Position numbers and translations under genes: made by a program
Notes under the pieces: generated by a model
What the model was told of the DNA's origin: nothing
Seen by the model: the letters and a program-made list of their open reading frames with translations, nothing else
The model's database searches: none
IMG/VR virus record: IMGVR_UViG_3300032265_000516
Location: 1-45,934 of that record
Direction: 5' to 3' (one strand)
Length of the DNA stretch: 45,934 bases
Source: a virus
In this document: positions 1 to 45,934 of the stretch, piece by piece
How the letters are laid out: each line of letters starts with the position of its first letter
Numbering within the stretch: position 1 is the first letter of the stretch

Positions 1-1
1 A

Positions 2-514
2 GTTGGAACTAAAGTTACAATTAGCGGAACTAACATTACAGGCACAATGACTCTAAATGGAACAGCTCTTACAGCTGATAAATTCTATTGGATCGGTGCT
101 CCTGTAACAGCAACAACAGCAACATTGTATCAAACACTAGGTAATGCATACTCTAGCGTGAGACCAATTACTGTATCAAACGGCACAACAACTGGTGCTA
201 CATTTAACCTTGATCAATTCAACAATGGTTATAAAATTGCTCGACTACGTAGCGATGCAGTAGCAGATGGCACATTAAACTGGACAGCTGAAGAAGGTGT
301 CGAGATGAACATTGTTGCTATTGACTCAGCTGGTGGAACTTATCTAGTTAAGAAACTTACAGCTCGCAAAGCAGTATTAGTTCCAAAAGCAATTAGTCGT
401 CTAAGTTCAAGTGCAGGAACACAATTCCCACTAGTTGGTGGCTACCCGCAAGTAGTGCCATGGACATTTGGAACTCCAACAGTAAACGTTAGCGTTCAGA
501 TAGAAAACGCTTAA
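2..514 (+). CDS. Structural protein, 5'-truncated
   Basis: The frame is open from the first bases of the window (it reads VGTKVTISGTNITGTM before the first internal Met at 47), so the true start lies upstream and only the C-terminal 170 residues are present. The product is rich in Thr, Val, Ala and Gly and looks all-beta. The opening VTISGTNITGT stretch resembles the Ig/IPT-like segments common in phage virion proteins. No catalytic motif is visible. It is the first of a same-strand series of tail-fibre-like genes and is followed by a stable hairpin and the next gene 38 bp later. A virion, probably tail or baseplate-associated, role is inferred from composition and position only. Confidence 0.65.
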   Translation, partial: VGTKVTISGTNITGTMTLNGTALTADKFYWIGAPVTATTATLYQTLGNAYSSVRPITVSNGTTTGATFNLDQFNNGYKIARLRSDAVADGTLNWTAEEGVEMNIVAIDSAGGTYLVKKLTARKAVLVPKAISRLSSSAGTQFPLVGGYPQVVPWTFGTPTVNVSVQIENA

Positions 515-520
515 TCAAAC

Positions 521-549
521 TAGGGGACTTCGGTCCCCTAATAGGATTT
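521..549 (+). terminator. UUCG-tetraloop hairpin with short T run, overlapping the next gene's SD region
   Basis: A perfect 8-bp inverted repeat (TAGGGGAC / GTCCCCTA, 521-540) closes on a TTCG loop with the stabilising C-G closing pair. It is followed by ATAGGATTTT, which gives a short T run and also contains the AGGA (543-546) in front of the ATG at 553. It could be a partial terminator or attenuator, or an mRNA-stabilising hairpin at the 3' end of the preceding gene. The short T run makes full termination uncertain. Confidence 0.6.
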
Positions 550-552
550 TAA

Positions 553-1557
553 ATGACAAAAATAGTAAGCGTTAGTCAAAGTAACTACAGATTAATAGTT
601 CAAAACGGTGGTAATATTACCTTAGATGTTGGCACGGCCGCTTCAGGTGGAACAGTAACTATCACTGGTAATCTTGATGTTAAAGGTGTTACAACAACTA
701 TTGAGTCTACTAATACTACAGTTGCAGATAACATTTTGCAACTAAACTATGGTGCTACCGGTAATGGTATCAGTAGTGCCCTAGGTTATCAATCAGGAAT
801 CGAAATTGAACGTGGCAGTTACAGCCCAGCACAACTTGTTTTTAACGATTCAGTTTCACATTTTAATCCCGTAACTAATTCAAACGTTAACGGAACGTTT
901 GTTATGAAAACAGCAGACGGGACACTTTCAGGATTACAAGTAGGAGTGCTTGCAGGTAATGCTGGAACAAATTTTGTGCTAGATATGCAAAGTGGTAATG
1001 GTATTGTTACTGTGGCTAATTCAACAAATTATTATCTTCGTGTTGCCAATGCAAACGATATTCCTAATTTACAATATTTACAATACTATGTGGCTTCAAC
1101 TTATGTTCCGGGAACAAGCGGTCAAGGCGTAGCCATTGTTGATAGATTATTTTCTCCATTAACTGCAACAGTATCAACTGCCAATTCGGCAATATTAGCA
1201 AATTCAACAAGTCTAACATTTTCAATTGCAACAAATCAAAGAGCTACTATTACATCATCTGGTCTATCTGTTGACAACGTTAATGTTTATGGTAACACAA
1301 TCAGCAATACTAGTTTATTAAATAATCTAGTATTAAGTGCTGTAAATAATGCAGTTGAAATTAATGCAGTATTAAATTTAGATGATCAAGCAACTACTTA
1401 TAATTCCATAACAGGTAAGACTCAAATTTATTCTAGATCAAGTCAAACAACACTAGCACAAACACCAGGAAGAACTGGTTTGTTTTTCTCTAATCAAATC
1501 ACTAGCGATGAACTTGTTGCAAAAAACAGAGCACTGTTATTCAGTATATTATTTTAA
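553..1557 (+). CDS. Tail-fibre-like structural protein
   Basis: A 334-aa protein starting 7 nt after AGGA. Around residues 30-75 it has the TVTITGNLDVKG...TTIES..TTVADNILQLN pattern that recurs in tail-fibre and structural proteins of marine T4-like phages ('NL.VkG.tttvnt.ntvveDniieLN'). A GYQSGIEIERG segment follows near residue 78. The rest is low-complexity Asn/Thr/Ser beta sequence, including a VYGNTISNTSLLNNLVLS segment similar to the 'GNTIS' repeats of the 1301-aa and 1502-aa fibres downstream. No enzymatic motif is seen. A shaft or connector part of a tail fibre is the likely role (inference). Confidence 0.7.
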   Translation: MTKIVSVSQSNYRLIVQNGGNITLDVGTAASGGTVTITGNLDVKGVTTTIESTNTTVADNILQLNYGATGNGISSALGYQSGIEIERGSYSPAQLVFNDSVSHFNPVTNSNVNGTFVMKTADGTLSGLQVGVLAGNAGTNFVLDMQSGNGIVTVANSTNYYLRVANANDIPNLQYLQYYVASTYVPGTSGQGVAIVDRLFSPLTATVSTANSAILANSTSLTFSIATNQRATITSSGLSVDNVNVYGNTISNTSLLNNLVLSAVNNAVEINAVLNLDDQATTYNSITGKTQIYSRSSQTTLAQTPGRTGLFFSNQITSDELVAKNRALLFSILF

Positions 1558-1566
1558 GGACAAGAC

Positions 1567-1899
1567 ATGGCAATTTTAAACACAACAATTACAAACAGTA
1601 ACACAACAATTTACACAAGCTCTGGAAATAATGCCATTACAACAATTATTATTTGTAATACATCAACATATAATCCATCAAGCCCTAATGCAAATCAATC
1701 ACTACTATACATGTATGCAGTTCCGAGCGGTGGATCTGCTGGCACAGGAAACATTATTGTAAACGGATTACCTATCCCAGCAGGCGAAACTGTAAGTTTT
1801 GATCAAGAAAAAATGGTGTTGGCTAACGGAGATTTCATTGTTGCAAAGACAGATTCGGCAAGCAATTTAGTTGCAACTGTAAGCACATTGGCGGTATAA
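1567..1899 (+). CDS. Small beta-rich virion protein (~110-aa family, copy 1)
   Basis: A 110-aa protein with an AAGGAC SD 9 bp after the previous gene. It has an N-terminal T.YT.....I..IIICN.S segment, a central IP.GET...DQEKMVLANGD stretch and a V.TLAV end. The same layout (strand, CN/FTN turn, 'P.g....' turn, 'V.A...' end) is seen in the small proteins at 11518-11862 and 33751-34074. Each of the three follows a large fibre gene. Such small beta-sandwich-like proteins are common among T4-like marine phage structural genes, but their function is not established. A cap, junction or accessory virion protein is a guess. Confidence 0.7.
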   Translation: MAILNTTITNSNTTIYTSSGNNAITTIIICNTSTYNPSSPNANQSLLYMYAVPSGGSAGTGNIIVNGLPIPAGETVSFDQEKMVLANGDFIVAKTDSASNLVATVSTLAV

Positions 1900-1900
1900 A

Positions 1901-2959
1901 ATGAGATATTTAACACAACAAACTCTCAATCGACGAGCAATCTTTGATAGAAGATTGTATGTTGACATGACTAATAGTGTTGTAATGAATACAGTAAACA
2001 ACGTGTTAGTTCCTAAAGGTGCAACTAGTGATAGACCAGTGGCACCAGTTGAAGGCATGATTAGATACAATACTACTACACACGAATTAGAAGCATATCA
2101 AGGTAGTAGTGCCGCTTGGAGAGCAATACGATTTAAAGAAGCTACTCAAATTACACAACAAAGTTTAGGAGCTGGCGATAACACAACTGTTTATTTTGGA
2201 CCATTAAGTTCAGCATACAATGCATCGTCCGCTGGATCAGCTTCTGCATATTCTTCACCTACTTCCAGCGATATTTCTACATATGGTGGACAAAATATTA
2301 TTGTGTTAGTTGAAAATGTAATGCAAATTAGCGGAACAAATTATACAGTAGTTCAAAATCCAACAGTTGGTTCTGAAACATACAATGCTTATACAAATGC
2401 GTCAGCAGGTTCTGGATCAACTGTTTTATATTTTAATGGAAGTATAAACGCCAGTTCAGCATCATCTTCTGGAACTACAGTAACAGTTACATTCCCAACT
2501 CAATTAAACATTACTCCATTTGCCGCAGGATCAAGTATTGTAGTAACAGGCTTTACCCCAGCCGCATATAACGGAACATTTACAGTAACGTCTAGCACAG
2601 CTACTACGGTAGTATATACTGCTGGATCAGCCCCGGGCACTAGCGCAACAGTTATTGGCAACGTAACTAGCAGTAATGCATTATTTCCGGCAGTTAATAT
2701 CACAGGAGCAACAGTTACAGGAAGTGCTAATTTACAAAGTAGCACACTAGTAAGTTCGTATACGACTGATCAATACACTGGGGCATTAACCAGCATTATG
2801 TTAAGCAAGCCAACAATTACAGGATCAATTTCAGCTAACACTAATATAACTATTACAGAAAACAGTCGAACAATTTCTGATAACTCTTATTGGTTGTTCT
2901 TCAGCAGTCCAGTTCCTTACGGTAAAACAGTTACAGCACTATTTGGATTTGATCAATAA
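1901..2959 (+). CDS. Tail-fibre-like protein with GMIRYNT/W module
   Basis: A 352-aa protein whose ATG is 1 bp after the preceding stop, with only a weak GGCGGT SD, which suggests translational coupling. Residues 37-78 carry a VPKGATSDRP..PVEGMIRYNT...LEAY....W module that is found again twice each in the 1301-aa and 1502-aa fibres. Residues about 185-265 hold an Ig-like module with YNGTFTVTSSTATTVVYT that recurs inside a repeat of the 3961-aa protein. The C-terminus (YWLFFSSPVPYGKTVTALFG) is aromatic and compact. A fibre or collar component is inferred. No enzyme signature is visible. Confidence 0.7.
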   Translation: MRYLTQQTLNRRAIFDRRLYVDMTNSVVMNTVNNVLVPKGATSDRPVAPVEGMIRYNTTTHELEAYQGSSAAWRAIRFKEATQITQQSLGAGDNTTVYFGPLSSAYNASSAGSASAYSSPTSSDISTYGGQNIIVLVENVMQISGTNYTVVQNPTVGSETYNAYTNASAGSGSTVLYFNGSINASSASSSGTTVTVTFPTQLNITPFAAGSSIVVTGFTPAAYNGTFTVTSSTATTVVYTAGSAPGTSATVIGNVTSSNALFPAVNITGATVTGSANLQSSTLVSSYTTDQYTGALTSIMLSKPTITGSISANTNITITENSRTISDNSYWLFFSSPVPYGKTVTALFGFDQ

Positions 2960-2975
2960 CTAAGGAGGTTCTATC

Positions 2976-5900
2976 ATGGGCATAGAAATGGGTAGAATCA
3001 GCGGTGGCGCACTAGCTGATAACCTCCTGCGCAATGGCACTGACCTTGCGTTTGAAACTCAATTATTATATTTTGATGTTACTAATCAACGAGTTGGTAT
3101 AAACACCAACGGCCCAGTTGCAGATTTAAATTCGCCTAACAACATTAGAAGCGTTAATTTTAAAGTAACATCGACTTCTACATTTCCTAACTATACTATT
3201 TCTGGAAATACAATTCAGAATACAATAGGAACAATATATTTACAGCCTAATCAAACAAGTAATCCGCAGATTCTAACTGCTAGAGTTGGAACAGCAAATT
3301 TATATGTTAGCAATCAGTTAATTCAAAACTACGTCAACAATGATGATATTAATTTGTCTCCAGTAACTGGTGGGCAAAATGTTTTTACAACCTCACAAGT
3401 TAATATTAAAGGCAACGGCACTACTAATGGTGACTTACATGCAACCGGAGATATTACATGGGACGGTAATATTACTCTTGGTAATGCTCCAACTGACACT
3501 GTTAATTTTGCCGCAGAAATTAACAGCGATATTTTGCCCAGTGCCAACAACACAGATAACTTAGGTAGTGGAAGTTTAAATTGGTCAACGTTATATTCTA
3601 GAAACGTCAATGCCGCTAGCAATATTAACACTTCTGCGCTAACTGTTAATGGTATTAACTTATTTTTTCAACCTTCAAACACTATCTATGTTAGTGTTAA
3701 TGGTAGTGATACTAATCTTGGATCGCACTTACATTCTACTTATCTAACAGTAGCTAAAGCATTGAGCGTTGCAACTAGCGGAACTGAGATTGTTATTTTT
3801 CCAGGTATCTATACTGAAGTATTTCCATTAGTAGTTCCTCAAGGTGTTAGCATACGAGGAACCAGTATACGTTCTACTATTGTTCAACCAACTATTGGAA
3901 CGCAGAGTAATGATGCGTTCTTACTTAACGGTGACACTACAATTGAATTTTTAACAGTTCAAAATTTTTACTATAACAGCACAGCAAATACTGGATATGC
4001 ATTTAGATTTGCCAATGGATTTCATACAGATTTTCGAAGTCCTTATATTGAAAATGTAACTGTAATTACTAAAGGATCAGTTACTAGTGCTAGTGACCCA
4101 AGAGGATTTAATCAAGGAGATGCTGGTAGAGGATTATTTATTGATGGTAGTGTTGCTAGTTCGACTAGTGTGCAAATACCAACTTTGTTGTGTTTTTCTG
4201 TAACACTTATAACTCCTAATGCCGAAGCTATTATAGCTACTAATGGTGTAAGACTAGAATGGTTAAACGGGTTTAGTTATTTTGCCAGCAAAGGTTTACA
4301 CTTACTTAATGGAACTGCTGGCCGATACAATCAAGGGTCAGTATTTGGAGCAGAAGTCCGTGTTATTAACAGTGCCAACATCTACGGAACATATGGTGTT
4401 GTAGCTGATGGTGCTAATACTTTAGCCTATTTAATAGGACACAATTTTGCTTACATTGGCACAAACGCTGACTTTTTAAATGACCCTTCTCGTGCAATAC
4501 AAGCAAATGAAGTAATTCAGTTAAACGGTGGTGTTGTCTATTGGGAAAGCACAGACCAATCCGGTAATTTTAGAATTGGCCAGATACTTGATATTGTCGA
4601 AGCCACGGGACAAGTAACATTTAATGCGCAAAGTATTAACGTTACGGCTGGCGGTTATATTACATTAATTGGACCTACTAGCACTACTACAATCAACAGC
4701 AATCAAATATCAACAGGTAATATTGTTATTGCAGGGAATACAATTTCATCTACTATTGGAGATGTAAATTTACTAGCGGCTTCTACTGCTACTACTTTTA
4801 ATAGTAATACAACTGTTAATGGATTGTTTTTTACAGTTACAGGTGACGCTAATTTAACAGGTAGTGTGAGTCTAGGAACTAGTTCGACAAGATCAATTTT
4901 GTTTAATGCTAGAATTCCCCAAACAGTTAACCCAGGGTCAGGTGTAACTGCAACATTAGGCTCATCGAGCTACAATTGGAATAATTTATATAGCTACGAA
5001 TTAGACGACGGCACAGTTCAAATAGCAAATAATGCTATAACTACACTAACAACTAATACTGATTTAAAATTACAAGCTAATGGAACTGGGCAAGTCCACA
5101 TTTATCAAAGTGTTCAAGTTAATAATAATTTAACTACTAATAATAATTTAACTATTAACGGAACTACTAGTTTAAAAAATACTACGGTTACTGGAACTAT
5201 AACTCAAACTGGGGATTTTAATCAAACTGGCGCAAGCAATGCATATATTACTGGACTGTTTGCTAATAATAATATTCAAATAACTGATTCATCTTCTTAT
5301 CTTCAAGTTCCCAATATTAAGTTACAGTATAATAACATAACTGTAACTTCTTTAAATAGCGATCTTAATTTAATCCCGTTAGCTGGAAACGGAGGGACGC
5401 CGGCAGTTGATATAGAATACTTGAAATTTTATAATAATGCTATTATAAACAACGGTCCATCAGGCTATACTGATATTATAGTTACGCCAACTGGCACAGG
5501 AATTGTAAAAGTTAACTCTACAAAATCATTAGTTTTACCAAAAGGAACTGATTCGACTAAAGTATTGTCAACAAACGGACAAATTCGATATAACACAACT
5601 AACAACAATATAGAAGGCTATGCATCTACTGGTTATGTTGATTTTATAAACTTATACAGTCAGGATTACAAAACATATATTACTCCTGAACTTACTCAAG
5701 GAGCGGCAGATAATACTTTGAGATTTGGGGTAAATGGAACTACTAAAGCTACTCTTACTAGTTCAGCGTTTACTACAAACACTTGGAATTTTGGAAATGT
5801 TAATGTATCCGGAAACACTATTAACCCGTTAGGTGCTAATAATTTATATATTTCTCCAGCAACCTTAACAACTGCATATTCAGGTAGTGCAAGTTTTAAT

Positions 5901-6881
5901 GGTAGTAATTATCTTTCAATCAACAGCGGAACAGCATCATTGAGTTTAGGAACCGGATCTTATACTGCCGAATGTTGGGTTTATTATACTTCAAACCCTG
6001 CTGCCGGACAATGTATATTTGGAATATGGGACGACACTTATGGTTTAGAATACATGCTGTTTGCAAGCACTAGTTCTCAATTAGAATGGGTTACTAGAAA
6101 TACAGCAAATTCTTCAAACAATCCAATTCAATTTTCAACTCCAAGTGCAAATGCTTGGCATCATATTGCCGCAGTAAGAATTAATAACACAGTTACAGTA
6201 TATGTTGATGGAACTAGTATAGGATCTATAACATATAACGGAACTCAACGTGTAGGAACTGGAGCTCCTTTTACTATAGGAGCTAGAGATCTAGGATCAG
6301 GAGTTACACCGTTTGTTGGATACGTAACTAATATTAGAATAACTCCAGGAACAGCAATATATCAATCAAATTTTACTCTTCCAACTGCTCCGTTAAGCGC
6401 AGTTAGCGGAACACAATTATTAATGGATATGTCAACTAGTGCATTATTACTAGTGGATAGCGGCCCTAATAATTTTACAGTAATTAACAATAATAGTGTT
6501 GCATGGAACGCATACACACCGTTTCCTTATTCAACGATTACAACAGGCGGAAACACTATAATAAACAACGTAGGATTCATTGGTAACTATATTACAAATC
6601 CTAACAGCGCATCATTTAGTCTAAATGCTACAGACACTGGATATGTTAAATTTTCAGGTTCAGGTGCCGTAGTAATGGCATTAGGCGACACAGCATCTCG
6701 ATCAACTACTCCAGAAAACGGAATGACTCGATATAACAACGAGTTAGGCTTCATGGAAGTTTATACAGATGCTTCTAACTCATGGATTCCAGCTGTGGGA
6801 ACTTCAGGAGCAGCCAGCTTGAACGATATTGAAAACTTGGCGTTTGTTTACGCTCTCGTTTTTGGTGGTCACGGCGGCTAA
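2976..6881 (+). CDS. Tail fibre protein with beta-helix and C-terminal LamG-like domain
   Basis: A 1301-aa protein with a near-perfect SD (TAAGGAGGT, 2961-2969) 6 nt before the ATG. The N-terminus (GRISGGALADNLLRNG..LAFET..LY.DV) is shared with the 1502-aa neighbour and probably anchors both to the same partner. Residues about 237-550 are a pectate-lyase-like beta-helix (DUF1565 type: YVSVNGSDTN, then FPGIYTEVFPLVVPQGVSIRG). The middle repeats the pattern 'NTDL.L.ANGTG.V' and has a G.IRYNT module near 865. Residues about 968-1160 look like a concanavalin A/LamG fold (SFNGSNYLSI; AWHHIAAVR; VYVDGTSIG). A second GMTRYN...EVY module is near 1245. It is likely a trimeric receptor-binding fibre with a glycan-binding domain (inference). 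Confidence 0.8.
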   Translation: MGIEMGRISGGALADNLLRNGTDLAFETQLLYFDVTNQRVGINTNGPVADLNSPNNIRSVNFKVTSTSTFPNYTISGNTIQNTIGTIYLQPNQTSNPQILTARVGTANLYVSNQLIQNYVNNDDINLSPVTGGQNVFTTSQVNIKGNGTTNGDLHATGDITWDGNITLGNAPTDTVNFAAEINSDILPSANNTDNLGSGSLNWSTLYSRNVNAASNINTSALTVNGINLFFQPSNTIYVSVNGSDTNLGSHLHSTYLTVAKALSVATSGTEIVIFPGIYTEVFPLVVPQGVSIRGTSIRSTIVQPTIGTQSNDAFLLNGDTTIEFLTVQNFYYNSTANTGYAFRFANGFHTDFRSPYIENVTVITKGSVTSASDPRGFNQGDAGRGLFIDGSVASSTSVQIPTLLCFSVTLITPNAEAIIATNGVRLEWLNGFSYFASKGLHLLNGTAGRYNQGSVFGAEVRVINSANIYGTYGVVADGANTLAYLIGHNFAYIGTNADFLNDPSRAIQANEVIQLNGGVVYWESTDQSGNFRIGQILDIVEATGQVTFNAQSINVTAGGYITLIGPTSTTTINSNQISTGNIVIAGNTISSTIGDVNLLAASTATTFNSNTTVNGLFFTVTGDANLTGSVSLGTSSTRSILFNARIPQTVNPGSGVTATLGSSSYNWNNLYSYELDDGTVQIANNAITTLTTNTDLKLQANGTGQVHIYQSVQVNNNLTTNNNLTINGTTSLKNTTVTGTITQTGDFNQTGASNAYITGLFANNNIQITDSSSYLQVPNIKLQYNNITVTSLNSDLNLIPLAGNGGTPAVDIEYLKFYNNAIINNGPSGYTDIIVTPTGTGIVKVNSTKSLVLPKGTDSTKVLSTNGQIRYNTTNNNIEGYASTGYVDFINLYSQDYKTYITPELTQGAADNTLRFGVNGTTKATLTSSAFTTNTWNFGNVNVSGNTINPLGANNLYISPATLTTAYSGSASFNGSNYLSINSGTASLSLGTGSYTAECWVYYTSNPAAGQCIFGIWDDTYGLEYMLFASTSSQLEWVTRNTANSSNNPIQFSTPSANAWHHIAAVRINNTVTVYVDGTSIGSITYNGTQRVGTGAPFTIGARDLGSGVTPFVGYVTNIRITPGTAIYQSNFTLPTAPLSAVSGTQLLMDMSTSALLLVDSGPNNFTVINNNSVAWNAYTPFPYSTITTGGNTIINNVGFIGNYITNPNSASFSLNATDTGYVKFSGSGAVVMALGDTASRSTTPENGMTRYNNELGFMEVYTDASNSWIPAVGTSGAASLNDIENLAFVYALVFGGHGG

Positions 6882-6893
6882 AAACCAAAATCC

Positions 6894-6901
6894 GATAAAT
6901 A
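6894..6901 (+). promoter_or_regulatory. Candidate T4-like late promoter (GATAAATA)
   Basis: GATAAATA differs from the T4 late -10 consensus TATAAATA only at the first base, and T4-like cyanophages tolerate any base there (NATAAATA). It lies 12 bp after the stop of the 1301-aa gene and about 100 bp before the 1502-aa gene. The same motif precedes both giant genes. No experimental support is available. Confidence 0.45.
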
Positions 6902-6909
6902 CTATTACT

Positions 6910-6985
6910 GCAAGAACTGACCAAGTTTTTGCGATATTCAACTGTGGTAAACCCGCAATGTAAGGTGGTTAACCGTGAAACACGG
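6910..6985 (+). other. Structured leader: two hairpins upstream of the 1502-aa fibre gene
   Basis: Between the candidate late promoter and the ATG at 7003 are two inverted repeats. One is GCAAGAACT/AGTTTTTGC (6910-6918 with 6924-6932, 5-nt loop, one G-U pair). The other is CCGTG/CACGG (6973-6985, 3-nt loop). The SD GGGAGCG (6993-6999) lies outside both stems. They may stabilise or regulate the leader. Neither has a T run after it, so termination is unlikely. Confidence 0.4.
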
Positions 6986-7002
6986 GGTATACGGGAGCGT
7001 AA

Positions 7003-10000
7003 ATGGCTGTTGGTCGAATCACGGGTCCGCTCTTAAAGGCTAACCTCCTTCGTAACGGGGTAAATTTAGCTTTTGAGACGAACTTACTTTACTTAGATGT
7101 TATAAATGGCCGCGTTGGTATAAAGACCACGTCACCCGCATACGACTTAGACATCAACGGCACAACTAGAACTAACAATTTAACTGTTACTAACCAAGCC
7201 GACTTAGCTAGTTTTACAATTAGCGGAAATACAATTTCTAGCACTAACAGTCAAATTAATTTGACTCCTAACGGTGCTAGCCCTGTTGTTTATCAAGGAA
7301 CAATTGTAACTGGTAGTTTGCAATTATCAACTAATGTTATTGCAACTACTGGAACAAATACTGATTTAAATATCACTACAACTGGCACTGGTGTAGTCAA
7401 CGTTAATAGCAATATGCTAGTTAACGGAAACTTACACGCAACTGGCAATATTACAGCAGATGGCAATATTACATTTGGTAATGCATCAACTGATACTGTT
7501 ACATTTGATGCTGAAGTTGCTAGTAATATTATTCCAAATGCAAATAACAGTTATAATTTAGGTTCAAATAGCTTAAATTGGGCAAACACTTATACTAATA
7601 ATGTTGTTGCTACTAATGTAACTGCATCAACGATTACTGGTAATAGTATTAATTTAACACTACCACAAGGCAATATTTACTATGTTGCTACTAATGGTAG
7701 CGATACTAATGCCGGAGTTCATGAAAATAATCCTTTTGCTACAATTAAGCAAGCATTAAGTGTTGCTACTAGTGGAACTACTGTTTACATTTATCCAGGC
7801 ACATATACTGAAATATTTCCGTTAACTGTGCCTGCTGGCGTAACTGTTAGAGGTGCCGGAATTCGTTCAGTAACAATACAACCTAGTAGCGGAACATTAA
7901 GTAATGATGCGTTTTTAATTAACGGACAAATCACAATTGAAGATTTATCTATAAACGGACAACGCTATAACAGTGGTGCAAATACTGGATATGCTTTTAA
8001 ACTAGCTAATAATTTTATAACTACAAGTCGTAGTCCTTACATTAGAAATGTTTCAGTTATTACTCGAGGAACTCCAACTCAATTAAGTGTAGGCGCATTT
8101 ATTTCGATCAATAATGCGGCAATAAATTACATCAGTAGTTTACTTCCTTCGTTGCTAACAAATACACCAATTACTCCATTATCTGGAAATACTCAAACTC
8201 AAAATACCAGTTTGTCAGTTAGCACTAGCGGCACAGCTACTACTATGCAAGCTCTAATTGCTAATATAGTTTATGTTATCAATAACGGAGCCGCAGTATC
8301 ACAACTACCAACAATTGCAAATGACGGCGCATATACTGCAACACAAGCATATATAAATGCCGCGGCAATTATCAATGCCAACGTTGCGTTTTTAAAAGCG
8401 CAAATGTCTGCTTGGATTAATGCTACTTACCCAACATTTTATAGCACTTATTCACAAACTAAGTCAGAAAGAGATTTAGGAACAATATTAACTGCAATTA
8501 CTTACGACATTACACATGGTGGTAATGATAGAAGTGTTGCTTGCGGTATAGGATTTTGGACTAATCCTTCGAGTGACCCTTATGGTTTTTCACAAGCTGA
8601 TGCAGGTGGCGGCGCATACTTAGATGGAAGCGTAGCCACTGTAGGCGGAGTTGAAGTAGCAGTATTATTTCATAGCATAACATTTATTTGCCCTAATAGA
8701 AATGTAGTTACAGCTACTAATGGTGTAAGAATTGAATGGTTAAACAGTTTTAGTTATTTTGCTAATTATGGAATTTATTTAATCAGCGGGTCAACAGGTA
8801 TCGGCGGCGCCGGTATGACCCGATTAGAAATAAATTCAAAGACAGGAACATGGGCAGTTGGTAATACCGTTACATCATATGACCCAACTGGCGTAGTTCT
8901 AGCGACTGGCACAATTGCCAGCATTAGTGGCAATTATATAAACTTAACAGGAAACTGTTCGGGATTCACTAGTTCAACTGCTAGAACTCCTAAAGTAGTA
9001 ACAGCAAATGGCAATGCTAAAATTTCAACTACAGCTTATGTGTATGGAGGCGCAAGTTTATCATTAGACGGAAGCTCTTATGTAACCCTTCCAGAACAAT
9101 CAGATTTTAATTTTAGCAACGGTTCGTTTACTATTGAATTTTGGATGTATAGAACATCTACAGGAGGCTCGACACAAATATTGTTTGACATGAGATCATC
9201 AACAGACAATAACGAACCTGTATTATATTTAAATGCATCTAATCAACTAGCATACAATGTAAATGGAGTATCAGGTGCTATTAATTCTAGTTATACTGTT
9301 CCTATTAATTCATGGACTTATGTTGCGTTAAGCAAGAGTGGAACTAGCACAAATTTATATATTAACGGAACAAAATACAACGGAACTTATACTGACTCAG
9401 CAACTCATTTACAAAGCGCAGTTACTATTGGAGCTAGACAGTCGGATCACGGTGCAGGCTTTGTTGGATATATTGACGATTTAAGAATTTCAAAAGGTAT
9501 TGGAATTTACACATCTAATTTTACAATACCTACGCAAGCACTAACTGGTAATACTTATACTGTATTGTTGTTGCATTTTGATGGAACTAATAATTCTACA
9601 GTAATAATCGATGACTCTAGTATTATACAAAATGTTCAAACAAATGCCGGCGGCTCTACTACAGCAATAAATTTTGCCAACTACAACGACTTTGGTTCTG
9701 AATTTAGATCTATTGGCTCTGCGATGATCTATGGGAACTATGGAGTGTATGGCAATGGTCAAGGTATTACCGCTTACTTAATATCAACTAACTTTGCTTA
9801 TATTGGAGCAGGTAGTTCTGTAACTAACGATCCTACAACACAAAATCCAGCCAACCAAATTACAAAATTAAATGGCGCAAACATTTATTATACATCTGTA
9901 GATAACGTTGGTAATTTTACAGTTGGTGATTATTTTAATGTTAATCAAAAAACTGGAGCTGTAACATTTAATGGCCAGCAGTTAAACATTAATGCATACG

Positions 10001-11511
10001 CCGGCGTTACATTTACAGACGGCACTCACGCTACTACCTTATTGCCCACAGAAATTGATACTGGCAATATTAAAATTAGTGGCAATACAATTCAAAGCGT
10101 AGTCGGCGATGTTAATGTTGTAGCATACAGTAATCAAATTAATTTACAAAATACTACAACTATAACTGGAAATTTAACAGTTAACTCGACTACTGCTGTT
10201 AATGGTAATATTACATTAGGAACAAATTCAAGTAATACGGTAACTTTTAACGGAGCTATCAGTAGTAATTTTGTTCCTTATACAAATAATCTATATGATT
10301 TAGGAACAACATCTTATCGTTGGAATAATGTTTATGTAAACTCAGCAAACATTAATGGCTTAACTATTTCTAGTAATATTATTACTACAACTGCAACTAA
10401 CACAGACTTACAGTTAAAAGCCAACGGCACCGGCAGAGTTTATATTCCAAACAATGATGTTCAAGTAGATCAAAATTTAACAGTTACAAACAACTTAACT
10501 GTTACTACTGGAACAACTAGTTTAAAGGCAACTGGAGTCACAGGAACAATAACTCAAACAGGTGACTTTAATCAAACAGGTAATTTTACCACTAGCGGTA
10601 ATACACAAGTCACTGGCAACATTACAGCGTCTGGCACATTAGTATTGCCACAAGTAACTATAAGTGGGAATACAATTTCTACAACCGTTACCAATACAGA
10701 TTTAAATTTAGTAGCCAACGGAACTGGCAGCGTTGTAATGGAAGGGTTGAAAATCAACAACAACACTATCCAAGCAGTTAATTCAAACACTGATATAGTA
10801 TTAACTCCTCAAGGCACTGGTAATCTTATAATTAATACTAATCAAAGTTTACAACTACCGGTAGGAACAACTAGCCAACAACCGGGAACTCCTGCTACCG
10901 GTATGATTCGTTATAACAGCCAATTGAGTAGATATGAAGGCTGGTCAGGGACATATTGGACACAACTAAGTGGCGTTGTTGATATTGCAGGATTAACAAA
11001 GATAACTCCTGAATTAACTCCGGGTGCCGGCGACAATACTATTAGATTTTATATTAATGGATCTGTTAACACTACATTAGATTCTTCAAAATTATATACG
11101 CCGGTTGTTAACACTAATAATATAACTATTTCTAATAACACTATTACTACTCGAGTTTCTGGAAGTAATATTAATATATCAACTCCGGGAGCTGGGTCTG
11201 TTATTATTGGAAATTTATCAATACAGAATAACAATATTACAAATATTGTGTCCGGCGGAGTTACACAATTTATAGAACAAGGAACTGGATATGTAAAAAT
11301 TGGCGGAACTGGAGGAGTTGTAATTCCTGCAGGAACTAACTTGCAATATCCAGCAGTTTTAGAAACTGGAATGATGCGTTTTAACACTGATCAACAATTA
11401 GTTGAAGTATACAATGGAGTTTCTTGGACTAGCGTTGCTGGAACCAGTGCTGGTGTTACAGCTACAACCGCAACTGATATAAGTATAACAAACGCTTTAC
11501 TTTTTGGATAA
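7003..11511 (+). CDS. Tail fibre protein, paralogue of the 1301-aa fibre, with inserted helical and LamG-like modules
   Basis: A 1502-aa protein that shares with the 1301-aa fibre its N-terminus (GRITGPLLKANLLRNG..LAFETNLLY), its beta-helix (from about 225: YVATNGSDTNAG, then YPGTYTEIFPLTVPAGVTVRG), the NTDL.L.ANGTG repeats and the C-terminal GMMRFNTD...EVY.G..W module. Two insertions separate the paralogues. Residues about 358-520 hold a helical RD module (SERDLGTILTAITYDITHGGN). Residues about 600-895 hold a LamG/concanavalin-like domain (SLDGSSYVTLPE; SWTYVALSKSG; YINGTKYNG). The 1301-aa protein instead has its LamG domain near the C-terminus. The SD is GGGAGCG. It is likely an alternative or companion receptor-binding fibre (inference). 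Confidence 0.8.
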   Translation: MAVGRITGPLLKANLLRNGVNLAFETNLLYLDVINGRVGIKTTSPAYDLDINGTTRTNNLTVTNQADLASFTISGNTISSTNSQINLTPNGASPVVYQGTIVTGSLQLSTNVIATTGTNTDLNITTTGTGVVNVNSNMLVNGNLHATGNITADGNITFGNASTDTVTFDAEVASNIIPNANNSYNLGSNSLNWANTYTNNVVATNVTASTITGNSINLTLPQGNIYYVATNGSDTNAGVHENNPFATIKQALSVATSGTTVYIYPGTYTEIFPLTVPAGVTVRGAGIRSVTIQPSSGTLSNDAFLINGQITIEDLSINGQRYNSGANTGYAFKLANNFITTSRSPYIRNVSVITRGTPTQLSVGAFISINNAAINYISSLLPSLLTNTPITPLSGNTQTQNTSLSVSTSGTATTMQALIANIVYVINNGAAVSQLPTIANDGAYTATQAYINAAAIINANVAFLKAQMSAWINATYPTFYSTYSQTKSERDLGTILTAITYDITHGGNDRSVACGIGFWTNPSSDPYGFSQADAGGGAYLDGSVATVGGVEVAVLFHSITFICPNRNVVTATNGVRIEWLNSFSYFANYGIYLISGSTGIGGAGMTRLEINSKTGTWAVGNTVTSYDPTGVVLATGTIASISGNYINLTGNCSGFTSSTARTPKVVTANGNAKISTTAYVYGGASLSLDGSSYVTLPEQSDFNFSNGSFTIEFWMYRTSTGGSTQILFDMRSSTDNNEPVLYLNASNQLAYNVNGVSGAINSSYTVPINSWTYVALSKSGTSTNLYINGTKYNGTYTDSATHLQSAVTIGARQSDHGAGFVGYIDDLRISKGIGIYTSNFTIPTQALTGNTYTVLLLHFDGTNNSTVIIDDSSIIQNVQTNAGGSTTAINFANYNDFGSEFRSIGSAMIYGNYGVYGNGQGITAYLISTNFAYIGAGSSVTNDPTTQNPANQITKLNGANIYYTSVDNVGNFTVGDYFNVNQKTGAVTFNGQQLNINAYAGVTFTDGTHATTLLPTEIDTGNIKISGNTIQSVVGDVNVVAYSNQINLQNTTTITGNLTVNSTTAVNGNITLGTNSSNTVTFNGAISSNFVPYTNNLYDLGTTSYRWNNVYVNSANINGLTISSNIITTTATNTDLQLKANGTGRVYIPNNDVQVDQNLTVTNNLTVTTGTTSLKATGVTGTITQTGDFNQTGNFTTSGNTQVTGNITASGTLVLPQVTISGNTISTTVTNTDLNLVANGTGSVVMEGLKINNNTIQAVNSNTDIVLTPQGTGNLIINTNQSLQLPVGTTSQQPGTPATGMIRYNSQLSRYEGWSGTYWTQLSGVVDIAGLTKITPELTPGAGDNTIRFYINGSVNTTLDSSKLYTPVVNTNNITISNNTITTRVSGSNINISTPGAGSVIIGNLSIQNNNITNIVSGGVTQFIEQGTGYVKIGGTGGVVIPAGTNLQYPAVLETGMMRFNTDQQLVEVYNGVSWTSVAGTSAGVTATTATDISITNALLFG

Positions 11512-11517
11512 TATAAT

Positions 11518-11862
11518 ATGGCAACCTTTTTTGAAAATGCACTTTTAACTGGGCTAGGAACTTCTGAACAAACTTTGATTACTGTAAATGCAAACACGTC
11601 TACTACAGTATTAGGATTAAGTTTTACCAATTTAACAGGATCAATTGTAACAGCAAGTGTTAGATTGACTCAATCAAATTCTAGTGGAACAGTTCTTAGC
11701 AGTGCTTATTTTGTTTATAACGTGGTAGTTCCACCAAATCAAAGTTTGCGTGTTTTAAATGGCGGTGAAAAATTAGTGTTAACACAATATATGGCTATGC
11801 ATATTCAATGCAATACTGATAATAGTTTAGATGTTGTTGCAAGTTATGTTAACATTCTTTAA
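11518..11862 (+). CDS. Small beta-rich virion protein (~110-aa family, copy 2)
   Basis: A 114-aa protein with 6 bp between the upstream stop and its ATG. It has only a weak GGAT-type SD embedded in the end of the 1502-aa gene, so coupled translation is likely. The strand pattern (TLITVNANTSTTVLGLSFTN, then VVPPNQSLRVLNGGEKLVL, then SLDVVASYVNIL) matches the small proteins at 1567-1899 and 33751-34074. As with those, it directly follows a large fibre gene. Function is unknown. A small virion or fibre accessory protein is inferred. Confidence 0.7.
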   Translation: MATFFENALLTGLGTSEQTLITVNANTSTTVLGLSFTNLTGSIVTASVRLTQSNSSGTVLSSAYFVYNVVVPPNQSLRVLNGGEKLVLTQYMAMHIQCNTDNSLDVVASYVNIL

Positions 11863-11872
11863 GGAATAAATT

Positions 11873-12250
11873 ATGACTTATTATGTTGGTGGAGAAGTTA
11901 ATCAAGACTCATTATTAGGAGCAGATGTTCCTAGATATTTTTATGCGTTATCTAGAGATGACACTGGAACTCTTTATTTTTATAAAATAGATCAAATTTC
12001 GTCAACTAGTTCGTTGACAGTAAACAATGCAGGATCTTCTGCAAATAACTTTCAAGAATTTGAGTATGGAGTAGATTTTTTTGATGGAAGATTAGCCAGC
12101 GATCATAGTCGCCCTTACGAAAATTTAGTATTTGATCAATATAGATGGGACAACAAAAATATATATTATTTTTTAGATGACACTGGCCAGTTTGTAGCTA
12201 GTGTAAATCAACAACACATTTATGACATGACACAAATTATCAGTAGCTAA
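11873..12250 (+). CDS. Conserved-looking hypothetical virion protein, 125 aa
   Basis: Starts 10 bp after the previous gene with AAGGAATAA as SD. Unlike its neighbours it is rich in Tyr, Asp and Phe (for example YFYALSRDDTGTLYFYKIDQ; FEYGVDFFDGR) and lacks the Thr/Ser repeats. This suggests a compact globular protein rather than fibre shaft. No family is recognised. It sits between fibre genes on the same strand, so a structural or fibre-assembly role is likely but unproven. Confidence 0.65.
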   Translation: MTYYVGGEVNQDSLLGADVPRYFYALSRDDTGTLYFYKIDQISSTSSLTVNNAGSSANNFQEFEYGVDFFDGRLASDHSRPYENLVFDQYRWDNKNIYYFLDDTGQFVASVNQQHIYDMTQIISS

Positions 12251-12254
12251 TTAA

Positions 12255-12262
12255 GATAAGTA
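12255..12262 (+). promoter_or_regulatory. Candidate late promoter (GATAAGTA)
   Basis: TTAAGATAAGTA lies in the 36-bp gap before the 3169-aa gene and closely matches TTAAGATAAATA in front of its 3961-aa paralogue. The core is two mismatches from TATAAATA. The gap also contains the SD AAGGAAC. Confidence 0.35.
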
Positions 12263-12286
12263 ATAGAGTAATTAAGGAACAGAAAA

Positions 12287-15200
12287 ATGGCAGAATTTAA
12301 AATTGACAGATTGAGATATACATGGGTAGGTCCTTGGACAACAGGAACAACTTATGCTAAAGACTCTGTAGTTAGCGGAAACGGAAAATCATATGTCTGT
12401 CTAATACCCCATATTGCAGGAAATTTCAATACTGATTTAAATAGCGGTAACTGGACCTTAATGACTACAGGAACTACCTGGTTAGGTTTATGGCAAGCAA
12501 ACACAACATACAGTCCAGGAAATATTGTTATCTTCGGCGGTAGTGCATATATTTGTATTATTGGTTATACTTCTGGTTTAACTTTTAATAATTTCTATTG
12601 GAGCCTATACGGACAATTTGAACAATGGCAATCAACATGGGCTACTAGCACTTCATACGGTCCTGGATCTATTGTTAAGTATGGTGGAATGATTTACCTA
12701 TGTATTACACAACACACAAGTGCTTCTACAGTGTCTGCTGGTTTGGAAGTTAATTTGTCAGCTTGGACGGTGCTCGACAGTGGAATTAATTATTTAGGAA
12801 CATGGACAGCTTCTACACGATATAAATTAAACGATGTTGTAAAATATGGTCCAGACTTATGGGTCAATAGCACAGGTCATACCAGCGGAACTACATTTAA
12901 TTCTAGCGGTTACTGGTCAATATGGTTACCAGGTATAGAATTTGGCGGAACATGGTCAAATGTAACAGCATACCAACCAGGCGATGTTGTTACCTATGGC
13001 GGTTATAGCTATGTTAGTGTTACTCAAAATAATACAGGAAATATACCTAGTATTGATGCAGTTGATTGGACTGTGTTCACACAAGGATACAGCGTTCAGG
13101 GAGAATGGAATAATTCAACCACTTATAAGATTGGCTCAGTTGTTAGACGATATGGCTGGACGTATATTGCTACCGCAGACAATACAAATCAAAACCCTGC
13201 CGCAGTAACATTAGCTACTACTGTGAATACCAGTGGCAGCTCAGGCACAACTTTAATTGTAAACAGCACGACTAGTGTATTGCCGGGCATGATTATTTCA
13301 GGCAATGGATTTACTAGAGCACAAACAGTAGTATCTATTACTGGCGGAACAACTTTAATAATTAATGAGCCACCTGATGGCACACTTATCAATGGTGAAT
13401 CTATTAATTTCTTAGGTATAAATTATGCCTACTGGAAATTACATGCTCCTGGTGTGTTATGGAATAATAAATGGGCAGTGGGCACTTCATATCATTTAGG
13501 TGATGTAGTTAACTGGAAAAACAGAACATATCGTTGTATTCTTGATCATACAGCCGTTACAAGTCCAGACTTAGATGCGTCATTTACTAACTGGGTTTAT
13601 TATTTGTTTAACGATACTAGAAATGCGTTGAACGCTTTTGGTGATATGGTAACATTCAACAACGGTAGCACTACAGCTATTCCAATCGGAACAACTGGCA
13701 CTGTTTTAAAAACAGTTAGCAGTTATCCTACTTGGTCTACACTACATATTACTCCTAACGTATTTTATGTTTCTACAAATGGTAGCGATACTAATGCCGG
13801 AACAACATGGGATACTGCATGGAGAACTGTAGCGTATGCATGTCAGCAAGTTGCCAAGGGAACAATGAATCCAAATGCTAGTTTTTTACTAGCCAGCAAT
13901 AAAGAATTTATTGTTCAAGAGTCATACAACTGGCAAAAATATCAAATAGCCAACAGTGTCAGTCCATTTAGCTCAACACAAATCGCACCTGATGCAGTAA
14001 AAACTCAACGAGATTTAAGATATGTTGTTGATGCATTTATATATGATATTACTAGAGGCGGTAATAGTCAAACTGTTGCCGCTACGCTAGCATATTTTGA
14101 CTTAGAATACAGTAATAAATTTATTACGCCAGCAGTTGCGGCTGAAATAACTTATTTTATTGCCACATTAAATTATTCTTTTTCACTGATTCTGAATGTA
14201 TTAGCTAATACTGCTCCATCAGCTAACTATCAAATTCTTGAAGGCGTAGCAAGCTCAAGTCAAATTGCTCAAGTTATTAATTTAACTTATACTACTGAAT
14301 CTGGAGTTACAACTACTCTTGCAAATCTTGAAAATATTTTAATTACAGCGTTAACTAATCAAAGCACACTTAGCGTGCCTCCTGCAAACTCAGGAATTAC
14401 TACTACTATCAATGTTAAATCTGGGACTTACCAAGAAATTTTACCAATAACTGTTCCAGAAAATACTGCACTAGTAGGCGACGAGCTTCGCGGAACTGTT
14501 ATAACACCTACAAATATTGTTAACACTCTTGCTACATCATCAACTGCTGGAGGATATAATTTATTTACTGTAGGATCAACAGTTAACATGAGCAACGGCA
14601 CTCCGGTTCAGTTTGTGTCACAAAATCCAGTAGGTAGTATTATTGATACAACATTTGGGGGCATAACTGCCGGCCAAACATATTATGTTATTGGAAACAG
14701 TATTACACCTTCACAATTTCAAGTAAGCGCATCAAACGGAACTTATTCAAATCTTGCAACAACTGTTGTATCAAGTGCCGCAGGATCAGGAGCAATATTT
14801 AATGCTACTAGAAATCAAAGAACATATGATTTGTCTTTAGTGTCGGGCGGTAGTGGTTATGTTCTAGGAGATATTATTAGTATCCCGGGCACTAGTTTAG
14901 GTGCTAAATCTCCAAGCAATACTATAACAATTACAGTTACAGGAACGTCAGCGACTTACGGCCCATTAGGACAAAATGCATCAAATGGCGTAGGATCAGG
15001 AGCATCATTTACTGTAACTACTAGCGGATTAACTTATTCAAATGTTGTAATAAATGCAAACGGCGGCGGCTATGCAGTCAATGATACTGTTACAATCAAT
15101 GGAGGAAATTTAGGCGGAGCCAGTGGAGCTATCTTTATTGGTTTTATAGTTGACAATGTGTTAACTGTTACAATATTATCTACAGGCGGCCCTTTAGCAG

Positions 15201-18200
15201 TTAACGATATTATTTTAAGCGGTTCTTCAACAATATTACCTAATACTTCTATAACTGCAATTAACTCAGCTGGCTGGAATGGATTTATTAATGGAACTAC
15301 ATTAACTATAACTAGTGTTACTTCTGGAACTCCTAGTGTAGGCATGTTATGCCAAGGTGGAGTTACTAGTGCCGGCACTTATATCACAAATATTAACACA
15401 GCATCATTTGCTGGAACAATTACTTTAGGCACTCCTACTACATTCCAAGGACAAATTAGTGGAACAACTTTGTCAGTATCGTCAGTCCCAACTGGAACAG
15501 GTATTACACTTGGCATGGTTATTAGCGGAGGCAGTATCACTTCTACAACATTATATGTTGTTGCAAATCTTTCAGGAACTGCTACTAGTTTAGTTAGCAC
15601 TTGGCAACTAAGTGAAAGTGTTACACAGTCGTTAACAACTCTTTCAGGAACACAAGTAATTCTTACAGCATCACAGACAACAGGAACTATTGGAGTTAAT
15701 CAAGTAGTGTCAGGCAGCGGTGTAACAGCACCAACTTATATTGTTCGATTAGGATCTGGCTCAGGCAGTGACGGAACATACCTAGTTATACCTTATCAAT
15801 CGGCTACAACTACATCAATGTCAACATTGAGTTATACCGTAAACAATAATCAAACATTTGGTGCTTATAATCTTACAACTACTTTTACAGGATTAAGTTA
15901 TTCTGTAACAAATTCTCAAACAGTTGACTCAGCAGCCACACCTGGCGCATATTATACTGTAGCTAATGATTTAACTATCACAGTTACTTCAACAAATGGA
16001 ATTGCTGGTGGAATTACTGGAGTTACATGGGCTGGAGTTACACCAGGTAACGGTGCAATTAGTTCATTTACTAAAACTGGATCATCTGTCGTTACATTAA
16101 CAACTAATAGAGGCTACATGTATGTGTATGGCGGCGGCGCTCTCAGTGACATGTTCCGTGTTAGAAATGGAACTGGTTTAAGAAATATGACATTCTCTGG
16201 GTTGTTAGGGACTTTGTCGGCAGCTAACTCATACGGAACTCGTCGTCCAACAGGCGGAACTTATGTTGCGTTAGACCCCGGAACAGGACCTAACGACACA
16301 AGCGCATGGATTTTTAGAAAATCACCTTATGTTCAAAACGTAACAACGTTTGGTTTAGGATCAGTAGGAATGAAAATCAATGCTGATTTACATAATGGCG
16401 GAAATAAATCTATGGTGTGTAATGATTACACACAAATTATGTCGGACGGCATAGGAATTTGGTTATACGGTGGCGGTGCATTATGTGAAGCTGTGTCTGT
16501 ATTCTGTTACTATACCTATGCAGGATATTTTAGTGAAAATGGTGGACGTATGCGTGCCACGAACGGTAATAGTTCATACGGCGACTACGGAGTGATTGCA
16601 GAAGGTTATGATAACAGCGAAGTTCCAATTTCTGCATCTGTTAATAACCGTTCTCAGCAAGCAGTAGCTAGTGCAGTTAGTTCTTTTGGATCTAGCGCAC
16701 AAATTTTAAAAATACAATTTACAAATGCTGGTAATAACTATATTAATCAAACAGCTAATTTGTTAAAATACACTAATAATTTCCTCAATGGTGCATGGCA
16801 AACTGATGGCAATATTACTTTATTGCAAAACGTAATTGCACCTACCGGAATTACTGAAGGATGGCAAGTTACTGGAATTACTGGAATTACTGATTCTAGT
16901 TACATATATCAAACTATAACTATTCCTCAAACTGGTGCAATTTATACTGGATTGTCAGGAACAAACGTTCAAGGTTCGGGAACTGGAGCAACATTTAACG
17001 TTGCAGTTGCTCCTACTGGGTATACTGTTACTGTCAATGCCGGCGGTAGTGGCTATGTTATTAATAACAACATCACTATTCCTGGTAATTTAGTAGGCGG
17101 GCAAACAGGATTGAATGATATTACGTTAACAATTGCAAGTATTCAATCTCCAAGTTCTATTTTAACTGTTACAGCATCTGGTAATGTTCCTAACGGCACA
17201 ACTCAATACTATACATGTAGTTTATATGTGTTAGCCGGAACTTCTACAGCTATAGATTTATACGCAACATTCTCTGGATCTTCGAGTATGTCAAGTGCTG
17301 TAAATTATAATTTTGGAACTAAAACTATTACAGCATCTAGCCAAGACGGAAACGGTGCGTTACCTGCACCGGCTACAGCTATTCCAATTACAAGTGGATG
17401 GTATAGAATATCATTTACTGTGTATGACAAAACAGGTCTAAACACTAATTTACAATTTAGGATTTACCCAAGAACTCGATATGGTATAAGTGCGTATTCT
17501 TATATTTACGGAGCTCAAATTGAAAGAGGAATTTTAACATCTTTCTATCTTGAAAATGCTAGCACAACTTACGCACAAAATGCCTCTTTCAAAATTACTG
17601 GATCGGGGACAGGAGTTAACACAATTGGTGACGAAATTCGATCAAGCGGTGTTTACCAAGAATCAATTAGTTCTGGAGGAAGTGGGTATACTACTTCTTC
17701 AAACAATTCTCAAGGCGGAACAGGAGCAGGAAATATCATTATTTCTCAATCAGATGTTGCGACACAAGCAACTTATTACGGAATGAGACTATTTGTTAAC
17801 AGCGGTTTAGGTGCCGGCCAATACGGATATATTGCTAGTTATAACACTACATCTAAAGCAATGGTTGTTTTAAAAGAATCATTTAACCCGTTGCTAGTTA
17901 CTACATCTGCTTCAGGTAGCCCGGGCTATTATACATTAAGCGGGACAGCTGATGTTAACACTCTATATGTAAATCAACCAGTGCAGTTTTTACCAAATCC
18001 ATTTACTACATCGGTTACATCTGTGTCAACATCATCAGTGACAGTAACAAATACAACTGGCGGAATTAATAATACATTGACAGTAAGTTCTTCATTACCA
18101 TTGACTTTAAATATGCCTATTACATTTACAGGTGTAACATTTGGTCAGATTACAACAAACTTCACTTATTATGTTATTAATATTGTTGATTCTACTACTA

Positions 18201-21200
18201 TTCAAGTAGCAACATCATTCGGAGGATCTGTTTGGCAGTTAACCACTGCTGTGGGATCTATGTCACTGAACTATCCTTCTCAAACTGGATACTTGTCAGG
18301 TCTAACAACCAACATGGCTCCGAACTACATTATTCAATTCCAAGGAGTTGCAGTAGGCAATGTAGTTATAGGATTAAATTATTATATTAACGATGTTATT
18401 GATTCGTCAACATTTACTCTTTCTTCAAGTTTAGTAACATGTAGTCCAACTACAACATCCGCTAGTATTACTTTAAACGGAACTCCGTATAGCAATGTTG
18501 TTACTGTAAGTGATTCTACATCAGTGCTAAAATCTTTTTATCCAATTATTTTTACAGGATCAGCCATTGGAGTGCTAACACCCGGTAGTAAATTTTACAT
18601 AAACACAATTATTGACGCAACTCACTTTACAGTAAGTCAGCCTAGTGCATTAATTACTACTAGTGCAACTGTTACTCGAGTTACAACTAATTTGATTACT
18701 GTAGCTTCTACAACAGGATTTGTTTCAGGAGCACCAATAGTGTTTATTGGAGCAACATTTGGTGGAATAACAGCAGAACAAACATATTATATTTCAGTTG
18801 TTAACAATGCTACAACATTCACAATATCAACAACCCCTGGTGGCGGTGCAGTTTTATTAACTAACGCTACTGGAACATGTATTGTTAAAACATTTAGCTC
18901 TGCGTTTACCCTAACAAGTGCTACTGGATCATTAACCGGTCAAAGCACAGGAACAAAAACAGTCTTCACATCTGGCTCAGGACAAATGACAGGAACTTTT
19001 AGCACTCCTACATTTGGCGGAGTTTCAGCTGGAACAACTTATTACATAAAGACTATTACTGTTGGATCACAAAATCAATTTACACTAGTTACTACTTCAG
19101 GCGGATCAACAAGTCCTGCTATAACAAGCGCAACAGGATCTATGTTGCTAGGAGAAGTAGGCTGGGATAATATTAATTCAGGAACACCGGATGCGGCGTT
19201 ATTTGATTCTACTAGTGTGTATTATATTGAACCAAGAACAACCTACACTACTCCGGGATTTTCGTATACTACAATTGCATGGCCTACAGCACCGTCGGCA
19301 ATAGCTTATGGAAATTCCATGTTTATGGGCATCTCTGCAAATGGAGTTAGTGCTTACTCAAGCGGAAATGCATCAACTTGGCAGACTATTCCATTGCCAT
19401 ATACTGCCGCATACTCTAGTCTTGCATATGGTAATAATTACTGGGTCGCAGTTTCATACGGCGGGTCAGGAAATTCAACAGCCATTTATTCTAATTCTGC
19501 AGGACAAAGTTGGTTACAATCTACATTGCCTTCTGCAAAAAACTGGTCAAGTTTAGCATTTGGTGGCGGAACATTTGTTGCTATTGCTAGCGGTGCTTCT
19601 TATAATCAAATAACTGCTACGGCAGCACCACAAGCTATTGCGTTATCTGGAGTTATTACAATTAACGGCAGTGGTGGAATTTTATTAGGAACTCCGACTA
19701 CATTTACAGTAACAGGAGGCTCCACAATCACAGTTAGTGGCACAAATACTGGCACCGGGTCAATTACAGGATATAGCAATCCAACAACTTACTATATTCT
19801 TTCTACCCCAACTCCGACTACATCGACTTTTAGTATATCAACTTCAAGTGGAGGAAGTCCTGTTGGGTCATCAGTTGGTAATTTAACTGGTTTAACATTT
19901 ACATATAACTATACTACTTCAGGAACTGGTTCAAAATTCACAGTTGGCGTTAAAGGAACAAGTTATAATGTATTTTTAGCGTCAGGTGGAACAGGATTTT
20001 CTATAGGTGATACTGTAAAAATTGCAGGAACATCACTAGGTGGAGCTACTCCTGCAAACGATTTATTAATAACAGTTACGGGTGTTACTGGAAGCATTAT
20101 ATCTGCATTTACATACACCGGAACAGCAGTTGCTGGTAGCAATGCCGCAAGTGCATACTCAACTACTTTAGGATCAAGCTGGTCAGCTGGCTCAGGATTG
20201 ACATCGTCAATAGCTTGGTCAGCGATAGTATGGGGTGCAGGAAGATTTGTTGCAATAGCCACTGGTAGCAGAAATGTCGGATATTCAACTGACGGACAAA
20301 CTTGGGTTGTAACTTCAAACGCATTACCAGTATCGTCTACTTGGGCTAGTATCGCGTTTGGAAAAAATATGTTTGTAGCAGTGTCTAGCACTAGCACTAA
20401 CCCAGTTTGGAGTTTTGACGGAATTACTTGGTATAGTTCGCCCTATGCATTTGCTGCCAACACTATAGCTTACGGGCAAGGTGTTTGGGTAGCATTATCT
20501 TCTGGATCAAGTATTGGATATACATCTGAGGATGCTAGATTATGGAAATTTAGATCAGTATCAGCTGACAATTATACTCGACTAACATTTGGATATAAAG
20601 CAAGTGATTCGTCAGGGGTATTTTTATCAGCATCTTCAACTATTTTAGGTGAAAATATTATTGCTGGTTGCACAACCCAATCTCGCCCAGTGATAAGCGG
20701 CGGAGTTATTACAAATATAAGTATTTGGGAGCCTGGGTCTGGGTATGTATCAAGTCCAACTCTAACATATACTGATCCAAGTAACCTGTCTGATGCAGTA
20801 TCAAATCATAGATTAGGCTATGGTGTATTAGCAAGCCCAACATTTATTAACAGAGGACAAAATTACAGCACAACATCTACGGCTATTACAATTACTGGTA
20901 ATGGGTATGCAGATCAATTGCAAACTGGATTAAGTTTATATGTAAATCAACTTACATTATTGCCAAGTCCAGGAGATAACTTGACAATTGCTAACAATGG
21001 TCAGATTTATAAAGTAACAAACGCAACAGCGTTATATGGAACTACTGCACCAAATATACAAGCATTAATTAATATTTCTCCAGCATTAACAACTGCAAAT
21101 AGCCCAGCACATTTGGCAGCAGTATCTATTAGAGAAAAATATAGTCAGGTTCGTTTAACTAATCATGATTTCTTATACATAGGTTACGGAAATCAAATTC

Positions 21201-21796
21201 AATCTAATTATCCAGGTATACCACAACCTGATGGAGTTGGAGATCCTTCAACACAACTTACTGTAAACAGTCAGACTCTCGAAGTTAATCAAGGTCGTGT
21301 ATTTTATACATCAACCGACCAAGATGGTAACTTTGTAGTAGGTAACTTGTTCGGAGTTCAGCAGGCTACTGGTATTGTAACATTAAATGCTAGTCAGTTT
21401 GGACTAACTGGTTTAAGTCAGTTGAAACTAGGCGGAGTTTCTGTAGGTAATAACGCTGTTATTATCACATCATTTAGCACAGAACCGACTTTCTTGGCAA
21501 ATAGTAATCAGATTCTGCCAACACAGAAAGCTGTTAAATCTTATATAGCAAGTAGATTGACGCAAGGTGGATCTAACACGTTTACTGGACAATTAATAGC
21601 TGGAACGGTATCAGTTGGAGGACCAAACTTTATTGCTTCAACAGTGCCAGCTGGACAAAGTGGGTCAAATGTTAAAATGTTGAATAAAGTCAATATTGCA
21701 GGAGCTCCGGGAACAGGACTACCATACGGTGTTGACGGAACTATGATGGCAGAATCTTACTTTATACATGCCGCAAATTACCGCGGTAATTTCTAA
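12287..21796 (+). CDS. Giant modular tail fibre/adhesin, 3169 aa
   Basis: A single uninterrupted 9.5-kb frame with an AAGGAAC SD. Order of modules: residues 1-445, seven chitin-binding-like repeats (W...TTY..GD.V.YGG..Y.C...HTS, the CBM5/12 pattern); about 492-740, N-terminal half of a beta-helix (YVSTNGSDTNAG ... GTYQEILPITVPENTALVG) with one helical RD module (QRDLRYVVDAFIYDITRGGN, 575); about 743-1286, inserted beta modules; about 1286-1460, C-terminal half of the beta-helix (SDMFRVRNGTGLRNMTFSG). Then come GSGY and TYYV modules, BNR-like propeller repeats (about 2325-2760, split by an insertion), and a C-terminal domain shared with the 3961-aa protein (about 2838-3169, ILPTQKAVKSYIASRL). 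It is likely a long fibre with several glycan-binding surfaces. Enzymatic activity is not supported. Confidence 0.8.
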   Translation: MAEFKIDRLRYTWVGPWTTGTTYAKDSVVSGNGKSYVCLIPHIAGNFNTDLNSGNWTLMTTGTTWLGLWQANTTYSPGNIVIFGGSAYICIIGYTSGLTFNNFYWSLYGQFEQWQSTWATSTSYGPGSIVKYGGMIYLCITQHTSASTVSAGLEVNLSAWTVLDSGINYLGTWTASTRYKLNDVVKYGPDLWVNSTGHTSGTTFNSSGYWSIWLPGIEFGGTWSNVTAYQPGDVVTYGGYSYVSVTQNNTGNIPSIDAVDWTVFTQGYSVQGEWNNSTTYKIGSVVRRYGWTYIATADNTNQNPAAVTLATTVNTSGSSGTTLIVNSTTSVLPGMIISGNGFTRAQTVVSITGGTTLIINEPPDGTLINGESINFLGINYAYWKLHAPGVLWNNKWAVGTSYHLGDVVNWKNRTYRCILDHTAVTSPDLDASFTNWVYYLFNDTRNALNAFGDMVTFNNGSTTAIPIGTTGTVLKTVSSYPTWSTLHITPNVFYVSTNGSDTNAGTTWDTAWRTVAYACQQVAKGTMNPNASFLLASNKEFIVQESYNWQKYQIANSVSPFSSTQIAPDAVKTQRDLRYVVDAFIYDITRGGNSQTVAATLAYFDLEYSNKFITPAVAAEITYFIATLNYSFSLILNVLANTAPSANYQILEGVASSSQIAQVINLTYTTESGVTTTLANLENILITALTNQSTLSVPPANSGITTTINVKSGTYQEILPITVPENTALVGDELRGTVITPTNIVNTLATSSTAGGYNLFTVGSTVNMSNGTPVQFVSQNPVGSIIDTTFGGITAGQTYYVIGNSITPSQFQVSASNGTYSNLATTVVSSAAGSGAIFNATRNQRTYDLSLVSGGSGYVLGDIISIPGTSLGAKSPSNTITITVTGTSATYGPLGQNASNGVGSGASFTVTTSGLTYSNVVINANGGGYAVNDTVTINGGNLGGASGAIFIGFIVDNVLTVTILSTGGPLAVNDIILSGSSTILPNTSITAINSAGWNGFINGTTLTITSVTSGTPSVGMLCQGGVTSAGTYITNINTASFAGTITLGTPTTFQGQISGTTLSVSSVPTGTGITLGMVISGGSITSTTLYVVANLSGTATSLVSTWQLSESVTQSLTTLSGTQVILTASQTTGTIGVNQVVSGSGVTAPTYIVRLGSGSGSDGTYLVIPYQSATTTSMSTLSYTVNNNQTFGAYNLTTTFTGLSYSVTNSQTVDSAATPGAYYTVANDLTITVTSTNGIAGGITGVTWAGVTPGNGAISSFTKTGSSVVTLTTNRGYMYVYGGGALSDMFRVRNGTGLRNMTFSGLLGTLSAANSYGTRRPTGGTYVALDPGTGPNDTSAWIFRKSPYVQNVTTFGLGSVGMKINADLHNGGNKSMVCNDYTQIMSDGIGIWLYGGGALCEAVSVFCYYTYAGYFSENGGRMRATNGNSSYGDYGVIAEGYDNSEVPISASVNNRSQQAVASAVSSFGSSAQILKIQFTNAGNNYINQTANLLKYTNNFLNGAWQTDGNITLLQNVIAPTGITEGWQVTGITGITDSSYIYQTITIPQTGAIYTGLSGTNVQGSGTGATFNVAVAPTGYTVTVNAGGSGYVINNNITIPGNLVGGQTGLNDITLTIASIQSPSSILTVTASGNVPNGTTQYYTCSLYVLAGTSTAIDLYATFSGSSSMSSAVNYNFGTKTITASSQDGNGALPAPATAIPITSGWYRISFTVYDKTGLNTNLQFRIYPRTRYGISAYSYIYGAQIERGILTSFYLENASTTYAQNASFKITGSGTGVNTIGDEIRSSGVYQESISSGGSGYTTSSNNSQGGTGAGNIIISQSDVATQATYYGMRLFVNSGLGAGQYGYIASYNTTSKAMVVLKESFNPLLVTTSASGSPGYYTLSGTADVNTLYVNQPVQFLPNPFTTSVTSVSTSSVTVTNTTGGINNTLTVSSSLPLTLNMPITFTGVTFGQITTNFTYYVINIVDSTTIQVATSFGGSVWQLTTAVGSMSLNYPSQTGYLSGLTTNMAPNYIIQFQGVAVGNVVIGLNYYINDVIDSSTFTLSSSLVTCSPTTTSASITLNGTPYSNVVTVSDSTSVLKSFYPIIFTGSAIGVLTPGSKFYINTIIDATHFTVSQPSALITTSATVTRVTTNLITVASTTGFVSGAPIVFIGATFGGITAEQTYYISVVNNATTFTISTTPGGGAVLLTNATGTCIVKTFSSAFTLTSATGSLTGQSTGTKTVFTSGSGQMTGTFSTPTFGGVSAGTTYYIKTITVGSQNQFTLVTTSGGSTSPAITSATGSMLLGEVGWDNINSGTPDAALFDSTSVYYIEPRTTYTTPGFSYTTIAWPTAPSAIAYGNSMFMGISANGVSAYSSGNASTWQTIPLPYTAAYSSLAYGNNYWVAVSYGGSGNSTAIYSNSAGQSWLQSTLPSAKNWSSLAFGGGTFVAIASGASYNQITATAAPQAIALSGVITINGSGGILLGTPTTFTVTGGSTITVSGTNTGTGSITGYSNPTTYYILSTPTPTTSTFSISTSSGGSPVGSSVGNLTGLTFTYNYTTSGTGSKFTVGVKGTSYNVFLASGGTGFSIGDTVKIAGTSLGGATPANDLLITVTGVTGSIISAFTYTGTAVAGSNAASAYSTTLGSSWSAGSGLTSSIAWSAIVWGAGRFVAIATGSRNVGYSTDGQTWVVTSNALPVSSTWASIAFGKNMFVAVSSTSTNPVWSFDGITWYSSPYAFAANTIAYGQGVWVALSSGSSIGYTSEDARLWKFRSVSADNYTRLTFGYKASDSSGVFLSASSTILGENIIAGCTTQSRPVISGGVITNISIWEPGSGYVSSPTLTYTDPSNLSDAVSNHRLGYGVLASPTFINRGQNYSTTSTAITITGNGYADQLQTGLSLYVNQLTLLPSPGDNLTIANNGQIYKVTNATALYGTTAPNIQALINISPALTTANSPAHLAAVSIREKYSQVRLTNHDFLYIGYGNQIQSNYPGIPQPDGVGDPSTQLTVNSQTLEVNQGRVFYTSTDQDGNFVVGNLFGVQQATGIVTLNASQFGLTGLSQLKLGGVSVGNNAVIITSFSTEPTFLANSNQILPTQKAVKSYIASRLTQGGSNTFTGQLIAGTVSVGGPNFIASTVPAGQSGSNVKMLNKVNIAGAPGTGLPYGVDGTMMAESYFIHAANYRGNF
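12310..13610 (+). repeat. Seven CBM5/12-like W repeats (protein level) in the 3169-aa protein
   Basis: Seven degenerate units of about 48-60 aa follow the pattern W..ttY..GdvV.ygg..Y.c...Ht......W. The sixth (starting near 13,090, VQGEWNNSTTYKIGSVVRR) is split by a beta module of about 75 aa with LPGMIISGNGF. A matching seven-unit array starts the 3961-aa protein. The pattern is that of chitin/cellulose-binding CBM5/12 domains. Actual glycan binding is inferred. Confidence 0.6.
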
Positions 21797-21818
21797 AAGT
21801 ATGTAGATATTCAGTTAA

Positions 21819-21826
21819 GATAAATA
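21819..21826 (+). promoter_or_regulatory. Candidate late promoter (GATAAATA) before the 3961-aa gene
   Basis: TTAAGATAAATA lies in the 54-bp gap upstream of the ATG at 21851, with GAGGAA (21835-21840) as SD. It differs from TATAAATA at one base and matches the site in front of the 1502-aa fibre. A start a few bases downstream would give a leader of about 20 nt. Confidence 0.45.
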
Positions 21827-21850
21827 TAATATCAGAGGAATGGAAATAAA

Positions 21851-24800
21851 ATGGCGCAATTTAAATTAGGTAGAATTCGATTTGTTTGGCAAGGTGCGTG
21901 GTCTACAGGCACTACATACGCAGTTGACGACGTAGTATCCGTTGGCGGTAAGAGTTACATTTGTCAAATTAATCATATCGCTTCGGCTACCTTTGTTTCT
22001 GATCTAACAGCAATACCCACTAAGTGGAATATTATTGCAGACGGAACAACTTGGAGAGGAAATTGGTCTCCACAAACACTATATAACGCTGGTGATGAAG
22101 TAAAATATGGTGGTATAGTTTATATTGCAACTACAGGACACACGTCTGCTAACAATACTGCAACAACTGTAACTATTACTAATTTAGATAATATATCACA
22201 ACCTGGTTCTGTTATATTAAGTTATGCAACAACAAATCCAACCCCATTCCCAATTGGATCAACAATTACAGTTGCTGGCGCAAATGCAGGATATAACGGA
22301 ACATACACAGTTACTAACTCGACAACTTCTACAGTAACTTATACCAACGCAACTAACACAGCATGGAACGGCCAAGGCACAATTTATTCTTATGGCGGTC
22401 TTGAAGCAAGTCAAAGCTACTGGAATCAATTTGCTCCATCGTTTGATTGGAAAGGCAACTGGACAGTTAGCACAAGATATAAAACAAACGACTTTGTTGC
22501 CTACGGCGGCTACGTATATGTTTGCGTTACACCTCACCAAAGTGCTTCAACAGTTACATTAGGTTTAGAAAATAATATCGGCAACTGGCAAGTATTTAAT
22601 AATGGCATAATTTATTTAGGCACATGGAGCGGATCTTCAGTTAGATATCGTGTTAATGATGTTGTGAAGTGGGGATCAGATCTTTGGATTTGCACAGGAT
22701 CTCATACTTCTACCGGAACTAGTTTAGATGTTACTAAATTTAGTATTTTTGTTAACGGTTTTGAATTTCAAAACTCATGGAGTAATTCTGCAAACTATGT
22801 AGTAGGCGATATGGTAACATATGGCGGCTACACATACACTTCTATACAAAATGGAGTTGGACATACTCCGACTTCTAGCCCAACATATTGGCAACCATTT
22901 ACTACGGGATTCACTTTTTCAGGAGACTGGATAAGCTCAACAGCTTACAAAATTGGAACTGTAGTTAGATTAGGTGGTTATACTTACGTAGCAACAGCTG
23001 ACAACACAAATCAAACACCAAGTTTATCATCTGCATATTGGTCAAAATTAAATGCAGGGTTTAACTGGACCAATAGTTCTACTACATATACAAATATAGC
23101 TGGAACTAACACAGCTGGAACTGGCGGTGGTGCAACTTTTGACATTACTTGTTCTAACACTGTTTATACAATTACATTACACAGTAGCATTTCAATGTCT
23201 GGATATGCTTCAGGCAACACTATTAAAATTCTTGGAACACAAGTTGGTGGTTTAAGCCCAAGTAATGATATTATAATAACAGTTACAAGTGCGCCAGGTG
23301 GTGCGATATCATCGTTCACTGTATCAGGTAGATCAGTAACATGGGTATCAGGCGCATCTTATTATCAAGGAGACGTTGCATTTTTTGGTTCTAGTAGCTA
23401 TATCTGTATTCAACCTCATACATCTGCATCAGGAAACAGACCAGATGCTGACACAACTGGTTCATATTGGAACGCTATCGCAGTTGGAACTGAATCTGCC
23501 GCACTAACTACTACAGGTGATTTGTTATATTATGGTGCTAACGGCCCAACACGTTTGCCAGTAGGAACAGAAGGTCAAATTTTACGCTCAACAAATGGTT
23601 ATCCTGTATGGGCTAACTATGGTTTAATCAACAACTTAGTATATGTTGGTCCATTAGGTGTTGATATCCCAGCACCAAACTATGGACTAACTATTGACAA
23701 ACCTTGGAAAACTGTTAGATATGCTTGCTATCAAATCGAACAAGGATATTTAAATCCTAACGCTAAGTCATTGTTAGTTCGCAACAAACAGTTTGTAATG
23801 AAAGAAGTAAACAGCTATCTTTCATATACTTTCCAATCAACTGTAACAGGATTTAATACTGGTAATTACCAATTTGCTTGCACATCTACTGCATCATTTA
23901 ATGTCGGAATGCCAATAACATTTTCTGCATCTCAAGGTGGAGTAACTGCTGGAACAGTTTACTATATTAATACTATTCCTGATGCTACACATTTTACAAT
24001 TAAAGCAACTTACACAGGTGGAATTTTTGCTTTAACAGGATCTTTTAGCAGTAATTTTACAGTTAATTTTTACTACGATCAAAGCAAAGCTGAAAGAGAT
24101 GCCGGCTTAACTTACGAAGGTGTAGTATACGATTTAACTCGTGGCGGAACATTGAAAACAGTTACCAATGCAAAAGCATTTTTCACTGTAGCAGGCAATA
24201 CATATATTACTACTAACACTGGTCGCCAAATTACACAATTTATTGCGGCTCAAAATTACATAGCAAACACATTGCTACCGGCAATTTTAAGTAATACTCC
24301 TCCAGTAAATAACTATCAAATTTTAGCAGGTGTTACTTCAAGCAACCAAGCACAACAAATTATTGACAATACTATCACGGCTGAAACTACGGCATTGACA
24401 TATTGCCAATCACTAGTAAGCATTGTAACTGCGGCAATGACAGCTGGATCAGCAACATCGATTCCAACACCGTTCCAACCTAATACTACAATTGATGTTA
24501 AAACTGGAACATATAACGAAGTTCTTCCTATTGTTATTCCAGAGAATACTGCATTAGTAGGTGACGAGCTAAGAACTAGTGTTGTTCAACCAGCAGCCGC
24601 AGTTCAAAATCTTGTAAACGATGTGCCTAAGACAACTAGCGCATTAAATCGAATCAGTGCAATATTGCCAAACTTACTAACAAATCAAGCTGTTACTCCT
24701 ACATCGGGTAACACTACAGCTCAAGTGTTTTTAGGTTTCCCAGGCGCAACAAATACAACTGCTACAACTACTGTAGGAACTAACTCTGCAATAATTACAA

Positions 24801-27800
24801 ATATTATTAAAAGCGGTGTCGGAGCCGCTCCAGGTTTTAGTTTTACTAATCCTACTGGATACAACACATCTTATCTAGTTGGGTATGGTGACGGTAAAGC
24901 ACAAATGGTTAATAACTATGCGTTCTTAAAAGCTGAAATTTCAGCTTATTTGGCATTTAATTATTCAACTATTTGGTCTGCATTTGGTTCAACTGCACAA
25001 ACGCAGACAACACGTGATGTTGGATATATTTTAGATGCAATTCAATATGACATGACATATGGCGGTAATAGACAAACTATTATTGCAGCCAATGCTTATT
25101 CATCATTAGGAACCGCTCAGATTAGAACTGCTTGGCAAGCCGCAACTTTAGCCGCGTTGACTCGATTAAAAACAGTGTTAGGACAAGTAATTGTTACTAC
25201 AACTGTAACTCCAACAAGCGGCAACGTTACTAGTCAAGTAACTACTGGCACCCCAGGTAGTGCAGGCTCTGCAACATTTGCACAGGCACGTGTTCAAGAA
25301 ATCTATGATGCAGTTAACGGAACTATTGATGCTTCGATTGCCGCAAGTTCAACTTGGGTTTCAGCTTTTGCAACATCAGCTAACCAAGTAATCATTGCAC
25401 AAAAGAGCAATATACAAAATGCCGCAATGAACTGGGTTCTTGATAATTATGCAAGTAGTGCAATTAGTGCTTCTTTAACTTATCGTGATGCTGGATTAAT
25501 TGTTGATGCACTACAATATGATTTGTTGTTTGGAACTAATGCCAACTCAATCATTGCTGGCCGTGCATACTATAGAAATGACGCATCTGCACAAGCATTA
25601 TTAGCAAACGTTAATAATGAATTATCAGCAACACTAGGCGCAATTGGAATAGTTACTAACGAAGTAAAAGATGCTGTATCAACAATTAGTATAGCAACTA
25701 ATAATGTTACTAACATTATTAATAATGGAGTATCGGCAGCACCAGCATTTTACTTTACTAATCCTACCGGATACAACACTTCGTTCCTTGCAGGATACGG
25801 TGATGGTAAAGCTCAACTAGTGCAAAATTATGCCTTTATGCAAGCTGAAATTTCTGCCTATTTGGCACTTAACTATTCAGCAATATGGACAGCGTTTGGT
25901 TCAACTGCACAAACACAGACAACACGCGATGTTGGTTATATTTTAGATGCAATTCAATATGACATGACATATGGAGGTAATAGACAAACCATTATTGCAG
26001 CCAATGCCTATTCATCATTGAGCACTCCTCAAATTAGATCAGCATGGCAAGCCGCAACATTGGCTGCTCTTGCTAGATTGAACACAATTGTTGGACAAAT
26101 TGTTCAGGCGCAAACTGTCACTAAAACAACAACTGGCTCTTTACCTAATACACAAACTCAGCTAACAACAGGCGCTGCCGGTCTTCCAGGCGCTGCCACG
26201 TTTGCTCAAGCTCGTGTCCAAGAAATTTATGACGCAGTTAACGGAACTATTGATGCTTCGATTACTGCCAGCACAACTTGGGTTAATTCAAATATTGTAA
26301 ATGCGTTCAACGCACTACAAGCAAAGAAATCTATTATACAAGCTGCCGCTCAAAATTATGTAGCAACAACATATCCGTCATCGGCAATTAGCTATCCTTT
26401 AACACAACGTGATGCAGGATTAATAGTTGATGCATTGTCTTATGATACATTATATGGCACAAACTTTAATGGTATTGTTGCAGGCCGTGCATATTATAGA
26501 AATGATGCATCTGCACAAGCATTGCTAGCTAATACAAATAACGAATTAACTGCAACATTAGGTGCAATTGCTCTTGTTCAAAATTTATCAACAGGTGTAA
26601 CAACAGGTATTACCGGTGATGTCGGTAGCACTACTGCTGTTGCGAAAGCTCAAAACAGTGCTAAAGTATTGTATGATGTATTTGCTAACGGTCTAAGTAA
26701 TTTACCAACACTAGTTCAACCTGATCCAACAGGATATGGCACAACTTTAACTAATTCTGCGTGGGCCGCAACTGGTAATACTAGCGGATCAACAGTTGGT
26801 TACAACAATGGCCGCGCACAAATACTACAAAATTATGCTTTCATCAAAGCAGAAATTGCGGCATATCTAAATACAAATTATAGCGGAGTATGGACTACAT
26901 TTGGTGCTACAAATCAAGCAGAGACATTAAGAGATACTACATATATTCTTGATGCAATACGTTATGATTTAACATACGGCGGAAACCGTATGGCATTGAT
27001 TACTGGTAGTGCATATTATTCAAACTATATTAATCAAATTGTAACAGCATATTTGCCAGCAACACTTGCTGCCTTGGCAAGATTGCAGACTATCCTTGGT
27101 CAAATTGTTCAAGGAACATCTGTAACACCTTCAAGCGGTAACGTTACTAGTCAAGTAACTACAGGTAGCGCAGGAACAGCAGGCTGTGCCGCGTTTGTTC
27201 AAGGGCTTGTCCAAAATGTAATTAACTGGATTAACAACGGTGCAAGTGATACAGCAGTATTACCTTACATCGGTTGGGCAAGCAGTGATTTACAAAATGC
27301 ATTTGCCGCAGTTCAAAATAAACGTAGTGAAATTGCATCTGATGCAACTGCTTGGATACAAAAATTCTATCAATCTGTATCGTATAATATTACAACATCA
27401 ACACGTGATGCAGGTTTAATTGTTGATGCAATTTGCTACGATATGATTAACGGTGGAAACTTTAATGCTATTAAAGCAGGTTCAAGATTCTACAGCAATG
27501 TAACATCTACTAAGACTGTGTTAAGCACAGAATTGTCTGCTTGCTTAGGTGCAGTTAATTTTATGAAATATAAGATTGCAAAAATTGCCGGATCAGGCAG
27601 TGTTGCAACTTCTCAAAATATTATTAGCGATATTACACAATATATTGGTGGCTCTGGAAGAGTTGGAAACATTATGGTGCCAACTGCAACTGCTATTTCT
27701 AGCACGTATGCCGCAGCCGCACAATTAATATATGATAATAAACCTTTTATTAGAGCTGAAATACTTGCATATATTTCATCGGCATATCCATCATTACAGT

Positions 27801-30800
27801 ATAATTCTACTACATGTGATCGAGATGTTAGTTATATTTTAGATTCATTGGTATTTGATCTTCGAGTTGGCGGAAATTGGGCAACAATTAGTGCAGGTTC
27901 TGCTTATCAAAGTGCATTATATGGTTTAGAAATTTCATCAACTGAGACAACTGCAACTGTAGACGCATATGGATATTTAAAAACTCTAGTTCAAGCTATT
28001 GCTACTAATAGTGTAGCAGGAGGTTCAAGTCCTTATCAAGCTACAGTAACTCAAGTTCGTGCTGACACATTACAAACAGTTGGAAATGCAGGATCTGCAT
28101 CAGCTGTTGGCGCACTAGTTGACATTATTACTAACATTATCAGTGCTATAAGTTTAAATGCTGGCGTTCCACAAGTTACAATTACTATAATTGCAGGAAC
28201 AACAACATTTACAACAAGCTCTGCACACGGATTAAGTATTGGTGATGCTGTTGTTCCTCAGTCAACTGCAAACGGTTTAGTAGCTGGAACATGGTATTAT
28301 GTTGCTAGCACTCCTCTAACAACTACATTTACATTGTCAGCAAGTTATGGCGGTGTTACATTAACATCATTTACTAACGGAACAGGTTTATCTATTGCGG
28401 CTGGAAAAATTAATCTTCCATCTACCGCAGGAGTAAGTGCAGCCAATTTAAGTTCATACCAAACATTGTCAGGTATTAAATCAACCCTACAAAGTTTAGT
28501 GTCAACATTTATTACAACTAATTACCCAACATTAACTTATAACTCAGCATATTGCTTGAGAGATATCGGTTATGTTGTTGATATGGTTGGATTTGACATG
28601 ATGTTGGGTAGCAATTATTTGTCACAACGAGCCGCAATGAGCTATTTCCAAGCTCAGGCAGCCAAAGCAATTGGTGTGCAAAAGAGAGCCACAGTTCAAA
28701 GTTATCGATATTTGTCAACTCAGTTAATTAGCGCAGTGTCTGCAACTAACACAACTGCAAGTAATGCAATTAACTTGTTAATGACAAACTTCATTAACAT
28801 AGTAACTGGTGGCATCAATGAAATAACAGAAGTAACAGGAACTGTTACATATAACAACACACTAGGCACAATTAATGGAGCTGAAATACTTAGAGCAAAT
28901 ACTGCTTTCTTAGTTAATGAAGCAACTGCATGGATTAGTTCAAAGTTTGGCGGAGCACTTGCATCTATAAGTGGACTAGGAGTTACTACAACATCTGCTC
29001 ATAATTTATTAGCAGGCGATCCAGTTGTGTTTAATGGAATTAGCAATGGCGGAATTACTGCCGGCCAAGAATATTGGGTTTTAGCAGTTCTTAGCCCAAC
29101 TTCATTCTCTATAACATCAACATATGGAGGAACAACATCAGTTCCGTTAACTACTGTTAGCTCTCCAAGCCTAACAGCAGTTTATTATTTTAATGTTTCA
29201 TCATGCCAACGTGATATGACTGAATATGTTAAGGCATTAATTTACGATCTTCAGTATCCAGGTAACTATAAAGCATTGCGTGCCGCAAGATTGTATTTAA
29301 ATGCAGTTCAAGGCTCGCAATTATCAGACATGTTCTATGTAAGACAAAGTTGTGGCGTTAGAAACATGACTTTGAATGGTTTGAACGGGGACTTAACTCA
29401 AGTAAATTCATACGGGACACGTCGTCCAACTGCTGGCGCTTACACATCATTAGATCCAGGATTTGGTCCAAATGACAGCAATGTATGGATCAATACACGA
29501 AGCACATACTGCCAAAACGTTTCATTGTTTGGAACAGGTTGCACAGGTATGAAGATTGATGGTGCTTTGCATCAAGGCGGTAACAGATCTATTGTTGCTA
29601 ACGACTATACAACAATTTTATCAGATGGTATTGGTGTATGGTGCACAGGACATAGCGCACTAACTGAGTTGGTTTCCGTGTTCTGTTACTATAGCTATTC
29701 AGGTTATTTGAGCGAGTTAGGTGGACGTATTCGTGCAACAAACGGTAACAGCTCTTATGGAACTTGGGGTGTTATTGCCGAAGGCACAGATACACAAGAA
29801 ACTCCATTGTATGCTAATTTAAATAACCGTGCGGCGCAGGCCTACGTTACTAATGTGTTTACAGATTCTGTAAACTACGTATGGCGTATGGAATATGAAA
29901 ATGCTGGTAGTGGTTATACAAATGCTACAACAGCAGTTAGTGGCGCAGGATATAATGTTTATGCAACACAAGACGAATTCCGTGATGCTAGTGTATTCGA
30001 AACTAGAATTATTGATCCATTAAATTCTGGATCAAGCGGCGGTGTTGCTTACGGCCAAGCTATTAATGCAGGCCAGGGCGGAACATTATATCAAATTACT
30101 ATTGCCGCAACTGATATTGCGTTAAGCACTGCTTATGTAGGAATGAGAATTGTTATTACAGGCGGAACTGGTGTTGGACAATTTAGTGGAATTTTAAGTT
30201 ACAGTAACGGAACTAAAGTTGCATTAGTTTACAAAGAAAGTTTTACAACTTTACAAGTAACTGCAACTACTATAACTAACAATTTACTAACAGTTGCTAG
30301 CACAACTACGCTAACACCAGGCATGGCAATTTATTTAGATACAACTATAAACGGACTAAGTGCAAATACATTGTATTATATTAATAGTGCTAACTTTAGT
30401 TCAACACAATTCCAAATATCGCTAACATCTGGCGGATCAGGAACTGCTGTAAATATTACAACAACTGGTTCAGTTAGCATTAATTTATATGCGGCTGGAT
30501 TTGATCATGTAGTTCCAGGAACAGCTAGTGTTACTCCATTAGACTTAACTACAAACTATATTATTGAACCAAAGATCTCTTATACTGCTCCTGGCTATAC
30601 TGCAACATCACGCACATTGCCTGCTACTGCTACTTGGGGACAAGTTACATACGGCAACGGAAGATATGTTGCTGTAGCAACTGGATCAACTGCAACTGCA
30701 TACTCACTTGATGGCAAAACTTGGACTTCAGGTGGCGCCGCAACTGGGTTGTCTGGCACATTGGCAAACAGAATTGTATATGGCGGAGGCTATGGTGCAA

Positions 30801-33736
30801 CTGCAACTGTAACTATTGGCGGTTTAGGCGGATCGGGTGCTGTATTGACTGTAACTTTAGGTGTTGCAAACTCTACAGGGGCTCCTGGTCCAGATCAAGT
30901 TGCAAGTATTACTGTAGTAAATGGTGGATTTGGGTATACAAGTCCACCGACTATTGTTATTGCACCGACCGGAGTTACTGGTTCTAATGCTACTGCTACT
31001 GCTACAGTATTAAATGGAATTATTCAAGCAGTAACAGTTACATCAAACGGTTCAGGTTACACTGGTGCTACTGCAACAGCAGTAACAAGTGAAGTATCAT
31101 CATTCAATGTTACTGCATATGGTTACGGTTATAACAGCGCACCTCAAGTAACAGTAAGCCCTCCAATTGCAGGAGCAACTGCTTGGACTTCAAGCGGAAC
31201 TGCAACACAGGGAACTTACTACACTTATTTAGGTAATTTCTACTTAGCTACAAGTAATGGAACATTTACTACTACAGGACCATCATTTACATCTGGTTCT
31301 AATACAAACGGAACTGTATCTTTGACTTATGTTGCAACAACTGCAACAGGAACAGCAGTTCTTACTAACTATGGAGTAGGAAGTATTACATTAGTTAACG
31401 CAGGTTACGGTTATACTACAACGCCGACAGTTACTATTGCAGATAATAGTGCTAAATTTGTTGGAATTAGTGCAGGTTCTACTGCAACAGCATATTTGCC
31501 AGCATGGTCTAGCGGTGTAGCAGTTGCTCCAGCAACAGCATGGACTGCCGGTAATGCATTACCTGCTTCAACATTTGCTTCATTAGCATACGGATTAGGT
31601 GTGTATGTTGCAGTTGGTGGCGCATCAAGTGCCGCTAGTAGTAATGACGGAGTTTCATGGACTAGCAGAACTATTCCAACTTTAGGAGCAGGCACTTATT
31701 CATCAGTTACATGGGGTGCTGGTTCTTATCAACAGTTTACCGGTGGAACTTATGTAGCAATTGCAACTGGAACAAATGCTACGGCATATTCTTATAATGG
31801 TGCAAGTTGGACAGCTGGTGGTAATTTACCACAATCTACAACATGGACTAGCGTTGCATACGGCAATAATAGATATGTTGCAATTGCTAGCAATCAGCGA
31901 TATGTAGCTTATTCATTAAATGCCGGACAATCATGGACACAAGCTCCAGTGGGATTGCCAAGTGCCGCAAACTGGACACAAATATCATATGGTCAAGGAT
32001 TATTCTTTGCAGTTGCAAGCGGAACTAACGTGGCAGCAACTAGCCCAGACGGTATTACTTGGACCAGCGTTGCAATGCCATCAAGTAGCAACTGGAATAG
32101 CGTTGCATTTGGAAGTATTCCAAACTTAACTATCGCTGGCAATAGCCCATTATGGGTTGCAGTAAGTGCAACTTCTGGACAAGTTGGCGCTTCTATGCAT
32201 ACTGGTGCAACTGCACAAGGTCGTGTAAAAGTTGGTAGCGGCATTATTACTGAAACTCGCATGTGGGAACCTGGATCTGGTTATCCAAAAGGTCTAGTCA
32301 GTGCAACTACTTATGTTGCAGGAAAAACAGTAACAGTTGCATCAAGTGCTACTACCGTAATTACCTTATCCTCTGCGGCATCGCTAACACAAGGTCAAGC
32401 AATTAGTTTTGCTTCAGCATTTGGTAACGTATTAGCTAATACAACTTATTATGTTTATGCAACTACATCAAGTAGCACAAGTTTATCAATTACAACTTCA
32501 TATTTAGGTGTAACTGCATTTACAGTTGGGTCAGCATCTAGTGTAAGCATTACTGGAACTGCAAGCGCATTGAATACTATTACTGTAGATAATACAGAGA
32601 ATATTATTGCAAATCAACCAATTGAATTCCAAAGTTGCACAGCAGGCGGATTAGTAGCAAATACTACTTACTATGTAATTGGATCAACTATTACATCTAC
32701 TAGCTTCCAAATTCAAGCACAAAGCGGAACTGGAATTCCGTTTACAGTAACACCTGCAACAGCTATCGGCGGAACATATACATGCGCACCAATTTATACA
32801 ATTGGCGACGTTAACCACACAACCGCAGTTAGCTTACGTGTAAGAACAGGTGATGGCGCTTTAGGAAATCCAAGTTTTATTAATCGTGGAACTTTAAATA
32901 CTACTGCTACTGCCTTAATTACTGGTGACGGTTATGCAGATTTGTATCAATCTACAAACTTTATTAGTGTAAGTAATTTATTTGCAATGCCACAAGCTGG
33001 TGCTAATATTGTGTTTGGATCAATATCTGGAGCATGGTATAAATTAGTTACAATTAGCAATATTTTAGGTATTGCTGGTAACTATACCGCAGTATTCCAA
33101 ATTAGTCCAAGTTTAACAGTATACAATGCACCTCCACACAACACCTTAATGACTACTACAATTAAGTATAGTCAGACTCGTTTAACAGGACATGACTTCT
33201 TGTATATCGGAACTGGTAATCAGGCGCTGACTAACTATCCGTTTGTTATTCCAACTAATGCTATACAATCAAATCAAACTAGTGGAACAGGTGGTGGGCG
33301 TGTGTTCTTTACAAGCACTGACCAAGACGGTAACTTCAACGTTGGTAACTTGTTCGGAGTTCAACAGGCAACTGGAACTGCTACATTAAATGCCAACGCA
33401 TTTAACTTGTCAGGATTGCAAAGTTTGACATTGAGCGGTTTATCGTTAGGTGTAGGATCAGCTACAATTACCCAATTTTCAACTGATCCTTACTTTACAG
33501 CGAATAGCGATAACGTTTTACCAACGCAAAGAGCTATTAAATCATATATTACTGCCCAAATTGGTGGCGGACAATCTACTTTGAACGTAAATACATTAAC
33601 GGCTGGTGTAGTGTATATTGCTAATAATACGATTTCCACAACTAGTGGCGGGCAGTTGAATGTAACAGCAAAGATGAATTTTACAGGTGGTATTGACGGG
33701 GCTCCCGTTGCACTTGGATTCTTCTTACAAAGATAA
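21851..33736 (+). CDS. Giant modular tail fibre/adhesin, 3961 aa
   Basis: An intact 11.9-kb frame with the same plan as the 3169-aa paralogue. Residues 1-550 are seven CBM5/12-like repeats, of which the second and seventh are interrupted. Residues about 594-914 are the first half of a beta-helix (ending IDVKTGTYNEVLPIVIPENT). Residues about 924-2475 are a huge insertion of helical RD modules with two TYYV modules. Residues about 2489-2655 are the second half of the helix (SDMFYVRQSCGVRNMTLNG). Residues about 2916-3440 are BNR-like propeller repeats (YSLDGKTWTS, SPDGITWTS) with an internal GYGY-type insertion, and residues about 3650-3961 are the shared C-terminus (VLPTQRAIKSYITAQIGGG). Cysteines are few. 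It is likely one of the longest fibres of the particle, binding host glycans. The role is inferred from modules and neighbours. Confidence 0.8.
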   Translation: MAQFKLGRIRFVWQGAWSTGTTYAVDDVVSVGGKSYICQINHIASATFVSDLTAIPTKWNIIADGTTWRGNWSPQTLYNAGDEVKYGGIVYIATTGHTSANNTATTVTITNLDNISQPGSVILSYATTNPTPFPIGSTITVAGANAGYNGTYTVTNSTTSTVTYTNATNTAWNGQGTIYSYGGLEASQSYWNQFAPSFDWKGNWTVSTRYKTNDFVAYGGYVYVCVTPHQSASTVTLGLENNIGNWQVFNNGIIYLGTWSGSSVRYRVNDVVKWGSDLWICTGSHTSTGTSLDVTKFSIFVNGFEFQNSWSNSANYVVGDMVTYGGYTYTSIQNGVGHTPTSSPTYWQPFTTGFTFSGDWISSTAYKIGTVVRLGGYTYVATADNTNQTPSLSSAYWSKLNAGFNWTNSSTTYTNIAGTNTAGTGGGATFDITCSNTVYTITLHSSISMSGYASGNTIKILGTQVGGLSPSNDIIITVTSAPGGAISSFTVSGRSVTWVSGASYYQGDVAFFGSSSYICIQPHTSASGNRPDADTTGSYWNAIAVGTESAALTTTGDLLYYGANGPTRLPVGTEGQILRSTNGYPVWANYGLINNLVYVGPLGVDIPAPNYGLTIDKPWKTVRYACYQIEQGYLNPNAKSLLVRNKQFVMKEVNSYLSYTFQSTVTGFNTGNYQFACTSTASFNVGMPITFSASQGGVTAGTVYYINTIPDATHFTIKATYTGGIFALTGSFSSNFTVNFYYDQSKAERDAGLTYEGVVYDLTRGGTLKTVTNAKAFFTVAGNTYITTNTGRQITQFIAAQNYIANTLLPAILSNTPPVNNYQILAGVTSSNQAQQIIDNTITAETTALTYCQSLVSIVTAAMTAGSATSIPTPFQPNTTIDVKTGTYNEVLPIVIPENTALVGDELRTSVVQPAAAVQNLVNDVPKTTSALNRISAILPNLLTNQAVTPTSGNTTAQVFLGFPGATNTTATTTVGTNSAIITNIIKSGVGAAPGFSFTNPTGYNTSYLVGYGDGKAQMVNNYAFLKAEISAYLAFNYSTIWSAFGSTAQTQTTRDVGYILDAIQYDMTYGGNRQTIIAANAYSSLGTAQIRTAWQAATLAALTRLKTVLGQVIVTTTVTPTSGNVTSQVTTGTPGSAGSATFAQARVQEIYDAVNGTIDASIAASSTWVSAFATSANQVIIAQKSNIQNAAMNWVLDNYASSAISASLTYRDAGLIVDALQYDLLFGTNANSIIAGRAYYRNDASAQALLANVNNELSATLGAIGIVTNEVKDAVSTISIATNNVTNIINNGVSAAPAFYFTNPTGYNTSFLAGYGDGKAQLVQNYAFMQAEISAYLALNYSAIWTAFGSTAQTQTTRDVGYILDAIQYDMTYGGNRQTIIAANAYSSLSTPQIRSAWQAATLAALARLNTIVGQIVQAQTVTKTTTGSLPNTQTQLTTGAAGLPGAATFAQARVQEIYDAVNGTIDASITASTTWVNSNIVNAFNALQAKKSIIQAAAQNYVATTYPSSAISYPLTQRDAGLIVDALSYDTLYGTNFNGIVAGRAYYRNDASAQALLANTNNELTATLGAIALVQNLSTGVTTGITGDVGSTTAVAKAQNSAKVLYDVFANGLSNLPTLVQPDPTGYGTTLTNSAWAATGNTSGSTVGYNNGRAQILQNYAFIKAEIAAYLNTNYSGVWTTFGATNQAETLRDTTYILDAIRYDLTYGGNRMALITGSAYYSNYINQIVTAYLPATLAALARLQTILGQIVQGTSVTPSSGNVTSQVTTGSAGTAGCAAFVQGLVQNVINWINNGASDTAVLPYIGWASSDLQNAFAAVQNKRSEIASDATAWIQKFYQSVSYNITTSTRDAGLIVDAICYDMINGGNFNAIKAGSRFYSNVTSTKTVLSTELSACLGAVNFMKYKIAKIAGSGSVATSQNIISDITQYIGGSGRVGNIMVPTATAISSTYAAAAQLIYDNKPFIRAEILAYISSAYPSLQYNSTTCDRDVSYILDSLVFDLRVGGNWATISAGSAYQSALYGLEISSTETTATVDAYGYLKTLVQAIATNSVAGGSSPYQATVTQVRADTLQTVGNAGSASAVGALVDIITNIISAISLNAGVPQVTITIIAGTTTFTTSSAHGLSIGDAVVPQSTANGLVAGTWYYVASTPLTTTFTLSASYGGVTLTSFTNGTGLSIAAGKINLPSTAGVSAANLSSYQTLSGIKSTLQSLVSTFITTNYPTLTYNSAYCLRDIGYVVDMVGFDMMLGSNYLSQRAAMSYFQAQAAKAIGVQKRATVQSYRYLSTQLISAVSATNTTASNAINLLMTNFINIVTGGINEITEVTGTVTYNNTLGTINGAEILRANTAFLVNEATAWISSKFGGALASISGLGVTTTSAHNLLAGDPVVFNGISNGGITAGQEYWVLAVLSPTSFSITSTYGGTTSVPLTTVSSPSLTAVYYFNVSSCQRDMTEYVKALIYDLQYPGNYKALRAARLYLNAVQGSQLSDMFYVRQSCGVRNMTLNGLNGDLTQVNSYGTRRPTAGAYTSLDPGFGPNDSNVWINTRSTYCQNVSLFGTGCTGMKIDGALHQGGNRSIVANDYTTILSDGIGVWCTGHSALTELVSVFCYYSYSGYLSELGGRIRATNGNSSYGTWGVIAEGTDTQETPLYANLNNRAAQAYVTNVFTDSVNYVWRMEYENAGSGYTNATTAVSGAGYNVYATQDEFRDASVFETRIIDPLNSGSSGGVAYGQAINAGQGGTLYQITIAATDIALSTAYVGMRIVITGGTGVGQFSGILSYSNGTKVALVYKESFTTLQVTATTITNNLLTVASTTTLTPGMAIYLDTTINGLSANTLYYINSANFSSTQFQISLTSGGSGTAVNITTTGSVSINLYAAGFDHVVPGTASVTPLDLTTNYIIEPKISYTAPGYTATSRTLPATATWGQVTYGNGRYVAVATGSTATAYSLDGKTWTSGGAATGLSGTLANRIVYGGGYGATATVTIGGLGGSGAVLTVTLGVANSTGAPGPDQVASITVVNGGFGYTSPPTIVIAPTGVTGSNATATATVLNGIIQAVTVTSNGSGYTGATATAVTSEVSSFNVTAYGYGYNSAPQVTVSPPIAGATAWTSSGTATQGTYYTYLGNFYLATSNGTFTTTGPSFTSGSNTNGTVSLTYVATTATGTAVLTNYGVGSITLVNAGYGYTTTPTVTIADNSAKFVGISAGSTATAYLPAWSSGVAVAPATAWTAGNALPASTFASLAYGLGVYVAVGGASSAASSNDGVSWTSRTIPTLGAGTYSSVTWGAGSYQQFTGGTYVAIATGTNATAYSYNGASWTAGGNLPQSTTWTSVAYGNNRYVAIASNQRYVAYSLNAGQSWTQAPVGLPSAANWTQISYGQGLFFAVASGTNVAATSPDGITWTSVAMPSSSNWNSVAFGSIPNLTIAGNSPLWVAVSATSGQVGASMHTGATAQGRVKVGSGIITETRMWEPGSGYPKGLVSATTYVAGKTVTVASSATTVITLSSAASLTQGQAISFASAFGNVLANTTYYVYATTSSSTSLSITTSYLGVTAFTVGSASSVSITGTASALNTITVDNTENIIANQPIEFQSCTAGGLVANTTYYVIGSTITSTSFQIQAQSGTGIPFTVTPATAIGGTYTCAPIYTIGDVNHTTAVSLRVRTGDGALGNPSFINRGTLNTTATALITGDGYADLYQSTNFISVSNLFAMPQAGANIVFGSISGAWYKLVTISNILGIAGNYTAVFQISPSLTVYNAPPHNTLMTTTIKYSQTRLTGHDFLYIGTGNQALTNYPFVIPTNAIQSNQTSGTGGGRVFFTSTDQDGNFNVGNLFGVQQATGTATLNANAFNLSGLQSLTLSGLSLGVGSATITQFSTDPYFTANSDNVLPTQRAIKSYITAQIGGGQSTLNVNTLTAGVVYIANNTISTTSGGQLNVTAKMNFTGGIDGAPVALGFFLQR
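21870..23500 (+). repeat. Seven CBM5/12-like W repeats (protein level) in the 3961-aa protein
   Basis: Units such as WKGNWTVSTRYKTNDFVAYG and FSGDWISSTAYKIGTVVRLG repeat about every 50 aa. Unit 2 contains an Ig-like insertion (YNGTYTVTNSTTSTVTYT) and unit 7 contains a GSGY-type insertion. The unit order parallels the array in the 3169-aa protein, so the whole N-terminal block was probably duplicated with the gene. Confidence 0.6.
24080..29270 (+). repeat. Array of ten helical 'RD' modules within the 3961-aa protein
   Basis: Ten segments match RD.gyI.DA..YD...GgN, beginning near 24089, 25010, 25485, 25922, 26406, 26929, 27402, 27819, 28556 and 29208. Intervening sequence is predicted helical (for example AFIKAEI/AEISAYL and AALARL stretches). 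The 1502-aa and 3169-aa proteins each have only one copy (near 8,470 and 14,010). TYYV-type beta modules are embedded between units near 28,250 and 29,020. Confidence 0.7.
24788..26611 (+). repeat. Tandem duplication, two ~912-bp units coding for helical RD modules
   Basis: Two consecutive segments are very similar at the DNA level. The stretch ending ACGTGATGT near 25,011 recurs as ACGCGATGT near 25,923, a spacing of 912 bp (304 codons). The stretches that follow, for DAIQYDMTYGGNRQTIIAA, differ mainly at third codon positions. Each unit encodes an A module (TRDVGYILDAIQYD) and a B module (RDAGLIVDAL.YD...GTN, then GRAYYRNDASAQALLAN). A third, more diverged A-B unit follows at about 26,670-27,590. 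Confidence 0.75.
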
Positions 33737-33750
33737 TGGAGAAATAAAAC

Positions 33751-34074
33751 ATGGCAACAGGAAGATTAGGAACCACAACAATTACAACTATAAATACTAA
33801 CCAGACAGCATACACTGTGCCGACTGGTTATTATTCAGTGTTTAACGTGTCGTTCACAAATACAAGCGCGACATCAATTACAATTAAATTGGCATTGTCG
33901 TTGGTAACAAGTCCGTCAGCTTCTGAATATTTAGAATTTCAAACAATCATCGTTCCTTATGGTGTGTTTGAAAGAACAGGTTTAGTGGCAAATGCTGGTA
34001 TTAACGTTATCGTGCAAGCTAGTTCGACTAGCTGTAACGTGAATGTTTACGGTATTGAAACATCAACATCATAA
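33751..34074 (+). CDS. Small beta-rich virion protein (~110-aa family, copy 3)
   Basis: A 107-aa protein with GGAG 9 nt before the ATG. Its pattern (TAYTVPTGYYSVFNVSFTN; IIVPYGVFERTGLVANAG; VIVQASSTSCNVNVYGIE) is typical of a small beta-sandwich found in many T4-like aquatic phages ('YTVP.g....v.si.itN'). It is the third member of the family in this window (others at 1567-1899 and 11518-11862) and again follows a large fibre gene. A virion protein of unknown detailed role is inferred. Confidence 0.7.
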   Translation: MATGRLGTTTITTINTNQTAYTVPTGYYSVFNVSFTNTSATSITIKLALSLVTSPSASEYLEFQTIIVPYGVFERTGLVANAGINVIVQASSTSCNVNVYGIETSTS

Positions 34075-34089
34075 GGATTAGAGAGAACT

Positions 34090-36291
34090 ATGGCACGCTA
34101 TAATACAGTATCGTTATTTTTAACAACGTCTGGCACTACGACCATGACGTATGCTATTAATAATAGCTTTATGACCATTACTGGTTCACCTGGAATAACG
34201 CTTACCCTAGTTAGTCCAGTTTATACAGTTGGTTATACACAGACATTTTACAATGCAACTGGTGGTGCAATAACAATTGCAACTCCGGCTGGTAATATTC
34301 AAGGTAATAATTTTACGGCAGCAACTAGCCAAGCAATGCCGGCAAACACTACTTATTCAGTTAGTAGTGACGGAACAAACTACTATATATTAATTAACAC
34401 TGGTGGTGCGCTTAGTGTTCTTAATGGTTTAACTGCTGATACTTTAACAGTTTCAACAACTGCTACAATTAGTCCAAGCGGAAACGTAACTGTTAAACCA
34501 TCTGGCACATTTACTTTAGCTCCAACCTCAACTGGTGCAATATGTAACGTTTCAATTGGTAGTGCGCAACCAGCAAGTGGTGCATTTACTACATTAACAG
34601 CTAACAGCGCATCAACATTTACTGCTGGAACTGCTTCAACTGGAACTGGTTCTGGAACAGTTGTTATCACTGGTGGTTTAGGGGTCAGCGGTGCAACATA
34701 CGGTGCTTGCATTTATGATAACAGTGCTCGTGTGCTTACTAGTGTAACAGTCAGCCCAGGCACAGGTATTAGTGGCGGCGGCACAATGACTGGTCCAGTT
34801 GCTAGCGTAACATTAAACAACACTGGTGTGTTAAGTTTAACAGGCACAAGCGGTCAAGTTTCGGTTAGTGCATCAACTGGTAATATTACTTTAACTTTAC
34901 CACAAACAATTTCAAGCGGTGCGGCACCTACATTCTGTGGCGGTAATTTTAGTTGCATTCCAAACGGTGCATTAATTAACAACTCAATTACAGTTTCAGC
35001 TGGAACTGGTTTAGGAGGCGGTGGAACCGTAGCTTTAGGCAGTTCAGTAACACTGACAAATGCTGGTGTTACAAGTTTGTCAGGCACAGCTAACCAAGTT
35101 TCAGTTAGTGCATCTACTGGCGGCGTTACTATTAGTTTGCCGCAAAACATTAATAGCGGTGCAAGTCCTACATTTAACGGATCAAACTTCTCATGTATTC
35201 CTGCTGGTAACTTATGCGGATCTACTTTAAACAGCCAAGTTACTGCTTCAAGTTTAACATCGTTAGGAACACTAACAGGTATGTATTCAACTGGTTGCGT
35301 GTGCGTAGCTAGTAACTTTATTGCACAAGGTTTGATGTATACCGGTAACTGCTTCTGTTCAGCAGGCGCAGGCTTAATTAATAACTTGTATTCACCAAAC
35401 TGTTTCTGCGTAGGCGGTTCAGCAATTATTGCTGGTAACACAATCATGTATGGAGCACTAACAGTTTGCGGACAAATTTCTTATCCGCCTCCTCCAACAG
35501 GATCTTCATTATATGAAGGTTCTAGTTCAAGCACAAACGGTGGAACACAAGCATATACATGGTATGCACCTACTGGTGTTACCTCAGTATCTGTGTTAAC
35601 AATTGGTGCTGGTTCAGGCGGTTACTATGGCTGGGCATCATGTGGTGGCGGTGGTGGTGGCTTATCATATTCAAATGGTGTTGGTGTTAGCCCAGGATCA
35701 GGTTATACAATTCAAGTTGGTAACGGCGGATGCTGGAGCCAATCAGGTGGCGGATATTCATGTTTCCCAGGTGTATTAGCAGGTGGCGGACAATGCGGAT
35801 GCTGTGTAGGTTGTGGATGTATTGGTGGCCCTGGTGGCCCTGGAACAGTTGCTTACCCTAACACTGCTGGCGGTGGTGGCGGTGGTGCTGGATATGGTCC
35901 AAATCAGTGCTGGTCAAATAATTCTGGCTATACTGGATGCTACGGTGGCGGTGGATCAGCTACATCGCACCATAGTTCAACTTATGGAACTGGTGGTGGC
36001 GGTGGAACTGGCGCTAACGGTCAAGGATCAAACGGAACTTGCGGACGTCCAGACTACGGTCATGGTAACGGATCAGGCGGTGGCGGCGGATCAGGCGGAA
36101 CTTGCGGATATCCTGGCGAGCCATGGTCTAACGGTCAAGGACACGGCTACAATTGTGGTGGAAACTACGGTGGCGGCGGTGGCGGCGGTGGCACATCACA
36201 CGGTGGTGGATACGGCGGCCGTGGTGCAGTCCGTATTTTATGGCCTGGATCAACTAGAAGCTGGCCATCAACTGGAACTGGTAGCCCTTAA
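34090..36291 (+). CDS. Tail fibre tip/adhesin with glycine- and cysteine-rich C-terminus
   Basis: A 733-aa protein with AGAGAG upstream of the ATG. Residues about 246-380 hold two copies of the fibre repeat G(V)L/TSL(S/T)GT..QVSVSASTG followed by LPQ.I.SGA.PTF, well known in phage tail fibres. Residues about 400-460 contain CxC pairs at 403/405, 421/423 and 438/440. From about 511 to the end the protein is very rich in glycine, with about 13 further cysteines, and closes with GRGAVRILWPG...WPSTGTG. That ending matches the 'GAVRIIW...FPST' terminus of glycine-rich domains in T4-like marine phages. Known relatives (T4-type adhesin gp38) use polyglycine sandwich tips for receptor binding, so a distal adhesin is likely. 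Confidence 0.75.
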   Translation: MARYNTVSLFLTTSGTTTMTYAINNSFMTITGSPGITLTLVSPVYTVGYTQTFYNATGGAITIATPAGNIQGNNFTAATSQAMPANTTYSVSSDGTNYYILINTGGALSVLNGLTADTLTVSTTATISPSGNVTVKPSGTFTLAPTSTGAICNVSIGSAQPASGAFTTLTANSASTFTAGTASTGTGSGTVVITGGLGVSGATYGACIYDNSARVLTSVTVSPGTGISGGGTMTGPVASVTLNNTGVLSLTGTSGQVSVSASTGNITLTLPQTISSGAAPTFCGGNFSCIPNGALINNSITVSAGTGLGGGGTVALGSSVTLTNAGVTSLSGTANQVSVSASTGGVTISLPQNINSGASPTFNGSNFSCIPAGNLCGSTLNSQVTASSLTSLGTLTGMYSTGCVCVASNFIAQGLMYTGNCFCSAGAGLINNLYSPNCFCVGGSAIIAGNTIMYGALTVCGQISYPPPPTGSSLYEGSSSSTNGGTQAYTWYAPTGVTSVSVLTIGAGSGGYYGWASCGGGGGGLSYSNGVGVSPGSGYTIQVGNGGCWSQSGGGYSCFPGVLAGGGQCGCCVGCGCIGGPGGPGTVAYPNTAGGGGGGAGYGPNQCWSNNSGYTGCYGGGGSATSHHSSTYGTGGGGGTGANGQGSNGTCGRPDYGHGNGSGGGGGSGGTCGYPGEPWSNGQGHGYNCGGNYGGGGGGGGTSHGGGYGGRGAVRILWPGSTRSWPSTGTGSP

Positions 36292-36317
36292 TTTTATAAC
36301 TAAACGGAGAATTTTTA

Positions 36318-36860
36318 ATGCTTTATATGTATGTAGATCAAAATGGAGACCCTACCGGTCTTCCATTAATACAATCAAACGTAGAAGACTTGCTTGGGAC
36401 ACGGATTATTACCCCAGAGCTTTTAAAAGAACATAATCTAGCAGAGATTATAAATTGTTACGATTGTCGTCCTGCTGAATACCAAGTTGCTACTAAAGGT
36501 GAGATTGTAAAAAATGCCGATGGTAATATAGAGCAATTATGGGATGTTCGAGAAATGACTGACAAAGAAAAAGTCAGAACATGGATTGAAGGTGCTAGAT
36601 TTTTTAAATTGCTTAATAGTGATTGGACTCAATTAGCAGACTGCCCGTTAAGTGCAGAAGAAAAAGCGGCCTGGGCCACTTATAGACAAGCGTTACGAGA
36701 CATAACGGATAACATTGATCTTCCAAATTTAAAAAGTCATATAGCAGTTCCATGGCCAACCCCGCCATCTACAACTAGCCGTTGGACTCCAAGTTTAGAT
36801 GAACCGCCAAATCCGTCAACTGCAAACGTATTTGTTAATATGGGTGTAGGAAGGATATAA
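36318..36860 (+). CDS. Tail assembly chaperone-like protein (Phage_tail_APC type)
   Basis: A 180-aa protein with CGGAG 8 nt before the ATG. The N-terminal half (MLYMYVDQNGDPTGLPLIQSN ... TPELLKEHNL) is the variable, fibre-matching type of sequence. Residues about 88-150 carry the family core R...LL..sDWTQL.DcPLS...KAAWA.YRQALRDIT, followed by WP.PP, as in the Pfam phage tail assembly chaperone family (PF16778). It lies immediately after the presumed adhesin gene, the usual place for a fibre chaperone (compare T4 gene 38). It likely helps the 733-aa protein fold or trimerise. Residues after 150 are Pro/Thr-rich. Confidence 0.7.
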   Translation: MLYMYVDQNGDPTGLPLIQSNVEDLLGTRIITPELLKEHNLAEIINCYDCRPAEYQVATKGEIVKNADGNIEQLWDVREMTDKEKVRTWIEGARFFKLLNSDWTQLADCPLSAEEKAAWATYRQALRDITDNIDLPNLKSHIAVPWPTPPSTTSRWTPSLDEPPNPSTANVFVNMGVGRI

Positions 36861-36887
36861 AAAAAAGGGCTATTAAAGCCCTTTTTT
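36861..36887. terminator. Bidirectional intrinsic terminator between convergent genes
   Basis: A perfect 11-bp stem, AAAAAAGGGCT / AGCCCTTTTTT, with a 5-nt loop ATTAA, starts directly after the stop codon of the chaperone gene. It gives a T run on either strand, so it can end both the fibre transcript (plus) and the two-gene minus unit. The stop codon of the minus gene overlaps its right arm. Confidence 0.9.
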
Positions 36888-37650
36888 AACGACTGATAAA
36901 ATGAAACGGGCATTTAGATTTTTCGTTTCGATCGATCATTTTTTTGTGCCACGCTAGATTTTTTTCAAATTTATTAGTAGTGCCATACTCAAATCTCATC
37001 TTGTTATACTCACTAGTTTCTATTAAATGATTTTTAATAACTACTTCTTTTTCAGATAAAGGAGTAATGTGTGCAATAGGTTGCCCGGCTTCTATAACAA
37101 ATCTATAGTCATGTTTAGGATGAATCATTATGTTAATATTAGTAGTCAATTGATACTTGTAACTTACTACTCCTGGTAATACAGTATAATCACTAACAGC
37201 ACTCATATTCCACGTTGGCTGAGTAAATGACCAATACACATTATCTTTTGTTTTTAGGAACCAAGGACTTTCAAATTTAATATGAAAGTGTCCATTCTCA
37301 ACAGGTAGAAATCCTGCCCATTGATGTGGATCATGACTTTGCGCGGGAGTAATATGGTCTGCAAATTGCCAGTTACATTCTCTGCTAGTAATGTGTATAG
37401 CAACATCTGACCACATAGGTAACATCACACCATGTTGAAAACTATCAATTAACCCGGGACATCCTTTCATTGTAGGTTGCTCGCCGAGTGTATTGTTTAA
37501 ACTAGGGTTTTGTGTATTATATGTTTTTGGTAATTTTTTCCACCAGTCCGGGTAATGCTTATTAGCATGTTCGATCGGAGAATATTTACAAACGTCTGGT
37601 CGGTCTGTAAAACAATCTAATACTATTTTGTTTCGTTTAAAAAAGAACAA
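36886..37650 (-). CDS. Hypothetical protein, 254 aa, TTG start
   Basis: The start is TTG (37650-37648), supported by GGAGAA 4 nt upstream and by its position one base after the stop of the preceding minus gene. The next in-frame Met is about 60 residues in and would cut off the aromatic N-terminal part. The protein is rich in Trp, His, Tyr and Pro, with the motif KYSPIEHANKHYPDWWKKLP near residues 22-41 and GCPGLIDSFQHGVMLPMWSD near 64-83. Similar 'YPDWWK.LP' proteins occur, as I recall, beside oxygenase and halogenase genes in marine T4-like phages, without assigned function. The beta-rich, His-rich pattern (HGVM; HFHIKFESPW) could suit a cupin-like fold, but that is only an impression. It converges on the terminator at 36861. 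Confidence 0.75.
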   Translation of the reverse strand: MFFFKRNKIVLDCFTDRPDVCKYSPIEHANKHYPDWWKKLPKTYNTQNPSLNNTLGEQPTMKGCPGLIDSFQHGVMLPMWSDVAIHITSRECNWQFADHITPAQSHDPHQWAGFLPVENGHFHIKFESPWFLKTKDNVYWSFTQPTWNMSAVSDYTVLPGVVSYKYQLTTNINIMIHPKHDYRFVIEAGQPIAHITPLSEKEVVIKNHLIETSEYNKMRFEYGTTNKFEKNLAWHKKMIDRNEKSKCPFHFISR

Positions 37651-37651
37651 G

Positions 37652-38302
37652 TTATTCTCCGTTTACAAACCGAAGATTTCCTGATATAGAAATTCGGTAT
37701 TCGTCTGAAGAATAAAACGGGTTTACGCTATGTGCTAGTGTTGACGGAAATAGTGCTAGTCGTCCTTCCCAGGTGCTGTCAACTGGTAAAACAAGACTAC
37801 AAAATTGTCCTAAAATATTAACATAGTGAAACGTAAATTTTGATGTTCTTGGCCCACCGCTGTTTACTGTAGGAAACACAGCATCTTCGTCTTCTAACTT
37901 GTATGGAATTTTCATCCAAATAACAAAACTCAACACTCCTGTATGCAAGTGAGGAGGATTAAACTCATGTTTCTTCTGATAGTTAACCCATAATTCTGTT
38001 AATTCTAGTTTATGATTTCCGACATGACTTCCGAATGTTTGATAATACTGATATCGATCTTCATATGCCTGCGCCATTTGAAGCATAAAAGGTTGTAAAA
38101 ACTCTATCATGTCATCCATTTTGTATTCTTTTTCCATATGCCCTAATAAGTTTTTATTATTAGGGACAGATTTAGAAAAATTTTCATTTTCTATTTTATT
38201 AAGATAATCACGTAACGGATTTAACACCGACTTTGGTAGATTACATGTTAATACACCAAAGTTAGGAGGGCTGTTAAAATCTACGATTGTTTCTTCTATC
38301 AT
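37652..38302 (-). CDS. 2OG-Fe(II) oxygenase-like protein (D)
   Basis: A 216-aa protein, first gene of the minus-strand pair, with a weak GGAAA SD. The central NPPHLHTGVLSFVIWMKIP segment and the C-terminal GRLALFPSTLAHSVNP....YRISISGN segment match the two halves of a phage 2OG-Fe(II) oxygenase core: first His motif, distal His after 'FPS.L.H.V.P', and the 2OG-binding Arg. The first motif aligns as HxH rather than HxD with the three oxygenases on the plus strand (39989, 40600, 42132), from which it is clearly diverged. The expected reaction is oxidation, usually hydroxylation, of an unknown substrate with 2-oxoglutarate and O2. Substrate and activity are not predictable from sequence. Confidence 0.65.
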   Translation of the reverse strand: MIEETIVDFNSPPNFGVLTCNLPKSVLNPLRDYLNKIENENFSKSVPNNKNLLGHMEKEYKMDDMIEFLQPFMLQMAQAYEDRYQYYQTFGSHVGNHKLELTELWVNYQKKHEFNPPHLHTGVLSFVIWMKIPYKLEDEDAVFPTVNSGGPRTSKFTFHYVNILGQFCSLVLPVDSTWEGRLALFPSTLAHSVNPFYSSDEYRISISGNLRFVNGE

Positions 38303-38359
38303 GTTATTTCCAGTAGTTAACTATATATCTGTTGACCCGCTATCAAGAAATAATCTTGG
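38303..38359. other. Divergent intergenic region
   Basis: The 104 bp between the diverging operons contain the sigma70-type promoter for the plus strand (listed separately). For the minus strand there is only a weak pair, TTGATA (38346-38341) and TATAGT (38325-38320), with a short 15-nt spacer. A GTTAAC palindrome (38316-38321) is also present. No operator-like long inverted repeat is evident. Confidence 0.4.
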
Positions 38360-38389
38360 TTGACAAAAGTTAGATAATTAAGTTATAAT
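38360..38389 (+). promoter_or_regulatory. Consensus sigma70-type promoter for the tailoring operon
   Basis: TTGACA (38360-38365) and TATAAT (38384-38389) are both perfect consensus hexamers, separated by 18 nt in an AT-rich spacer. The start point would be near 38396, leaving only about 10 nt, including AGGG (38397-38400), before the ATG at 38407. Host RNA polymerase should read it without phage factors, unlike the late-type sites of the fibre genes. Confidence 0.8.
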
Positions 38390-38406
38390 GTTACATAGGG
38401 ATCGAG

Positions 38407-39996
38407 ATGCCAAAAAAAATTGAAAAAGTTGTTATTGTAGGTGGTGGATCTGCTGGCTGGATGTCAGCGGCGCATCTTATTAAATTCTTTCCAAATTGGA
38501 ATATAACTGTTGTTGAAAGTCCAGATATTCCCATTGTCGGCGTAGGCGAAAGCACCTTAGGACAAATTCGTAATTGGACCAATGCGCTAGGGATCGATGA
38601 AAACGATTTTATGAAGCATACAAATGCATCATATAAGATGAGCATTAAATTTACTGATTTTTATAATAAAGATGCAGGATCGTTCCACTATCCTTTTGGA
38701 ATCCCAGTGTTCTATGATGCGCCAGAAGAACTACTAGAATGGCAAGCTAAAAAAGTAGTGTATCCGGATACGCCTGTTGAAGACTACGCCAGGACGTATT
38801 ATCCAATAATGCCTCTTGTTGAGAATAACAAATACACTAAAAATGAAGACGGCGACTTAGACGGGTTTAGAACTGATCTTAGCGTTGCGTATCATTTTGA
38901 TTCTGCATTGTTTGGCCAATGGCTTAAAACACACTTTTGCTTGCCAAAAGGTGTAAACAACATACGACAAACTGTAGTGAATATCCCAACGGACGAGAAT
39001 GGTATTAAACATTTAGAACTTAACAACGGAGAAATTGTTACAGCTGATTTGTTTATTGATTGCACAGGATGGAAAAGTTTACTTTTAGCAGAAACATTAA
39101 AAGAGCCATTTATATCATGGAATGACACATTGCCTAACAATAAGGCATGGGCTACGCAAGTTGATTATAAAAATATAGAAAAAGAATTAGAAGGTTATAC
39201 TAACTGCACTGCTATCGGAAATGGGTGGGTTTGGAATATACCACTATGGAGCAGATTAGGAACTGGCTATGTATATAGTGATAAATTTATCAGTGACGCT
39301 GATGCATTAGAAGAATTTAAACAACATCTTATGAGTGATAAGATGACTATTCCTCGAACTCGAGAAGAAGTCGATTCTTACTCATATAGAAATATTACTA
39401 TGCGTGTAGGTATACATGAACGCACATGGGTAAAAAATGTAGTTGCTATTGGTCTTAGTGCCGGATTTATTGAACCACTAGAAAGCAATGGATTATTCAC
39501 TGTTCATGAATTTTTATCTTCGTTAGTTAATACCCTTGAAAGAGATTATGTTACTCAATGGGATAAAGATGTGTATAATACTGCGTGTAAAGCTATGTAT
39601 ACTAATTTTTCTGAATTTGTAGCATTACATTATGCATTAAGTGTTAGAGATGACACACCTTATTGGAAGGCAGTAACTAGTAAGACTTATAGTTATGATC
39701 TAGTTCATAGAATTCCAACCACACATGTGGGATTTACAGATTTAGCAGATCGTAAATTATTTAAATTTGCACACGAAGGTGGTGGCGGCATTCATTGTAT
39801 TGCTACTGGTATGCATTATTTTGTATTGCATAGACAAAATTTAATGTATGCCGAAAACCATAGACAAGTTGATCCAAAATTAAGATGTGACGAGTTTGTT
39901 TTTAGAAGAAAATTCTTACAACAAAAATGGCAAGCAGTTGCAGATCGGTCTCCAACAATTTATCAATATTTAAAAGACAATATTCATAATGAATAA
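38407..39996 (+). CDS. Flavin-dependent (tryptophan-type) halogenase
   Basis: A 529-aa protein of normal family length. It has the FAD-binding GGGSAGW (G12-x-G14-x-x-G17), VGVGEST at 44-50, the lysine equivalent to catalytic Lys79 of PrnA (K77, in NASYKMSIKF), the halogenase signature WxWxIP (W274-V-W276-N-I278-P279), and EPLESNG (356-362), whose E359 matches the catalytic Glu of PrnA/RebH. All key residues are present, so it is probably active with FADH2, O2 and halide. A related enzyme, VirX1 from cyanophage Syn10, is known to be a halogenase that prefers iodide. The substrate here is unknown, and no flavin reductase gene is seen in the window. It is the first gene after the sigma70-type promoter and overlaps the next gene by 8 bp. 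Confidence 0.88.
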   Translation: MPKKIEKVVIVGGGSAGWMSAAHLIKFFPNWNITVVESPDIPIVGVGESTLGQIRNWTNALGIDENDFMKHTNASYKMSIKFTDFYNKDAGSFHYPFGIPVFYDAPEELLEWQAKKVVYPDTPVEDYARTYYPIMPLVENNKYTKNEDGDLDGFRTDLSVAYHFDSALFGQWLKTHFCLPKGVNNIRQTVVNIPTDENGIKHLELNNGEIVTADLFIDCTGWKSLLLAETLKEPFISWNDTLPNNKAWATQVDYKNIEKELEGYTNCTAIGNGWVWNIPLWSRLGTGYVYSDKFISDADALEEFKQHLMSDKMTIPRTREEVDSYSYRNITMRVGIHERTWVKNVVAIGLSAGFIEPLESNGLFTVHEFLSSLVNTLERDYVTQWDKDVYNTACKAMYTNFSEFVALHYALSVRDDTPYWKAVTSKTYSYDLVHRIPTTHVGFTDLADRKLFKFAHEGGGGIHCIATGMHYFVLHRQNLMYAENHRQVDPKLRCDEFVFRRKFLQQKWQAVADRSPTIYQYLKDNIHNE

Positions 39997-40603
39997 AATG
40001 TATCCTTTATTTCCGCAAGCAGTTTTTACTGCGGAAACATCGCGACCTAGATTTAATGATGTTATTGAATTTTGCAAAACATTAGAATATGGGCCAAATG
40101 GTGGTGGCAATTTTACAAGTTTAAATACAGATATTTTATCTCATCCTATGTTTGCTGAAATAAAATCTATGATTGAATCAGCTATACAAGAATACACTAC
40201 AAACGTAATGGAGTGGAAGGCTAATTTTTATATAATTCAATCATGGATTAATAAAAATCCCCCTAAGACTGCTCATCATGAGCACTATCACGCTAACAGT
40301 TTTATTAGCGGAGTCTTTTATCTTAAGCCATTAAGTCCTGATTTTTTATCGTTCGGCAGTGGACGACAGTTGACTCTTGCTCCTCCTACAGTAAATTTTA
40401 ATATGTGGAACAGTCAAAAATATGATTTGCCTCTTAGTGATAATATGATTGTGTTATTTCCATCTACGTTATTACATAGTGTTGGTGAAAATCGCACTTC
40501 TGAAGATCGTATGAGTTTAGCGTTCAACGTATTTTTAGAAGGTGTGCTAGGTGCAGAAAAAATAACTAGCCAATTACGATTAACTAAAAAGGTTATGGCA
40601 TGA
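39989..40603 (+). CDS. 2OG-Fe(II) oxygenase (A), PF13759-like
   Basis: A 204-aa protein. The listed start (MNKMYPLFP) overlaps the halogenase stop by 8 bp. The next Met at 39998 is equally plausible and would match MSDIYPLFS of its neighbour more closely. The core HHEHYHANSFISGVFYL (first metal motif) and NMIVLFPSTLLHSVGEN....RMSLAFNVF (distal His, then Arg) match the putative 2OG-Fe(II) oxygenase family common in T4-like marine phages. It is a close paralogue of the next gene and the two probably arose by tandem duplication. Substrate is unknown. Co-transcription with a halogenase suggests successive tailoring of one scaffold (inference). Confidence 0.8.
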   Translation: MNKMYPLFPQAVFTAETSRPRFNDVIEFCKTLEYGPNGGGNFTSLNTDILSHPMFAEIKSMIESAIQEYTTNVMEWKANFYIIQSWINKNPPKTAHHEHYHANSFISGVFYLKPLSPDFLSFGSGRQLTLAPPTVNFNMWNSQKYDLPLSDNMIVLFPSTLLHSVGENRTSEDRMSLAFNVFLEGVLGAEKITSQLRLTKKVMA

Positions 40604-41193
40604 GTGACATTTATCCATTGTTTTCTACACCTGTCTTTAAGACACATTTTGATAGGCCTCCAATTGACGAATTAATTAATTATTGTAAAAGTTCAGATAC
40701 TAGGGTAAACAAAGGTGGCAATTATACTAGTTTAAACAACTATGCATTGGACAATCCTGTATTTGCTGAATTGAGAACATTTATCGAAAATGCCATTAAT
40801 GAATATGCCGGTGCAATGGAGTGGCAAAATGAATTTTATATTACACAATCATGGTTTAACGTAAATCCTTCTGGAACAGCGCATCATGAACACTATCATT
40901 TAAACAGTATAGTAAGCGGAGTTTTTTATCTTACAGCAGGCTCTAACGATTTTCTAACGTTTCATAGCGGAAATAGGCCTTCAATTGGGTTAACTACTAA
41001 TTCGTTTAATATGATGAATGCACCTTCCTGGGACTTAGAAGTAGCTACAAATGATCTTGTATTATTTCCGTCGTCAGTGTTGCATAGCGTTAAACCAAAT
41101 AAAGAAAAATACGAAAGAATTAGTTTAGCATTTAACACTTTTGTTAAAGGCACACTAGGATTAAATGAAAATTTAACACATTTAAAATTATAA
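40600..41193 (+). CDS. 2OG-Fe(II) oxygenase (B), paralogue of A
   Basis: A 197-aa protein coupled to A by an ATGA overlap. It retains HHEHYHLNSIVSGVFYL and LVLFPSSVLHSVKPN....RISLAFNTF, so all expected metal and 2OG ligands are in place. The N-terminal Y-PLF-T-PVF opening is shared with A and the third paralogue at 42132. It diverges from A mainly in the loop between the two motifs (GNRPSIGLTTNSFNMMNAPSWDL), the usual place for substrate selectivity, so A and B may act on different positions or substrates (inference). Confidence 0.8.
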   Translation: MSDIYPLFSTPVFKTHFDRPPIDELINYCKSSDTRVNKGGNYTSLNNYALDNPVFAELRTFIENAINEYAGAMEWQNEFYITQSWFNVNPSGTAHHEHYHLNSIVSGVFYLTAGSNDFLTFHSGNRPSIGLTTNSFNMMNAPSWDLEVATNDLVLFPSSVLHSVKPNKEKYERISLAFNTFVKGTLGLNENLTHLKL

Positions 41194-41202
41194 AGAGAAA
41201 AT

Positions 41203-42135
41203 ATGAATAGAAATACTGCGTTTGTAATCAATGGTGGGGCTGGCAGAGTAATGTGTGCGATCCCTGCATTAGAAATGTATGAAAAAGAACATCCAGAGGA
41301 TGATTTTATAATCGTCGTTGAATTTTTTATTGATTTATTTAAAGGTCATCCTACCCTATATAAGAGATGCTATGACCATCATCACAGACATTTATATGAA
41401 GATAAGCTAAAAAACATGAATGTTTATTTTCCAGAATGTTATCATGTCTGGGAATATTTTAATCAGAAAGCATCTATTAGTCAGGCATTTGATATTTTGA
41501 TTAATAAACAAGGTATTAGAAAATTACCTATACCTACACTATCACTAAGCAACGAAGAATTACAAGGCGGTGCAGAAACTATTAAAACAATTAAGAAAGA
41601 TTTTCAAAATAAAAAAGCAGTTGTGTTCCAACCATTCGGCCGAGGATCTACATTAACACCGGGATCAATTAACAATGATCCTCAAGGCAGATCTTTTTCG
41701 ATGTCAGATGCTGTTCAAATTATTAGAAGATTGCAAAAGAAATATACAGTAATTGTAATGTCAGAAAATCAAATTGATTTCAAGTTGTTTGGAATTAAAG
41801 AAGTAGTTCCGCAACTTACAAATATGTCATTGCGCCGATGGATGGGTGTTATTAACTCCGCTGATTATTTCTTAGGATGTGATAGTGTAGGACAACATTT
41901 AGCAGTATCTCTAAACAAGCCATTAACTGTGGTGTTAGGCGGCACGTTTAAAGAAAATGTATCATATCCAGACTATGAAAAAATTAGTATTATCGATTTA
42001 GGCGAAGGCAAACGTATGTATGCTCCTATTAGAATGTGCTCTAGCGAAATAGCAGACACTAATAATGAAAGATTAATGGCATTAACTGAAGCTAATTTAA
42101 ATAAGATTATTACATCAATTGATAAAAATATATGA
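41203..42135 (+). CDS. GT9-like glycosyltransferase (heptosyltransferase fold)
   Basis: A 310-aa protein with AGAGAA upstream of the ATG. The first half has the INGGAGRVMCAIPALEMYEKEHP opening of GT-B enzymes that act on sugar nucleotides. The second half has KKAVVFQPFGRGS (about 145) and DYFLGCDSVGQHLAVSLNKPL (D227, S228, H232), then VVLGGTF, matching the GT9 / ADP-heptose:LPS heptosyltransferase C-terminal signature (D-S-G-x-x-H..A......L.G.T). The usual Gly after Asp-Ser is replaced by Val-Gly. It probably transfers a sugar to an acceptor made or modified by this operon. Donor and acceptor are unknown. It overlaps the next gene by 4 bp. Confidence 0.7.
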   Translation: MNRNTAFVINGGAGRVMCAIPALEMYEKEHPEDDFIIVVEFFIDLFKGHPTLYKRCYDHHHRHLYEDKLKNMNVYFPECYHVWEYFNQKASISQAFDILINKQGIRKLPIPTLSLSNEELQGGAETIKTIKKDFQNKKAVVFQPFGRGSTLTPGSINNDPQGRSFSMSDAVQIIRRLQKKYTVIVMSENQIDFKLFGIKEVVPQLTNMSLRRWMGVINSADYFLGCDSVGQHLAVSLNKPLTVVLGGTFKENVSYPDYEKISIIDLGEGKRMYAPIRMCSSEIADTNNERLMALTEANLNKIITSIDKNI

Positions 42136-42743
42136 CCCCATCAGAAATCTATCCTTTGTTTCCAAGTGTAGTTTATAAAAATTCACTTGATCGTAAATTA
42201 ACTTCAGAAGAGTTAGAGTTTATCTATTCTTCTGAAGTTTTTGAACAAAGTTTAGGTAATGAAATTTCAACAAGTAACTGGGTATTAGAAGATAGTGCTT
42301 TAAGTCAATTAAAAAAAGATTTGATGCAACATGTAAACATATATCTAAATGAAATTATGATGGTTGACGCTGAGTTATACATGACAAATTCATGGATAAA
42401 TGTAACTGAACATCAACGTCAACATGCTTTGCATAATCATAATAACAGTATAGTTAGCGGAGTATTTTATGTAAATGCTAGCGACAGCCAACCAAGCATT
42501 TCGTTCAATAGAATGGTTCCGCCGTTTTTCTTGCACATGCGGGCAAAACAATATACAATGTTTAACTCTATGGAATGGAACATTCCTATTGAAGATAATA
42601 ATATTATTATATTTCCTTCTCAATGTTTTCATTTCGTTAAACCAAACTTGACTAATAATCCACGAGTATCTATTGCATTTAATACATTTATTCGTGGAAA
42701 TATCGGCGGAGACGCTGAAGGTGCTGATTTAAATTTAAGGTAA
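42132..42743 (+). CDS. 2OG-Fe(II) oxygenase (C)
   Basis: A 203-aa protein starting in an ATGA overlap with the glycosyltransferase. It has the family opening IYPLFPSVVYKN, a first motif HALHNHNNSIVSGVFYV whose HNH aligns with HYH of A and B, and IIIFPSQCFHFVKPN....RVSIAFNTFIRG for the distal His and Arg. More diverged than A and B are from each other, it is placed after the glycosyltransferase rather than beside them. Expected activity is 2-oxoglutarate-dependent oxidation of an unknown substrate. Confidence 0.78.
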   Translation: MTPSEIYPLFPSVVYKNSLDRKLTSEELEFIYSSEVFEQSLGNEISTSNWVLEDSALSQLKKDLMQHVNIYLNEIMMVDAELYMTNSWINVTEHQRQHALHNHNNSIVSGVFYVNASDSQPSISFNRMVPPFFLHMRAKQYTMFNSMEWNIPIEDNNIIIFPSQCFHFVKPNLTNNPRVSIAFNTFIRGNIGGDAEGADLNLR

Positions 42744-42750
42744 AATTAAG

Positions 42751-44538
42751 ATGTCAACATGGATAGCTGGAATTACACGTGGGCATAACGCAAGCGTATG
42801 CTTACTTAAAGATGGAGAAGTTGTTTTTTCTTTAGAAGAAGAGCGACTTAGCCGGCAGAAGTATGACGGCGGCCCTCTTGCATGTATGGTAAAAATTTTA
42901 GAATATACTGACAAATTAGATTACCTTGTAATTGCACATACGCAAGCATTGTCAATAACTGCTGGTAGAATTGATTTTACTGGCGACGATATGTATACTG
43001 GCCTTGCTAGAAAACTAGGACTAATTGATCGTAAACTAGATATTTTTAATCACCCACAAGTTATAGATTTGTCATACAAGCATCACGCATTGCATGCCGC
43101 TTGTGCATTTTATCGTTCAGGGTGGGACGACGCAGTTGCGTTAGTAGTAGACGGCGCTGGAACATTTATTCCAATGACCTTAGAAGGCACTGAAGCAATG
43201 ACATGGGAAACTGAATCTATAATTAATTGTTCATATCCGGCTAAGTTTAAAACAATTTTCAAACACTATGGTGCAAAAGAAGTTATTAGCACAATGTTTA
43301 CAGAAGCTCCTTCAGATTTTATAGGTGAAGAAGGTGAAACACACTATGCAATTTTTACAGATCGTGCTGGAATTACAAAAACATACGAAGCAGTAACTCA
43401 ATATTGTGGTTGGAATTCAATTGAAGCTGGAAAAACTATGGGATTATTTCCTTACGGAAAACCGAACCCGTCTATTCCAAAACTGTTTGAAACAGACAGC
43501 ATGGAGCCATTGTCTAACAGAAATGTAGTATTACCTACATATCCAAATGGTGCTAAAGTTAATGCTGGCGCCTATGCAAGTTTAAAAGACTTCCCAGAAG
43601 AAGGCACTGACCCTACACTAATGCAAAATCGTAGAGACCTTGCTTATGCAGTGCAAACTCAAACACAAGATCAAGTATTAAATTTAATTTATAAAGCAGT
43701 AACATTGTCGGGAAAAAAGAGAGTGGTTATTTCCGGGGGCTATGGCCTTAATTGCGTAGCCAACTATTATTATTTAGATAAACTAAGAAAAGACGGTATT
43801 GAGCTCTATGTGGAACCTATCAGTAACGATTCTGGGACTGCTATAGGTGCTGCCTTGCTTGTATGGTATGAACAAACACAAAGCACTAGTATCGGTAAAC
43901 ATGACACATTATATCTTGGACCTAAGCATAATTATACTGTAGACCAAATAATAGATATTGCATCAAAATCTGAGGTTAGTATAGTTGATGCTACTTACAG
44001 CGATATTGTTAGTTTACTAATTAATAAAAATATTGTAACGTTATATCAGGGTTCAAGTGAAAACGGTCCTCGAGCTTTAGGAAACAGATCGGTGTTATTT
44101 GACCCACGATTTAAAGATGGCAAAGATTATGTTAACAATGTTAAACATCGTGAATATTTTAGACCGTTTGCCGGCAGTATTTTACAAGAACATGTGCATG
44201 AGTGGTTTGATCTACGAGGTATAGAAGACAGTCCGTTTATGATGTATGCAGTAAATTGCCAGCCAGGTATTGAAGAAAAGATCCCAAGCATTATACACGT
44301 AGATGGAACTTGTAGAATTCAAACAGTTACAGAAGAACAAAATTATCATTATTATAATTTAATCAAAACTTTTTACAACGAAACAGGATGTCCTATATTG
44401 TTCAACACTAGTTTTAATCTCGGAGGAGAGCCTTTAGTTGAGACTTTAGAAGATGCAATTTGGACTTTACAAAATTCTGATATCGAATATTTGTTTTTAC
44501 CAGAATTTAATAAATTAATTACAGTGAGCAACACATGA
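42751..44538 (+). CDS. NodU/CmcH-type O-carbamoyltransferase
   Basis: A 595-aa protein, normal length for the family. It has an N-terminal Kae1/actin-like domain with GHNASVCLLKDG (11-22), HHALHAA (111-117), VDGAG (133-137), SGGYGLNCVAN (328-338) and NDSGTAIGAA (about 361-370). A C-terminal domain starts with ENGPRALGNRS (437-447) and FNTSFNLGGEPLVE (about 551-564). These are the hallmark motifs of enzymes that use carbamoyl phosphate and ATP to carbamoylate hydroxyl groups (nodulation factor, cephamycin, tobramycin). Members are known in T4-like phages, and some phage-derived ones have been reported to carbamoylate 5-hydroxymethylcytosine in DNA. Here the substrate could be a sugar, a metabolite hydroxyl or a nucleobase. 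No hydroxymethylase gene is visible in this window. Confidence 0.88.
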   Translation: MSTWIAGITRGHNASVCLLKDGEVVFSLEEERLSRQKYDGGPLACMVKILEYTDKLDYLVIAHTQALSITAGRIDFTGDDMYTGLARKLGLIDRKLDIFNHPQVIDLSYKHHALHAACAFYRSGWDDAVALVVDGAGTFIPMTLEGTEAMTWETESIINCSYPAKFKTIFKHYGAKEVISTMFTEAPSDFIGEEGETHYAIFTDRAGITKTYEAVTQYCGWNSIEAGKTMGLFPYGKPNPSIPKLFETDSMEPLSNRNVVLPTYPNGAKVNAGAYASLKDFPEEGTDPTLMQNRRDLAYAVQTQTQDQVLNLIYKAVTLSGKKRVVISGGYGLNCVANYYYLDKLRKDGIELYVEPISNDSGTAIGAALLVWYEQTQSTSIGKHDTLYLGPKHNYTVDQIIDIASKSEVSIVDATYSDIVSLLINKNIVTLYQGSSENGPRALGNRSVLFDPRFKDGKDYVNNVKHREYFRPFAGSILQEHVHEWFDLRGIEDSPFMMYAVNCQPGIEEKIPSIIHVDGTCRIQTVTEEQNYHYYNLIKTFYNETGCPILFNTSFNLGGEPLVETLEDAIWTLQNSDIEYLFLPEFNKLITVSNT

Positions 44539-45728
44539 AAATAGCTGTTATAGGTGTAGGAACCGCCGGTATAATGTCATTATGCCACACGCTGAAATGG
44601 ATGTGTCCAGACGACGGCAGCACTATCACGTCTATCTACGACCCGTCTGTAAAAATACTAGGTATTGGAGAAACTTCTCAGCCTAATTTTGTCAAATCGT
44701 TATTCGAAGGTGCCAATTTTAATTTTTTATTAGACGCGCATGAACTTGACGCAACTGTAAAATTTGGTGCAAGTTATAAAAAATGGAGGGAAACTAATTT
44801 TGACATGCCGATGGAACCTCCGTCATATGGCATACATTTTAACAACTTTAAATTAAAAGATTTTTGTTTTAAAAGATTTAACAAACTATGGGGTGATAAA
44901 TTTAAAGTGGTTGAAGGTAAAGTTGTCGATGTAATTAATAGAAAGACACATGCAGAAGTTATTGTTAATAATTTTTCTCACCATTTTGATTACGTTATTG
45001 ATTGCCGAGGTTACCCATCGGACTTAACAGATTATGTTGTCCTTGATGATCTAACTGTTAATCATTGTTTAGTTAATATCATAGATAAGCCAGGGACATG
45101 GAATACTAGTATTAACCAAGCAACTAGTCATGGCTGGATGTTTGGTATTCCTCTATCAAATCGTCAAGGATGGGGCTACTTATATAACGATAAAATCACA
45201 ACTCGAGAAGAAGCAGTTAGTGAAATAGAAAGTTTATTTGGTATTCCTAATCCTAAATTAAATGAATTTACATTTAAAAGTTATTATGCTAAAACATTCT
45301 TCGATGGTCGTATTCTAAAAAATGGAAACAGGGCGTTCTTTTTTGAACCTATTGAAGGTATGGCTGGATTTTTTTATGATACAACATTAAGATTTTTTGT
45401 TGATCATGTTGCTGGAAGAATTAATGTAGATGTATTAAATGAAAATTTGTCCAGAGCAGTAAAAGATATAGAAAATTTTATATATTTTTTATACCAAGGT
45501 GGCAGCACATTTGACAGTAAATTTTGGAATATAACTAAAGAAAAATGCGCTCGAAATTTACGCAATAAAACTAGTCACAGATGGAGGTTGGTATTACTGA
45601 ATATTAAAAAAGAATTAGAAAATCCAACATTAAGACAAGATTCATCTATGACAGGACGTTGGAGTCCAGATTTATGGGTCAAGTGGGCTGAAAATTTAGG
45701 GTATGATTATTTTAAGGATACACAATGA
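44535..45728 (+). CDS. Second flavin-dependent halogenase-like protein (diverged)
   Basis: A 397-aa protein coupled by ATGA to the carbamoyltransferase. It is about 130 residues shorter than the halogenase at 38407. It has the FAD motif GVGTAG (7-12), LGIGETS (42-48), a Lys (K76 in DATVKFGASY) that aligns with the catalytic Lys, W201-M-F203-G-I205-P206 in place of WxWxIP, and FEPIEGMAG with E274 in the place of the catalytic Glu. The fold and likely FAD binding are clear. The changed signature and missing C-terminal region leave it open whether it halogenates, hydroxylates or has lost activity. The start of the next gene closely resembles it. Confidence 0.72.
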   Translation: MKIAVIGVGTAGIMSLCHTLKWMCPDDGSTITSIYDPSVKILGIGETSQPNFVKSLFEGANFNFLLDAHELDATVKFGASYKKWRETNFDMPMEPPSYGIHFNNFKLKDFCFKRFNKLWGDKFKVVEGKVVDVINRKTHAEVIVNNFSHHFDYVIDCRGYPSDLTDYVVLDDLTVNHCLVNIIDKPGTWNTSINQATSHGWMFGIPLSNRQGWGYLYNDKITTREEAVSEIESLFGIPNPKLNEFTFKSYYAKTFFDGRILKNGNRAFFFEPIEGMAGFFYDTTLRFFVDHVAGRINVDVLNENLSRAVKDIENFIYFLYQGGSTFDSKFWNITKEKCARNLRNKTSHRWRLVLLNIKKELENPTLRQDSSMTGRWSPDLWVKWAENLGYDYFKDTQ

Positions 45729-45934
45729 GAATCGGTGTTGTCGGCGTAGGAACGGCTGGGCTTATATCGCTATGCCACATGTTAGCGCATGCTCCTGAAA
45801 AAACAGTAGTCGTATCTATATACGATCCTAAAATTCCTATTTTAGGAATAGGTGAAAGTTCAACATTTGGTCTTCCAAAGATATTATTCCAAGGAACTGG
45901 TTTCAATTTACCTGAATTTGCAGACGAATTAGAT
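45725..45934 (+). CDS. Third flavin-dependent halogenase-like protein (3'-truncated by window end)
   Basis: An ATG inside the ATGA overlap with the previous stop opens a frame to the window end, 70 codons. It reads MRIGVVGVGTAGLISLCHML, then SIYDPKIPILGIGESS. Both the FAD-binding GVGTAG and the ILGIGE(S/T)S segment match the gene before it more closely than the halogenase at 38407, so the last two genes are probably a tandem duplicate pair. Catalytic residues lie beyond the window. Confidence 0.75.
   Translation, partial: MRIGVVGVGTAGLISLCHMLAHAPEKTVVVSIYDPKIPILGIGESSTFGLPKILFQGTGFNLPEFADELD

Follow-up and report, generated by a model that had tools for sequence, protein, structure and literature searches.

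The window analysed here, a stretch of 45,934 nucleotides from a virus of aquatic bacteria, ends in a run of enzyme genes that is probably a virion-tailoring cassette, travelling with the tip of the tail fibre. Its enzymes probably decorate that tip, because a glycosyltransferase of predicted GT9 fold and an O-carbamoyltransferase accompany tips of one chemical type, and are missing where the tip is of the other type, across dozens of related phages. The enzyme families, their conserved slot, the obligate pairing of GT9 and carbamoyltransferase genes and the co-variation of this pair with Cys-rich tips were all computed directly; modification of the tip itself is what such gene content would suggest. 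Phage halogenases, carbamoyltransferases and the numerous 2OG-Fe(II) oxygenases of marine phages have been classed among auxiliary metabolic genes, and the roles put forward in earlier work extend from nitrogen sensing (PMC3037559) to antibiotics (PMC2984593, PMC7824862).

Gene content of the cassette

All ten reading frames between 36886 and 45934 are open at their positions in the ORF listing of the window, and they are closely packed, with overlaps of 4–8 bases at several junctions. The original prediction placed nine tailoring genes among these ten, directly after the receptor-binding genes. Both points held: the tenth protein (36886–37650) has a predicted dUTPase fold, and a Gly-rich tip gene and a PF16778 chaperone gene precede the cassette. 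The features are as follows.

12287–33736, plus strand: two giant fibre proteins of 3169 and 3961 aa, encoded ahead of the tip gene, with GDxVxYGGxxY-type repeats
34090–36291, plus strand: fibre-tip (adhesin) protein, phrog_4474; C-terminal domain conserved in relatives
36318–36860, plus strand: tail-fibre assembly chaperone (PF16778, Phage_tail_APC, 54.8 bits, cut-off 26.6; PHROG, tail fiber assembly)
36886–37650, minus strand: phrog_7084 protein, predicted dUTPase-like fold (AF2 model, Foldseek)
37652–38302, minus strand: 2OG-Fe(II) oxygenase of PF13759 type (42 bits), H-x-H...H...R
38407–39996, plus strand: HAL1, canonical flavin-dependent halogenase by family and motifs (PF04820, 358 bits; nearest solved structure VirX1)
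39989–40603, plus strand: 2OG-Fe(II) oxygenase (PF13759, 60 bits)
40600–41193, plus strand: 2OG-Fe(II) oxygenase (PF13759, 68 bits; PDB 3bvc/2rg4, E about 1e-6)
41203–42135, plus strand: predicted GT9-fold glycosyltransferase, heptosyltransferase-like (phrog_8954, E 1.8e-122; fold match)
42132–42743, plus strand: 2OG-Fe(II) oxygenase (PF13759, 69 bits)
42751–44538, plus strand: O-carbamoyltransferase of the NodU/TobZ family (PF02543, PF16861; PDB 7xb6, TobZ 3ven)
44535–45728, plus strand: HAL2, divergent halogenase-like flavoprotein (PF04820, 89 bits)
45725–45934, plus strand: HAL3, a third halogenase-like gene of which 70 aa lie before the window ends (PF04820, 21.6 bits, over cut-off)

Comparison with relatives shows that the end of the window truncates the cassette. 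In close relatives (77–93% identical proteins) it continues to five halogenase-like genes and ends at Nudix-gp15-gp14, bearing out the expectation of more enzymes after 45934; HAL3 is 403 aa at full length in one of them (L012, at 9581–10792). PADLOC returned no match for six cassette proteins, and a defence or anti-defence reading was dropped.

Identity of the enzymes

The three halogenase-like flavoproteins of the original prediction all exceed the PF04820 cut-off, the third being read for 70 aa only. The match of HAL1 (358 bits) spans 413 of 458 positions and that of HAL2 (89 bits) falls in two stretches; HAL1 also matches VirX1 (PDB 6qgm) with an E value of 2.4e-106. The catalytic Lys equivalent to PrnA K79 is present in 101 of 102 aligned halogenase sequences, the remaining one having a gap there. 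At the position of PrnA E346, which we take to be the Glu of these motifs, HAL1 has EPLES and HAL2 has EPIEG. HAL1 carries the WxWxIP motif as WVWNIP; HAL2 has WMFGIP in its place and is therefore called halogenase-like only. HAL2 to HAL5 have diverged in WxWxIP and in the residue following the catalytic Glu, and HAL1 is the only halogenase gene of the window with all catalytic motifs complete; family and motifs mark it as a canonical VirX1-like flavin halogenase. The flavin reductase suggested as a companion did not appear, PF01613 being found in none of the 11 records searched.

All four predicted 2OG-Fe(II) oxygenases exceed the PF13759 cut-off (42–69 bits against 27). Among 98 relatives the first and distal His are invariant (98/98 each) and the Arg is present in 96, while 64 have His and 34 have Asp as the middle ligand; most therefore have the variant H-x-H...H. 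Genes for 2OG enzymes are also dispersed across cyanophage genomes.

By sequence, the GT9 assignment falls below the Pfam threshold (PF01075, 17.2 bits, cut-off 22), and since a sequence profile against the PDB gave no GT9 match, a fold test was run. The AlphaFold model (pLDDT 73) matches 3tov with Z 22.2 (rmsd 3.4, 277 aligned), WaaF with Z 20.0, WaaC with Z 18.7 and TibC with Z 18.1, against about 11 or less for the next fold class, and this predicted fold (Z 18–22 to GT9 structures) upholds the original GT9 assignment of 41203–42135, here read as a heptosyltransferase-like enzyme. Heptose is a plausible donor, judging by the fold and by PfkB and epimerase neighbours in cyanophages. The carbamoyltransferase was called correctly: its Carbam_trans_N (PF02543, 95 bits) and Carbam_trans_C (PF16861, 193 bits) domains are both over cut-off, and its PDB matches are 7xb6, GdmN and TobZ.

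The model of the 36886–37650 protein (AF2, pLDDT 83) found a dUTPase through Foldseek (E 5e-4) and aligns to the dUTPase fold with Z 11.3 (rmsd 2.8, 126 aligned). Dispensing with motif 3 (GxIDxDY), the window copy has PGVVSYKY without the motif-3 Asp; some relatives retain GILDP at this point. By sequence, the P0005 family had no match in the PDB and none in the phage collection. The protein appears from its model to carry a dUTPase-like fold and is not a recognised tailoring enzyme.

The fibre tip and the cassette slot

The C-terminal 283 aa of the tip protein (35440–36288) contain 35% Gly, 4.9% Cys and all seven Trp of the protein; the giant fibre proteins contain 0.4–0.5% Cys and about 1.5% Trp. 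This C-terminal domain is conserved in relatives with an unrelated N-terminal shaft (L047). In close relatives and a 141-kb contig the cassette slot is exactly the gap from tip and chaperone to Nudix-gp15-gp14, and the cyanophage cassette likewise sits between fibre genes and neck genes. The glycosyltransferase gene sits amid virion structural genes, the position looked for in a virion glycosylation system. Dozens of contigs have the same enzyme families at this slot, so the cassette is more than a chance assembly. Scattered genes that never co-occur had been named as the result that would speak against it; the genes do co-occur, and some cyanophages house a halogenase elsewhere. Gene order at the slot is shuffled and content highly variable between phages.

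The cyanophage version also contains sugar-nucleotide-type genes (PfkB, epimerase and cupin); the cassette of the window's relatives showed no phage-encoded heptose genes. Seven large fragments akin to the window lacked psbA as well, for which reason we do not assume that the window is from a cyanophage; psbA occurred only in a marine cyanophage-like contig (G003). Phages with the cassette belong to two or more divergent lineages, the cyanophages and a group with a terminase closest to that of PA5oct-type jumbo phages.

Co-variation of enzymes with tip type

In 45 of 46 dereplicated loci GT9 precedes the carbamoyltransferase at a distance of three genes or fewer, and the 46th has GT9 on its locus map. 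In most of these loci the two are the sole enzymes in the structural (fibre) block, directly after 1–3 Cys-rich tips. Where both pair and tip are in view, the tip is Gly/Cys-rich in 43/43 loci, compared with 0/23 same-slot loci lacking the pair, with tip thresholds chosen after the data were seen and with the exclusion of 11 loci that carry the pair, most of them on contigs that do not reach the tip. After dereplication the counts are 30/33 and 0/14 (Fisher p 2e-9); each of the three misses is a locus whose contig ends before the tip. On a gp15 tree, pair and tip type each switch at least eight times and agree in 4/4 supported independent pairs; with only four such switches a sign test cannot reach 0.05.

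The association also holds in reverse. Among 15 loci found by their Cys-rich tip with the downstream region in view, 12 have the pair adjoining, and in two of the other three the pair lies on the same contig at a distance of about 27 kb. Since tips and enzymes are mostly neighbours, part of the association is due to shared inheritance, but these two contigs show that the link exceeds adjacency. A GT9-first search of a separate collection agreed with the tip-first search, both pair and Cys-rich tip being present on 7/7 contigs. The window's own tip, used as query, recovered three loci only (two known contigs and one partial), all with the pair, while a search of viral contigs with Cys-poor tips returned mainly known contigs and short N-terminal matches. 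Among named cyanophages, the pair accompanies tips of 8–12% Cys in S-CAM3, S-SSM7 and P-SSM2, and S-CAM1 carries the pair too; in syn9, S-RIM44 and Sf-CH11 the tips are Cys-poor and GT9 gave no match.

Halogenase genes follow very Gly-rich tips less strictly than the pair follows Gly/Cys-rich tips: a tip with a stretch in which Gly makes up 30% or more is present in 25/33 loci with a halogenase and 0/33 without, leaving eight halogenase-bearing loci that lack one. Minimal loci (L024, L048, L065) have a halogenase and few other enzymes amid fibre genes; halogenase-like genes away from fibres occur in S-MS29, S-SSM7 (at 168 kb), S-B64, P-SSM2 and a Campylobacter phage. Most loci have GT9 and carbamoyltransferase without halogenases, and others have halogenases and 2OG enzymes without the pair; there are hence at least two separable sub-modules, and the cassette is a set of these and not one fixed pathway. 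Of the joint multistep pathway originally proposed, the recurring cassette coupled to receptor-binding genes is real, whereas the single pathway gives way to separate sub-modules.

Alternative explanations

The enzymes could instead remodel a host surface glycan (LPS or capsule), for instance as a superinfection block, with GT9 adding heptose and the carbamoyltransferase decorating it. The GT9 fold is nearest to WaaF/WaaC, WapO is a putative carbamoyltransferase of LPS heptose in Pseudomonas (PMC8005017), the cyanophage version includes PfkB, epimerase and cupin, and a glycan role is put forward for cyanophage clusters in PMC7824862. We nevertheless regard this as unlikely: it offers no reason why the pair should follow tip Cys content (43/43 against 0/23), the pair stands alone within the structural block in most loci, and no membrane or lipid-linked enzyme was found in the window's cassette.

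Linkage without function, in which the fibre-side slot is a cargo hotspot and tip type and enzymes merely move together, would account for the shuffled order, the widely varying content, the different sets carried by each phage and the small number of supported independent switches (four). It is rendered improbable by the two contigs in which a Cys-rich tip and a carbamoyltransferase co-occur about 27 kb apart, and by the tip domain that is kept, always with the pair, despite replacement of the shaft (L047); the conserved catalytic Lys and 2OG ligands argue for enzymes that are probably active.

Very little speaks for a cluster making a halogenated, carbamoylated small molecule, toxin or antibiotic. 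Such a product is proposed for the S-SSM6a cluster in PMC7824862 and, speculatively, for the halogenase in PMC2984593, and small aromatics are in vitro substrates of VirX1. Yet neither the window's cassette nor its continuation in a close relative holds a scaffold-building enzyme (NRPS, PKS or amino-acid ligase), and the single occurrence of sub-modules, the structural-block position and the co-variation with tip type all run against it.

Carbamoyltransferases and glycosyltransferases are known in DNA hypermodification clusters, and the neighbourhood includes a Nudix enzyme and the protein of predicted dUTPase fold, but hypermodification of phage DNA is scarcely credible given the structural-gene position, 2OG enzymes of PF13759 and not TET/JBP type, and a search of 11 records, many of them fragments, for PF00145 and PF00303 that found the C5-methyltransferase family in 0/11 and the thymidylate-synthase-type family in 1/11. 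Of the substrates first listed, co-variation favours the fibre tip, with phage DNA unlikely.

A proposed model for fibre-tip tailoring

Under the preferred reading, tailoring of the fibre tip, the tip protein would be made late in infection along with its chaperone. The Gly/Cys-rich tip would receive a sugar from the GT9 enzyme, most likely heptose, with a nucleotide sugar made by host or phage as donor. The NodU/TobZ-type enzyme would then O-carbamoylate this sugar, much as WapO reportedly does with LPS heptose. The 2OG oxygenases could hydroxylate side chains of very Gly-rich tips, and the halogenase or halogenases, with host-reduced flavin, could halogenate or otherwise oxidise tip side chains, Trp and Tyr being candidates. 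A tip so modified might differ in receptor binding, stability or recognition. Acceptor, sugar, order of steps and benefit are those that we infer. More tentatively still, and with somewhat less than even confidence, we suggest that aquatic T4-like phages of at least two lineages place carbamoylated sugar, hydroxyls and halogens on Gly/Cys-rich tips through a swappable, tip-matched enzyme set.

If true, tip tailoring would give at least some VirX1-like phage halogenases a natural role, with a substrate findable by mass spectrometry of existing isolates, and would be the first multi-enzyme post-translational tailoring system on a phage receptor-binding tip. Host recognition would become a testable role for an abundant marine and freshwater gene group, and fibre-tip sequence alone would not suffice to define host range in these phages.

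Comparison with known systems

HAL1 is a full-length relative of VirX1 (PDB 6qgm) with all motifs. VirX1 comes from cyanophage Syn10, and we know of no natural substrate for it; Syn10 has a close match and its sister syn9 holds a similar cassette. TibC, a GT9-fold heptosyltransferase, heptosylates a protein adhesin. The window's GT9 is predicted to share its fold (Z 18.1) at about 12% identity, and to our knowledge TibC-type GT9 enzymes have no carbamoyltransferase partner. In the Pseudomonas WapO pathway a heptosyltransferase and a NodU-like carbamoyltransferase yield carbamoyl-heptose (PMC8005017); unlike the window's cassette, this is a cellular, non-phage LPS pathway, away from fibre genes.

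The S-SSM6a cluster, described in a 2021 comparative genomics study of jumbo phages (PMC7824862), resembles the window in its carbamoyltransferases, halogenase and 2OG enzymes and has a cupin besides, and S-SSM7 resembles it in the location of the cassette, between fibre genes and gp13. The window's relatives differ from both: their halogenase-like genes number as many as five, and their cassette showed no phage-encoded heptose genes. The passages of PMC7824862 on the S-SSM6a cluster read it as capsule decoration or secondary metabolism and make no link to Cys-rich tips, whereas we favour the fibre tip.

Mycobacteriophage virion glycosylation (Freeman 2023, cited in PMC12619734) likewise employs phage-encoded glycosyltransferases, and its glycans lie on the C-termini of capsid and tail-tube proteins. 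The system proposed here differs in joining GT9 with a carbamoyltransferase and oxidising enzymes, and in its probable target, the fibre tip.

Gene content of the window

The window is a linear virus fragment of 45,934 bases, in which no tRNA genes were found. Fibre genes make up its bulk, encoding proteins of 1301, 1502, 3169 and 3961 aa and then a 733-aa tip; the two largest of these (3169 and 3961 aa, 12287-33736) contain repeated GDxVxYGGxxY units that, in sequence, resemble carbohydrate-binding repeats. The ten ORFs of the original prediction lie directly behind the tip and its chaperone, and some neighbours share a few bases at their ends in an operon-like manner. Four of the ten encode 2OG-Fe(II) oxygenases (PF13759), and the cassette also holds one NodU/TobZ carbamoyltransferase and, as PF04820 halogenase-like flavoproteins, two complete genes and the initial 70 aa of a third.

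Features of the window
34090-36291: tip protein, 733 aa, after the large fibre genes
36318-36860: tail assembly chaperone (PF16778)
36886-37650: phrog_7084 protein
38407-39996: halogenase-like gene HAL1
41203-42135: GT9-fold glycosyltransferase
42751-44538: carbamoyltransferase
44535-45728: halogenase-like gene HAL2
45725-45934: start of halogenase-like gene HAL3

Extent and position of the cassette

In close relatives (L009, L010 and L012), whose proteins are 77-93% identical to those of the window, the cassette continues beyond the position of the window's end with HAL3, a P4H-like 2OG enzyme, a second dUTPase-fold protein, HAL4, HAL5 and a further 2OG-like protein, and then borders Nudix, gp15 (PF16724) and gp14-type neck genes. 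A 141-kb contig (L011, 63%) has identical limits and four halogenase-like genes, and hence the cassette occupies the interval between fibre tip and neck; across related contigs the gene order is shuffled and the interval unchanged. Cyanophages carry these families between fibre genes and gp13, adjoining the fibre genes in P-SSM2 and syn9, with additional halogenase copies at other genome sites. The L011 terminase is nearest to those of PA5oct-type jumbo phages (54.6%), not cyanophages, and no psbA was found in seven such large fragments related to the window; the cassette therefore occurs in two or more distant groups of T4-like phages.

In a 345-kb contig (L107, 0.2-15.5 kb) the cassette is flanked by two genes that each match the window tip protein. 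Loci L183-L189, which carry tips, GT9 and carbamoyltransferase, are assigned to MAGs of Euryarchaeota, Neomarinimicrobiota, Rhodobacteraceae and Flavobacteriales; by appearance they are T4-like phage contigs, probably mis-binned. In S-CAM3 (L080 20930-21587), the 106-aa 'phosphoheptose isomerase' has only a weak HAD/PNKP match and the 'cysteine dioxygenase' belongs to the generic Cupin_2 type; with the PfkB and epimerase genes, they look like a nucleotide-sugar set.

The GT9-carbamoyltransferase pair and tip type

The GT9-like protein falls under the Pfam cut-off by sequence, and its AlphaFold model scores Z 18-22 against the GT9 heptosyltransferases 3tov, WaaF, WaaC and TibC, compared with about 11 or less against other classes. 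A carbamoyltransferase scan found 501 stretches, of which 80 loci were retained. Of 46 dereplicated loci, 45 had GT9 no more than three genes upstream, and it is visible on the map of the last (L155) too. Most pair loci lack halogenases and have at most a few 2OG genes; the pair is flanked upstream by one to three Gly/Cys-rich tips and a chaperone-like gene, and downstream by a fibre of ~2150 aa, Nudix and gp15.

Same-slot loci were scored positive where 150 consecutive residues of an unlabelled or tip ORF comprised at least 15% Gly and at least 3% Cys. All 43 loci with the pair and the tip in view were positive, against 0/23 lacking the pair. After dereplication under a stricter Gly limit the counts were 30/33 and 0/14 (Fisher p 2e-9), to be read with thresholds fixed post hoc, shared ancestry among loci and strong physical linkage; the three misses are loci whose sequence ends near the carbamoyltransferase. 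On the gp15 tree, pair and tip type each switch at least eight times, and 4/4 supported independent pairs are concordant, four being too few to reach significance on their own. S-CAM3, S-SSM7 and P-SSM2 possess the pair and have tips of 8-12% Cys; the tips of syn9, S-RIM44 and Sf-CH11 are Cys-poor and no GT9 match was found there, S-RIM44 having a carbamoyltransferase match far off in its genome, without GT9.

Searching from the Cys-rich tip, the pair stood immediately behind in 12 of the 15 loci whose downstream part was in view. The other three form a single lineage with the tip copy at a different fibre locus; its carbamoyltransferase is ~27 kb off in two contigs; the remaining contig is a 30-kb fragment. 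Searching from GT9 in a bacterial genome collection, all seven matches had Cys-rich tips and a carbamoyltransferase, on contigs that appear to be phage DNA placed in MAG bins.

Halogenases, 2OG enzymes and tip composition

Tips with a stretch of 30% Gly or more were found in 25/33 loci with halogenase genes and 0/33 without, an association that differs from that of the pair and is weaker and partial. The tip of the window shows both traits, its C-terminal domain being 35% Gly and 4.9% Cys overall; in a close relative (L104) the richest 150 aa reach 45% Gly and 6.7% Cys. This domain also contains every one of the seven Trp in the window tip, five of them invariant across six relatives.

The nearest solved structure to HAL1 is VirX1 (E 2.4e-106), and the catalytic Lys, WVWNIP and EPLES are present. 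HAL2 has WMFGIP and EPIEG and is therefore called halogenase-like only. Among 102 halogenase relatives the catalytic Lys is invariant (one gap), and the catalytic Glu is gone from some HAL2/HAL3 relatives. Among 98 relatives of the 2OG enzymes, both metal-binding His are fully conserved and the Arg almost fully; 64 sequences have His as the middle ligand and 34 have Asp.

At L024 (9.9-18.8 kb; also L025-L029) a lone HAL3 has Nudix-gp15 on one side and, on the other, a 2152-aa fibre that includes a region rich in Gly, Tyr and Trp and an end resembling an intramolecular chaperone, a good minimal system for the question of halogenase substrate. Another phage type (L048 4248-8126, and L049) has a single HAL1 adjoining a fibre chaperone; on its flanks are two further putative glycosyltransferases and a collagen-like fibre with GPTGPTGPSG repeats. 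The phrog_274 proteins of S-SSM7 ('denV', L005 36960-37514) and syn9 ('DNA endonuclease V', L084 16418-18125) show similarity to the 2OG-Fe(II) sequences of this analysis; the endonuclease label is probably mistaken. The phrog_7084 dUTPase-fold family (window 36886-37650; L009 13666-14454; L016 14070-15520; L084 11574-12362) is widespread in these cassettes, with two copies in some; the window protein has a dUTPase-like fold (Z 11.3) and no motif-3 Asp, and the catalytic Asp is retained by some members and missing from others.

Predicted role and comparison with known systems

The simplest account is a predicted role in tailoring of the tip by the pair, the 2OG enzymes and the halogenases: GT9 and carbamoyltransferase would place a carbamoylated sugar on Cys-rich tips, and 2OG enzymes and halogenases would modify very Gly-rich ones. 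The single multistep pathway of the original prediction is unsupported as such, because the sub-modules are separable. Each proposed step is plausible from precedent. TibC is a GT9-fold heptosyltransferase acting on an adhesin. WapO putatively adds carbamoyl to LPS heptose (PMC8005017), and mycobacteriophage virions are glycosylated (Freeman 2023, as cited in PMC12619734). Mutations of cyanophage S-TIM4 adapting to new hosts, mainly in fibre and baseplate genes, with one of the few mutated non-virion genes annotated 2OG (PMC6224464), fit loosely with tip modification.

Phage 2OG enzymes have been tied to nitrogen sensing (PMC3037559) and, in earlier work cited there, to DNA repair. The gene cluster itself is already known, since PMC7824862 describes the S-SSM6a version, for which it suggests a role in decorating the capsule or in making a secondary metabolite. 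Within a literature mostly outside subscription journals, the five-halogenase-like version, its occurrence beyond cyanophages and its association with tip chemistry appear new.
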